A stretch of DNA of 41,628 nt from Deltaproteobacteria bacterium (GTDB lineage Bacteria > Myxococcota_A > Polyangia > DRWM01 > JAAZOP01): positions 1 to 41,628 of the forward strand of contig JAFGHH010000565.1 of the NCBI GenBank assembly GCA_016930215.1, read 5' to 3'. The first letter of the stretch is position 1, and each line of letters starts with the position of its first letter. Below the pieces are notes generated by a model. That model did not search any database and was not told the origin of the DNA. It saw nothing but the letters and a program-made list of their open reading frames with translations. Positions 1-41,628 of this stretch are shown here, one piece after another. A program made the position numbers and the translations under genes.

Positions 1-306
1 ACGCTGCTCGCCTGTACCCCGTGGACCTTCGCCTGGGAGCCGGCCGACGCGACCGACGTATGGCTCGAGATGCGCCGGATGCTCCCCGACGACAGCGATT
101 TCGAGATCGACTGTCGCCCGTTGTCGCACTCGCCGCTGGTGCTGCCGGCCGAGTTGACCGCGTTGTGGCACCCCGACCTCGACGGCGCCTCGGTCCGGGT
201 CGGCGTCGGGCCGCAGGTCGTCTCGACCACCGACCCCCCGGTGACGCTCGGGATCTCCTACGCCGACGAGACGGCGCGTCGCGGAGTGTCCGTCGCCCGA
301 CCCTGA
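1..306 (+). CDS. 3' end of an unrecognised protein (partial)
   Basis: The first reading frame is open from the first base to a TGA at 304-306, giving about 101 C-terminal residues of a protein that begins outside the window. The visible part is acidic and Trp/Pro-containing, with no signal peptide, membrane segment or motif that I recognise. Codon third positions are strongly G/C, as in the neighbouring genes, which supports real coding. It converges on alr, leaving 228 nt between the two stops. Function unknown. Confidence 0.55.
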   Translation, partial: TLLACTPWTFAWEPADATDVWLEMRRMLPDDSDFEIDCRPLSHSPLVLPAELTALWHPDLDGASVRVGVGPQVVSTTDPPVTLGISYADETARRGVSVARP

Positions 307-534
307 CCGGCCTCGGAGCGCACCGACGCGCGGTCCCCTCCCGAAGGGGTCCTGTGCCTGGCGACTCCCGCCCTTCGGGAGGCGCATCGGGTCGAAGAGC
401 CGCGGCCCGATCGTCGTCGGCCGCGGCGGCGCCCTGCATCGACGCAGCGTCCGTCGGAGTCGTCGCGCCGGCTCGTGCTTTGGTCCGCAGGACGACGCCG
501 TCGGAACCCGCCGGAGCGAGGGCCGGCCTGAGGT

Positions 535-1722
535 TCAGCGCGGCAGGGTGGGCGCGCGCGGGTCGTGCACCGGCGCCGCGAGCCGCACCGGACGGCGCGG
601 GACGTGCGCCCCGATCCGCGTCGTCACCTCGTAGTTGATGCTCCCGACCCACGAGGCGAGCTGCTCCGCGGTGATCGCCGCCTCGCCGCTCCGCCCGAGC
701 AGGACCACCTCGTCCCGGACGTCCAGCCCCGGCACGTCGGTGACGTCGATCATCGCCATGTTCATGCAGACGCGGCCGCGGATCGGCGCCCGCTGCCCGC
801 GCACCAGCGCATAGGCCAGGTTCGACAGCCCGCGGTCGTACCCGTCGTAGTAGCCGACCGGCAGCACCGCCAGGCGGCTGGGCGACGTCGTCTGGTACGA
901 GCAGCCGTAGCCGACGAACGCGCCCTTGGGCACGTCCTTGAGCTGCGCGATGCGCGTCTTCCAGGTCAGCGCCGGGCGCAGCTCGATCCGCTTGCGCCCC
1001 GCCAGCACCGCCGCCACCAGCGTCTCGCTCGAGGGCCACATCCCGTAGGCCGCGATCCCCACCCGCGCCAGCCGCTGGTGCTCGTCGGACCACAGGATCA
1101 CCGCCGCCGAGTTCGAGAAGTGCGGCAGCGGTACCTCGATCCCCGACCGCGCCAGCGTCTCCAGGAACGCGTCGAACCGCCGTAGCTGCTCCCGCGCGAA
1201 GGTGTGGTCCGTCGTGTCCTCGATGTTCGCGTAGTGCGACGCGACCCCCTCGAGCTGCAGGTGGGGCGAGTCGTGGATCCGCCGCGCCAGCTCCAGCGCG
1301 TCGCGGTCCCGCAACCCCTGCCGCTCGTTGCCGGTCTCGAGCTTCAGGTGCAGCCGAGCGGTCCAGCCGCGCCGCGCGCAGATCGCCTCGGCCCGCTCCA
1401 CCACGTCGCCCCGATAGGCCACCAGCCGGCAGTCCAGCTCCAGGGCGCGCTCCACGTCCTCCGGCGGCACGAACCCCATCACGTAGATCGGGCAGCCCAG
1501 CTCCGCCTGGCGCAGCGCCTCCGCCTCGAACAGCGCGTTGACGCACAGCCAGTCCGCGCCCCCCTCGAGGAACGCCTGGGCCGCCAGCACCAGCCCGTGG
1601 CCGTAGGCGTCCGACTTGACCGTCGGCGCGAGCTTCGAGCCCGCGGGCAGCAGCGACCGCAGCACCCGCACGTTGTGCGCCAGCGCCTCGACGTCGACCT
1701 CGCACCAGCTCAGCTCCGTCAT
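535..1722 (-). CDS. alr: Alanine racemase
   Basis: PLP-dependent fold-type III racemase that interconverts L- and D-alanine for peptidoglycan. The PLP lysine is K36 in the motif VKSDAYGHG, a variant of the usual VKANAYGHG. The catalytic tyrosine is in GYGCSYQT in the C-terminal beta domain, and RVCMNMAMIDVTD is the conserved C-terminal block. The ATG at 1722 gives 395 residues, normal for the family; the frame is open 35 codons further upstream but that part has no family resemblance. It is divergent from the ATPase gene at 1856. The D-Ala-D-Ala ligase gene lies 24 kb away in the same window. The Ser-Asp after the PLP lysine could reflect a broader-specificity racemase, but ordinary Alr is the default call. 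Confidence 0.93.
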   Translation of the reverse strand: MTELSWCEVDVEALAHNVRVLRSLLPAGSKLAPTVKSDAYGHGLVLAAQAFLEGGADWLCVNALFEAEALRQAELGCPIYVMGFVPPEDVERALELDCRLVAYRGDVVERAEAICARRGWTARLHLKLETGNERQGLRDRDALELARRIHDSPHLQLEGVASHYANIEDTTDHTFAREQLRRFDAFLETLARSGIEVPLPHFSNSAAVILWSDEHQRLARVGIAAYGMWPSSETLVAAVLAGRKRIELRPALTWKTRIAQLKDVPKGAFVGYGCSYQTTSPSRLAVLPVGYYDGYDRGLSNLAYALVRGQRAPIRGRVCMNMAMIDVTDVPGLDVRDEVVLLGRSGEAAITAEQLASWVGSINYEVTTRIGAHVPRRPVRLAAPVHDPRAPTLPR

Positions 1723-1820
1723 CGGGCGCCGATGCTGTGCCCCGGGCGCCCCGCAGGTCAAGCGCAATTCCGGGCCGCGGGAATGTGGAATCCCTGTCGT
1801 GGCAGAGTTTGTAAGGCGAA

Positions 1821-1849
1821 TTGACAATCCCTGCCGGTGACGCTATCTT
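1821..1849 (+). promoter_or_regulatory. Sigma-70-type promoter of the AAA+/DUF4143 gene
   Basis: A perfect -35 box TTGACA (1821-1826) is followed after 17 nt by TATCTT (1844-1849, 4 of 6 to consensus). The predicted transcription start falls at about 1855-1857, on the GTG start codon at 1856, so the message would be leaderless or nearly so. No Shine-Dalgarno sequence fits between the -10 box and the GTG. The boxes stand out as AT-rich in GC-rich surroundings. Confidence 0.7.
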
Positions 1850-1855
1850 CGCGGT

Positions 1856-3034
1856 GTGATTGAACGTAACCTCTCAGATGAAATGATAAAAGTCGCAGGC
1901 TACTACCCGGTCGTCACGGTGGTCGGACCGCGCCAGTCGGGCAAGACTACGCTCTGCCGGGCGGTGTTTCCGCAACTGAGCTACGTGAACATGGAGCAGG
2001 CAGACGTCCGGGAGTTCGCGACCCGCGACCCTCGAGGCTTCCTCGCGGAGCACTCCGCCGGTGCGATCATCGACGAAGTCCAGCACGTTCCGGATCTGCT
2101 CGGCTATCTCCAGGCGGAGGTGGACGAGCGGCCCGAGCACGGCCGGTTCATTCTGACCGGATCGCAGCACCTGGGCCTCGCTCGCGGCGTTTCGCAGAGC
2201 CTCGCGGGCCGGACCGGAGTGCTGCAGCTGCTGCCGCCGAGTCTCGACGAGTTGCGCCGCTTCCCGCATCCGCCGGCGACGCTGCTCGAAACGCTGTGGG
2301 CTGGCGCGTATCCGCGGATCCACGACCGTGGCGTGCCCTCGGATCGGTGGCTGTCGGACTACGAGACGACCTACCTGCACCGGGACGTGCGGGATGTGCT
2401 GGCGGTGGCCGACCTGTCCGCGTTCTCCCGATTCGTGCGCCTGTGTGCCGGACGAACCGGCCAGGTCGTGAACCTGTCGGCGCTCGGGTCCGACGCGGGC
2501 GTTTCCCACAACACGGCTCGCGCATGGCTCTCGGTGCTCGAGACCACCTTCCTCGTCGTCGTGGTTCCGGCCTGGCATCGCAACCTGAAGAAGCAGCTGA
2601 CGCGGGCGCCGAAGCTCCACTTCCTCGACTCGGGGCTCGCCTGCCACCTGCTCGGGATCCGCTCGACGAATGACCTCGCCCATCATCCGCTGCGGGGAGC
2701 GATCTTCGAAAGCTGGGTCGCCTCCGAGGCGCTGAAGGCGCGGGTGCATCGCGGTCTGCCGCCGGCGATGCACCACTTCCGGGATCACAAGGGGCTGGAG
2801 GTGGACCTCGTGCTCGACCTCGGTGCCCGGGTCGGGCTCACGGAAGTCAAGGCGGGGGCGACGGTGTCCGGCGAACACCTCGCGCCGCTCCGGCGAGTCG
2901 GCGCGCTGGTGACGACGGCGGACCCCGCGACCGAGGTGATGCTTCGGCTCGTTCATGGTGGAGGCGAGACGTTCCGGCGCGAGGGTGTGCACGTCGTCCC
3001 GTGGTCCGCGGTCGATTCCGTGTCCTGGAACTGA
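1856..3034 (+). CDS. AAA+ ATPase with DUF4143 domain (COG1373 family)
   Basis: The N-terminal AAA_14 domain carries a Walker A motif, GPRQSGKTTL, and a Walker B motif, AIIDEVQHV. A sensor-like LTGSQ follows. The C-terminal DUF4143 domain ends with a PD-(D/E)XK-like pattern, EVDLVLDLG followed by TEVKAG. At 392 residues it is full length. The GTG at 1856 matches the usual family N-terminus (MIERxL). These genes are widespread, often solitary and strain-variable; their physiological role is not settled. It has its own promoter, and a second distant paralogue lies at 34497. Both seem to be independent single-gene cargo, which suggests horizontal movement (inference). Confidence 0.9.
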   Translation: MIERNLSDEMIKVAGYYPVVTVVGPRQSGKTTLCRAVFPQLSYVNMEQADVREFATRDPRGFLAEHSAGAIIDEVQHVPDLLGYLQAEVDERPEHGRFILTGSQHLGLARGVSQSLAGRTGVLQLLPPSLDELRRFPHPPATLLETLWAGAYPRIHDRGVPSDRWLSDYETTYLHRDVRDVLAVADLSAFSRFVRLCAGRTGQVVNLSALGSDAGVSHNTARAWLSVLETTFLVVVVPAWHRNLKKQLTRAPKLHFLDSGLACHLLGIRSTNDLAHHPLRGAIFESWVASEALKARVHRGLPPAMHHFRDHKGLEVDLVLDLGARVGLTEVKAGATVSGEHLAPLRRVGALVTTADPATEVMLRLVHGGGETFRREGVHVVPWSAVDSVSWN

Positions 3035-3225
3035 TCGACTACCTTCCCCCGACCTCTGCGACCTGCGGGCGCCCAGCTCCGCCTTCGAGCGCACGACTCC
3101 GCCGGCACGGCGACTCGAGCGGCGGCTCGCGTGGCTCGGCGGGCGTGCGCCGGTGCCGCCGTGTCGCGGTGCGGTGCGGGTCAAGCGCAAAGGAGCCGTC
3201 GCCGGGCCGGCCGCCCGGCCGCGTG

Positions 3226-5097
3226 CTACGCGCGTCCGGCGGCCGACAGGGCGCGGTCGAGCATGCGGGCGGCGCGGATCAGTGCCAGGTGCGTGAAGGC
3301 CTGCGGGAAGTTCCCCAGGTGCTGCCCGCGCGCGCCCAGTTCCTCGGGGTACAGGCCGAGGTGGTTGGCGTAGCCGAGCATCTTCTCGAACAGGAACCGC
3401 GAGCGATCGACCTGCCCGGCCTTGGCCAGGCAGTCGGCATACCAGAACGAGCACATGCAGAACGTCCCCTCGGCCCCCGACAGCCCGTCCGGCGCCGCCT
3501 CGCCGCAACGGTAGCGGTAGACCAGCGCGTCGTCGACCAGCTCCTCCTCCACCGCGCGCATCGTCGACAGCCAACGCGGGTCGGTCGGCGCGACGAAGTT
3601 CATCAGCGGCAGCAGCAGCACCGCGGCGTCCATCCGGTCCGAGCCGCGGTGCTGCACCAGCGCCCGGCGCCTTGCGTCCCAGAAGTTCTCGAACACGTCC
3701 TCGTAGATCCGGTCCCGCTCGGCGTACCATCGCTCCAGCGGCGCGGGCAGCGAGCGGCGCTGGGCGAGGCGCAGGGCGCGGTCGAGCGCGACCCAGCACA
3801 TCACGCGGGAGAGCAGGAACTCCTGCCGCCCGCCGCGCACTTCCCAGATCCCCTCGTCGGGCTGCCGCCAGTGGCCGCAGACCCATTCGACGAGCCGCCG
3901 GATGTTCCGCCACAGGTCGTGCGAAATCGGCTGCCCGTACAGGTCGTAGTGGTGGATCGCGTCCAGCAGCTCGCCGTAGATGTCGAGCTGCAGCTGGCCG
4001 GCGGCGCCGTTGCCCACGCGCACCGGCGCGGAACCGGCGTAGCCCGCCAGGTGCGGCAGCTCCGACTCGGGCAGCCCGTGCCGCCCATCGATCCCGTACA
4101 TGATCTGCAGCGACCCGTCCGGGTTCAGCTCGTCGCACCGCGCCTCGAGCCAGCGCATGAACCGCCCCGCCTCCTCGACGTAGCCGATGCGCATCAGCGA
4201 GGAGAGGGTGAACGACGCGTCGCGAATCCAGGTGTACCGGTAGTCCCAGTTCCGCTCGCCCCCGAGCCGCTCGGGCAAGCCGAGGGTCGGCGCCGCGACC
4301 AGCGAGCCGAACTCGTCGGAGATCAGCAGCTTGAGCGTCAATGCCGAGCGGTAGACCGTTTCGCGCCAGCGGCCCCGGTAGGTCCCGTGCGCCACCCAGC
4401 GCCGCCAGTACGCGACCGTCCGCTCGAACGCCTCGTCGACGAATCCCGGCGCGCCCGAGCGGCTCGGCATGCCGGCGTCCTCCAGCACGAACGACGCCGT
4501 CTCGCCGGCCCGCAGCACGAACTCCGAGACCGCGAAGCCGTCGACGATCCGCGTCGGCCGTCCGGTGCGCAGCCGCAGCGCCGTGCCGTCGGGGCCGGTC
4601 GAGCGGAAGACGATCTCGTCGCCTCGCTGTTCGACCGTGTGCTCCGCCCGCGCGTAGTCGAAGCGCGGCTTGCACACCATGCGGAAGCGCACCTCCCCGC
4701 GCACCGCCATCGCCCGCCGCACCAGGTTGTGCTCGGCCGGCGCACCCGGTTCGACCGGCATGAAGTCCGTGACCTCGGCCACTCCCTCCTCCGAGAGGAA
4801 GCGCGTGAACAGCACGTTGGTGTCCGGCAGGTAGATCTGGCGCGAACCGGCGTCGTCGAGGATCGGCGCGAGCTGGAACCGGCCCCCGCGCTCGTCGTCG
4901 AGCAGCGAGGCGAAGACCGTCGGCGAGTCGAAGCGCGGCCAGCAGAGGAAATCGATCGCCCCGTCCATGCCGACCAGCGCCACGCTGTGCAGGTCGCCGA
5001 TCACCCCGTGGTTCTCGATCGGGTACGCGGCGGCGCCCCGGGCGCAGGCGGTCCGGGGCCAGCGCGAGACGCGGAGCGATTCCGGCGGGACGCTCAT
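3226..5097 (-). CDS. Glycoside hydrolase family 15 (glucoamylase/trehalase-like)
   Basis: 623-residue cytosolic GH15 protein without a signal peptide. The N-terminal beta domain starts with PIENHGVIGDLHSVALVG, the signature of bacterial GH15 glucoamylase-like and trehalase-like proteins. The (alpha/alpha)6 barrel follows, with ERNWDYRYTWIRDASF and PVRVGN, and near the C-terminus ARGQHLGNFPQAFTHLALI preceded by the GLYPEE glutamate (catalytic base region). Likely substrates are alpha-1,4-glucans or trehalose; sequence alone does not decide. Its ATG overlaps the stop of the S46 peptidase gene by 4 nt (ATGA), so the two are probably co-translated although no functional link is obvious. Confidence 0.9.
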   Translation of the reverse strand: MSVPPESLRVSRWPRTACARGAAAYPIENHGVIGDLHSVALVGMDGAIDFLCWPRFDSPTVFASLLDDERGGRFQLAPILDDAGSRQIYLPDTNVLFTRFLSEEGVAEVTDFMPVEPGAPAEHNLVRRAMAVRGEVRFRMVCKPRFDYARAEHTVEQRGDEIVFRSTGPDGTALRLRTGRPTRIVDGFAVSEFVLRAGETASFVLEDAGMPSRSGAPGFVDEAFERTVAYWRRWVAHGTYRGRWRETVYRSALTLKLLISDEFGSLVAAPTLGLPERLGGERNWDYRYTWIRDASFTLSSLMRIGYVEEAGRFMRWLEARCDELNPDGSLQIMYGIDGRHGLPESELPHLAGYAGSAPVRVGNGAAGQLQLDIYGELLDAIHHYDLYGQPISHDLWRNIRRLVEWVCGHWRQPDEGIWEVRGGRQEFLLSRVMCWVALDRALRLAQRRSLPAPLERWYAERDRIYEDVFENFWDARRRALVQHRGSDRMDAAVLLLPLMNFVAPTDPRWLSTMRAVEEELVDDALVYRYRCGEAAPDGLSGAEGTFCMCSFWYADCLAKAGQVDRSRFLFEKMLGYANHLGLYPEELGARGQHLGNFPQAFTHLALIRAARMLDRALSAAGRA

Positions 5098-7403
5098 GGC
5101 CCGGGCGCCTCCGGCGGCCGCTCTCCCCCGACTCCCAGCTCCTCCAGCAGCGCGGCGCCGTCGGCGACCCGGTCGAGGTACCACAGCGCGTAGCGCATGT
5201 CGCACAGGATGCTGCGCGACGTCGCCGGGTTGTACAGGTAGTCCCCGGACAGGTCCTCCCACACCCCGTCGAACAGCAGCCCGATCAGCTCGCCGCGCGC
5301 GTTGAGCGCCGGGGAGCCCGAGTTGCCGCCCGTGGTGTCGACGTCGGAGAGGAAGTTCACCGCCACCGTCCCCAGCGCGGGGTCGACCCAGCGGCCGAAG
5401 TCCCCGCGCCGCACCGCCTCGAGCACCGCCGGCGGCGAGGCGAACGGCTCCTCGCCCGTCTCCTTCTGCAGGAGCCCGGCCACCGTCGTGAACGGCACGT
5501 AAGCCGTCCCGTCCCCGGGCACGTACGCCCGCACGCTCCCCACCGTCAGCCGCAGCGTCCCGTTCGCGTCCGGGTACTGCGGCCGGCCACGGAACTCCCC
5601 GAGCGCCGCGACCAGCGGCGCGCGCAGCTCGGCCAGCGCCAGGTCGAACCGCTTGGCCCGCTCGAGCCGCGCGTCGAGTTCCCCGGCCAGCGCCAGCGCC
5701 AGCTTGATCAGCTCGTCCGCCGAGCCCTGCAGCTCCTCCAGCGGCTTGCCGAGCAGCCCCAGCCGGGCCTGCGTATCGCCCAGCGTCGTCCCGGCGTACA
5801 GCCGCGTGACGAACGCCTCCACCGCGGCGTCGGAGCGGTCCGCGCCCAGCGCCTCCTCGAGCGGCGCGATCCGCTGGCCCTCGGGGAGCGTCAGCGCCCG
5901 GCGCACGAACGCCGCGAACACCCGCCGGTCGCCCTCGACGTCGAGGCTCTTCTCGGCCGCCTCCATCTGGCGCCGGATCGGCTCCTCGTCGCGGTCCTGG
6001 TACCCCGGCTCGCGCTCCAGGTCGGGCTTCGGCCGCTCCTGCGCCCACTTGACGATCGTGTGGGCGAAGCCGAGCAGCTGGCTGCCGCGGACCAGGTAGC
6101 GCAGCAGGTAGTCGTGGTCGCGCAGCGCGCACCTCTCGGCCAGCACCGCGGCGATCCCGTCGAGGCCCGCCAGGCGGCCGGCGCGCGCGGGGTCCGCGGC
6201 CGCCCAGTCCCGGAACCGCGCCTCCTCCTCGAGCCGCGTCTCGAGCAGCCCGCTGCGGCGCAGCGCGGCGATCATCCCGGTGGCGTGCGAGTGCGCGTTG
6301 TGGATCCCCTTGAGCGTCGGCGCGTTGAGCAGCCGCGCCTCCTCGGAGCGCGCGCTCGCCGCCTCGAGCTCGGCAATCCACAGGCCGAACAGCTCGAGCC
6401 GCAGCGGGAACAGCCACTCCTGCGCCTCCTCCACCTCCGCCGCCGTCTGGTAGCGCTCGGTGGCCCAGGGGTAGCCCAGGACCAGCACCGGGTCGCCCGG
6501 GCCCACGCCGTCGGTGGCCACCGGCAGCCAGTGGGCCGGCCGGTACGGGACGTTCTCCGGGGCGAACGCGGCCGGGTTCCCGTCCGTGCCGACGTAGGCC
6601 CGCAGGAACGACCAGTCTCCCGTGTGCCGCGGCCAGTGCCAGTTGTCGACCTCTCCGCCATACTCGCCGACCCCCAGCGGCGGGTTGGCCACGAGCCGCA
6701 CGTCGGTCAGCTCCAGCGTCTCGAACAGCACGAACCGGCGCACCCCCGTCGGCGTTCCCTCCGGCAGCGGCCCGTAGGGCACGCCGTCGTTGAACCGCGC
6801 GACCCGGCAGCGCCGTCCGGCCGGCTCCTCGCACGCCGCCACCAGCGCCGCCTCGCGCTGCTCGATCGCCCGCACGCGCTCCAGCGGGTCCTCCGGCAGC
6901 TCCGCCGAGACCTCCGCCGTCACGTCGCGGAAGCCCAGCAGCACCTTGATCGTCGTCCCTTGACCGTCGAGCTCGTCCGCGCGCTGCTCCGCCACGAACC
7001 CATCGTCGACCAGGTTCCGCTCGGGGGTCGAGTTGCGGGAGACGATGTCGAAGGCGCAGTGGTGGTTGGTCGCCAGGAGTCCGTCGGGCGAGACGAACGA
7101 GGCGGTGCAGCCGTCGAGGTCGACGACGGCCTGGGCCGGCCCGCCGCCGTCGGCCCACAGCCGCGCCAGCGGCAGCTCGCGCCCCGCCTCGGCCTGGACG
7201 GTCTCGACCACGTCGAGCCGCCCCACGGGCCACATCCCCTCGCCGTTGCCGCGGAGGCCGCCGGCCACCTGGACCAGCCCGAAGTCGGCCGCCGGCAGCG
7301 TCGCCGGCACGGTGGGGCAGGGCGTCTGCGGACAGCCCGCCAGCAGGGCCAGCGCGAGCGGCGCCGCGGCGCAGGTGAGCCGGAATCGTCGGGTTCGAGA
7401 CAT
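5094..7403 (-). CDS. S46-family dipeptidyl-peptidase-like lipoprotein
   Basis: 769 residues. An N-terminal lipoprotein signal with lipobox LLAGC (Cys24) predicts envelope anchoring. The S46 chymotrypsin-fold triad regions are visible: His in LATNHHC near residue 114, Asp in the VDNWHWPRHTGDW region, and the nucleophile in TGGNSGSPALN near the C-terminus. This matches the DPP7/DPP11 family, which releases dipeptides from the N-terminus of oligopeptides in the periplasm. The start is supported by AAGGAGG about 6 nt upstream of the ATG. The 3' end overlaps the GH15 gene by 4 nt. The 5' end is divergent from the spermidine-synthase-like gene across 121 nt, which should hold both promoters; I could not fix either one. 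Confidence 0.92.
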   Translation of the reverse strand: MSRTRRFRLTCAAAPLALALLAGCPQTPCPTVPATLPAADFGLVQVAGGLRGNGEGMWPVGRLDVVETVQAEAGRELPLARLWADGGGPAQAVVDLDGCTASFVSPDGLLATNHHCAFDIVSRNSTPERNLVDDGFVAEQRADELDGQGTTIKVLLGFRDVTAEVSAELPEDPLERVRAIEQREAALVAACEEPAGRRCRVARFNDGVPYGPLPEGTPTGVRRFVLFETLELTDVRLVANPPLGVGEYGGEVDNWHWPRHTGDWSFLRAYVGTDGNPAAFAPENVPYRPAHWLPVATDGVGPGDPVLVLGYPWATERYQTAAEVEEAQEWLFPLRLELFGLWIAELEAASARSEEARLLNAPTLKGIHNAHSHATGMIAALRRSGLLETRLEEEARFRDWAAADPARAGRLAGLDGIAAVLAERCALRDHDYLLRYLVRGSQLLGFAHTIVKWAQERPKPDLEREPGYQDRDEEPIRRQMEAAEKSLDVEGDRRVFAAFVRRALTLPEGQRIAPLEEALGADRSDAAVEAFVTRLYAGTTLGDTQARLGLLGKPLEELQGSADELIKLALALAGELDARLERAKRFDLALAELRAPLVAALGEFRGRPQYPDANGTLRLTVGSVRAYVPGDGTAYVPFTTVAGLLQKETGEEPFASPPAVLEAVRRGDFGRWVDPALGTVAVNFLSDVDTTGGNSGSPALNARGELIGLLFDGVWEDLSGDYLYNPATSRSILCDMRYALWYLDRVADGAALLEELGVGGERPPEAPGP

Positions 7404-7524
7404 CGCGTCCTCCTTCCGTGCGGCATCTTCACCGGACGGCGAGCGGACCGCAACCCGGAATCGCCGCGGTGCGGCGCGCCCGAGGTTTGCAGCGTGCGCG
7501 TCGTCGTGCTAACCGTCGCGACCG

Positions 7525-9903
7525 ATGCGCAGGTTGTTCGCGGGCGTCGCCCTCGTCACGTGCTCCACGCTGCTGCTGGAAGTCCTGCTCACCCGGATCT
7601 TCTCCTACACGCTGTACTACCACTTCGCGTTCCTGGTGATCTCGCTGGCGTTGTTCGGGCTGGGCGTCTCCGGGGTGGTGCTGTACGTGCGGTCGGAGCG
7701 CTATCCGCGGGAGCGGCTGGAGGAGCTGCTGGCGCGGCACGCGACGCGGTTCGCGTTGTGGACCCTGGTCGCGCTGGTCTACGTGCTGTACCACGGCGTG
7801 ACCGGGAAGTTCGACCTGTTCCACAAGCCGCAGTTCACGTCGCAGACGTTCTTCGAGCTGGCGATGCTGTACGGCGTGACGGCGGTGCCGATGTACTACG
7901 CGGGAATGGTCGTCTCGCTGGCGATCACCCACCTGCGGGAGCGGATCGGCGAGTTGTACTTCTTCGACCTCGCGGGGGCCGCGCTGGGCTGCATCGCCGC
8001 CGGCCCGCTGCTCGGACTGCTCGGCGCCGAAAACGCCGTGCTGCTCGTCGCCGCCCTCGGCGGCGCCGCCGCCGTCGTGTTCCAGCCGCGCCCCGGCGGG
8101 AAGCGCCCCGTGCGCGCCGGCCTGCTGACCGCCGGCCTGCTGGTGCTGATCGCGCTCAATCTCCTGCGCCCGACCCTGCGCGTCGGCTCCTTCAAGGAGG
8201 TCGACGAGTCGTTCGTGACCTTCGCCCGCTGGAACTCGTTCAGCCGCGTCGTCGTCGAGGAGCGCCCGGGCAAGCGCCCGGCGATGTACATCGACGCGAT
8301 GGCGAAGACCGAGCTGCACCACGCGCGGGAGATCGAGGAGCCCGTCGCGGCCGACGACTACCAGGGCGCCGCGGACCTGGTGTACGCGGTTCGCGGCGGC
8401 GGCGAGGCGCTGATCATCGGCCCCGGCGGCGGCACCGACGTCGTTTCCGCGCTCCGTGCGCAGAACCGGGTCACCGGCGTCGAGATCAACCCGATCATCG
8501 CCGGCGAGGTCATGCAGGAGCGCTTCGTCGAGGCCTCCGGCGGCCTGTACCTGCGGCCCGACGTCGACGTGGTCGTGGCCGAGGGGCGCAGCTTCGTCCA
8601 CCGCGACACGCGGCAGTACGACGTCATCCAGGCCACGATGGTCGACACCTGGGCCGCCACCGCCAGCGGCGCCTTCGCCCTCACCGAGAACTACCTGTAC
8701 ACGGTCGAGGCGTTCGAGGACTACCTGCGGCGGCTGAAGCCCGACGGCATCGTCAGCTTCACCCGCTGGTGCATCCCGCCCGACATGGAGTGCGTGCGGG
8801 TCGTCACCCTGGCCCGCGAGGCGCTGCGGCGGGCCGGCGTCCCCGATGCCGGCCGGCACGTCTTCGCCGCCTGGAAGAACACCGTCGGGACCGTCCTCGT
8901 CCGCCGCACGCCGTTCCCGCCGGTCGAGGTCGAGGAGCTGCTGCGGGCCGCCGACGAGCGCGGCCTGCGGCCGATGTACTTCCCCGACCAGCCGCGCCAC
9001 GACACGATCGCCCGGCTGATCCGCGACCCCGACCCGCAGCCGGTGATCGATGCCTTCCCCTCCGACATCTCCCCGGTCTACGACGACCGGCCGTTCTTCT
9101 TCTACGGCGTCCGCCCCCGCGAGCTCGTGGCCTCGGCGCTCGACTTCGACTGGCTGATGATCAACAGCTTCTCCGTCGCCGTGCTGCTCGCGCTGTTCGC
9201 GATCGTCGGCCTGCTGGTGCTGGCGTTCATCGTCGTCCCGCTGGTCGTCCACCGGCGGGACGTGCTGCGTGAGCGACCGCTGTCGAAGCTGCGCGACCTG
9301 TCGTTCTTCGTCTGCCTGGGCGTCGGCTTCATCGTCGTCGAGATCGCGCTGCTCCAGCGGTTCGGCCTGTTCCTCGGCCACCCGAGCTACTCGCTGGTCG
9401 TCGTGCTCTGCTCGCTGCTGCTCGCCTCCGGCATCGGCAGCATGCTCTCCGAGCGGATCCCGCGGCGCTTCCGCCTCACCGGCCTGCTCGCCGCCGCCGC
9501 GACCGTCACCGCGCTCGTCGTGGCCTACGCCTTCTTCCTGCCCTGGGCCTTCGAACGCTGGATCGGCCTGGGGCTCGGCGCCCGCATCGCGCTCGCCGCG
9601 ACGTTCGTCGCCCTGCCGGGCTTCGCGATGGGCGTGCTGCTGCCGTCGGGCGTGCGGCTGGTCGGGGGCCGGCATCCCGAGCTGATCCCCTGGGGCTGGG
9701 GCCTCAACGGCGCCGCCTCCGTCTTCGGCTCCGTCGGAGCGATGCTCGTCGCCATGAACCTCGGCTCGCGGGCCACGCTGTTCGTCGGCGCCGCCTGCTA
9801 CGCCCTCGCCCTGCTCGCCGCCCTGCGCCGCCCTGCGCCCTTGACGCCGCCCGCGCCGGACGCCAATCTTACGTCCAAGAGGAAGGGAGACCCGTCGACA
9901 TGA
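7525..9903 (+). CDS. Multi-pass membrane protein with spermidine synthase-like methyltransferase fold
   Basis: 792 residues. About six hydrophobic segments at the N-terminus lead into a soluble SAM-type Rossmann domain with ALIIGPGGGTDVVSAL (motif I), an acidic GVEINP strand and an aspartate-rich VQATMVDTWAAT block. A second hydrophobic set follows at the C-terminus. The layout is that of uncharacterised fused SpeE-like membrane proteins common in environmental bacteria. The domain resembles polyamine aminopropyltransferases, but the substrate is unknown and should not be assumed to be putrescine. No strong Shine-Dalgarno precedes the ATG. The stop overlaps the next ATG by 4 nt (ATGA). Confidence 0.85.
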   Translation: MRRLFAGVALVTCSTLLLEVLLTRIFSYTLYYHFAFLVISLALFGLGVSGVVLYVRSERYPRERLEELLARHATRFALWTLVALVYVLYHGVTGKFDLFHKPQFTSQTFFELAMLYGVTAVPMYYAGMVVSLAITHLRERIGELYFFDLAGAALGCIAAGPLLGLLGAENAVLLVAALGGAAAVVFQPRPGGKRPVRAGLLTAGLLVLIALNLLRPTLRVGSFKEVDESFVTFARWNSFSRVVVEERPGKRPAMYIDAMAKTELHHAREIEEPVAADDYQGAADLVYAVRGGGEALIIGPGGGTDVVSALRAQNRVTGVEINPIIAGEVMQERFVEASGGLYLRPDVDVVVAEGRSFVHRDTRQYDVIQATMVDTWAATASGAFALTENYLYTVEAFEDYLRRLKPDGIVSFTRWCIPPDMECVRVVTLAREALRRAGVPDAGRHVFAAWKNTVGTVLVRRTPFPPVEVEELLRAADERGLRPMYFPDQPRHDTIARLIRDPDPQPVIDAFPSDISPVYDDRPFFFYGVRPRELVASALDFDWLMINSFSVAVLLALFAIVGLLVLAFIVVPLVVHRRDVLRERPLSKLRDLSFFVCLGVGFIVVEIALLQRFGLFLGHPSYSLVVVLCSLLLASGIGSMLSERIPRRFRLTGLLAAAATVTALVVAYAFFLPWAFERWIGLGLGARIALAATFVALPGFAMGVLLPSGVRLVGGRHPELIPWGWGLNGAASVFGSVGAMLVAMNLGSRATLFVGAACYALALLAALRRPAPLTPPAPDANLTSKRKGDPST

Positions 9904-10226
9904 CCAGACTCCTCGCTGCGTTTGCCGCGTGCGGCTGCCTGTTCCTGGGCGGATGCGACCTGGCCTTCCACGAGTGCGGGACCGAGGGTCTGCACTGCGA
10001 GGGGGACGAGAGCGTCTGCATCTGCTCGACCGGCCGGTGCGCCGAGCCCGACCACCGCTGCGAGAGCGGCCTGCACTACTTCGGCGGACGGTGCGTCCCG
10101 GTCTCCGAGGCCGCGAGCGCCGTCGCCTCGACGCCGGACAACCCCAACGCCTGCTATGCGGACGCCCGCACCGACGTGCGTGACGAGACGTCCGACCGCT
10201 GGGAAGTCTACGACACCTGGTACTGA
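9900..10226 (+). CDS. Small cysteine-rich lipoprotein
   Basis: 108 residues. A signal peptide ends at lipobox LGGC (Cys19). The mature part has an EGF-like spacing of cysteines up to about residue 65, then a polar tail ending in DTWY. A GGAAGGGAG ribosome binding site lies upstream, and the ATG overlaps the stop of the membrane SpeE-like gene, so the two are co-translated. I do not recognise a named family; such short Cys-rich lipoproteins are common in Myxococcota. Function unknown, probably an outer-surface or periplasmic partner of the upstream membrane protein (inference). Confidence 0.75.
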   Translation: MTRLLAAFAACGCLFLGGCDLAFHECGTEGLHCEGDESVCICSTGRCAEPDHRCESGLHYFGGRCVPVSEAASAVASTPDNPNACYADARTDVRDETSDRWEVYDTWY

Positions 10227-10304
10227 GGGGCGGTCGCCGCCGTCGCTTGAGCGGAACCGTCGAACCGTGATACCACGGCCCTCGTTCGCGAAGGAGTGAG
10301 AACC

Positions 10305-11189
10305 ATGTCGATCCTGGATCGGGCGCTGCAGCTGGGTCAGCAGGTCCTCGAGTATCCGAGCCGGCGGCCGGACGGCGAGCTGGTGGAAACGCCGCACCCG
10401 TACCGCCGGATGCTGCCGTTCATGATGCGCGGCCGGAACGAGTCCGTCGTCTACTACGACGACCCGGCCCGGGCCGAGAAGCTGCTGGACTTCATCCCGC
10501 GGGCGAGCCAGGCCTTCGGGTTCGAGGTGGACATCACGCACTGCCTGGTGGCCGCCTGCCGCAAGGGGCTCTGGGAGAACCCGCGGATGAACCAGTTCAT
10601 CGCGGGCCGCCGGCTGTACCGCCGGAAGCACAACGAGCTGACCTTCTCGATGAAGCGCAAGCGCATGGACAAGGAGGCCAAGCTCTCCGCGGTCAAGCTC
10701 GTCGTCGACGACCGCTCCGAGACGTTCCGCCAGCTCTGCGAGCGGATCAACTCCCACATCCACGTGGAGCGGTCCGGCGAGGAGACCTACAGCGACAAGG
10801 AGGTGAACCTCCTCTCGCGGATCCCGCGCCCGATCATGGACGCCGGGATCTCCGCGCTGCAGTGGCTCGACTACCACAATCTCGTGCCCGGCGGCTTCAT
10901 CCGCAACGACGGGTTCTACACCAGCATCTTCATCGCCAACCTGGGCAGCCTGGGCATGCACGCCGGGTACCATCACCTCTACGAGTACGGGACCTGCCCG
11001 CTGTTCATGATGGTCGGCAAGCTCGAGGACCGCGCGGTGGTCGAGGACGGGAAGATCGTGGCCCGCAAGTTCCTGCCGGTCCGCTGGACCTACGACGAGC
11101 GGATCGACGACGGGCTCACCTCGAAGTACGGCATGCAGTCCGTGCGCGAAGGCCTCGAGAACCCCGACGAGGCCTTCGGTCTCCTCTGA
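10305..11189 (+). CDS. Stand-alone E2/CAT-fold acyltransferase-like protein with altered active site
   Basis: 294 residues from the ATG at 10305, which has AAGGAG 8 nt upstream (a GTG at 10296 is less likely). The protein matches the catalytic domain of 2-oxoacid dehydrogenase E2 subunits without the lipoyl or peripheral-subunit domains: SIFIANLGSLG corresponds to the E2 block SNLGMFG, and WTYDERIDDG aligns with the E2 motif DHRVIDG. The catalytic His is therefore Glu. It ends 1 nt from the convergent last gene of the lipid operon. It could be an acyltransferase for that pathway, an N-acylation enzyme or a non-catalytic homologue; only the fold assignment is secure. Confidence 0.75.
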   Translation: MSILDRALQLGQQVLEYPSRRPDGELVETPHPYRRMLPFMMRGRNESVVYYDDPARAEKLLDFIPRASQAFGFEVDITHCLVAACRKGLWENPRMNQFIAGRRLYRRKHNELTFSMKRKRMDKEAKLSAVKLVVDDRSETFRQLCERINSHIHVERSGEETYSDKEVNLLSRIPRPIMDAGISALQWLDYHNLVPGGFIRNDGFYTSIFIANLGSLGMHAGYHHLYEYGTCPLFMMVGKLEDRAVVEDGKIVARKFLPVRWTYDERIDDGLTSKYGMQSVREGLENPDEAFGLL

Positions 11190-11190
11190 G

Positions 11191-12006
11191 TCAGCGCTTC
11201 GCGCCGGCCTTGCGGATGTCGCTGTCGAACATCGCGTGCGCGACGCCCGGCAGCATGCGGTAGGCCCACTCCTGGATCCGGGCCGAGGCGCTGGGCACGA
11301 TCTGGAACTGGCCCTTGGCCATGCCGGACACCAGCGCCTGGGCCACGTACTCGGCGGACAGTGCCTTCACGTTGCCCGCAATCGCCCGGGTCTCGGCCGG
11401 CTTGTACGGGTCCTCGAACTCGAGCTGCGGGGTCTCGGTGTCCGGCGGGTAGCAGACCGACACGCGGATGCCGAGCGGCTTCAGCTCGCAGCGCAGGGCC
11501 TGGGCGAACCCGCGGATCGCGAACTTGCTCGCCGAGTACGCCGTGTAGCCGTAGATGCCGATCAGGCCGGCGAACGACGACATCATCGCCACGTGCCCGT
11601 GCTTCCGCTCGAGCATGCCCGGCAGCACGGTCCGGATCAGGTGTACCGGCCCCAGGAAGTTCGTCTGCATCATGTCGTCGAACTGCCCGTCGGGCAGCTC
11701 GAGGAACCGGCCGGGCATCACCACGCCGGCGTTGCTGATCAGCACGTCCACCGGGAACCCGGCCAGGACCCCCGGGAGCTTCGCGTCCACGGCCGCCCGG
11801 TCGCGCAGGTCGAGCGACAGGGTCCGTACCGGCTCGGCGCCCGACGCGATCGTGTCCAGCTCGGACTTCGCCCGCGCCAGCTTCGCCTCGTCGCGGGCCA
11901 CGAGCAGCAGGTGCGCGCCCTGCCGGCGCAGCAGCCCGGCCGTCGCCAGACCGATGCCGCTCGAGCCGCCGGTCACCAGGACCCGTTCGTTCCGGAAGTA
12001 GTCCAT
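11191..12006 (-). CDS. 3-ketosphinganine reductase-like SDR (KDSR family)
   Basis: 271-residue short-chain dehydrogenase. TGGSSGIG (12-19) binds NADPH; the catalytic residues are Ser143/144, Tyr157 and Lys161 in YSASK. The stretches TAYSASKFAIRGFAQAL and CYPPDTETP followed by KPAETRAI closely resemble eukaryotic 3-ketodihydrosphingosine reductase (FVT1/KDSR), from memory of that sequence. The expected reaction is NADPH reduction of the 3-keto group made by an oxoamine synthase, and one is encoded by the first gene of this operon. It is the last gene, 68 nt after the ACP gene. A generic SDR role is possible, but the co-occurrence argues for sphingoid chemistry. Confidence 0.85.
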   Translation of the reverse strand: MDYFRNERVLVTGGSSGIGLATAGLLRRQGAHLLLVARDEAKLARAKSELDTIASGAEPVRTLSLDLRDRAAVDAKLPGVLAGFPVDVLISNAGVVMPGRFLELPDGQFDDMMQTNFLGPVHLIRTVLPGMLERKHGHVAMMSSFAGLIGIYGYTAYSASKFAIRGFAQALRCELKPLGIRVSVCYPPDTETPQLEFEDPYKPAETRAIAGNVKALSAEYVAQALVSGMAKGQFQIVPSASARIQEWAYRMLPGVAHAMFDSDIRKAGAKR

Positions 12007-12074
12007 CTCCCCACCTGTTCGGGAACGCCGCGGCGGCGAAGGTGACGTCGGGCGAGCGCCCGGCGCCGGCGACG

Positions 12075-12344
12075 TCAGGCCGCCTGCTCCTTCTCGACCG
12101 CCGTCTTGTGCAGCAGGTCCACCAGCTCGTTGACGTTGTTGAGCTTGGCGAGCTCGGCGCGCGGGACCTTGATCTTGAGGTCGCGCATCGTGCAGGAAAC
12201 CACCTCCACGATGTCCAGGCTGTTGGCCCCCAGCGCCTTCATCGACTTGGCCGGGTCGAACTTCGACTCGTCCATGTCCTCGACGTTGTCGGCCAGGTGC
12301 TGCTTGACGATCTTGAGGATCTCTTCCTTGGTCGGTGCTGCCAT
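12075..12344 (-). CDS. Acyl carrier protein, donor-ACP type of beta-branching cassettes
   Basis: 89 residues. The phosphopantetheine serine is S42 in GANSLDIVEVV; most ACPs have GADSLD or GxDSL. The Asn-Ser-Leu/Ile form followed by a MxxLxxKIPRxEL stretch is what I recall for donor ACPs of HMG-synthase cassettes (AcpK/CurB type). That fits the HMG-ACP synthase and two crotonases in the same operon. It is the only carrier protein in the cluster, so acceptor chains may come from the primary fatty-acid synthase ACP (inference). AcpS encoded in the operon is a plausible activator. Confidence 0.9.
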   Translation of the reverse strand: MAAPTKEEILKIVKQHLADNVEDMDESKFDPAKSMKALGANSLDIVEVVSCTMRDLKIKVPRAELAKLNNVNELVDLLHKTAVEKEQAA

Positions 12345-12406
12345 CGTGTCTGCTCCTTGGGCTCCGTTCCTCGCTCGGCGCGCTTCATACGTGACCGGAG
12401 GCGAGA

Positions 12407-13219
12407 TTACAAGCCGTACTCGCCCCGATGCTCGAAGAGGCGCATGAGGTTATTGCCGAAACAGACCCCCTTGTCGAGCAGGATCACCTGCCCGGACACC
12501 GCGTCCATCAGACCGCTCGTCAGGGCCACGACCGCGTGTGCGACTTCGCTCGCCTCCAGCACGTAGTCGCCGCCGCCGTACTTCCGCAGGAACGGCTCGA
12601 ACTCCGGCCCGAAGGTCGCCTGCAGCGAGTCGGTGGACACGGGTCGCGCCCGCAGCACGTTCAGCCGGATGTCCTCGTCCCACAGCAGGGTGTTGAGGTA
12701 CCGGCAGAAGGTCTCCATGACCTTCTTCGAGGCGGCGACGAAGTCGTAGCCCGGGTAGTAGTCCTCCACGCCGTCGCTCGACAGGCCGATCGCGTACCGC
12801 GGGTACCGGCCGAAGACCTTGTGGTGGTGCTGCAGGTAGCCCACGAACGGCCAGGCGCTGTAGCCGATGCTCTTCTGCAGGGAGCGCCGCTGGTAGTCCT
12901 CCAGCGCGCCGGTCACCTGGGCGAAGGCGACGTTGCTCACCAGGACCTCGAGCCCCGCGTGGTCCTTGCGGATCGTCTCGAGGAGGCGGGTCGTGTCCGC
13001 ATCCTCGGCCACGTCGGCCTCGAGCACCACGGGGACGCCGGCGTCCGCCTCGGCGAACCGGGCGCGGACCGCGTCCTCCGGGACCGAGCCCCACTTGTGG
13101 GTCAGGTAGACGTGGGCGCCCAGGCGGCCGTAGGCGAGCCCGGTGGCCAGCCCGATGCCCTTGGTGCCGCCGGTGACCAGCACGGCCTTGCCGCGGAAGT
13201 CGTTGGGAAGTGCGATCAC
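12407..13219 (-). CDS. FabL-type enoyl-ACP reductase-like SDR, copy 1
   Basis: 270 residues from a GTG that overlaps the upstream TGA by 4 nt (GTGA at 13216-13219). TGGTKGIGLATG is the cofactor loop. The catalytic pattern is YX6K (YDFVAASK), as in FabI/FabL enoyl reductases, rather than the YX3K of ketoreductases. The C-terminal SGLMDAVSGQVILLDKG is also FabI/FabL-like. Predicted role: NAD(P)H reduction of an enoyl-ACP in the operon pathway. It is clearly a tandem paralogue of the next gene upstream, sharing the C-terminal NNLMRLFEHRGEYGL/DNLMRVYRHREEYGL block. It is followed by a 62-nt gap before the ACP gene. Confidence 0.85.
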   Translation of the reverse strand: MIALPNDFRGKAVLVTGGTKGIGLATGLAYGRLGAHVYLTHKWGSVPEDAVRARFAEADAGVPVVLEADVAEDADTTRLLETIRKDHAGLEVLVSNVAFAQVTGALEDYQRRSLQKSIGYSAWPFVGYLQHHHKVFGRYPRYAIGLSSDGVEDYYPGYDFVAASKKVMETFCRYLNTLLWDEDIRLNVLRARPVSTDSLQATFGPEFEPFLRKYGGGDYVLEASEVAHAVVALTSGLMDAVSGQVILLDKGVCFGNNLMRLFEHRGEYGL

Positions 13220-14025
13220 GGCAGTCCGTACTCCTCGCGGTGCCGGTACACCCGCATCAGGTTGTCCGCGAACGGGCTGCCCTTGTCCACGTTGAGGATC
13301 TGCCCGTTGAACGCGTCGAAGAGGCCGCTGCACAGGGCCAGGATCGCGTCCGCCACCTGCTCGCAGGTGATGAAGTGGCTCTCCCCGCCGTACCGCCGCA
13401 CGAACTCCGGGTACGCCTCGCCGTGCACGGCCAGGGCCGACTCGGTGAGCACGTTGCGGGTGCGCAGGATGTTGATCCGCGCCCCCTCGGGCGCGAGGTG
13501 CCGCACCAGGTACGGGCAGAGCGCCTCCATCACGGCCTTGGACAGCGCCACGTACTCGTAGCCCTGGTAGTAGTTGTCCGGCCCGTCGCTGGACGTGCCC
13601 ACGGTGTACCGCGGGTAGCGGCCGAAGGTCCGCTTGACGTGCTGCAGGTACGCGACCAGCGGCCAGGCGCTGTACTCGAGGCTCTTGTCCAGCGCGCGGC
13701 GGGAGTAGCTCTCCACGCCCTGGGCGATCTGCACCACGCACACGTTGCTGAGGAACACCTCGAGCCGCTCGTGGTCCTTCCGGACCTGCTCGAGCAGCGC
13801 GACGGTCTCCGGGTCCTTGGACACGTCGGCCTCGACGATCGCCGGCTCGGGCGCGCCCGCGGCCGCGAACTTCGCCCGAACCTCGGACTCGTCCGCCGAG
13901 CCCCACCGGTGGGTCAGGTAGCAGTGCGCTCCATGGCGGCCGAAGGCGAGGCCCGTGGCCAGGCCGATGCCCTTGGTGCCGCCGGTGATCAGCACGGCCT
14001 TGCCGTGGAAGTCGTTCAGGGTCAC
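13216..14025 (-). CDS. FabL-type enoyl-ACP reductase-like SDR, copy 2
   Basis: 269 residues; GTG start at 14025 overlapping the ECH2 stop (GTGA), with AAGGGGAG upstream. TGGTKGIGLATG cofactor loop; YX6K motif YEYVALSK; C-terminal SGLFDAFNGQILNVDKG. It is a diverged tandem duplicate of the downstream gene. Two enoyl reductases in one small operon suggest two different enoyl substrates, for example the straight-chain and the beta-methyl-branched enoyl-ACP (inference), or a heteromeric enzyme. Ketoreductase activity is less likely because a separate FabG gene is present. Confidence 0.85.
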   Translation of the reverse strand: MTLNDFHGKAVLITGGTKGIGLATGLAFGRHGAHCYLTHRWGSADESEVRAKFAAAGAPEPAIVEADVSKDPETVALLEQVRKDHERLEVFLSNVCVVQIAQGVESYSRRALDKSLEYSAWPLVAYLQHVKRTFGRYPRYTVGTSSDGPDNYYQGYEYVALSKAVMEALCPYLVRHLAPEGARINILRTRNVLTESALAVHGEAYPEFVRRYGGESHFITCEQVADAILALCSGLFDAFNGQILNVDKGSPFADNLMRVYRHREEYGLP

Positions 14026-14798
14026 GGGGTCTCCCCTTCCCGGCCCGGTTCCGGCCGCGTGTAGTTCTCGAGGATCCGCTGCCGGGTCTCGGGCTGCGCG
14101 AAGCACAGGCGGTGCATCGCCGCCTCCAGCGTCCGGGTCTCCTCGAACATCCGCCGGTGCCGGATCGACAGGTTCGCCTTGAGGGTCACCAGGGCGTGGC
14201 GCGGCTTGTCCGCGATGCGCTTCGCGATCTGCAGCGCCCTGGGCCACACCTGCTCCCGGGGCAGCACGTGGTTGACCCCGGACCGCGCCTCGAACCGCGC
14301 CCCCCGGATGATCTCGCCGCCGAACATCATCTCCCGCGCCAGGTACTCGCCCACCGCGTCCTGCAGCAGCCGCGTGATGCCCATGCCCGGCGTGAAGCCC
14401 ATGTTCATGAAGCTGCAGCCGTAGCGACTCTCGCGGGCCATCAGCAGCACGTCGCAGCACAGCCCGAGGGCGAGGCCGCCGCCCACCGCGTGGCCCTCCA
14501 TCGCAGCGATGGACGGCACGGGCAGGTCGAGCACCGCCTTGGAGAGCAGGATGTCCGCGGCGTCCACCTCGCCCGAGGTCAGCTCGAGCAGCAGGTCCTG
14601 GTGCGCCCCGGCGCAGAAGATCCCGGGCAGGCCGCGGAGCAGGATGACCCGCACCGACCCGTCCGTCGCGGCGGCCCGCAGGACCGCCTGCAGCTCGTCC
14701 ACGAACGGCTCCGTGAACGCGTTCCGGTTCGCCTCGTCCCGCATCGTCACCACGGCGATGCCGTCGTCCTCGCGGGCCAGGGTCACGCGCTCGGTCAT
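14022..14798 (-). CDS. ECH2 crotonase, PksI/CurF-type 3-methylglutaconyl-ACP decarboxylase
   Basis: 258-residue crotonase-fold protein. FMNMGFTPGMGITRLL, the AADILLSKAVLDLPVPSIAA stretch and ADKPRHALVTLK closely match the ECH2 enzymes of polyketide beta-branching (PksI, BaeI, MupK, CurF domain), which decarboxylate 3-methylglutaconyl-ACP to a 3-methylcrotonyl-type product. The second Glu typical of hydratases is missing from the FxxMGFTPG region, as expected for ECH2. The ATG has GGGAGG upstream and overlaps the ECH1 stop by 4 nt. The adjacent HCS and ECH1 genes make an ordinary fatty-acid oxidation hydratase unlikely. Confidence 0.85.
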   Translation of the reverse strand: MTERVTLAREDDGIAVVTMRDEANRNAFTEPFVDELQAVLRAAATDGSVRVILLRGLPGIFCAGAHQDLLLELTSGEVDAADILLSKAVLDLPVPSIAAMEGHAVGGGLALGLCCDVLLMARESRYGCSFMNMGFTPGMGITRLLQDAVGEYLAREMMFGGEIIRGARFEARSGVNHVLPREQVWPRALQIAKRIADKPRHALVTLKANLSIRHRRMFEETRTLEAAMHRLCFAQPETRQRILENYTRPEPGREGETP

Positions 14799-15583
14799 TC
14801 GTTCCTCCCGCGGAGCGTCCGCCACCACGGCGCCGGCTCGCCCTCCAGGAAAGCGCGGAGCGCGGCGACCCGCTCGGGGTCGCCCACCAGGGCCGCGGTG
14901 TGATCCGCCCCGAGGTGCAGGCCCCGGTCGGGGTCGTGCGCGGCCACCGCGTCGCCGAGCGCCTTGAGTCCGGCCACCGCCTCCGGACAGGCGCGCAACA
15001 GGTGCCGGAGGATCGGCCGCAGCGCGCGCTCGAGCAGCGCCGGGTCCTCCACCAGGTGGTCGGCCAGGCCCAGCTCGACGGCCCGCCGCCCGTCCACGCC
15101 GCTCGTCAGGGCGAGCCACCGCGCCCGGCGCGGGCCCAGGCGCTCGTGGAGGATCGGGAGGATCACCGCGGGCACCAGGCCGAGGGCCACCTCGGGCAGG
15201 GCGAAGGTCGCCTGGGCCGTCGCCACCACGACGTCCGCGACCGCGGCCAGGCCCACCCCGCCACCCAGCGCCGCGCCGTCCACCACGGCCACCACGGGCC
15301 GCGGCGAGCGCCGCAGCCGCCCCAGCAGGGAGGCGAACGCATGGACGTGCTGGGCCGCGTCCGGGGCGCCGTCCGCCACGGCCTGGAGGTCCATCCCCTC
15401 GCAGAACGTGCCGTCCGTGCCCTCGAGCACGAGCACCCGGCACTCGTCGCTCGCCTCCGCCCCGGCCACGGCAGCCTCCAGCGCGGCCACGCCGGCGGCG
15501 TCGAGGCGGATGTGCCCGCCTTCCCCGGGCGCGAGCCGGACGCGGTGGACCGCGGGATCCCCCCTGTCGACCGCGACCCGCAT
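14795..15583 (-). CDS. ECH1 crotonase, PksH/CurE-type HMG-ACP dehydratase
   Basis: 262-residue crotonase. VLEGTDGTFCEGMDLQAV and ALGGGVGLAAVADVVVAT followed by FALPEVALGLVPAVILPILHERLG match ECH1 enzymes (PksH, CurE), which dehydrate 3-hydroxy-3-methylglutaryl-ACP to 3-methylglutaconyl-ACP. The hydratase-type Glu in ALPEVALGL is kept. Its ATG shares one base with the HCS stop (TGATG), so translation is coupled. Order HCS-ECH1-ECH2 is the classical cassette order. A generic enoyl-CoA hydratase is the alternative, less likely in this context. Confidence 0.83.
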   Translation of the reverse strand: MRVAVDRGDPAVHRVRLAPGEGGHIRLDAAGVAALEAAVAGAEASDECRVLVLEGTDGTFCEGMDLQAVADGAPDAAQHVHAFASLLGRLRRSPRPVVAVVDGAALGGGVGLAAVADVVVATAQATFALPEVALGLVPAVILPILHERLGPRRARWLALTSGVDGRRAVELGLADHLVEDPALLERALRPILRHLLRACPEAVAGLKALGDAVAAHDPDRGLHLGADHTAALVGDPERVAALRAFLEGEPAPWWRTLRGRNE

Positions 15584-16827
15584 CAGCTCCACCCGTACTC
15601 CCGGAAGTGGTTCTTGATGCCCTGGAACACCAGCGCGCCCCGGCCCGCGTACCGCTCCGCGTAGTGGCCGGCCGGGACGTCGTGCGTGGGCACGTAGTCC
15701 CCGCAATCGATCAGGCGCTGCCGCTCCCGCTCGAGCGTCTCGTACTCCTCGAGGGTGAGCACGCGGCGGGCGTCGAGCTGCGCCTGGAGCTTCACCGCGG
15801 CGCAGGCGGCCCGGGCGTCCGGGCCGATGACCCCGGGGTAGAACTCGCCGCCCGACCCCGAGCCGTAGGAGAACAGGCTGACCCGGTCCCCGGGCTTCAC
15901 GTCGGGGCAGGAATCGACCAGTCCGAGGAGCGCGAAGAACGTGCTGGCCGAGTAGGTGCCGCCGAGCTGCATGTTGTAGCGCAGCGAGGGCAGGACCTTG
16001 CGCGAGAAGTGCGCGTAGGCCTCGCTCTTCTTGAGCGACCGCCAGTGGCGCAGGGCCGTGCGGTGGGCCTGGAAGGCCATGCCGCCGAAGGGCACGTGGT
16101 ACAGGTGCCACTGGAAGAACGCGTCGAGGTCGATCGGCCCGGCCTTGGACAGGAAGTGCTGGTAGGCCCCTTCGAGGGCGTCGAGGTACGAGAACAGGCT
16201 GACCTCGTTGTTCCCGGTCTCCACGCGCGACGTGGGCCGGAAGGTGTCCATCGCCTCGCAGGTGAAGTAGCCGTTCCGGGTCAGGTCGAGCTGCAGGAGC
16301 CGGGGCTCCTCGGAGAGCAGCAGCGCCACCGCCCCCGCGCCCATCACGTACTCGTAGTGCTCGTTCAGGCTCTCGCGGCTCTGGTCGGTGGCGATCACCA
16401 GCGCCTTCCGGCCGGGCGCCACGCCGGAGGCGAGCCAGTGCGCGGCCATCATCACGGCCGAGGTGGCGCCGTAGCAGGCGTGCTTGGCCTCGTAGTTGCG
16501 GCAGTTCGGCTTGAGCCCCAGGAAGCGATGCGCGTAGGTGCTCATCGCCTTGCTCTGGTCCACCGACGATTCGGTGGCCACGATCACCAGCTCGACGGCC
16601 TCGCGGTCGGCGTCGGTCAGCATCCCCTTCGCCGCGTTGATCGCCATCGTGACCGGGTCCTCCCACAGCGGGTTGATCGACCGCGAGGTCACCAGCAGAT
16701 TCTGCGAGATGTCCTTCGGGTCGTGGTCCCGGCGGCGGGCGAGGTCGAGCAGGTCCACGGCGAGCGTGCCGGCGTAGGCCCCGATCTTCTCGATGCCGAC
16801 CTGGCTCAGGCGCGGGTTCGTGGTCAT
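15583..16827 (-). CDS. HMG-ACP synthase (HCS) of the polyketide beta-branching type
   Basis: 414 residues, thiolase-fold. The acylatable cysteine is C118 in EAKHACYGATSAV, the catalytic Glu lies in ATESSVDQSKA (about residue 86), and the catalytic His is H244 in WHLYHVPFGGM. These are the PksG/CurD/MvaS signatures. With ECH1, ECH2 and a donor ACP alongside, it most likely adds an acetyl unit from acetyl-ACP to the beta-keto group of an acyl-ACP. No HMG-CoA reductase or mevalonate gene is nearby, which argues against a mevalonate role. It lies 23 nt after fabG, with GGAG about 11 nt before the ATG. Confidence 0.92.
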   Translation of the reverse strand: MTTNPRLSQVGIEKIGAYAGTLAVDLLDLARRRDHDPKDISQNLLVTSRSINPLWEDPVTMAINAAKGMLTDADREAVELVIVATESSVDQSKAMSTYAHRFLGLKPNCRNYEAKHACYGATSAVMMAAHWLASGVAPGRKALVIATDQSRESLNEHYEYVMGAGAVALLLSEEPRLLQLDLTRNGYFTCEAMDTFRPTSRVETGNNEVSLFSYLDALEGAYQHFLSKAGPIDLDAFFQWHLYHVPFGGMAFQAHRTALRHWRSLKKSEAYAHFSRKVLPSLRYNMQLGGTYSASTFFALLGLVDSCPDVKPGDRVSLFSYGSGSGGEFYPGVIGPDARAACAAVKLQAQLDARRVLTLEEYETLERERQRLIDCGDYVPTHDVPAGHYAERYAGRGALVFQGIKNHFREYGWS

Positions 16828-16850
16828 GGTGTCGGGCTCCGGTGCGCGGC

Positions 16851-17591
16851 TCAGGCGGCGTGGTCCAGGCCGCCGGTGACGGAGATCTCCGCGCCGTTGA
16901 CGTAGGAGGCCGCCGGGGAGGCGAGGAAGGTGATCACGCCGGCGATCTCGGACACGTTGCCGATGCGCCGGATCGGGCAGTAGGCGGCCCAGAAGTCGCG
17001 GAACTTGTCGGTCATCGACTCCCGCGTCATCTCGGTGTCGAAGAAGCCGGGAATCACCACGTTGGCCGTGATGCCCTTGGGGCCGTACTCCTTGGCCAGC
17101 GTCTTGGTCAGCCCGACGATGCCCGCCTTCGCCGCGGCGTAGTTGGCCTGGCCCGACGCGCCCCCGGCGGAGACCGAGGACACGTTGATGATCCGGCCGA
17201 AGCGGTTGACCAGCATCCCCGTCAGGAAGAACCGGCTCACGTAGAACGGGCCGTGCAGGTTGGTGGCCAGCACGTCGTGCCACTCCTCGTCGGACATCGA
17301 GACCACGAGGTTGTCGCGGTTGATGGCCGCGTTGTTCACGACGACCTCCGGGTCGCCCAGGTCCGCCTGGATCTGCTCGCCCACGCGCTCCACCTCGGCG
17401 GCGCTCCGCACGTCCATGCGGTAGGCCTTGACCCGGCTACCCGCGCGCAGCGCGGCGGCCTCGGCCGCCACGGCCGCGGCCTTCTGCTCGCTGCCCAGGT
17501 AGGTGAACGCCACGTCGTGCCCCTCGGAAACGGCCCGGCGCACGACCTCGGCGCCGATTCCGCGAGAGCCCCCGGTCACGAGGAACAGCAT
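16851..17591 (-). CDS. fabG: 3-oxoacyl-ACP reductase (FabG-like)
   Basis: 246-residue classical SDR of FabG length. TGGSRGIG cofactor loop, VNNAAINRD, and the Ser-Tyr-Lys triad in NVSSVSAGGASGQANYAAAK (YX3K). C-terminal GAEISVTGGLDH. It reduces 3-ketoacyl-ACP with NADPH. AGGGAGG lies just upstream of the ATG. It sits between the ketosynthase (19 nt gap) and HCS genes, so it competes with HCS for the same 3-ketoacyl-ACP: reduction leads to a straight chain, HCS to a branch (inference). The product in the cluster could also be the hydroxyacyl intermediate fed to the FabZ-like enzyme. Confidence 0.9.
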   Translation of the reverse strand: MLFLVTGGSRGIGAEVVRRAVSEGHDVAFTYLGSEQKAAAVAAEAAALRAGSRVKAYRMDVRSAAEVERVGEQIQADLGDPEVVVNNAAINRDNLVVSMSDEEWHDVLATNLHGPFYVSRFFLTGMLVNRFGRIINVSSVSAGGASGQANYAAAKAGIVGLTKTLAKEYGPKGITANVVIPGFFDTEMTRESMTDKFRDFWAAYCPIRRIGNVSEIAGVITFLASPAASYVNGAEISVTGGLDHAA

Positions 17592-17610
17592 GGAAGCCTC
17601 CCTTCCCGGA

Positions 17611-18891
17611 CTAGTCCGGCTTGCGGAACAGCGCGCAGCAGTTGATGCCGCCGAAGCCGAACGAGTTCTTCAACAGGGTCCGCACCGGGTGCACGACGGC
17701 CCGGTTGGCGCAGACGTCGAGGTCCACCTCGGGGTCGAGGCGGTCGATGTTGATCGAGGGGTGCAGGGTGCCGTGCCGCATCTGCAGCAGCGCGGCCACG
17801 GTCTCGGTGGCCGGCGCGGCCCAGCAGGTGTGGCCCAGCATCGATTTGGTGGCGTTGATCTTCAGCTTCTGCGCGTGGCTGCCGAAGACCTCCTTGATCG
17901 ACCGGATCTCCGCGACGTCGCCGAGCGGCGTGGACGTCGCGTGGGCGCTCACGTAGTCGACTTCCTCGGGCCGGACGCCGGTGCTCCGGAGCAGCCGGCG
18001 CATCGTCCGCGCCTGCCCCTCCACCGAGGGCACCGGCAGGTGCGACCCGTCCGAGCCCGTGGACACGCCGAGCACCTCGGCGTGGAGGCGCGCGCCGCGG
18101 CGCCGCGCGTGCTCGAGCTCCTCCAGCACCAGCACCCCGGTGCCGTGGGCCGGGATGAACCCTTCGCGGTCCGCGTCGTAGGGCCGGCTGGCACGGTGCG
18201 GCTCGTCGTGGAAGGCCTTCCAGGAGATGGCACCCATGATCGCCATCGCCTGCAGGTCCACCGGCGAGAAGTCGAGCACCGCCCCGGCGACGATCATCAC
18301 GTCGAGGTCGTGGTACCGGATCTCGTCGAGCGCGTTGCGCAGCGCCAGGTTCGCGCTCGCGCACGCCCCGCCCATCGTGTAGACGGGCCCGTGCAGGCCC
18401 AGCGCGTCGCCCACGCTGGCGGCCTGGTCGGTGTCGAGCCCGTGCAGGGCCAGCATCGAGTCGATGTACTCCGGCTCCACGGTGAACTGGACGTTGTTGC
18501 GGTACACCAGGTTGTTGGCGAGGTTGTGGCCGCCGACCACCACGCCGGTGCGATCCGGGTCGTAGCCCTCGGGGAGCCCGGCATCGAGCATCCCGTCGGC
18601 GGCGCAGAGCAGCGTGAGCCGCGTGGAGAACGGCGCCTTCTTGACCAGCCGCCGGAGCCGCTTCGTCACGTCGGCGGGCAGCCGCGACGCGAGCGCGTCG
18701 AGCTTCGCCGCCGTGTCGTAGCCCGTGAGGTCGCCGCCGACCTTGGAGAGGCTCCGGTCCGCACCCTCGAACCTCCACCGGGTGATGGCCGACTTCCCGG
18801 CGATCAGGTTCCCGTAGAAGGTGTCCAGCGTGTCCCCGATCGGGACGTTGATCGCCATGCCGCTGACCACCACGCGCCTCGCCTTCTCCAT
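17611..18891 (-). CDS. Beta-ketoacyl-ACP synthase (FabF/KAS-II type)
   Basis: 426 residues. The condensing-enzyme triad is complete: Cys in GGACASANLAL, His in SAHATSTPLGD and His in KSMLGHTCWAAP. The stretch GGHNLANNLVYRNNVQF recalls ketosynthases of HMG-synthase cassettes. In many of those cassettes a companion ketosynthase has Ser in place of Cys and only decarboxylates malonyl-ACP; here Cys is retained, so the enzyme may elongate as well as supply acetyl-ACP. It is the only ketosynthase in the operon. AAGGA precedes the ATG. The context gives no chain-length factor and no second subunit. Confidence 0.9.
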   Translation of the reverse strand: MEKARRVVVSGMAINVPIGDTLDTFYGNLIAGKSAITRWRFEGADRSLSKVGGDLTGYDTAAKLDALASRLPADVTKRLRRLVKKAPFSTRLTLLCAADGMLDAGLPEGYDPDRTGVVVGGHNLANNLVYRNNVQFTVEPEYIDSMLALHGLDTDQAASVGDALGLHGPVYTMGGACASANLALRNALDEIRYHDLDVMIVAGAVLDFSPVDLQAMAIMGAISWKAFHDEPHRASRPYDADREGFIPAHGTGVLVLEELEHARRRGARLHAEVLGVSTGSDGSHLPVPSVEGQARTMRRLLRSTGVRPEEVDYVSAHATSTPLGDVAEIRSIKEVFGSHAQKLKINATKSMLGHTCWAAPATETVAALLQMRHGTLHPSINIDRLDPEVDLDVCANRAVVHPVRTLLKNSFGFGGINCCALFRKPD

Positions 18892-18918
18892 CGTCGTTCC
18901 TTCCGCCGCCCGGCCGGG

Positions 18919-19452
18919 CTACGCCTCGAGCTCGTACGCTTCCATGATCGCGAACGCCACCAGGGTCTCGTCCCGGAGGACCTGCCCGGCGAGGGTCTCG
19001 GTGTAGCCCCCGGGCTCGTCGAGGAGCCGGCCGACCAGCGTCAGCCGGTCGCCGGGCCGCGCCTCGGCCAGGAACGACGCGTGGTGCAGCTTGAGCAGCC
19101 GCACCGACCGCGGCCGGTCCTCGGGCGCGGGCGCGGTCCGACCCGAGAGGGCGAGCTGGCTGATGCAGAGCCCGAGCTGCCCCATCGCCTCGAGCAGCAG
19201 CACCCCGGGGAAGACCGGGTCGCCGGGGAAATGGCCGACCAGCACCGGGTCCGCGGGGTCCACGGTCCGGGTGCCGAGCGCGGCGCGGGCCGCCAGGTCC
19301 ACGGCGTGGATGCGGTCCACGAGCAGGAACGGCGGCCGGTGCGGGATCAGCCGCTCGATCTCGGCGCGACCCAGGTCCACCGCGACCGTCGCCTCGCCCG
19401 CGGTGAAGAGCGGCCGCTTCCGGCCGACCTTGATCAGTTGCTCGAACTCCAT
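18919..19452 (-). CDS. fabZ: FabZ-like 3-hydroxyacyl-ACP dehydratase
   Basis: 177-residue hot-dog protein. LIPHRPPFLLVDRI and GHFPGDPVFPGVLLLEAMGQ carry the catalytic His and Glu of FabZ/FabA. The ATG at 19452 (MEFEQLIK) is preferred; 12 further codons upstream are open but not conserved. It is slightly longer than typical FabZ because of an N-terminal extension before the LIPHRPP block and a mid-protein APEDRPRS insertion. It dehydrates 3-hydroxyacyl-ACP to trans-2-enoyl-ACP, the substrate of the two enoyl reductases. 27 nt separate it from the ketosynthase gene. Confidence 0.92.
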   Translation of the reverse strand: MEFEQLIKVGRKRPLFTAGEATVAVDLGRAEIERLIPHRPPFLLVDRIHAVDLAARAALGTRTVDPADPVLVGHFPGDPVFPGVLLLEAMGQLGLCISQLALSGRTAPAPEDRPRSVRLLKLHHASFLAEARPGDRLTLVGRLLDEPGGYTETLAGQVLRDETLVAFAIMEAYELEA

Positions 19453-19468
19453 CGGGGCTCCGGGAGAA

Positions 19469-20431
19469 TCAGTTCGTGCGGAACGCATGCAGGCGCAGCG
19501 ACTCGATCACGGTCGATAGGTGCTCGAGCGGTACGTCGCCGCTGTCCACGAACAGCTTCTCGTTGCGCCGCCACTTCCGGTCCAACATGTTGTGCAGGAC
19601 CTTCTTGGGCCCGACCTCGAGGAAGAACGCGTCCGGGTGAAGCTCGGCGATCCGGTCGATCGATTTGCGCCAGAAGGTCCGGTTGCAGACGTGCGTCGAG
19701 AGCAGCTCGATGAACGTCTCGCGGTCCGGGTCGTTGATCAGCTCGCCCAGCCGGTTGGGCACGTACGGCCGCCCCGGCCGGCGGAACTCGAGCCCCTCGA
19801 GGTATCCGCGGAACGCCCGACACACCGGCTCGAACATCGAGCTGTGCATCGGCAGCTGGTGGTCGATCATCACCGCCTGCGCGAAGTACTCCGCCTCGAG
19901 CAGCCGCAACGCCTCCTTCACGGCGTCGTGCTCCCCCGCGATCACGTACTGGCGCGGCGTGTTCAGGTTCACCACCTCGACCAGGCCCGCCGACCGCGCC
20001 CGGGCGACCACGTCGTCGAGCTCCTCGAGCTCGATCGGGAACACCGACGCCATGCAGCCGCGCGGCCCCTGGTCGTAGAGCATCCCGCGCTGCTCCACCG
20101 CCCGCAGCGCGTCCTCGAAGGTCAGCGCGCGGATGTGCACCAGGTGGTTCCACTCGCCGAGGCTCAGGCCCAGGGAAAGCGCCGCGTTGACCCCCGACGC
20201 CTCCAGCACCTGCAGGAACATGTGGTTGGCCAGGAACACGCTGACCTGCACGTCGCGGTTCGTCGCGTAGGCGTCCGGGTTGTCGACCCGGTACTGCTCG
20301 TAGAGGTTGCGGTTCAGGATGTGCGAGGCCCAGTCCAGCACGTGCCGGTTGACTCGGTGCAGGCCCGTCAGCTTCTCCAGCATGCCGGGATAGCGCGAGT
20401 TCTGGCCGGGGAACATGAAGACCAACGTCAT
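19469..20431 (-). CDS. Acyl/malonyl-ACP transferase (FabD-like) with GLSLG nucleophile motif
   Basis: 320 residues. It begins with FMFPGQNSRYPGM, as FabD/AT domains do. The nucleophile elbow reads GLSLG where nearly all relatives have GHSLG or GHSIG; the Ser is intact. The catalytic His appears in LPMHSSMFEP, and the Arg that binds malonyl carboxylate in FabD is present in VEQRGMLYDQ. Predicted role: load malonyl onto the operon ACP. The His-to-Leu change in the elbow might alter activity or favour hydrolysis, as in trans-acting editing ATs; this is not resolved. The ATG overlaps the acpS stop by 4 nt. Confidence 0.85.
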   Translation of the reverse strand: MTLVFMFPGQNSRYPGMLEKLTGLHRVNRHVLDWASHILNRNLYEQYRVDNPDAYATNRDVQVSVFLANHMFLQVLEASGVNAALSLGLSLGEWNHLVHIRALTFEDALRAVEQRGMLYDQGPRGCMASVFPIELEELDDVVARARSAGLVEVVNLNTPRQYVIAGEHDAVKEALRLLEAEYFAQAVMIDHQLPMHSSMFEPVCRAFRGYLEGLEFRRPGRPYVPNRLGELINDPDRETFIELLSTHVCNRTFWRKSIDRIAELHPDAFFLEVGPKKVLHNMLDRKWRRNEKLFVDSGDVPLEHLSTVIESLRLHAFRTN

Positions 20432-20805
20432 GGCATCACCATCACACAGGCCACGGAGTAGTCGGTCTCGTGGCTGATCGAGAGCAGGGTCGTGAACGAC
20501 CGGGAGCCGGTCACCCGCTCCAGGTCGGCCCGCAGCTCGGGACTGCGCACCGCAAGCTCCGGTTGCCCCGTCGAACGATGGACGACCTCGAGTCGGCTGA
20601 GGTCGTAGCCGAGCACGCTGAGGCCCACCGCCTTGAGGCAGGCCTCCTTGGCCGCCCAGCGCGCCGCGAGGTGCTGCTCCGGCACCCGCGCCCCGGCACA
20701 GTACTCCACCTCCGCCGGAGAGAAGACCTCGTCCCGGAGGAACGGCGAGCGCTCGAGCGCCTTCCTCAGGCGCGCCGTGGAGCAGATGTCGATGCCCAGG
20801 AACAT
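20428..20805 (-). CDS. acpS: Holo-ACP synthase (AcpS-type phosphopantetheinyl transferase)
   Basis: 125 residues, normal AcpS length. FLGIDICSTARLRKAL holds the metal-binding Asp, and LAARWAAKEACLKAVG is the signature helix with the catalytic Glu. SISHETDYSVACVM is the C-terminal strand. It transfers the phosphopantetheine arm from CoA to the conserved serine of ACP, here probably S42 of the operon ACP. It starts 13 nt after the oxoamine synthase gene and overlaps the AT gene (ATGA). Having its own AcpS suggests that the operon is self-sufficient. It may be the genome's only AcpS or a dedicated one; the window does not tell. Confidence 0.92.
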   Translation of the reverse strand: MFLGIDICSTARLRKALERSPFLRDEVFSPAEVEYCAGARVPEQHLAARWAAKEACLKAVGLSVLGYDLSRLEVVHRSTGQPELAVRSPELRADLERVTGSRSFTTLLSISHETDYSVACVMVMP

Positions 20806-20818
20806 CGGATCTCCGCCC

Positions 20819-22303
20819 CTACTGCTTCCAGATCCGACCGAGGACCTGCCGGGCCTTGCCGGTCACCTCGTCGGCCACGGCACCGGAGAGCTGCCGCAGC
20901 GTGTCCACCTTGCCCCGCCAACCCGCGGCCACCGCCGTCCCCGGCAACGGGGCCGTGGTCGGGATCGTGGTCGTGGTCGTGGTCGTCGTCGTCGTCGTCG
21001 TCGGGATCGTGGTCCCCGTCGATGCCGGTTGCGCCGGCTGCGCGGCCTTGGCCCGCGCCGGGAACAGCCGCCGCACGATCGTGTCCTCGATGATCGCCAC
21101 CGCCTCGTCCAGGTCCCGCTTCGTGTGCGCCGCCGTGACCGCCGCCCGGTACCGGAGCTGGTCCTCGGGCACCGACGGGTAGTCCACGGGGGCGAGGAAC
21201 AGGCCCTTCTCCTGCATCTCGTGACACAGCTCATAGAGCATCTGCCGGTCCGAGCCGATCACGATCGGGACCACGTGGGTCGTGGATTGGCCCAGGTTCA
21301 GACCGAGGTCCAGAAGCTTCTTCCGGAAGTACGCGGTGTTCTCGCGGAGCCGATTGCGGCGTTCGTCGTCACGCGTCGCCAGCTCGAGCGCCGTGAGCAG
21401 GCCGGCCACCACGGACGGCGGCAGCGCGCAGGAGAAGCCGTAGGGGTGCGAATAATAGCGCAGGTAGTCGATCGTGTCCGCGTTGCCGCTGACGAACCCG
21501 CCCACCGAGGCGAAGCCCTTGCTGAACGTGGCGAACACCAGGGCCACCCGGTCCTCGACGCCGAAGTGCTCGGTCACGCCGCGACCGTGGGCGCCGCAGG
21601 CCAGGATCGAGTGCGCCTCGTCGATCATCACGCCGACGCCGTGCTTCTCGGCAACCTCGAGCAGCGCCGGCAGGTCGGCCATGTCCCCGTCCATCGAGTA
21701 GATGCCCTCGACCACCACGATGCGGCGCTTGCCGGCCGTCGCCGCCAGGGCCTCGTCCAGGGATTTCGGGTCGTTGTGGTCGAAGAACACGCTCTTGGCG
21801 CGAGCCAGGTTGGGCCCCGCGATCAGGCACAGGTGGCACTTGGCGTCCAGGATCGCCACGTCGCCCTTGCGCAGCAACCCGGCCAGACAGCCCATCGCCC
21901 CGCCGAACCCGCTGTTGAACAACATCGTCGCCGGCCGCTGCATGAACGCCGAGAGCCGCTCCTCGAGCCGCGCGTGCAGGTCCGTCTTGCCCGACAACAG
22001 CGGCGAGCCGCAGGCGCCCGTGCCGTAGCGGTCGAGGGCCTCCTGCGCGGCCCGGATGACCTGCGGGTCCTCGGCGAACGCCATGTAGTTGTACGAGCTC
22101 AGGTTGATGGCCGAGTGGACGGCACCCCCCCGCTCGACCCGGACCCGCGGGCCGGCCGGACCACGAAGCCGCGGCTCGTACAGGCTGGTGGCCCAGGCCG
22201 TGGCCTTCCTCCAGGCCACGTACTCGGCCGGCGGCACCAGCGGGTCGCTGCTGTCGCTGAAGAAGAAATCAGCCAGGCTGTAGTCGGCGGTGCGCTCACC
22301 CAT
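20819..22303 (-). CDS. Alpha-oxoamine synthase (serine palmitoyltransferase-like) with poly-Thr tail
   Basis: 494 residues, fold-type I PLP enzyme. LSSYNYMAF, GTGACGSPLLSG, the PLP-stacking His in DAKCHLCL (about 157), MIDEAHSILACGAHGRG and the PLP lysine K262 in FATFSKGFASVGGF are diagnostic of the AOS family (SPT, KBL, BioF). It condenses an acyl thioester with an amino acid with loss of CO2 to a 3-keto-amine. A KDSR-like reductase in the operon points to SPT-type chemistry; the adjacent ACP suggests acyl-ACP as donor. After residue 425 a Pro/Thr linker with 12 consecutive Thr (435-446) leads to an amphipathic tail (461-494), not part of the family core. The ATG at 22303 is chosen because homology starts there; the frame is open 86 codons further upstream without similarity. 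Confidence 0.9.
   Translation of the reverse strand: MGERTADYSLADFFFSDSSDPLVPPAEYVAWRKATAWATSLYEPRLRGPAGPRVRVERGGAVHSAINLSSYNYMAFAEDPQVIRAAQEALDRYGTGACGSPLLSGKTDLHARLEERLSAFMQRPATMLFNSGFGGAMGCLAGLLRKGDVAILDAKCHLCLIAGPNLARAKSVFFDHNDPKSLDEALAATAGKRRIVVVEGIYSMDGDMADLPALLEVAEKHGVGVMIDEAHSILACGAHGRGVTEHFGVEDRVALVFATFSKGFASVGGFVSGNADTIDYLRYYSHPYGFSCALPPSVVAGLLTALELATRDDERRNRLRENTAYFRKKLLDLGLNLGQSTTHVVPIVIGSDRQMLYELCHEMQEKGLFLAPVDYPSVPEDQLRYRAAVTAAHTKRDLDEAVAIIEDTIVRRLFPARAKAAQPAQPASTGTTIPTTTTTTTTTTTTIPTTAPLPGTAVAAGWRGKVDTLRQLSGAVADEVTGKARQVLGRIWKQ
20966..21001 (-). repeat. Trinucleotide repeat encoding 12 threonines
   Basis: The plus strand reads as tandem GTC/GTG triplets, which the minus strand reads as ACC/ACG/ACGAC-type Thr codons in the oxoamine synthase linker. 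The run is flanked on both sides by a copy of GGGATCGTGGTC, encoding ThrThrIlePro or its neighbour. Length change in multiples of three would alter only the linker length. Confidence 0.85.
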
Positions 22304-22698
22304 CCTGCGCTCTTGTCCCCGCCCGTCGGACCCGACCCACCGGATCGGCCTGATCCACGGCGCAAGGGGAGGTTGATAGTCGTAGATGTAGGGGTTAGTC
22401 AACCCCGTGCGTCGAGTCGCCTGGTCTGTCGGCGCGTGCGGTCTTGCACGCCTCTGTAACCACTGGTATTCAGGATACATATTGAGGGGTATCGAGCGCT
22501 GTCTCCGGTTGCGGGACTGCTGCCGCAATCGGTCGCAACCACGTACTTGGGATGGTGACACTCCGTTCTACCGGCTGATGCCGGCAAGCGGCATGGTGGC
22601 ACCGGAAGGTGCCTGACTCGGACGTCATCAAGGCAAGACGTCCGGTCGGCGCAGGCCGAACGCCGGAACGACCTTCGATCGCCGCCGTTGCAGGAGGG
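22304..22698. other. 395-nt intergenic region upstream of the lipid operon
   Basis: It separates the ferredoxin-reductase stop from the oxoamine synthase start. It holds the predicted operon promoter (22373-22402) with an overlapping palindrome, and a locally AT-rich patch around 22455-22490 with short inverted words (GTAT/ATAC) that may mark a second regulatory site. I see no gene in it. The unconserved upstream extension of the oxoamine synthase frame runs through it. Confidence 0.5.
22373..22402 (-). promoter_or_regulatory. Predicted promoter of the 13-gene lipid operon
   Basis: On the minus strand, TTGACT (22402-22397, 5 of 6) and TATCAA (22378-22373, 4 of 6) are separated by 18 nt. Transcription would start near 22366, giving a leader of about 60 nt before the ATG at 22303. 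A perfect 6-bp inverted repeat, GGGGTT-AGTC-AACCCC at 22391-22406 on the plus strand, covers the -35 box and could be an operator. Prediction from sequence only. Confidence 0.5.
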
Positions 22699-23910
22699 CT
22701 ACTCGGTACGCGACGCGTCGGGCCGCGGGAGCCGGAGCACCAGGTCCGATACCGGGTACGCCATGCAGGGGTGGATGAACCCGGCCTCGAGGTCCGTGGC
22801 GCGGAGCGCCGCGCCCGGAGGATGGAACACGCGCCCCTCGAGCAGCCGGGTGCGGCAGGTGGCGCAGACCCCGGAGCGGCACAGCGCCGGTACCACGACG
22901 CCCGCACGCTCCAGCGCGTTCATCAGCGGCTCGCCCGCCCGTGCCGAAACCGTCCGGTCCCCCGGGGCGAGTCGGACCGCGAACCGCGTGTCCGCGGAGA
23001 GCCCGCGCGGCCATCCGGGCTCGGCCGTCACGTTCGCGGGCGGACCGTAGGCCTCGGTGCGGACGCGGTGCGCGGGTACGCCCATCCGCGGCAGCTCGGC
23101 CCGGGCGAGGGCGAGCAGCGGCGCGGGCCCGCACACGAACGCGCTCATCCCCGCGAGCCGCTCGGCGGGCACGTGCCGCAGCACGCAGGCGCCGTCGATG
23201 AACCCCCGGTCGCCCGCCCAGCCCGGACCGGGCTCGGAGAGGACGTGCTCCACCTGCAGGTGGTCCGGCCGCTCGGCCTCGAGCCGCGCCAGGCGCTCGC
23301 GCAGCAGGATGTCCGCCTCGGTGCGCGACCCGAACAGCAGCACGGCGCGGACCGGCGAACTGCTCGCGGCCAGCTCCTCGAGGATGCCGAGGAACGGAGC
23401 CACGCCCGAGCCGCCCGCCACCAGCAAGAGGTCCGGCCGGTCGCGCAGCGGGTCGTAGAAGAAGTCCCCGGCCGGCCCGGAGAGCTCCAGCGTCTCCCCC
23501 TCGGCCACGTGGTCCACCAGGTGCGGGGACACGAAGCCCCCGGCCTGGCGCCGCACGAGGATCGTGACCGCGTCCCGACGCGTGGCCGGCGAGGCCAGGC
23601 TGAACGGCCGGCTCGTCCGGACCCCGTCCACGGTGACGAAGACGTTCACGTACTGGCCCGACTCGAACATCGGCAGCGGACCGGCCTCGGGCGCGAGCGT
23701 GAGCAGCGCCGCCGACACGCCGGCCGGTTCGTGGCGGATCACCCGGACGCGGATCCGGTCCGGATGGTGCTGCGCCACGGCCGCGAGCTGATCCTCGAGC
23801 CGGTACTCGAAGGACCGCGGCCGGAGGGCGTTCCAGAGCTGTCGGCCGAAGGTCCCCAGGACGTGCACGCCGTCCACGAGGAGCGGGAGGTACTCGCCGG
23901 CGGGCTTCAT
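22699..23910 (-). CDS. FNR-type oxidoreductase with C-terminal 2Fe-2S ferredoxin domain
   Basis: 403 residues. An N-terminal FAD-binding domain (RPFSLASP, about 101-108) and an NAD(P) domain (VAGGSGVAPFLGIL, FVCGPAPLL) are followed by a plant-type 2Fe-2S domain with C344-X4-C349-X2-C352 and C382. This is the layout of reductase components of oxygenases and desaturases (phenol hydroxylase/PaaE-like), passing electrons from NAD(P)H to a partner. The first 40 residues resemble reductases paired with membrane fatty acid desaturases, but no such desaturase is in the window. The ATG overlaps the stop of the flavoprotein gene by 4 nt, so that flavoprotein may be the partner (inference). Confidence 0.88.
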   Translation of the reverse strand: MKPAGEYLPLLVDGVHVLGTFGRQLWNALRPRSFEYRLEDQLAAVAQHHPDRIRVRVIRHEPAGVSAALLTLAPEAGPLPMFESGQYVNVFVTVDGVRTSRPFSLASPATRRDAVTILVRRQAGGFVSPHLVDHVAEGETLELSGPAGDFFYDPLRDRPDLLLVAGGSGVAPFLGILEELAASSSPVRAVLLFGSRTEADILLRERLARLEAERPDHLQVEHVLSEPGPGWAGDRGFIDGACVLRHVPAERLAGMSAFVCGPAPLLALARAELPRMGVPAHRVRTEAYGPPANVTAEPGWPRGLSADTRFAVRLAPGDRTVSARAGEPLMNALERAGVVVPALCRSGVCATCRTRLLEGRVFHPPGAALRATDLEAGFIHPCMAYPVSDLVLRLPRPDASRTE

Positions 23911-25412
23911 GCCGCACCTCCGACGATCAACTTGGCCGCGGTGTAGCCGGAGCTGAGGCACGGCTCGAAGCCGCCGCCGGGCCGGGTCCAGGCGCCGACG
24001 AGGTACAGCCCGGGAACCGGGCCCGGGTAGTTGAGCCGGAACCCCGGGTTCTCCGCGGGGGTGTTGGCCGTGCCGTAGATCGCGCCGTCCGGGTTGCCGG
24101 TGTAGCGCAGGTTCGTCAGCGGCGTGGACACGGCGAGCTCCTCGATCGCGTCCCGCAGGCCCGGAAAGCGCTGCTCCACGCCCGCGAGCATCGACTCGGC
24201 CACGCGGAGCTTCGCCGCCCGGTACTCGTCCGGGGGCAGCGCGAGCCACGGCTTGCCGTCCGCGAGCGACACCAGCACCGCCACCGCCGTGCCCGGAGGC
24301 GAGGCCCCGGGGTCCGTGACGTTGTAGCAGGTGAACAGGTACGCCTCGGGCACGCCCAACCCGAGCTGCGCCCGATGGTGCGACTCGATGTCCGTGGAGG
24401 CGTTCACCCACACTTCGTGGTCCCGGATGCCGAGCGACTCCGCGGTCCGCGCCAGGCCGAGGTACACGCAGACCGAACCCAGGCTGATCGGTCCCGCGGC
24501 CACGCGGCGCCGGAACGACTCGGGCACCGCCTCGGGCGGCAGCAGCCCGGCGCACAGCGCGTGCGGGCTCGCATTCGAGATCACCAGGTCCGAGGCCAGC
24601 GGCTCGCCGTCGTCCGTCACCACGCCGGCGACCTTCCCGCCGTCGAGTAGGATCTGCCGCGCGCCGCAGCCCAGCGTGATCTCCGCGCCCGCGGCCTCGG
24701 CCGCGCCCGCGACGGCGTTCGAGAGCGCCTGGCTCTTGCCCACGGGATAGGTCCCGCCGTACTCGAGGTAGCTGGCCAGCCCGAGGCCGAAGTAGAGCAG
24801 TCCGACCTGGGACGGCGGCAGCCCGAAGTAGCCCCAGAGCTGCGCCAGCACGAGCCGGGCGGCCGGGTCCTGCACCTCGCGGTGGAGGAACGGGGCCAGC
24901 GGCGCCGACGCCGCGTGGGCCACTCGCGGGTACTGCGAGATCACCCGCAGCGGGTTCGCCGCGAGCCCCTCCTTGCGCGTCATGGTCAGCACGTCCTGCT
25001 GCAGCGCCCGCAGATGGCCCAGGAACCGCTCGATGCCCCGGCGCTCGGCCGGGAAGGCCGTGCACAGCGCGTCCGTCGCCGCCTCCCAGCCGGGCGGGAG
25101 GGTCACGTCCACACCCGGAGCCACCGTGCGGTACAGCGGGTCGATCGTCCGGAACTCGAGCCGGTCCAGGATCCCGAGGTCCGCGAGCATGTCGCGCATG
25201 TCGCCGCCGTGCCCGGCCGTGCCGATGCCCGACAGCGCGTGCAGCGAGACATCAAACTCGAACCGGCCGCGGACGAAGGTGCTGGCGTACCCGCCGACCT
25301 GCACGTGGCGCTCGAGCACGCGCACGCTGTACCCGGCCCGGGCGAGCTTCGCGGCCGCGCCGAGGCCGCCGAGGCCGGCTCCGATCACGATGGCGTCGTA
25401 GTGCTTCGACAT
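23907..25412 (-). CDS. CrtI/RetSat-family FAD-dependent oxidoreductase
   Basis: 501 residues. The N-terminal dinucleotide-binding motif is AIVIGAGLGGLGAAAKLARAG, with the downstream LERHVQVGGYAS. The C-terminal FAD motif is GLYLVGAWTRPGGGFEPCLSSGYTAAKLI. The family includes phytoene desaturases, carotenoid isomerases and retinol saturases, which add or remove double bonds in long hydrophobic chains. No phytoene synthase is nearby, so a carotenoid role is not supported by context. Adjacent to the ferredoxin reductase and upstream of the lipid operon, it may act on an unsaturated lipid chain (inference). GGGAG precedes the ATG. Confidence 0.87.
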   Translation of the reverse strand: MSKHYDAIVIGAGLGGLGAAAKLARAGYSVRVLERHVQVGGYASTFVRGRFEFDVSLHALSGIGTAGHGGDMRDMLADLGILDRLEFRTIDPLYRTVAPGVDVTLPPGWEAATDALCTAFPAERRGIERFLGHLRALQQDVLTMTRKEGLAANPLRVISQYPRVAHAASAPLAPFLHREVQDPAARLVLAQLWGYFGLPPSQVGLLYFGLGLASYLEYGGTYPVGKSQALSNAVAGAAEAAGAEITLGCGARQILLDGGKVAGVVTDDGEPLASDLVISNASPHALCAGLLPPEAVPESFRRRVAAGPISLGSVCVYLGLARTAESLGIRDHEVWVNASTDIESHHRAQLGLGVPEAYLFTCYNVTDPGASPPGTAVAVLVSLADGKPWLALPPDEYRAAKLRVAESMLAGVEQRFPGLRDAIEELAVSTPLTNLRYTGNPDGAIYGTANTPAENPGFRLNYPGPVPGLYLVGAWTRPGGGFEPCLSSGYTAAKLIVGGAA

Positions 25413-25537
25413 GCGTCGCTCCCGATCGACCCCGGCAACCTACACCAGTTCGCCGGGGAGGGGGAACAGGTTGTCGCTCCGGGCAGACGCGCCCCGCGAT
25501 GGATCGCGCGAGGTCAAATCGGCCGACGTCCCCCGCT

Positions 25538-26029
25538 TCAGGCGCGCGCGGCGAGGTGGCGCCGCAGGAGGGCCTCGTACTTCGGGCGGTCCTTCTCGAC
25601 CTCCTTGAGGACCAGCTTCTCCACCTGGCCGCCCACGAGCGGGATCCTTACCTCGACGTGCCAGGTGCTCGTCAGCCGCGCCCGGTCGCCGGCCGCCTCG
25701 ATGCGGTCCTCGCCCCGGACCTTGACGCGACCGCCGTGCTCCCCCGCGTAGCTCCACGCGCAACGCATCGCTGGGAGGTCCCAGTCGAAGGTCACGGTCG
25801 AGCGCTCCCGCTTGCTCCGGTCGAGACCCGTCAGGCCTCGCCCGTACTCGGTCGCGCGGATCTCCTGGACCAGGCGGGTCGGCGTGCGGGAGACCTCCCG
25901 CAGCTCCGCGTCAATCACCGCCTCGTCCAGCCTGTGCTGCTCGACCACGAACGACTCGTCCGTCATCACCTCGAGCAGCCGCCCCGCGGCGGCGTCGAAG
26001 GCGGCTGTCGTGCTCCACGTCCTGGCCAT
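25538..26029 (-). CDS. DUF2505 (SRPBCC-fold) protein
   Basis: 163 residues with the polyketide-cyclase/START-like helix-grip pattern of DUF2505: a start such as ARTWSTTAAFDAAAGRLLEVMTD, a central beta sheet with WHVEVRIPLVGGQVEKLVLKE, and a C-terminal helix. The fold has a hydrophobic ligand cavity; no enzymatic residue is assigned. A strong GAGGAGG site precedes the ATG. It lies 125 nt upstream of the CrtI-like gene on the same strand, so it may belong to the same unit and bind a lipid intermediate (inference). Confidence 0.8.
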   Translation of the reverse strand: MARTWSTTAAFDAAAGRLLEVMTDESFVVEQHRLDEAVIDAELREVSRTPTRLVQEIRATEYGRGLTGLDRSKRERSTVTFDWDLPAMRCAWSYAGEHGGRVKVRGEDRIEAAGDRARLTSTWHVEVRIPLVGGQVEKLVLKEVEKDRPKYEALLRRHLAARA

Positions 26030-26088
26030 CTCGTCCTCCTCGAGCGTGAAACGTCCGGTCCGCAGGATGGGTCATCTCGGCGCCGTTT

Positions 26089-27105
26089 TCAACGCGCGCC
26101 GCGTCCGCCGGCCGCCCGGCGTCGCGCCGGGACGGCGGCCTTCGCCGGCGCCTGCTCCGCCGTCCGGGCCGTGGTCCGCGCTCCGCCGCCGGCGTGCAGC
26201 CGCGCGCCCGCCAGGATCGCCTTCACCAGCTTGTCGTAGTCGTACCCCGCCCCGGCCGCGATCTTCGGCAAGAGGCTCGTCGGCGTCATCCCCGGCAGCG
26301 AGTTCACCTCGAGCGCGTACTCGTTCTCCCCGTCGGTGACCAGCAGGTCGACCCGCGAGGCGCCCGTGCATCCCAACGCGCGGTTCGCCCGCTCCGCGAG
26401 CGCCAGCACGCCGCGGTAGCGCGTCGGCGACAGTCGCGCCGGGAAGTGGTACTCGCTCTCCCCGGGCGCGTACTTCGACCGGTAGTCGTAGAACTCCCCC
26501 TTCGGCGCGACCTCGATCGCGCCGAGCACGCGCCCGTCGAGCAGCCCGACGCAGACCTCCTTGCCCCGGACGAACCGCTCGACCAGCACCTCGTCGTCGA
26601 ACCGCAGCGCCTCGCGCACCGCTTCGGACAGCTCCGCCGTCTCGTGCACGACCGACACCCCGACGCTCGACCCCTCGCGCCGCGGCTTGACCACCGCCGG
26701 GAAGCCGAACGAGCCGTGCAGCGCGACGCAGCGCGCCGCGTCGGCCGCGCCCAGCGCGTAGTAGGGCGGGGTGGCGATGTTGTGCAGCCGGAAGATCTCC
26801 TTCGACTTCAGCTTGTCCATCGCCAGGGCCGAGGCGAGCACGCCCGAGCCGGTGTAGGGGATCCCGAGCAGCTCCAGCAGCCCCTGGATGCAGCCGTCCT
26901 CGCCGTAGCGGCCGTGCAGCGCCAGGAAGGCCGCGTCGAGCCGCGCGCGGCGGAGCAGCTGGTCGATGTCTGCATCGACCAGGAGCCGCACCACGTCGTG
27001 CCCCAGGCGCTCGAGCGCCTGCGCGCACGCCTCGCCGGTCTCGAGCGACACCTCGCGCTCCGCCGACAGCCCCCCGAACAGTACGCCGACCCGCCTGCGG
27101 CCCAT
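26089..27105 (-). CDS. ddl: D-alanine--D-alanine ligase
   Basis: 338 residues, ATP-grasp enzyme that joins two D-Ala for peptidoglycan. FGGLSAEREVSLETG is the N-terminal signature; VVKPRREGSSVGVSVV binds ATP; LALHGRYGEDGCIQGLLELL and GASRVDLLV then ALEVNSLPGMT carry the substrate and Mg residues. The ATG at 27105 has GGAGGAGG upstream; 52 further open codons upstream are not conserved and coincide with a repeat. The last 40 residues are an Ala/Arg-rich extension absent from typical Ddl. The leader and first codons are duplicated at 36170-36265. Its racemase partner alr is also in this window. Confidence 0.93.
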   Translation of the reverse strand: MGRRRVGVLFGGLSAEREVSLETGEACAQALERLGHDVVRLLVDADIDQLLRRARLDAAFLALHGRYGEDGCIQGLLELLGIPYTGSGVLASALAMDKLKSKEIFRLHNIATPPYYALGAADAARCVALHGSFGFPAVVKPRREGSSVGVSVVHETAELSEAVREALRFDDEVLVERFVRGKEVCVGLLDGRVLGAIEVAPKGEFYDYRSKYAPGESEYHFPARLSPTRYRGVLALAERANRALGCTGASRVDLLVTDGENEYALEVNSLPGMTPTSLLPKIAAGAGYDYDKLVKAILAGARLHAGGGARTTARTAEQAPAKAAVPARRRAAGGRGAR

Positions 27106-27212
27106 CGCCCGTCCTCCTCCCGTCCCCGCCCGCGGCCGCGGATCCCCGCCGGAGAGCCGCCGGACGAATATCCCGCTTCGGCGATCGAGGGGCAAGTTCC
27201 GGCAGGGGAGGG
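27085..27212. repeat. Interspersed repeat copy A, including the ddl start
   Basis: Copy A spans the first codons, ribosome binding site and upstream region of ddl. Its left part (27085-27180) is about 90% identical by eye to 36170-36265. Its right part (27176-27212, GCTTCGGCGATCGAG onwards to GCAGGGGAGGG) matches 41249-41286 near lon. The repeat is thus modular. The remaining bases to 27400 show nothing I can name; the ddl promoter must be in or beyond the repeat. Confidence 0.7.
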
Positions 27213-27400
27213 CCTGCGTCGGGAGGGGCCACCCGGCGAGGACCCATCTGTCGCTGGGCAAGGACGCGCCGAGCCCCCGGCCGGTCCAGCCACCAGCGAT
27301 GGGCGAGGCCGTGTCGAGCGCCGTCCTTGGCGGCCTTCATCACCGGTATGTCCGCCGGGCGGTTTGACGGCCCTCCGGCCGCGAGGTCATCAGGTCGCGG

Positions 27401-30400
27401 CTACGGCGGCGTGAGGATATCGACGGACGCCACGGGGGCCGCCCCGTTCGATCCGCCGACGACGAGGATTCGGCCGTCGGGTAGAGTGGTGGCGGTATGT
27501 CGGCCGCGTGGGGTCGACATCACGCCGGCGGGCAGCCAGGAATCGGTGACGGGGTCGTAGACTTCGGCGGTGTCGTGGGTGGTGGAGCCGTCGGACCCGC
27601 CGATGACGACGGCACGTCCATCCGGCAGCAGGGTGAGGGTGGGGCCGGACCGGCCGACGGACATCGGCGCCACGGTGGTCCATGTGCCCGCGGCGGGGTC
27701 GAAGATCTCGGTTTCGGGCGGGTAGTAGAAGGGACCGCCCGGAGCATCGAGGTAGACACCGCCCGCGACCAGCACGCGGCCATCGGGCAGTCGGACGCCG
27801 CCGAAGTAGGCACGTTTGAACGCCATGGAGCCGGTGGCGGTCCAGGATTCGGCGACGGGGTCGTGGATCTCGGCGGTCCGGCGAACGCCGTGGTCCGACA
27901 TGTTCCCGTAGTCGCCGCCCGCGACGAGGATGCGGCCGTCGGCGAGCGTGACGGCAACGTGTGTACGACGGTCCTGGAGCATCGGCGTGCCGAAGCTCCA
28001 GCTCGCAGCGGTCGGATCGTAGAGTTCGGTGGTGGCCCTGGACCCGACGACGTAGGCTCCACCGATGTAGGTGAACCCGCCCATGACAAACAGCCTGCCG
28101 TCGTGCAGGAAGATGGCTGGGGAGTAGCCTCGGTCTTCGGCCATGGAATCGGTGCCGCTCCATGACCCAGCGAGGGGGTCGTGGAGTTCGGCGGAAGCGA
28201 TGAAGGTCGGATAGGGGCTCGAGCCGCCCGCAATGAGGACGCTCCCGGAGTTCAGCAGTGCAGCGACGTGCATGGCCCTTCCGCGCGTCATGTTTCCGGC
28301 GGGGGTCCAACGATTCGTGGCCGGATCGTAGCGTTCCGCCGAGGTCAGGAAGGTGCCTCCGTCGTATCCGCCCACGACGAGGACGGTGCCGTCGTCGAGC
28401 AGCGTGGCGGTGTGGTCCTGACGGGCGGTCGTCATCGGGTCCGCGGAGGACCAGGTAACGCCGGCGCCCGGCAGCACGATTCTCGCTTCGCCCGACGTCG
28501 CGTCCTTGTAGCTGACGTAGATGCCGGTGGAGTCCATGTAGCACGCTGCGGCGCTGTAGTCGGGGAGGCTGAGCCCCGTGAGGTACGGCGTCTCGCCGCC
28601 CCAGGTTCGACCGCCGTCCGTGCTGCAGTAGGTGTAGACGGTCTGGTTGGTGCCGGCGCTGGCCGCTCCTGTGCAGAGGTAGAGGATGCCGGAGGCGGGG
28701 TCGTGCCAGAGCTCGCCGCTGCCTTGATAGTGCGGCACGGAGGTGGTGACCGACGCCCGCAGGGTGAAGTCGTTGCCGTTGTCGGTCGACTCGTAGAACC
28801 GGAATCCGTACGGCTCGCCGGTGGTGCACGGGAACATGGCCATGTAGACCGACGAGCCGACGACAAGGGCGCTCTGGTGGCAGATCTGCTCGGTCCCGAT
28901 GGACTCGCGAGGGGTGGAGCTCCAACTGGTGAGGCTGGTGCCGATCCGCGTGTAGGGCAAGACGTGGGTGAAGAGCCCGAGGTAGTTCGAGTCGGGCATT
29001 CGGAGAACGACGCCCATCGCCTTGTTTCCCCACAGGTCGCCGCTGTTCGACAGGTTGATCCAGGTTCCGTTGTAGGAGACGCCGTCGTTCGTGCTGTACT
29101 GCAGATGGGAATCGTAGGGGGAATTCGTGCCCTGCCCGCCGGTGACGCCGATCGTGTTTGCGTCGATCGGGAAGATCCGGCCGACGTAGGTGTGGTTGCC
29201 GTAGGCGTTCCCGAGGTTGGTGTCGGTCCAGGTCAACCCGTTGTCGGTCGACCGCGCGACATGGATCTCCCCGACCCAGAACGTGTTGTTGCTGACGGTG
29301 AAGAGGGTCCCGGCGGGGGAGCGATACACGTCCCAGAACCACTCGCGGGCGCCGGTGACCACGCGGGTGACGCCCGGGGTGAACCTGCGGCCGGCCGAGA
29401 CGCAGTCGTCGGTGTCTTCGTCGCACGTCTCGCAGCCGCCGCACGGGGTTCCCGTTCCGACGCAGGCGCCCGCGGCGTTGCAGGCGTCCGACAACGTGCA
29501 GTACAGACCGTCGTCGCAGACCGTCCCCTCGGACTTGTTCGTCCAGGTCGTCCGGCTCGTGCCCGGGGCGCACTCCTGGCAGAAGGCGGCCGGGTCATCC
29601 TCGCCGTCCGCGTGGCAGGAGCCGCCGATCAGGCAGGCGTCGGCGGCGATGGCGCCGGAGGTGCAGGCTCCGGCGGCGTCGCAGGCATCGCCGGAGGTGC
29701 AGGCGAGCCCGTCGTCGCAGGGGGTGCCGGGGCTGATGGTGTTGTCGCAGGCCTGACCGTCGGCGACGGGGGCGCAGGTGTCGGCGGTGCACGGGTCGGA
29801 GTCGGCACACTCGGCGGCGTTGTGGCAGGAGAAGAGGCAGGTCGCCTCGCAGCCGTCGCCGCTGACGGAGTCGGCGTCGTCGCACTCTTCGGAGCCGGCG
29901 TGGACGAAGCCGTCGCCGCAGGATGCGTCCGTGCAGTTGGCCAAGCAGGCATCGGTGTTGTCGGCATTCGCGTCGTCGCACTCCTCGCCGGGATCGAGGA
30001 GGCCGTTGCCGCAGGAGATCAGCGCGCACAGCTCGGAGCGGCAGACGCCCGGGTCGCCGTCCGAGGTCGTGCAGTCCGTTCCGTCGGCTTCCGGCGTCCC
30101 AGCGGTGCAGACGTGGTCCGTGCCGCACGTCTCCGTCCCGTTGCACGGTTCGTCGTCGTCGCAGTCGGCCGTCGCCTCGCAGGTCCAGGTGCAGTCGACC
30201 TCGCAACCGTCGGCCGGGACGTCGTTGCCGTCGTCGCACTGTTCGGTGCCTTCGACCGTGCCGTTGCCGCACTCGGGCCCGGCGTCCTCGCCGTCGGCCT
30301 CCGCGTCGGCATCGTCCGCGTCGGCGTCGGCGCCGTCATCGGTCCCGGCGTCGGCGTCGGAATCCGGCAGGGGCAGGCAGAGCATGCCGCTGTCGTCCCG

Positions 30401-30712
30401 CTGGTAGTGCGGGTCGCAGTCGCAGATCGGGAGGCCGTCCTGGACGCGGCAGTCGCCGGCGTCGTTGCAGTCGACACCGAGGCATGGATTGTCCGGGTTG
30501 TTCGGCACGCAGGTGCGGCCGACGGGGTGGTAGCCGGGCTCGCAGGAGCAGTAGGCAGAGACGCCGTCGGTGATGCAGACGCCCCAGAAGGAGCAGGTGA
30601 CGCCGCGGCACGGGTCGACCGGCGGGGCGGTCTCTTCTTCGCAGCCGAGAGACGCGGCGGCAAGCAGCGACGCGGCGAGGGCTCCGAACCAACATGCCGG
30701 TGACCTGTGCAT
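27401..30712 (-). CDS. Large lipoprotein: EGF-like, DUF4215 Cys-rich repeats, sialidase-like and Kelch domains
   Basis: 1103 residues. Lipobox SLGC (Cys24). Residues about 30-110 hold two EGF-like units; 115-150 is an Asp/Ala-rich linker; 150-330 holds DUF4215 units (CGNGxxExxEQCDDGN type) and other Cys-rich parts; 385-680 reads like a BNR/sialidase beta-propeller (ARSTDNGLTWTDT, STDGGRTWGG); from about 690 there are six or seven Kelch repeats (HTATLLDDGTVLVVGGYDGG). The type is typical of Myxococcota surface proteins; carbohydrate or protein binding is likely, no catalytic residue is assigned. GGAGGAGG precedes the ATG. Transcribed in the same direction as the lipoprotein gene 190 nt upstream. 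Confidence 0.88.
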   Translation of the reverse strand: MHRSPACWFGALAASLLAAASLGCEEETAPPVDPCRGVTCSFWGVCITDGVSAYCSCEPGYHPVGRTCVPNNPDNPCLGVDCNDAGDCRVQDGLPICDCDPHYQRDDSGMLCLPLPDSDADAGTDDGADADADDADAEADGEDAGPECGNGTVEGTEQCDDGNDVPADGCEVDCTWTCEATADCDDDEPCNGTETCGTDHVCTAGTPEADGTDCTTSDGDPGVCRSELCALISCGNGLLDPGEECDDANADNTDACLANCTDASCGDGFVHAGSEECDDADSVSGDGCEATCLFSCHNAAECADSDPCTADTCAPVADGQACDNTISPGTPCDDGLACTSGDACDAAGACTSGAIAADACLIGGSCHADGEDDPAAFCQECAPGTSRTTWTNKSEGTVCDDGLYCTLSDACNAAGACVGTGTPCGGCETCDEDTDDCVSAGRRFTPGVTRVVTGAREWFWDVYRSPAGTLFTVSNNTFWVGEIHVARSTDNGLTWTDTNLGNAYGNHTYVGRIFPIDANTIGVTGGQGTNSPYDSHLQYSTNDGVSYNGTWINLSNSGDLWGNKAMGVVLRMPDSNYLGLFTHVLPYTRIGTSLTSWSSTPRESIGTEQICHQSALVVGSSVYMAMFPCTTGEPYGFRFYESTDNGNDFTLRASVTTSVPHYQGSGELWHDPASGILYLCTGAASAGTNQTVYTYCSTDGGRTWGGETPYLTGLSLPDYSAAACYMDSTGIYVSYKDATSGEARIVLPGAGVTWSSADPMTTARQDHTATLLDDGTVLVVGGYDGGTFLTSAERYDPATNRWTPAGNMTRGRAMHVAALLNSGSVLIAGGSSPYPTFIASAELHDPLAGSWSGTDSMAEDRGYSPAIFLHDGRLFVMGGFTYIGGAYVVGSRATTELYDPTAASWSFGTPMLQDRRTHVAVTLADGRILVAGGDYGNMSDHGVRRTAEIHDPVAESWTATGSMAFKRAYFGGVRLPDGRVLVAGGVYLDAPGGPFYYPPETEIFDPAAGTWTTVAPMSVGRSGPTLTLLPDGRAVVIGGSDGSTTHDTAEVYDPVTDSWLPAGVMSTPRGRHTATTLPDGRILVVGGSNGAAPVASVDILTPP

Positions 30713-30902
30713 TTCGTCCTCCTCCCTGTCGACTCGACTGCCCGGTTGGGCAGGGGGATGCGTAGCAAGGTCCGATCCACCGCTGTGCGAGCTGCCGCTG
30801 CGCGAGGTCGGCACCGGATTCCGGGCAGTTGCGGCGCGACGCGCGGAAATCCCGGCCGGTGTTCGCGGCGGTCCGCGATGCGATGGAACCTGGTGTTACC
30901 TC

Positions 30903-31484
30903 CTAGTCCCCGTCCTGTTCCGTCACGTCCTGCAACTCGGCCTGGGCCTCGCACGGCACGCCGGGGTCCCACAGCGAGTGGTCCCCGAAATAGTCCTCGA
31001 CGAAGGGAAGGTCGTGACATTCGCCGGCGAAGCACTGCATGTCGGGGCCGCAGTCCATGCCGTAGCAGGCGAGGTCGATGGTGACGGCGACTTCGAGTCG
31101 TCCTTCGGTCGGCCAGGTGGTGCGGTTCCGGTAGCGGTACATCTCCTCGCCCTGTCTGGAGACGACGACGAGGAAGGCGGCCCAGGCGTCGTAGACGCCG
31201 TCGGTCTGGAAGGTGATCGACACGGGCAGATCCTCGGGGCGGAGCAGCTCGAAGCGCCGGCGCCAGGCGCCGCAGAGGTTGCCCTCGTCGGTACGGGAGG
31301 CGACGAACCAGACTTCGATTCGATCGGCCTCGGCGGGGATCTGGAGGGCGCCGTCGATCCGGACATGGATGGAGCGTCTGGTCTCGCTGCAGCCGGAGAG
31401 GAGGGCGGCGGCGGCGAGGAGGGGACCGAGGGCGAGGAGCAGGCGTCCGCGGGGAGCGTGCAGGGGTCGGCGCGGGCGGTTCAT
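30903..31484 (-). CDS. Lipoprotein of unknown function
   Basis: 193 residues with signal peptide and lipobox LSGC (Cys32). The mature part is a probable beta-sandwich (SIHVRIDGALQIPAEADRIEVWFVASR) with four Cys in the C-terminal third (CYGMDCGPDMQCFAGEC). I do not recognise a named family. The ATG overlaps the stop of the TPR/PEGA gene by 4 nt, so these two and the kinase form one translationally coupled unit, probably exporting a surface component whose role is unknown. Confidence 0.75.
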   Translation of the reverse strand: MNRPRRPLHAPRGRLLLALGPLLAAAALLSGCSETRRSIHVRIDGALQIPAEADRIEVWFVASRTDEGNLCGAWRRRFELLRPEDLPVSITFQTDGVYDAWAAFLVVVSRQGEEMYRYRNRTTWPTEGRLEVAVTIDLACYGMDCGPDMQCFAGECHDLPFVEDYFGDHSLWDPGVPCEAQAELQDVTEQDGD

Positions 31485-32445
31485 CGGATCCTCACCACCA
31501 GCCCATCGTCGGGCTGGTCTCCGGGCCAGAGGAGGATGCCGGTGGTGACGGCGGCCCCGACGACGAGGGCGCCGGCGATCACCCACGGCCACGGCCCGTC
31601 CCAGAACCCCGCGGGCTCCTCGGGGGGGGGAGGAGGTGGTGGTGCCACGGGCGCCAGGTCCATGGCCGCGACGACCTCGCCGGACTCCGGCACGGTCACC
31701 TCGCGGGTCTCGCCGATGTATCCGGGGGCCTCCAGCCGCACCTGGTGCGTCCCGGGCTCGACCTCCCGGACCAGGGGCACGGCTTCGGGCGGTGCGCCGT
31801 CGAGCGAGACCGTTGCTCCGACCGTCCGGGATTCGACGCGCAGGACGGACGGAGGCGCGACGATCGGGGTGAGGCGCAGGACGACGGCGGGGTTCGCCCG
31901 TTCGGCCAGGTGCCGTGACACGCGTGACGGCTCGTAGCCCTCGAGGCGTGCCTCGAACACGTGCGGTCCGGCTTCCAGCATCAGCGGCTCGGGCAGGGGC
32001 GACGGCCCCAACTCGCGACCGTCGACGAAGAGGGCCGCGCCCGGGACATCCACGGTCAGCTCGACGCGCGCGAGAATCGCCTCCAGGTCGGCGATCCGCT
32101 GTCGAGCCTCCGCCAGGGTCGCCTCGGAGACGACGTCTGCGTACCGGCGGACGAGTTCCGACCAGGACAGGTACGCCTCGGTGAACCGGGCGGACTGGTC
32201 CTGGTAGACGGCGAGGTTCTTGAGCGTGCCCGGCTGCGGGCAGAGCTCGTGGCTGCGGGAGAAAGCCAAGACGGCGGCGGCGTAGTCTCCGGCCGCCGCG
32301 GCCTGGACGCCGCGTTCGAACAGGCGCCGGGCCTCGGCCTGCTGTTCCGGGGTCTGCGCGGCAGCGGAGGCGGCAACGGAGAGTACCAGGGCGGCGGCGA
32401 CGGAGAGTGCCGGGGCGGCGGCGCCGGAGGCGAGCGGCCGGCTGG

Positions 32446-32449
<4 letters not shown>
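31481..32449 (-). CDS. Exported TPR/PEGA-domain protein with C-terminal membrane anchor
   Basis: 322 residues. Signal peptide ending near AAAQ; a TPR-like helical part (about 35-120, ARRLFERGVQAAAAGDYAAAVLAF); PEGA-like beta repeats from about 128 (VDVPGAALFVDGRELG, ATVSLDGAPPEAVPLVREVEPGTHQVRLEAPGY); a run of seven prolines; and a transmembrane segment near 285-308 followed by a short polar tail. Such proteins are common next to Myxococcota Ser/Thr kinases. Overlaps both neighbours by 4 nt. Probably periplasmic and envelope-associated; no enzymatic function. Confidence 0.85.
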
Positions 32450-34113
<1,664 letters not shown>

Positions 34114-34496
34114 GGCGGGGTACGCCGAGGCGGACGGCAACGTCGTTCGTCTCGAGACGCTGCGCAAGGAGCGCGGGATTCGCTGCAGCCGGCGCTGGCT
34201 CGCGGTGTTCCTGGAGAGGTGGGGCGTTCGTCCGGTCCGCCGCCGCGATTGAAGGTGGTCGTTCAGGCGAGTCGGAGGAGGACGAGGTGTTCCCGGCGGT
34301 CGTCGGGTCCGCAGGCGCGACGGGTTTCCTCGTCGAAGACGGGTCCGACGCGGGGCGCGTCGAGCCAGGCCCGGACGGGTCCGGGAGTGCCATGGTTGCG
34401 GCGTGTACGGGGTTTCGGGAACCACAGGACCGAGAGTCGGCGAGGCACGGGCGCGCGTTGCTTGCAAATTGGTCGTCAGCCGACCAATATGTGGCC
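34114..34496. other. Junction region between truncated kinase and ATPase, with coding-like scraps
   Basis: On the plus strand 34109-34252 reads as AEADGNVVRLETLRKERGI and so on to PVRRRD and a stop, resembling a winged-helix or transposase-like C-terminus without a start. On the minus strand 34263-34448 ends in HLVLLRLA with coding-like third positions. Neither has a convincing start or a family I recognise. They look like broken ends of two different genes brought together at the breakpoint. The ATPase promoter lies at the right end. Confidence 0.35.
34462..34490 (+). promoter_or_regulatory. Promoter and overlapping palindrome of the second AAA+/DUF4143 gene
   Basis: TTGCAA (34462-34467) and CAATAT (34485-34490) are 17 nt apart, weak matches to -35 and -10. 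Between and over them lies a perfect 7-bp inverted repeat, TTGGTCG-TCAGC-CGACCAA (34469-34487), well placed for an operator. Transcription would begin about 34497, on the ATG, so a leaderless message is again predicted, as for the gene at 1856. Confidence 0.5.
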
Positions 34497-35756
34497 ATGG
34501 GCAAACTGCTACCACGACACATGTTGCGGCTCGTCCGGGAGGCGCTCGACGCCTTCCCTGCGGTCGTGCTCACCGGTGCGCGGCAGGTCGGCAAGTCCAC
34601 GCTGGCGCAACAGCTCGTCCGCGAGCGCGGCGGCTCGTACCTGACGCTCGACGACATCGCCGTGCGCTCGCAGGCGCTCGCCGATCCGCAGGGCCTCGTC
34701 GACGGCCAGCGTGGTTTCGTCGCCCTCGACGAGGTGCAGCTCGCGCCGGATCTGCTGCGGGCGATCAAGCTGGCGGTGGACCGCGACCGTGCGCCGGGCC
34801 GATTCCTGCTCACGGGCTCGGCCAACCTTCTGGGGATGCGGACGGTCGGTGAGACGCTCGCCGGCCGCGCGGCGTGGCTCGAGCTGCCGCCGCTCGTCTG
34901 GTCGGAGATCGCCGGCCGGCCGTGTCCGCAGGTCATCGACCGGGCCTTTGCCGCCCGCGACGCCGGAGCCTTCCTCGCCGGCCTGGCTGCGGGGAAGCCG
35001 CACCTCGTCGCGCAGGCCCAGCAACGGGCCGTGGCGGGTGGGATGCCGGCGACGCTCGGGCTGACCGCGGCACAGCGTCGGACCTGGTACGACGGCTACC
35101 GGCGGACCTTCCTGGAGCGCGACCTGCGGCAACTCGGCCAGATCGAGAATCTCCCCGAGTTCGTGCGGCTGCTCAGCCTGGCCGCGCTTCGTTCCGCCGG
35201 GCTGCTCAACAAGAGCGCGCTGGCTGCGGAGGCGGGGCTGACGCATCCCACGCTGCGCCGCTACTTCAACCTGCTGGAAGTCGCACAGCAGTTCTACGAG
35301 CTGCCGCCGTTCCATGCGAACCTGGGGAAGCGCCTAGTCAAGACAGCCAAGCTCTACGCGAGCGACCCTGGCCTGGCGGCGTACCTGACCGGCGTCGAAA
35401 GCTGGGCCGATGCGGTTTCGTCGGGCCGGGAAGGAGCGCTGTTCGAAACGTGGGTCGTCGGCGAACTGCGCGCGCTGGACCGTTGCTCCTCGCGCCCTTC
35501 GAGCCTCTGCTTCTGGCGTACCAGCGTCGGACGGGAGGTGGATCTGATTCTCGAGCGCGGCCGGGACGTCGTGGCCGTGGAGATCAAGGCCTCGGGCACC
35601 GTCACCGCCGCGGACACGGCAGCGTTGCGCGAGCTGCGGGACGGCCTCGGCGACCGCTTCCGCCTCGGCATCGTCGCCTGCCTCGCACGGAACCCAACGC
35701 TGCTCGACCGGAAGCTATGCGTTGCTCCGCTCCCCTCGCTGCTCGGGATCGATTGA
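34497..35756 (+). CDS. AAA+ ATPase with DUF4143 domain (COG1373 family), second copy
   Basis: 419 residues from the ATG at 34497 (a GTG two codons upstream is possible; the longer open frame from 34287 lacks homology). Walker A LTGARQVGKSTL; Walker B FVALDEVQLAPDLL; LTGSANLLGM; C-terminal GREVDLILERGRDVVAVEIKASG, a PD-(D/E)XK-like pattern. Only distantly similar to the paralogue at 1856, so not a local duplication. It lies at the breakpoint that removed the kinase N-lobe, and is transcribed away from it. Own promoter and palindrome. Role of the family unsettled. Confidence 0.9.
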   Translation: MGKLLPRHMLRLVREALDAFPAVVLTGARQVGKSTLAQQLVRERGGSYLTLDDIAVRSQALADPQGLVDGQRGFVALDEVQLAPDLLRAIKLAVDRDRAPGRFLLTGSANLLGMRTVGETLAGRAAWLELPPLVWSEIAGRPCPQVIDRAFAARDAGAFLAGLAAGKPHLVAQAQQRAVAGGMPATLGLTAAQRRTWYDGYRRTFLERDLRQLGQIENLPEFVRLLSLAALRSAGLLNKSALAAEAGLTHPTLRRYFNLLEVAQQFYELPPFHANLGKRLVKTAKLYASDPGLAAYLTGVESWADAVSSGREGALFETWVVGELRALDRCSSRPSSLCFWRTSVGREVDLILERGRDVVAVEIKASGTVTAADTAALRELRDGLGDRFRLGIVACLARNPTLLDRKLCVAPLPSLLGID

Positions 35757-36518
35757 GTCGCAACCATCGCTGAGGACCCTCGAGCATCCCGTGTCTGCCA
35801 GTAACTCCGTCCGCCACGGGATCGTAGGGCTTCCCGCCGGCCGCCACGGTAGGCAAGCTGCCCATGTTCTCCCTCCCGCGCCGTGCAGCCCGCGCGTTCT
35901 GGGCGGGCAGGACATCCGATGGCATTGGGAGCTGGAAGCCCGGGGAATCGATGACGGGAGGCGCCGGTCGAGGGCGGATTCCGGACAGGGTCAGCCCGTA
36001 GAACGCGCCGGGGGCGACGCCGAACGACAGGCCGAGGACTGGAGCGTGGTCCCGGGCCTCGTCACCGAAGCTTCCGGACGGGAAGCGGGACCGGCGCCCG
36101 AAGCATGCCGTCTTGACCGGCGCGGCGTTCGCGTCGTTGCCGAACGAAGCACAACCAGGAGCAGCCGCGCCCGACCCGCTTGCGGCGCATCGCCGGTCCT
36201 CCACGCGTCCCCGCCCGCGGCCGCGGAACTCCGTCGGAGCGCCGCCGGACGAATACCCCGCTTCGACGCGGGCGTTGCGGACCGCGGCCGCGGCGGAGTC
36301 GGGTTCTCCCGGGCCCGCATGCCCGGACAGCTCGATCCGCTCGAGGTGCGAGCCCTCGCGCAAAATGATGCGGAGCATCGTCGGCGGAGGGTGCCCGCAT
36401 GCGGCGGCAGGATCCACGGTCACGAGGTGGACCGGGAATGGGCGAGGCACAGGTCCCGAGGGGCGTGGCGCGAGCCGCGACCAGCGGCCCGTTCTCCGGG
36501 GCCGCGGCTTCGCCTATC
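35757..36518. other. 762-nt gene-poor region with repeat copy B and a possible prp scrap
   Basis: No intact gene. It contains repeat copy B (36170-36265). On the minus strand from an ATG at 36378 the frame reads LRIILREGSHLERIELSGHAG and so on, resembling the N-terminus of the ribosomal-processing protease Prp, but the segment that should carry the catalytic Cys is replaced by Ala residues, and the frame then runs into the repeat. I regard that as a remnant at best. Nothing else recognised. Confidence 0.4.
36170..36265. repeat. Interspersed repeat copy B (copy of the ddl leader)
   Basis: About 90% identical by eye to 27085-27180, in the same orientation. It contains the equivalents of the ddl ATG (minus strand, 36189-36187) with the first codons MRRKRVG against MGRRRVG of ddl, and the upstream GC-rich leader. 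Similarity ends after the seventh codon. No downstream Ddl sequence follows. Confidence 0.7.
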
Positions 36519-37943
36519 ATGACGTCCATGCAGGAAGCGGATCTCACGTTGGAGCTGTCCCCGGAGGCGATGCGGCGGATGGTCGACGGCGCGATGGACC
36601 GGATCGTGGAGCACCTCGCGTAGCTGCCGGACCAGCCGAACTCGAGCACGGAAGGCGGACCGGAGCTGGCGCGGTCGGTCCCGGAGCCGCTGCCGCGGGA
36701 GGGGTGCGCCTTCGAGGAGCTGCTCGCGACGCTGTTCGAGCGCTACGTTCCGGCGAGCTACCTCACGCCCGGCCCGGGGTACCTCGCGTACATCCCGGGC
36801 GGCGGGCTGTTCCATGTGGCGGTCGCGGACCTGATCGCGAGCTCGATCAACCGCTACGTCGGCGTGTGGGCGGCGGCGCCGGCGCTCGTGCAGCTCGAGG
36901 CGACCGTGGTGCAGTGGCTGTGCGGGATCATGGGCTACCCCGCGGGCTCGGGCGGGCTGCTGACCACCGGCGGGTCGCTGGCGAATCTGGAGGGGATCGT
37001 GACGGCCCGGCGGGAGCGCCTTCCGGAGCGCTTCCTCTCGGGGACGCTCTACACGTCGGACCAGGCGCACCACTCGGTCCGCAAGGCGGCGCTGCTCGCG
37101 GGGTTCCCCGAGGCGAACGTCCGCTCGATCGAATCGGACGCGCGGTTCCGGATCCGTCTCGACGTCCTGCGGGACCGGATCCGGCGGGACCGCGCCGCCG
37201 GGCACGTCCCGTTCCTGGTCGTGGGCCAGGCCGGCACGACGAACACCGGCGCGGTGGACGACCTGAGCGCGCTGGCCGACCTGGCCCGCGACGAGCGACT
37301 GTGGCTCCACGTGGACGCGGCCTACGGGGGCGTCTTCCGGCTCACCGGGCGCGGTCGCCGGGCGCTGGCCGGGATCGAGCGCTCCGACTCGCTGTCGCTC
37401 GATCCGCACAAGGGCCTCTTCCTGCCCTACGGCACCGGGTCGCTGCTCGTGCGGGACCGCGCGGCGCTGCGGCGGTCGCACGCGGTGCGCGCCGACTACA
37501 TGCCCCCGATGCAGGAGGATCCCGAGTTCATCGACTTCTGCGAGTCGTCCGCCGAGCTGTCCCGGGGGTTCCGCGGCTTGCGGCTGTGGCTGCCGATCAA
37601 GATGCACGGGATCGGGCCCTTCGAGCGGAACCTGGAGGAGAAGCTCGACCTGACCGAGTGGATCGCCGCCGAGCTTCGCGCGCTCGACGGGATCGAGATC
37701 GTCGCCGAGCCGCAGCTTTCGATCGTGGCGTTCCGGCGGGTCCGGCCGGGCCTGGACGACGACGCGCTCGACGAGCTGAACCGCCGCTTCCTGGAGCGGA
37801 TCAACGCGGGCCGCCGGGTCCACCTGACGCCGACCGTGCTGCGCGGCAGGTTCGTGATCCGGATCTGCGTGCTCTCCTTCCGAACGCACCTCGACCGGAT
37901 GCGGATGGCCCTGGAGGACATCCGGTCCGCCCTGGAGCCGTAG
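36519..37943 (+). pseudogene. PLP-dependent decarboxylase (aromatic/glutamate decarboxylase family) with in-frame TAG
   Basis: From 36519 or 36528 the frame runs into TAG at 36621-36623, after LSPEAMRRMVDGAMDRIVEH. The same frame continues for 439 sense codons with full family homology: LPDQP right after the stop, TPGPGYLAYIPGG, WLCGIMGYP, LLTTGGSLANLEGI, VDAAYGGVFRL and the PLP lysine in SLDPHKGLFLPYG. The protein would be about 474 residues, a normal length. No in-frame start between the TAG and 36816 would keep the substrate-binding N-terminal region. Either a fresh nonsense mutation, a sequencing error or readthrough. Reaction: decarboxylation of an L-amino acid. Isolated gene, no operon partner. 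Confidence 0.75.
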
Positions 37944-38115
37944 TCCCGGGCCTGTCCCGGCGGCGGACCGCGGGCGGGCGAACGGGCCGAAGCAAGCGGC
38001 AGACGGCCGGCGCGGGAAGCGCCACGGTTCCGAGACAGCGCGAGGGGCAGGACCGAGGTCCGAGGATGACGCGCGACGCATCGCCAAGACCCCGTGAATG
38101 GCGGCGCCGCGGCGC

Positions 38116-39420
38116 CTAGAGCGGCACCGGGAACGCGTCTCCGGTCGGACGCGCCTCCATGCCGTAGGTGTCCGTCCACGTCGTGCCGGCATCGAGCCAG
38201 CGGTACCGGTCGGCAGGTGCGCCGTCGCCGCCCCACCAGCCCGCCACGCCGAGGTTGTACGCGTCGGCACCGTCGCCGACCAGAGTGCGATTGTGGTGGC
38301 AGATCTCGAAGACAGCTCCATCGAAAGACTGGCCGAAGGCGGTGTAGCCGATGCGATACAGTCCGAGACCCTCGTAGCCGAGGCCGTCATTCTCCGGCCA
38401 GAACCAGAAGTCGAAGGGTAGCCCGCCGTGAAGGCGCACGAAATCGGAATGCACCGCGTCCATGTTCGTCGTCCCTGACATCGCTCCGCACTCGGCCACA
38501 GACATGGGATCAGGTGACCAATCCCACCATGTGTTCTCGGGATTCGCTCGACTGTCGCTTCCGGGAGGCCCCGAGGGCGGCTCCTGCCACAGGTGCCCGT
38601 ACCGGGACACGGTGGTCCAGGACGTGATGAGCTGCTGGCGCGAGGCCGGCTCGGCGAAGTAGCCGGGGCGAACGATGGTCCAATCGTGCCGCAACGCGAT
38701 TCGACCACTGCACTCGATGGTCCACGTCTTCACGACCTCGTACCACCGGACCCGAGGCGAGCTCCGGCCGTTCTCGACGGCAAAGCGAAACGTGACCTGT
38801 ACGCTCCCGTCGGTCAGGGCGCCGATGTCGGGGTCATCGAGCAGCACTCCCCAGTTGTTGTCGCTGGAGGTGTATTCGTAGGAGTACGGTACGAAGCCCT
38901 CGAAGTCATCGATGGCGTAGAGCTGGGTGCTGCCGATGCCGCCGGCCCCGGATGCATACGCGGCCGTGCCGTTGGTCCCGCCGTCCCAGACCGCGACGAG
39001 ATTCAGGTCGGGAGCAAATCGCTTGTCGATGAGAAGGTAGAGGTTGCCACCTCCCTGATTGAAATGCGTGAGGTCTTCGGCCAGATAACCGAACTCGAGC
39101 CGCAGCACATCACTCTCCAGGCCCAAGCGTCCGCGCAACGAATCATCGGCCACGGAGAAGCACCCGACCGCGCTCGCGTCGCCGGCATCGCCGCCATCTG
39201 CATCGGCGTCGATGTCGGCATCGGCATCGGCACCGGCATCGGCATCGGCATCGGCATCGGCACCGGCATCGGCATCGGCATCGGCATCGGCATCGGCATC
39301 GGCATCGGCATCGGCGCCGGTGTCGGCGTCCAAGTCTCCGTTCTCAGCGCCTTCGTCGCACGCTGGAGCCGCGAGGAGGCCCGCGACTCCGATCAGGACC
39401 AGGACAAGCTGTCCTTGCAT
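38116..39420 (-). CDS. Lipoprotein with Asp-Ala repeat linker
   Basis: 434 residues. Signal peptide and lipobox-like AAPAC (Cys21); residues about 32-75 are an Asp-Ala linker (DADADAD interrupted by Gly or Ile); the rest is a globular, Trp-rich, probably beta-sheet domain (FCYLAEDL-like start, YEYTSSDNNWGVLLDDPDIG, WWDWSPDPMS, GYEGLGLYRIGYTAFGQSFDGAVFEICHH). No named family recognised; it may bind sugar or act as a surface hydrolase. The start ATG at 39420 has AGGTGG upstream. The frame continues upstream over transposase and Lon debris, so the longer frame is rejected. Confidence 0.82.
   Translation of the reverse strand: MQGQLVLVLIGVAGLLAAPACDEGAENGDLDADTGADADADADADADADADAGADADADADAGADADADIDADADGGDAGDASAVGCFSVADDSLRGRLGLESDVLRLEFGYLAEDLTHFNQGGGNLYLLIDKRFAPDLNLVAVWDGGTNGTAAYASGAGGIGSTQLYAIDDFEGFVPYSYEYTSSDNNWGVLLDDPDIGALTDGSVQVTFRFAVENGRSSPRVRWYEVVKTWTIECSGRIALRHDWTIVRPGYFAEPASRQQLITSWTTVSRYGHLWQEPPSGPPGSDSRANPENTWWDWSPDPMSVAECGAMSGTTNMDAVHSDFVRLHGGLPFDFWFWPENDGLGYEGLGLYRIGYTAFGQSFDGAVFEICHHNRTLVGDGADAYNLGVAGWWGGDGAPADRYRWLDAGTTWTDTYGMEARPTGDAFPVPL
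39205..39325 (-). repeat. GATGCC hexanucleotide microsatellite (Asp-Ala linker)
   Basis: The plus strand reads as tandem GGCATC units with a few GGCACC and GTCGGC variants. On the minus strand each unit is one Asp-Ala pair of the lipoprotein linker. Being a hexamer, length changes keep the frame. Confidence 0.9.
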
Positions 39421-39738
39421 TCGTCCCACCTCACGAACCGATTGTCGTCCAATGGCGCGTCGTACGAAAGTGGGAACGAAGCGGGAAGCCCGAGCGCGAT
39501 CTACGGGGAGGATCCGGCCGTTCCTGGAGTCCATCGATGTGCCCCGTGCTGCCCGTCGACCTGCCGACGCCATGCCACAGATTGTGGTTTCCACGACAGG
39601 GCAAGCGGCAGGACGCAGGTCCGAGGAGGACTCACGACTTGACGAAGCAGGAGGATCAGGACGGGCTTCGGATCGTGGCCGCGGAAGGGACCACGATGAT
39701 CGGACGCAAGCGCCGGCCGGCCAGGCCCGCGCCCGGAG

Positions 39739-39905
39739 GCGGCGGTCGGTCGGTGCTCGCGCCCGCGGCTCCGTCCGCTCCGCAGCGACCAACCCCAGCT
39801 TCGGCAGGCAGTTCGCCGCATCGTCGGGCCGCGTGACGAGCCCCAACACGTGCAGCCGGCCACCGCATTTCGGACACGCCGGCGCGTCGACCGCGAGGGA
39901 CGAAT
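39739..39905 (-). pseudogene. Fragment of an IS91-like transposase C-terminus
   Basis: The minus strand reads LAVDAPACPKCGGRLHVLGL then TRPDDAANCLPKLGL and an Arg/Pro-rich end. A single CPKCGGR zinc-ribbon preceded by VD and followed by a DPxxxxxILxxLGL-type helix is what I recall for C-termini of IS91-type transposases. Nothing of the upstream catalytic domain is present. The scrap is joined directly to repeat copy C. Confidence 0.5.
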
Positions 39906-40008
39906 CTCCCCAGGGGAGGGCGGGGGTGCGGGAGGTCGCGCCGCCGGCGCGGGAGCGGCGAACTGCGGCAGGGAAGGTCGGCTCGGGGGAGGGCTCGCCG
40001 CGGCGCAC
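39899..40008. repeat. Interspersed repeat copy C
   Basis: About 90% identical by eye to 41264-41373, including GTGCGGGAGGTCGCGCC and GGCGCGGGAGCGGCGAA. It joins the transposase scrap on the left and the Lon-like scrap on the right. Confidence 0.75.
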
Positions 40009-40010
40009 CG

Positions 40011-40245
40011 GGATGCGGGTGAAGCGCTCGGCCTTCCCCACCTCGTAGTCCGGGATGTCGGGCAGCTTGGGCAGGGGGTTGACCGCCACGCGGACCACGG
40101 CGTCGGGGTCCGAGGGCAGGATGTCGCGCGCGCCGGGCTCCCGGTTGGGCCGCCGCACCACCTCGATCGCGACCTTGCGGCAGACGGAGGCGGTCTCGCG
40201 CTCGAGCTGCCGGACGCCGGTCTCCTTGGTGTCGTGGTTGATGGT
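40011..40245 (-). pseudogene. Lon-like fragment (AAA lid region)
   Basis: The minus strand reads TINHDTKETGVRQLERETAS then VCRKVAIEVVRR, matching the Lon alpha-helical lid segment (YTREAGVRNLEREIAxxCRKVA). About 80 nt further, LPDIPDYEVGKAERFTR resembles the following LxxYLGxxRF block. No start, no protease domain. The true lon gene, also on the minus strand, enters the window at its right edge about 1.2 kb away, so this may be a partial copy of it. Confidence 0.6.
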
Positions 40246-40344
40246 GGCCGGCGTCGCGTCCGCCGGTGCCGACCCCGCCCGCGGGGCTTCGCCTCCGGCA
40301 GTCCCGGTCCTGGCGCGCTGCCCGGCCGGGCGCGTCCGGACCAA

Positions 40345-41148
40345 TCAGCCCCGCAGGCGATTCTCGATCCGGCAAGCCGTGCGCGGACGCAGCGACTCGA
40401 CGCTCCGCTCCAGCTCGGCCCAGTACGGGTGGTCCGGCGCGAAGACGATCGAGGCGATGAGGGCGATCAGGTCCGGCCGCTCGCGTTCCAACACGGCCCG
40501 CAGTTCGAGCCAGCTTCGATCCGTCTCCGATGCCACGGCGAGCCGGTAGACGTACACCGTGTCCACCCATGGGGCCACGGAGGCGGCGATCGCGGCGATG
40601 TCGGTGAGGAACGGGATGACCGGACAGACCAGCGCGTAGGTGGCCACGCCGGCCCCGCGGACCCGGCGGAGGGCCTCGACGCGCCGGCCGTTCGGGGGTG
40701 CGCCGGGTTCGAGGAGCGCCCGGAATCCCTCGTCATCGATGGCCAACGAGCTGCCGACCGATGCGCCGGAAATCCGGGCAAGGAGATCGATGTCGCGGAC
40801 GACCAGGTCGGACTTGGTGAGGACGCAGGGCGTCCACCCGGCGTCGGCGAGGATCTCGATCGCCGCGCGGGTCTGGCCGTGGATCGCCTCGGCCGGCTGG
40901 TACGGATCCGTGTTCCAGCCGAGGTAGATCGGTTGCGGCGGGTGCCGGGCGATCTCCGCCGCCAGGCGAGCCCGGAAGTCCCGGTGGACGAGGATCTCGG
41001 CGGCCCAGGCGGTCTCGGCGCGGTTGATGGCGTAGCAGTAGGCGCACCGGTGCTCACACCCGACGTACGGGTCGAGTTGCAGGGCGTGGGCCTCGAGGGG
41101 GCATGCCTGAAGGAGCGGCCGGTCGGTGCAGCAGCGGACGGTCACCAT
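40345..41148 (-). CDS. Radical SAM protein (SplB-related family)
   Basis: 267 residues from the ATG at 41148; an alternative TTG at 41190 would add 14 residues. The 4Fe-4S motif is GCEHRCAYCYA (CX3CX2C). The rest is a TIM-barrel-like core, with YLGWNTDPYQPAE, CVLTKSDLVVRDIDLL, SSLAIDDEG and PVIPFLTD. It belongs to the group of radical SAM proteins annotated as SplB-like or DNA repair photolyase, most of which have no proven substrate. It stands alone between debris and a repeat, transcribed towards the debris. The Cys cluster and barrel motifs are intact. Confidence 0.85.
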   Translation of the reverse strand: MVTVRCCTDRPLLQACPLEAHALQLDPYVGCEHRCAYCYAINRAETAWAAEILVHRDFRARLAAEIARHPPQPIYLGWNTDPYQPAEAIHGQTRAAIEILADAGWTPCVLTKSDLVVRDIDLLARISGASVGSSLAIDDEGFRALLEPGAPPNGRRVEALRRVRGAGVATYALVCPVIPFLTDIAAIAASVAPWVDTVYVYRLAVASETDRSWLELRAVLERERPDLIALIASIVFAPDHPYWAELERSVESLRPRTACRIENRLRG

Positions 41149-41236
41149 GGGCGTGCTCGACTCGTAGCACGCCCACCGCGACCCCGACAACCGACCCGGG
41201 TGACGCCGGGATGGCCCTGGACCACTGCGCCGCCGA

Positions 41237-41373
41237 CGAACGACCCTGCTTCGGCGATCGAGCGTCGAATCCCCGCAGGGGAGGGCGAGGTGCGGGAGGT
41301 CGCGCCGTCGGCGCGGGAGCGGCGAATTGCGGCACGGAAGGTCGGCTCGCGGGAGGGCTCGCCGCCGGATCGC
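41237..41373. repeat. Interspersed repeat copy D, between lon and the radical SAM gene
   Basis: The left part (41249-41286) matches copy A near ddl; the right part (41264-41373) matches copy C. It fills most of the space between the lon stop and the radical SAM start, so it may contain the promoter of the latter. Confidence 0.75.
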
Positions 41374-41400
41374 CTCCGGCGCCCCGGGGCTCGGCCTCCC

Positions 41401-41628
41401 CTACTGCGGTAGCTGCTCGGCGGGGGAGGTCGCCGGCTGCTCCGGCGCCTCGCTCGGCTCGGGCGCGTCGGCCTGGTCCGGCGTGTAGAGCCGGCCGCCG
41501 CGGTACTCCATCGAGGCCGGCACCTCGCCGAGGAACGACTCGGGCTCCGCGAGCACCAGCGCCTCGCGCAAGACCTCGTCCATGTGCTCGACCAGCACCA
41601 GCCGCAAGGCCTGGAGCACGCGGCGCGG
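41401..41628 (-). CDS. lon: Lon protease C-terminus (partial)
   Basis: The frame is open to the window edge, giving about 75 C-terminal residues. LRLVLVEHMDEVLREALVL matches the end of the Lon protease domain, which degrades damaged and regulatory proteins with ATP. Normal Lon would finish within a few residues of this point; here an extension of about 45 residues rich in Pro, Glu and Ala follows (PDQADAPEPSEAPEQPATSP). The catalytic Ser-Lys pair lies outside the window. Confidence 0.85.
   Translation of the reverse strand, partial: PRRVLQALRLVLVEHMDEVLREALVLAEPESFLGEVPASMEYRGGRLYTPDQADAPEPSEAPEQPATSPAEQLPQ

Follow-up and report, generated by a model that had tools for sequence, protein, structure and literature searches.

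An operon joining a discrete beta-branching synthase to an alpha-oxoamine synthase, and its proposed role in making methyl-branched sphingoid-type bases

What might a bacterium make with an operon in which an alpha-oxoamine synthase (AOS) stands beside a polyketide-type beta-branching cassette? The question is raised by 13 minus-strand genes that run from position 22303 to position 11191 of contig JAFGHH010000565.1 (GCA_016930215.1, Deltaproteobacteria bacterium). The whole 41,628-nt stretch (positions 1 to 41,628 of this contig) is referred to here as the window. A preliminary description had inferred that the product is a methyl-branched, sphingoid-like base made from a dedicated ACP. That inference is supported by the types of HCS and ECH2, by the clade of the AOS and by linkage to ceramide genes in related genomes, in the absence of lipid data. 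The reading preferred here is that a dedicated type II synthase feeds a beta-methyl-branched chain to the AOS to give a sphingoid-type base. This is considered probable, but no more than that.

Layout of the operon and its chain-building enzymes

The order of transcription is AOS-AcpS-AT-DH-KS-KR-HCS-ECH1-ECH2-ER1-ER2-ACP-SDR. The features are as follows, with a convergent neighbour placed last.

20819..22303, minus: AOS, PLP-dependent alpha-oxoamine synthase (best PDB match SPT 3a2b)
20428..20805, minus: AcpS-type phosphopantetheinyl transferase (Pfam ACPS)
19469..20431, minus: AT, malonyl transferase, FabD/MdcH-like (Pfam Acyl_transf_1)
18919..19488, minus: DH, FabZ-like 3-hydroxyacyl-ACP dehydratase (Pfam FabA-like)
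17611..18891, minus: KS, FabF-like ketosynthase, Cys-His-His (NCBIfam best PRK07103)
16851..17591, minus: KR, FabG-like ketoreductase (NCBIfam 3-oxoacyl-ACP reductase)
15583..16827, minus: HCS, HMG-ACP synthase-type enzyme (PDB CurD/PksG and tree)
14795..15583, minus: ECH1, crotonase fold, presumed 3-methylglutaconyl dehydratase (Pfam ECH_1 and place in cassette)
14022..14798, minus: ECH2, PksI/CurF-type decarboxylase (NCBIfam PRK07110)
13216..14025, minus: ER1, FabI/FabL-like enoyl reductase, Y-x6-K (NCBIfam best FabL)
12407..13219, minus: ER2, second FabI/FabL-like enoyl reductase (NCBIfam best FabL)
12075..12344, minus: ACP, AcpK (donor)-like, GANSLD motif (NCBIfam best PRK07117)
11191..12006, minus: SDR, presumed 3-keto reductase, KDSR-like (weak KdsR model score, neighbourhood)
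10296..11189, plus: CAT/E2-fold protein, convergent neighbour and possible partner (Pfam 2-oxoacid_dh)

The families that the preliminary description had assigned to these genes were borne out by profile searches, and several of the genes overlap, by 1-20 bp. AcpS and AT overlap by 4 bp, AT and DH by 20 bp, HCS and ECH1 by 1 bp, and the pairs ECH1/ECH2, ECH2/ER1 and ER1/ER2 by 4 bp each; the remaining intergenic gaps are 13-68 bp. Promoter and terminator scans gave no convincing site. A CrtI-like gene (23907-25412) was considered as a further member and excluded because none of its homologues turned up in related operon loci.

All synthase enzymes of the operon are separate proteins, so it does not qualify as a type I PKS of the PfSga type. 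AcpS scores 57.5 bits with its Pfam model against a cut-off of 25. AT is also above its Pfam cut-off and keeps the GxSxG Ser and the His in 31 of 31 sequences. DH passes the Pfam FabA-like threshold and has a conserved GHFPGxP motif, and its NCBIfam FabZ score (85 bits) lies under the cut-off of 113. For KS the best NCBIfam model is the polyketide KS PRK07103, at 346 bits (cut-off 445, not reached). KR is likewise below the cut-off of its 3-oxoacyl-ACP reductase model (250 bits), with the active-site Tyr and Lys present in 37/37. Both enoyl reductases match FabL best among NCBIfam models, again below cut-off, and their Y-x6-K motifs are invariant (ER1, 41/41; ER2, 21/21). FabI and FabL are within the three best PDB matches of ER1.

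The beta-branching cassette

The PDB scores of HCS are 295 bits for CurD and 254 for PksG, versus 197 or less for mevalonate HMGS. In the tree it is sister to CurD/PksG (support 100/99), apart from the mevalonate synthases. The genome's own two other HMGSs fall elsewhere, and one of them, when compared, was found to match M. xanthus MvaS best. The catalytic Glu-Cys-His is kept in all 39 sequences. ECH2 has 295 bits for PRK07110 (cut-off 215) and PDB scores of 156 for CurF, 148 for PksI and 99 for the next match. Its C-terminal His is kept in 32 of 33 sequences. The equivalents of CurF Tyr82 and Lys86, as we presume these residues to be numbered, are absent from the aligned positions. Three marks of membership in a beta-branching system are thus met, namely the catalytic residues of HCS, a PksI/CurF-type ECH2 and the CurD/PksG lineage. 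The HCS tree and the family score of ECH2 rule out an origin of these two enzymes in the mevalonate pathway or leucine catabolism, one of the outcomes that would have told against the preliminary description.

Is the cassette complete, as had been claimed? For HCS and ECH2 the claim stands. However, ECH1 is not clearly of the PksH type. It scores 113 bits with Pfam ECH_1, and its position in the cassette is conserved across loci, but PRK07112, which we take to be the PksH-type family, is only the third-ranked model (111 bits, below cut-off), and the PksH structure scores 62 bits. There is also only one ACP, which is donor (AcpK)-like, and the acceptor carrier of the textbook cassette was not seen in the operon. 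This ACP reaches 65 bits with PRK07117, presumably the AcpK-type family, which is below the cut-off of 79 yet best by far, the next model scoring 31; its Ser is kept in 29/30 sequences. A further departure concerns the KS. Textbook HCS cassettes carry a decarboxylating KS in which Cys is changed to Ser. The single KS of the operon does not fit, since it keeps the catalytic Cys, which is found in 35 of 36 homologues. Probably this one KS also elongates.

The resemblance to PksFGHI/AcpK (bacillaene) and CurD-CurF (curacin) extends to HCS phylogeny, the PksI/CurF-type ECH2, the AcpK-like ACP and the order HCS-ECH1-ECH2. The differences are that the operon cassette is accompanied by an AOS and a type II synthase in place of a modular PKS, that its KS has Cys, that an acceptor ACP is not recognised and that its HCS forms a separate sister clade. 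Isovaleryl units can also be obtained by HMG-type chemistry in Myxococcus, which has an alternative, mevalonate-derived route to isovaleryl-CoA. That route is CoA-based and uses a mevalonate-type synthase, whereas the operon HCS is of the CurD/PksG type and comes with an ACP.

The oxoamine synthase, its substrate and the proposed pathway

The AOS has a catalytic core of about residues 1-412, followed by a Thr-rich linker and a C-terminal tail. The PLP residues His/Asp/His/Lys/Arg are all aligned and present. Trees place it outside both KBL and BioF, and identification as either, which would also have told against the preliminary description, is ruled out. It belongs to a main AOS clade (99/95) that was found only in this operon.

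The most likely amino acid substrate is serine. This has not been shown, as the SPT references form a clade to which the AOS does not belong. The NCBIfam SPT models score below cut-off. What if the same synthase and branching chemistry served an AOS that uses alanine, glycine or cysteate? The product would then be a 1-deoxysphingoid base, an aminoketone or a capnine-type sulfonolipid base. The tree leaves room for this, as the four SPT references form one clade (100/98) and the operon AOSs another; a cysteate acyltransferase is among the PDB matches (206 bits), and the operon has members in Bacteroidota (L029, L034). However, the best single match is serine palmitoyltransferase 3a2b (257 bits) and the AOS has the TFSK motif of SPTs. 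The cysteate variant is further weakened in that none of the window genes examined was recognised as encoding a cysteate-forming enzyme. Another amino acid is regarded as unlikely.

The preliminary description had also called the SDR KDSR-like. An SDR is indeed present, but it does not pass the curated KdsR cut-off (103 bits against 400), and its best model is PRK06181 (174 bits). Yeast KDSR TSC10 is among the best PDB matches (88 bits; top match 106). By sequence, then, the enzyme can be called KDSR-like only weakly. It also adjoins the operon in L004, L007, L020, L029 and L109 (the same genome as L034).

Taken with serine as substrate, the preferred reading would proceed as follows. At its centre would be a fatty acid/polyketide synthase of the dissociated (type II) kind, served by an ACP and AcpS of its own and equipped with a cassette for HMG-ACP beta-branching. 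Once AT had loaded malonyl onto the ACP, a saturated chain would be assembled by KS, KR, DH and ER. At the beta-keto stage, in one round or more, HCS would take a C2 unit from acetyl-ACP and attach it to the beta-carbon, and dehydration by ECH1 and decarboxylation by ECH2 would leave a methyl branch, whose double bond would be reduced by one of the two ERs. Branching at the acetoacetyl stage would yield 3-methylbutyryl (isovaleryl)-ACP as the starter of an iso-branched chain; branching at a later stage would give a mid-chain methyl. The AOS would condense the acyl-ACP with the amino acid to form a 3-keto-2-amino lipid, to be reduced to a sphingoid-type base by the SDR or, in relatives, by a CerR-type epimerase/reductase. 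In many relatives a YghO/CC_1154-type enzyme may go on to N-acylate this base, making a ceramide-like lipid. All of the reactions are inferred, as are the amino acid, the position of the branch and the product. What was observed, and what the scheme is built on, are the gene families, their synteny and phylogeny, the conservation of catalytic residues and the linkage to ceramide genes.

Recurrence, ceramide genes and known systems

The gene set is not a chance assembly, because the core order AT-DH-KS-KR-HCS-ECH1-ECH2-ER is shared by dozens of distant loci whose proteins are mostly 40-80% identical. A search for co-occurrence, proposed with the preliminary description, found about 35 core loci, spread over Myxococcota (Nannocystis, Plesiocystis), Acidobacteriota and Bacteroidota, and an AOS adjoins about 26 of them. 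Four genomes (L004, L007, L010, L022) have no AOS in the operon but encode one elsewhere, from a second clade (95/99); this clade also supplies the AOS of the L031 operon and of the split operon in L024/L099. In L099 the split parts are KS-KR-ER-ER and ACP-AOS-AT-DH, and the contig has no HCS. The L056 operon has HCS without ECH1/ECH2. The large neighbouring genes in L004/L007 were considered as upstream PKSs replacing the AOS and rejected; by eye they look like RecB/RecD-like helicases.

A homologue of the dihydroceramide N-acyltransferase YghO/CC_1154 adjoins the operon in eight genomes (L010, L016, L025, L027, L031, L034, L057, L059). Most operon genomes have such homologues, nearly full length and 32-40% identical (E to 1e-86). 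Linkage to this gene (aca) is thus a property of the operon family but not of the window, in whose own genome, 84% complete, no YghO homologue was found. CerR-like reductases are neighbours of the operon in Nannocystis and in L010, L027, L057 and L059, while L016 and L025 have a FAAL related to AasR plus an extra ACP. The same four families (YghO, CerR, FAAL/AasR, ACP) flank the spt gene of E. coli BL21, and the corresponding Caulobacter genes are required for dihydroceramide (PMC9386255). The operon resembles the rhodobacterial spt/acpR/aasR/epi/aca set (Caulobacter CC_1162-1165 and CC_1154; E. coli BL21; PMC9386255) in pairing an AOS with a dedicated ACP and, in relatives, in its aca/YghO and epi/CerR neighbours, with FAAL and ACP in two loci. 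It differs in that AasR activates fatty acids there, whereas the window operon has a complete chain-building and branching set and an AOS of another clade.

These genes bear on whether the product is a lipid base at all. A secondary metabolite such as a pyrrole or aminoketone antibiotic can be imagined, given the AOSs of prodigiosin-type pathways. The patchy distribution of the operon (12 of 379 Myxococcota genomes) would suit this, as would a weak grouping of the AOS with a PigH-like AOS (44/86). However, the core has been conserved in different phyla and is accompanied by genes for ceramide-type N-acyltransferases and reductases, and a gene-family comparison of the loci revealed no NRPS, oxidase or other tailoring family that travels with it. 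A secondary metabolite is thus improbable. Very improbable is the proposal that the HCS cassette only makes an isovaleryl starter for general iso-fatty acids, which myxobacteria use widely, the AOS being incidental: HCS-ECH1-ECH2 do stand alone in L021 and L024, but most core loci have an adjoining AOS, genomes without it there hold related AOSs elsewhere, and an ACP and AcpS of its own suggest that the operon serves a separate pathway.

For the sphingoid base that remains preferred, the closest precedent is PfSgaAB of Pseudomonas fluorescens MYb115, which was described in 2025 as making sphingolipids via a single iterative type I PKS; its AOS forms 3-ketosphinganine, on which a KDSR homologue is proposed to act next (PMC12134224). 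There, and by the present reading in the window operon too, the AOS is supplied from a polyketide-type synthase and not from general fatty acid synthesis. No branching cassette was seen in the published description of PfSgaAB (PMC12134224); the window operon has one, together with a dedicated ACP and enzymes that are discrete proteins. A literature search for AOS with beta-branching found nothing with this gene set. If the reading is correct, this would be a second, independent bacterial route from a polyketide-type synthase to sphingolipid bases and the first with built-in beta-branching. Methyl-branched sphingoid bases would be predicted in cultured Nannocystis and Plesiocystis, bacterial sphingolipid surveys limited to canonical SPT would be incomplete, and enzymologists would have a compact system for beta-branching that needs no giant PKS. 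The arguments are evenly poised on whether this is a widespread unrecognised route, in which HMG-ACP chemistry makes the sphingoid methyl branch without leucine, the type II synthase passes its chain directly to the AOS and the cassette possibly acts repeatedly to give multiply branched bases.

The CAT/E2-fold neighbour was considered as an N-acyltransferase because most of its occurrences are in genomes without YghO (Fisher p 0.03, 21 genomes, kinship not corrected). This role is not claimed, since the catalytic His of HxxxDG is replaced by Glu in all homologues. The protein scores 41.6 bits with Pfam 2-oxoacid_dh, and its gene also adjoins the operon in L006 and L007.

Conserved operon and its distribution

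All 13 proteins that the preliminary description had named or implied are present on the minus strand. The operon and the gene that faces it are as follows.

22303-11191, minus strand: operon encoding, in order, an alpha-oxoamine synthase (AOS), AcpS, AT, DH, KS, KR, an HMG-ACP synthase-type enzyme (HCS), the crotonase-fold enzymes ECH1 and ECH2, enoyl reductases ER1 and ER2, ACP and SDR
10296-11189, convergent with the operon: CAT/E2-fold protein, catalytic His of HxxxDG replaced by Glu

Every assignment in the operon is backed by family searches. FabI and FabL are among the closest structures to ER1, and the Tyr-x6-Lys signature of these enzymes occurs in all homologues of both ER families. 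Six adjacent gene pairs overlap and the remaining intergenic gaps are 13-68 bp, as in one transcript.

An HCS scan of 84,980 genomes gave 34 loci. These fall in several Nannocystis species and strains and in MAGs, in Plesiocystis pacifica, Sandaracinaceae and Polyangia, in one genome of an acidobacterium (L020), in an Eisenbacteria MAG (L005) and in two Bacteroidota (L029, L034). The three matches in spirochaetes (L035-L037) are no more than remote relatives of HMG-CoA synthase. Gene order in the core, AT-DH-KS-KR-HCS-ECH1-ECH2-ER-(ER/ACP), is conserved across loci, with an AOS adjoining it in about 26, and the operon is a real conserved unit. Its distribution is patchy: it occurs in 12 of 379 Myxococcota genomes and is absent from a second genome of the window's genus. 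One form (L056, 7593-13435) has HCS, ERs, ACP, KS, KR, DH and AOS without ECH1, ECH2 or AT there. Another is split: one contig has KS-KR-ER-ER and, in divergent orientation, ACP-AOS-AT-DH, while HCS-ECH1-ECH2 stands by itself on a second (L099 and L024).

A probable branching cassette in reduced form and its oxoamine synthase

The operon HCSs form a single clade, sister to CurD and PksG (100/99), that excludes mevalonate-type enzymes. The window HCS matches CurD best (295 versus 197 bits for the Myxococcus mevalonate enzyme). The window's genome has two further HMG-CoA synthases, and the one tested (L002) matches that Myxococcus enzyme best, at 300 bits. The Glu-Cys-His triad is invariant in 39 HCS sequences. 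ECH2 passes the score threshold for polyketide-type ECH2 and its closest PDB structures are CurF and PksI; the nearest family to the ACP is AcpK-type, although below that family's cut-off. A classic beta-branching cassette has a Cys-to-Ser decarboxylase KS and a separate acceptor ACP. In contrast, the operon has neither, and its KS keeps Cys in 35 of 36 sequences. Therefore, the set behaves in most respects as a reduced beta-branching cassette would, the ECH1 subfamily not being decisive.

The window AOS has every PLP residue, carries an SPT-like TFSK in place of the GK of KBL and BioF, and retrieves serine palmitoyltransferase (SPT) first in a structure search (257 bits). However, the tree places it in an operon-only clade (99/95), apart from KBL (100/100), BioF and four SPTs (100/98), so on sequence grounds the enzyme is called SPT-like rather than an SPT. 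In four genomes whose operon lacks an AOS, one of a second clade is encoded elsewhere; members of this second clade are found within the L031 operon and in the split version of L024/L099. Hence the AOS belongs with the branching synthase, at least two AOS lineages having been recruited. One locus (L062) has two different AOS genes in the operon (3434 and 5855), one from each branch of the operon clade. The window AOS also has a Thr-rich linker (12 consecutive Thr, mixed ACG/ACC) and C-terminal tail (20819-21060, minus strand); Plesiocystis-type AOSs have a different, longer tail.

Homologues of ceramide genes and a proposed pathway

Adjoining the operon in many loci are a protein of about 380 aa with weak GNAT similarity and a reductase resembling NAD epimerases. 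Compared with the E. coli BL21 sphingolipid genes yghO, FAAL, epimerase, ACP and spt (named as in PMC9386255), the former is homologous to YghO along almost its whole length (the better matches have 32-40% identity, E to 1e-86), the latter matches the epimerase (26-31%, E to 1e-36) and AasR is matched by the FAAL found in L016 and L025 (36-37%, E to 1e-122). The corresponding Caulobacter genes are needed for dihydroceramide (PMC9386255). YghO homologues adjoin the operon in eight genomes and lie elsewhere in others; none was found in the window's own genome. Instead, the window has a KDSR-like SDR inside the operon and the convergent CAT-fold gene, whose role is unknown. This gene adjoins the operon in three loci, occurs mostly in genomes without a YghO homologue and encodes DERIDDG (Glu for His) in every homologue found. 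Beside Nannocystis operons (e.g., L011, 2082-4605) lies a divergently transcribed pair, a CerR-like reductase and a protein that by eye looks like a sugar nucleotidyltransferase; the latter might have a head-group role.

In the proposed mechanism, AcpS would activate the ACP, AT would load malonyl, and KS, KR, DH and ER would extend the chain. HCS, ECH1, ECH2 and one ER would introduce the methyl branch; by inference, one ER serves the normal cycle and the other the beta-methyl enoyl. If the branch were introduced on acetoacetyl-ACP, an iso chain would result, and if at a later stage, a mid-chain methyl; sequence cannot choose between the two. The AOS would release the chain by joining it to an amino acid, giving a 3-keto-amine to be reduced by the SDR or a CerR-type enzyme and, in relatives, N-acylated by YghO-type enzymes.

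Beta-branching cassettes are already known, as is an SPT with a dedicated ACP (PMC9386255). The general concept of an AOS supplied by a PKS has a precedent, because PKS-derived sphingolipids are known that involve an iterative type I PKS with an AOS and KDSR homologue (PMC12134224). No report was found of a PKS-type synthase feeding an AOS together with a dedicated ACP and beta-branching cassette in one operon. This is weak negative evidence, since the search covered only open-licence papers, few on Nannocystis lipids.

Other genes of the window

Upstream of the operon lies a CrtI/carotenoid-isomerase-like FAD oxidoreductase gene (23907-25412). No homologue was found near related operons; one adjoins a mevalonate-type HMG-CoA synthase in the same genome (L003). 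Two related ATPase-like genes (1856-3034 and 34287-35756), recognized by eye and by sequence clustering, lie near both window ends.

Follow-up and report, generated by a model that had tools for sequence, protein, structure and literature searches.

The window, the whole 41,628-nucleotide stretch that was analyzed, is an entire contig (C141) of a deltaproteobacterial genome. Intact genes for HCS (15583–16827), ECH1 (14795–15583) and ECH2 (14022–14798) were found in this order, all encoded on the minus strand, with overlaps of 1 base between HCS and ECH1 and 4 bases between ECH1 and ECH2, so that the canonical order, translational coupling and coordinates given in a first-pass annotation of this DNA were all upheld. 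ECH2 overlaps the neighboring SDR1 gene by 4 bases, and a complete type II gene set was found within one overlapping gene run, with an AONS gene upstream of the chain-building set and a ketosphinganine-reductase-like SDR gene downstream. The earlier annotation was right, by gene content, that the window holds only type II single-domain genes, but had overlooked AONS and AcpS, as well as the fact that the ACP is of the donor family and the KS of the KS0 family.

All of the genes of the run are on the minus strand. AONS (20819–22303) is a putative PLP-dependent alpha-oxoamine synthase of the SPT/KBL/BioF superfamily with a Thr-rich C-terminal extension, whose best PDB match was the Sphingobacterium SPT 3a2b (2.7e-75). 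It is followed by an AcpS-type phosphopantetheinyl transferase (20428–20805), which passed the NCBIfam TIGR00556 cut-off (62.6 versus 45.4 bits), a malonyl-transferase-like AT (19469–20431; Acyl_transf_1 2e-13, MdcH and FabD models below cut-off), a FabZ/FabA-like DH (18919–19488; FabA-like domain 4e-15, FabZ models below cut-off), the KS (17611–18891) and a FabG-like ketoreductase (16851–17591; TIGR01830 1.8e-74, below cut-off). In the AT, GHSxGE is replaced by GLSLGE, as in 26 of the 30 aligned cluster ATs. Beyond HCS, ECH1 and ECH2 lie two FabI-like SDRs, SDR1 (13216–14025; weak to FabL/FabI models, below cut-off), a proposed enoyl reductase, and SDR2 (12407–13219). Both carry Y-x6-K, which we take to be the signature of FabI-like enoyl reductases and which was present in 61 of 61 SDR1/SDR2 homologues. 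The run continues with the ACP (12075–12344) and a KDSR-like SDR (11191–12006) that is proposed to act on the AONS product as a 3-keto reductase and whose score with the 3-ketodihydrosphingosine reductase model NF049977 (103 bits) was below cut-off and ranked behind general SDR models.

The five-part cassette

Against the PDB, HCS best matched CurD (1e-86) and PksG (2e-74), the best CoA-type synthase being at ~4e-57, and the crotonase-fold putative decarboxylase ECH2 best matched CurF-ECH2 (1e-44) and PksI (3e-42). The crotonase-fold putative dehydratase ECH1 best matched 4nnq (1e-36), which we take to be LnmF; PksH was weaker (5e-16) and ranked behind several CoA hydratases. ECH2 also passed the curated cut-off of the NCBIfam model PRK07110 'polyketide synthase' (295 versus 215 bits). 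When predicted folds were compared, CurD, PksG and VirC filled places 1–12 for HCS (pLDDT 90.7), above any MvaS, and CurF and PksI filled places 1–15 for ECH2 (pLDDT 91.1). The 39 cluster rows of the HCS tree formed one clade (100/100) apart from CurD/PksG and from the MvaS-like rows. The HMG-CoA synthase MvaS has its fold and catalytic triad in common with HCS but stands in a separate clade with lower sequence and fold scores. HCS thus groups with ACP-type enzymes in sequence, tree and predicted fold, and the nearest counterparts of HCS and ECH2 in both sequence and predicted fold are the ACP-type CurD/PksG and CurF/PksI, respectively. A CoA-type HMG-CoA synthase was rejected for HCS on the basis of the tree and the predicted fold.

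The PksG, PksH and PksI hallmarks ascribed to the three enzymes at first pass were largely recovered. HCS carries Glu86, Cys118 and His244, His229 of ECH2 aligns with PksI His230, and the Asp and Glu of ECH1 were matched to PksH Asp68/Glu137 by motif, without a direct PksH alignment, with Asp in 32 and Glu in 34 of the 34 aligned cluster ECH1s. The structural and active-site comparison that the first-pass annotation had proposed showed HCS to be like CurD and ECH2 like CurF/PksI, except that the Tyr82/Lys86 pair of CurF is not conserved in ECH2, where Leu/Leu is found instead. We rejected the reading that ECH2 is dead for want of CurF Lys86 because PksI functions without such a lysine, the K80A and K232A variants remaining active and H230A being impaired (PMC7501309).

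The KS, the sole ketosynthase of the cluster, falls in the family of modular KS0 decarboxylases (PRK07103) yet keeps Cys-His-His. The active Cys and both His residues were found in 33 of 33 cluster KSs of at least 300 aa, a set that omits the pieces at L063 and L071, whereas three of the compared modular KS0s read GGASASG; the KS tree was built without the FabF-like KS of the window's own genome (L118). The ACP, also the only one in the cluster, matched the donor-ACP model PRK07117 (65 bits against a cut-off of 79), as did the donor ACPs of the thiomarinol and Eleftheria clusters, and one ACP of donor type was found per locus. A KS0 lacking the active Cys and separate donor and acceptor ACPs, by which modular cassettes are recognized, were both absent from the cluster, and a housekeeping ACP encoded elsewhere could be the partner of the cluster ACP.

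By sequence, HCS, ECH2, KS and ACP all fall within families of modular beta-branching cassettes, and the cassette consists of five parts (ACP, KS, HCS, ECH1 and ECH2), not three. The HCS cassettes that serve modular PKSs, such as PksG-I of bacillaene, CurD/CurF of curacin, the thiomarinol plasmid pTML1 and VirC of virginiamycin, have the five homologous parts in common with the cluster, with the same HCS-ECH1-ECH2 order, catalytic Glu-Cys-His and ECH2 His. The cluster differs from them in that its KS keeps the Cys, only one ACP is present, no modular PKS accompanies it and the genes sit in a type II set, presumably iterative, that also comprises FabG, DH and a pair of enoyl-reductase-like SDRs.

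Recurrence and linkage to sphingolipid genes

The arrangement was found to recur in Nannocystis, Plesiocystis and other bacteria, with the same layout in most readable relatives, and is carried by the cultured Nannocystis exedens DSM 71, N. pusilla DSM 53165 and Plesiocystis pacifica SIR-1. In 30 of a total of 39 loci, HCS was flanked on each side by 4 kb of sequence or more, and among these 30 the counts were 29 each for KS, FabG, DH, ECH1 and ECH2, 28 for two SDRs, 27 for ACP, 26 for AT and 22 for AONS. The relatives' genes came from a simple gene caller, and some of the 'missing' genes may be missed calls. AONS was absent from the cluster at L041, L049, L052, L055, L064, L067 and others, and L066 had HCS-ECH1-ECH2 without the remaining cluster genes. 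Loci read twice were counted once (L038/L052, L039/L051, L040/L055, L043/L068, L044/L072 and L108/L061), and the independent events are fewer than 39 because several loci are near-identical (L054/L058, L064/L067, L055/L063 and six Nannocystis records). ECH2 and its neighbors at L059 appear frameshifted.

The window AONS, ~34% identical to E. coli Spt, was below every NCBIfam cut-off. In the AONS tree, 24 rows of cluster AONSs grouped together (99/97), apart from both E. coli Spt and Sphingobacterium SPT. Of seven unlinked AONS loci, L132, L133 and L134 were taken into this tree, and L135, L136 and the window genome's own L124 and L125 were left out because no usable gene was selected from them. 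We did not call AONS a serine palmitoyltransferase outright because the tree separates the cluster AONSs from SPT, KBL and BioF. The AONS of L076 grouped (100/100) with unlinked AONSs of three genomes whose clusters have none (G013, G048 and G056), which is suggestive only.

Homologues of E. coli BL21 ceramide genes were found beside the cluster, YghO in 6, Epi in 8 and AasR in 2 of the 39 loci, with an AcpR homologue in both AasR loci, and in G380 and G391 YghO likewise lies at a distance of ~6 kb from HCS. The KDSR-like SDR was present in 5 of 39 loci, namely the window, L049, L052, L065 and L074. No YghO homologue was found in the window's genome (84% complete). CATL (10296–11189) was considered as a possible replacement ceramide N-acyltransferase. 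The 377-genome set includes 12 type II genomes, 10 assigned by the tree and two, G380 and G391, by 49–50% identity only; 8 of these had YghO and 4 had CATL, including 1 with both, and 1 had neither. Against such a role stand the presence of CATL in 163 of 377 genomes and, in 3 of 3 inspected, a Glu at what we take to be the position of the catalytic His motif in related acyltransferases.

Searches of open-licence PMC papers found no published equivalent of the cluster. According to PMC12134224, an iterative type I PKS together with an AONS makes sphinganines; this system, PfSgaAB/SgaC of Pseudomonas fluorescens MYb115, resembles the cluster in AONS chain release, a nearby KDSR-like reductase and a proposed sphinganine output, but PfSgaAB is a single iterative type I PKS for which the sections consulted mention no HCS, whereas a type II set with putative beta-branching is found here. 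SPTs can use a dedicated acyl-ACP, and the rhodobacterial spt, acpR, aasR, epi and aca genes combine a PLP acyltransferase with a dedicated ACP as in the cluster (PMC9386255). Homologues of the Epi, Aca (YghO), AasR and AcpR described there adjoin several cluster relatives, but the rhodobacterial AasR activates a preformed fatty acid, while the chain here is apparently built de novo.

Proposed pathway and alternatives

Neither the contig nor the recovered sequence, which lacks ~16% of the genome, yielded a modular PKS. Within that scope, the first-pass statement that the window holds none stood, and the presence of a modular PKS immediately beyond its borders, which would have undercut that annotation, was rejected for the recovered part of the genome. 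Only two clear FabF/PKS-type ketosynthases matched PF00109 there, the cluster KS and one in a 545-residue open frame, together with three weak partial matches. Given that the cassette lies in a self-contained type II synthase with no modular PKS beside it, it is most natural to read the enzymes as beta-branching a 3-ketoacyl-ACP for which the neighboring FabG competes. The first-pass annotation had left open primary or local fatty acid synthesis as the source of this substrate; gene content favors the latter, the cassette being tied to its own putative AT-DH-KS-FabG-ER-ER-ACP set and not to primary synthesis. The methyl branch that it had placed in a fatty chain is retained as a probable outcome, but the likely destination of the chain, judged from the linked genes, is an alpha-oxoamine synthase with sphingolipid-type genes rather than a free fatty chain.

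We consider it about two-thirds probable that the cluster encodes a dedicated type II chain builder that works iteratively, includes its own beta-branching cassette and delivers its product to a sphingoid-type lipid pathway. Counting against this reading are the absence of a YghO homologue from the recovered genome, the position of the cluster AONSs outside known SPTs and below the curated cut-offs, the rarity of the KDSR-like SDR among the loci, the clusters that lack AONS, the bare HCS-ECH1-ECH2 of L066 and the loss of CurF Lys86 in ECH2. Judging from the protein families, AcpS would activate the single ACP and AT would load malonyl, and the KS would decarboxylate malonyl-ACP to acetyl-ACP, for chain priming and as the HCS donor, as well as elongate the chain. 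An ordinary cycle would see the ketone reduced by FabG, DH and an enoyl reductase of SDR type. At least once, HCS would add acetyl to the 3-ketoacyl-ACP ahead of FabG, after which ECH1 may dehydrate and ECH2 decarboxylate, and the resulting 3-methyl-enoyl-ACP may be saturated by either of the enoyl reductases. Judging from the linkage to sphingolipid genes, AONS would then join the branched acyl chain of the ACP to an amino acid, for which serine is the likeliest candidate, and a KDSR-like reductase (here) or a CerR-like one (in Nannocystis and Plesiocystis) may yield a branched sphingoid base.

Two alternatives would detach the cassette from a local branching role. Trans-acting cassettes can serve remote partners, and the missing part of the genome and a type I PKS gene piece ~9 kb from HCS at L052 would allow for a modular PKS encoded elsewhere; the scarcity of clear ketosynthases in the recovered genome and the lack of any other matched PKS-like gene of more than 900 aa among the 39 loci make this very improbable. 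We regard as equally improbable that the enzymes form a CoA-linked set, acting on HMG-CoA and methylglutaconyl-CoA for mevalonate or for leucine-independent isovaleryl-CoA. HCS is homologous to HMG-CoA synthase, and CoA substrates were accepted in vitro by PksH and PksI (PMC7501309), but HCS groups with ACP-type enzymes, the genome has two other, MvaS-like genes, and a donor-family ACP, AcpS and KS are encoded in the same gene run.

The other alternatives concern where the branch lies and what becomes of the chain. HCS, ECH1 and ECH2 might act on the first acetoacetyl-ACP only, giving 3-methylcrotonyl- and then isovaleryl-ACP as an iso-primer for an ordinary iso-branched long-chain base, which would be a special case of the preferred pathway. 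Iso-branched lipids are typical of myxobacteria, and no KASIII-type priming gene was found among the cluster genes, both of which speak for this version; the sequences, however, do not tie branching to any particular cycle, and leucine-derived isovaleryl-CoA would be a cheaper route to the same job, an argument rather than data, so that we hold it to be rather unlikely. Less likely still is a non-sphingolipid secondary metabolite, in which AONS would release an alpha-aminoketone that is later cyclized or tailored. The distinctness of the AONS clade from SPT and the several loci without a nearby ketosphinganine reductase or YghO homologue would suit it, but ceramide-gene homologues occur repeatedly near the cluster and no recurring tailoring genes were seen among the inspected flanks.

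HCS cassettes are usually viewed as helpers to the assembly lines of modular PKSs, whereas here polyketide side-branch enzymes lie inside a small stand-alone fatty-chain factory apparently feeding sphingolipid synthesis. We tentatively propose, as a possibility short of even odds, that beta-branching in this free-standing, single-ACP iterative type II maker of methyl-branched sphingoid lipids shares an ancestor with the five-gene cassette of modular PKSs. KS0 would then have arisen from such an elongating KS through loss of its Cys, and the donor ACP would once have been the only carrier of a synthase of this kind; if branching recurs every few cycles, an isoprenoid-like sphingolipid chain would be made without isoprenoid enzymes. 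Having a single ACP and a KS whose active site is intact, the conserved stand-alone version offers a minimal system for the timing of HCS against ketoreduction, and it bears on the use of one ACP as both donor and acceptor and on the origin of KS0. The preferred pathway predicts methyl-branched sphingoid lipids in the cultured carriers N. exedens, N. pusilla and P. pacifica.

The HCS-ECH1-ECH2 trio and its gene cluster

The first-pass annotation placed an HMG-ACP-synthase-type gene (HCS) and the crotonase-fold dehydratase and decarboxylase genes ECH1 and ECH2 at 14022-16827, and these positions were exact, as was the tight coupling (overlaps of 1 base for HCS/ECH1 and 4 bases for ECH1/ECH2). 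By sequence search of the PDB, CurD and PksG matched HCS far ahead of the CoA-type synthases and ECH2 was nearest to CurF-ECH2 and PksI; ECH1 was nearest to 4nnq, with PksH lower in the ranking. In AlphaFold models made solely from sequences of this cluster family, the predicted folds were closest to CurD, PksG and VirC for HCS (pLDDT 90.7) and to CurF and PksI for ECH2 (pLDDT 91.1). Glu86, Cys118 and His244 of HCS did not vary across 24 aligned cluster HCSs, and the catalytic His of ECH2 was conserved in 29 of 30 copies, the sole exception being frameshifted; PksI function requires His230 according to PMC7501309. The positions of CurF Tyr82/Lys86 are Leu/Leu in the window ECH2, and a separate column (window Lys87) is Lys or Arg in 30/30.

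All cluster genes are on the minus strand, beginning with an α-oxoamine synthase gene (AONS, 20819-22303) and ending with a ketosphinganine-reductase-like (KDSR-like) SDR gene (11191-12006), with overlaps of 1–20 bases between many adjacent genes. The contig, which is the window in full, ends ∼19 kb beyond AONS and ∼11 kb beyond the KDSR-like SDR gene and belongs to a 6.4-Mb MAG of 611 contigs (84% complete, 3.3% contamination); judged by HCS cluster, its closest relatives carry the label Myxococcota.

Two genes precede AONS in the same orientation, one for a flavoprotein that resembles ferredoxin reductase and has a 2Fe-2S domain (22699-23910) and one for a CrtI-family FAD oxidoreductase (23907-25412). 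As no counterparts were seen beside the clusters of relatives, the two may have nothing to do with the cluster or may be local tailoring genes. The gene at 10296-11189, present in 163 of the 377 genomes of the phylum, has a 2-oxoacid-dehydrogenase-acyltransferase fold without a lipoyl domain, and Glu (DERIDDG) stands at what we take to be the position of the usual catalytic His. No tie to the cluster was seen for an S46 peptidase (5094-7403), a kelch-repeat protein (27401-30814) or a PLP-dependent (Pyridoxal_deC) decarboxylase (36816-37943). Each end of the contig has an AAA_14/DUF4143 ATPase (1856-3034 and 34287-35756), and both belong to one family.

Conservation among relatives

Loci were collected by one scan of genome contigs (34 loci) and additionally from 59 relatives and 377 genomes of the phylum. 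In the HCS tree (55 rows), 39 rows from such clusters formed a 100/100 clade, and CurD, PksG and the HCS of a Sandaracinus plasmid (L106) formed a distinct one. The two other HCS-like genes of the own genome (L046 on contig C315 and L047 on C176), MvaS-like HMG-CoA synthase genes with 38–41% identity to the window HCS, grouped with MvaS-like rows. CoA chemistry for the trio thus has little support. Among the 39 rows were six records of Nannocystis isolates or strains, a Nannocystis MAG, Plesiocystis pacifica, MAGs of Sandaracinaceae and Polyangia, and others labelled Terriglobia, Bacteroidetes, Sphingobacteriaceae and Eisenbacteria. The distribution is patchy, since the HCS search in the three same-genus genomes of the relatives set gave an MvaS-like copy only (38–41% identity).

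The cassette is real and conserved. In the 30 of these 39 loci with at least 4 kb on both sides of HCS, KS, FabG, DH, ECH1 and ECH2 were identified 29 times each, a pair of SDRs in 28 loci, ACP in 27, AT in 26, AONS in 22 and the KDSR-like SDR in 5. HCS-ECH1-ECH2 occurred without the rest of the cluster in L066 and apparently in L069, where the upstream sequence is just 2.7 kb, and in L042 the trio was separated from the other cluster genes by three unrelated genes. In AT (19469-20431) the motif reads GLSLGE, with Leu replacing His ahead of the nucleophilic Ser region, as in 26 of 30 cluster ATs.

Relation to modular β-branching cassettes

As described in PMC12560621, the standard cassette comprises a donor ACP, a decarboxylating ketosynthase (KS0), HMGS and ECH1, with ECH2 added in several systems; modular clusters showed the order ACP-KS0-HCS-ECH1-ECH2, whole or in part. 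The single NCBIfam match of the cluster ACP was PRK07117, which is also matched by the donor-position ACPs of the thiomarinol plasmid and an Eleftheria cluster. The top model of the cluster KS, with a score under the cut-off, was PRK07103, also the top model for four ketosynthases at the KS0 position in modular clusters; two of the four passed the cut-off. In the KS tree (42 rows), 32 cluster KSs formed a 100/99 clade and, together with five KS0-position rows and row L105_15, a 100/98 clade that excludes both FabF and the type I KS domains; the branching order inside is unsure because several KS0s have long branches, FabF is a single row and the KS0s–L105_15 join is weak (83/13). Cys and both His were intact in all 33 aligned cluster KSs, and GGASASG was found in the Sandaracinus, thiomarinol and Eleftheria KS0s. 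Given the Cys in FabF, an active KS would be the simpler ancestral state.

Two further layouts seem to stand between the type II arrangement and the modular one: HCS-ECH1-FabG-ECH2-SDR-ACP-KS, where KS has Cys and a 1339-aa type I PKS gene comes next, in the 4.9–20 kb region of L105 (G397:C159), and HCS-ECH1-FabG-ECH2-SDR-DH in L107 (G207:C35).

The first-pass annotation had noted that the window lacks a modular PKS, and none was found on the contig or in the recovered genome (84% complete). The search for a modular partner, for a donor ACP distinct from the acceptor and for a KS0 without Cys found none of the three, which makes the cluster a variant of the HCS cassette and not a plain member. 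That the cassette serves a distant modular PKS has little support; a piece of a type I PKS gene occurs in the vicinity of one cluster only (L052). The cassette had been correctly spotted, but its role appears more specific than proposed. From sequence, we predict a stand-alone β-branching type II synthase linked to an α-oxoamine synthase, in which HCS would act on ACP thioesters, the single ACP would serve as both donor and acceptor, acetyl-ACP would come from KS and the product would bear a methyl branch. A main alternative is that the cassette provides an iso-primer.

The oxoamine synthase and sphingolipid genes

The nearest PDB match of AONS was the Sphingobacterium SPT. In the AONS tree, the cluster AONSs formed their own clade (24 rows, 99/97), which contained neither E. 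coli Spt nor the Sphingobacterium SPT. Since this clade is apart from those SPTs, we examined linkage to the sphingolipid genes of E. coli BL21, with roles taken from PMC9386255, by blastp against all called genes of the loci. YghO homologues lie near the cluster in L055, L061, L070, L072, L076 and L079. Homologues of AasR and AcpR do so in L061 and L070, and those of Epi in L053, L055, L056, L057, L062, L072, L077 and L078; L059 has Epi in split pieces. G380 and G391 each have a YghO homologue ∼6 kb from HCS. As 156 of the 377 phylum genomes contain YghO homologues, their presence by itself is not special; the special feature is their repeated placement within ∼8 kb of HCS.

This linkage is consistent with AONS taking serine and with a final product that would be a sphingoid lipid. 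The other main alternative is an AONS product other than a sphingolipid. No YghO homologue was found in the window's own genome (84% complete), which counts against the sphingolipid link. In PMC12134224, sphinganines are made by an iterative type I PKS and AONS, and the following step is attributed provisionally to a KDSR-like SDR; its abstract and sections 8 and 9 do not mention HCS. SPTs favour an acylated dedicated ACP according to PMC9386255. The terms HMG, sphingolipid and oxoamine were absent from the text of PMC12224551 on conserved Myxococcota clusters, and a published account of a stand-alone cassette/type II/AONS arrangement was not found in the open-licence PMC papers searched.

At its C-terminus the window AONS is extended by ∼85 residues, which include a long run of threonines, and L104 (G108:C116) contains two AONS genes, one from each subclade of the cluster AONSs.
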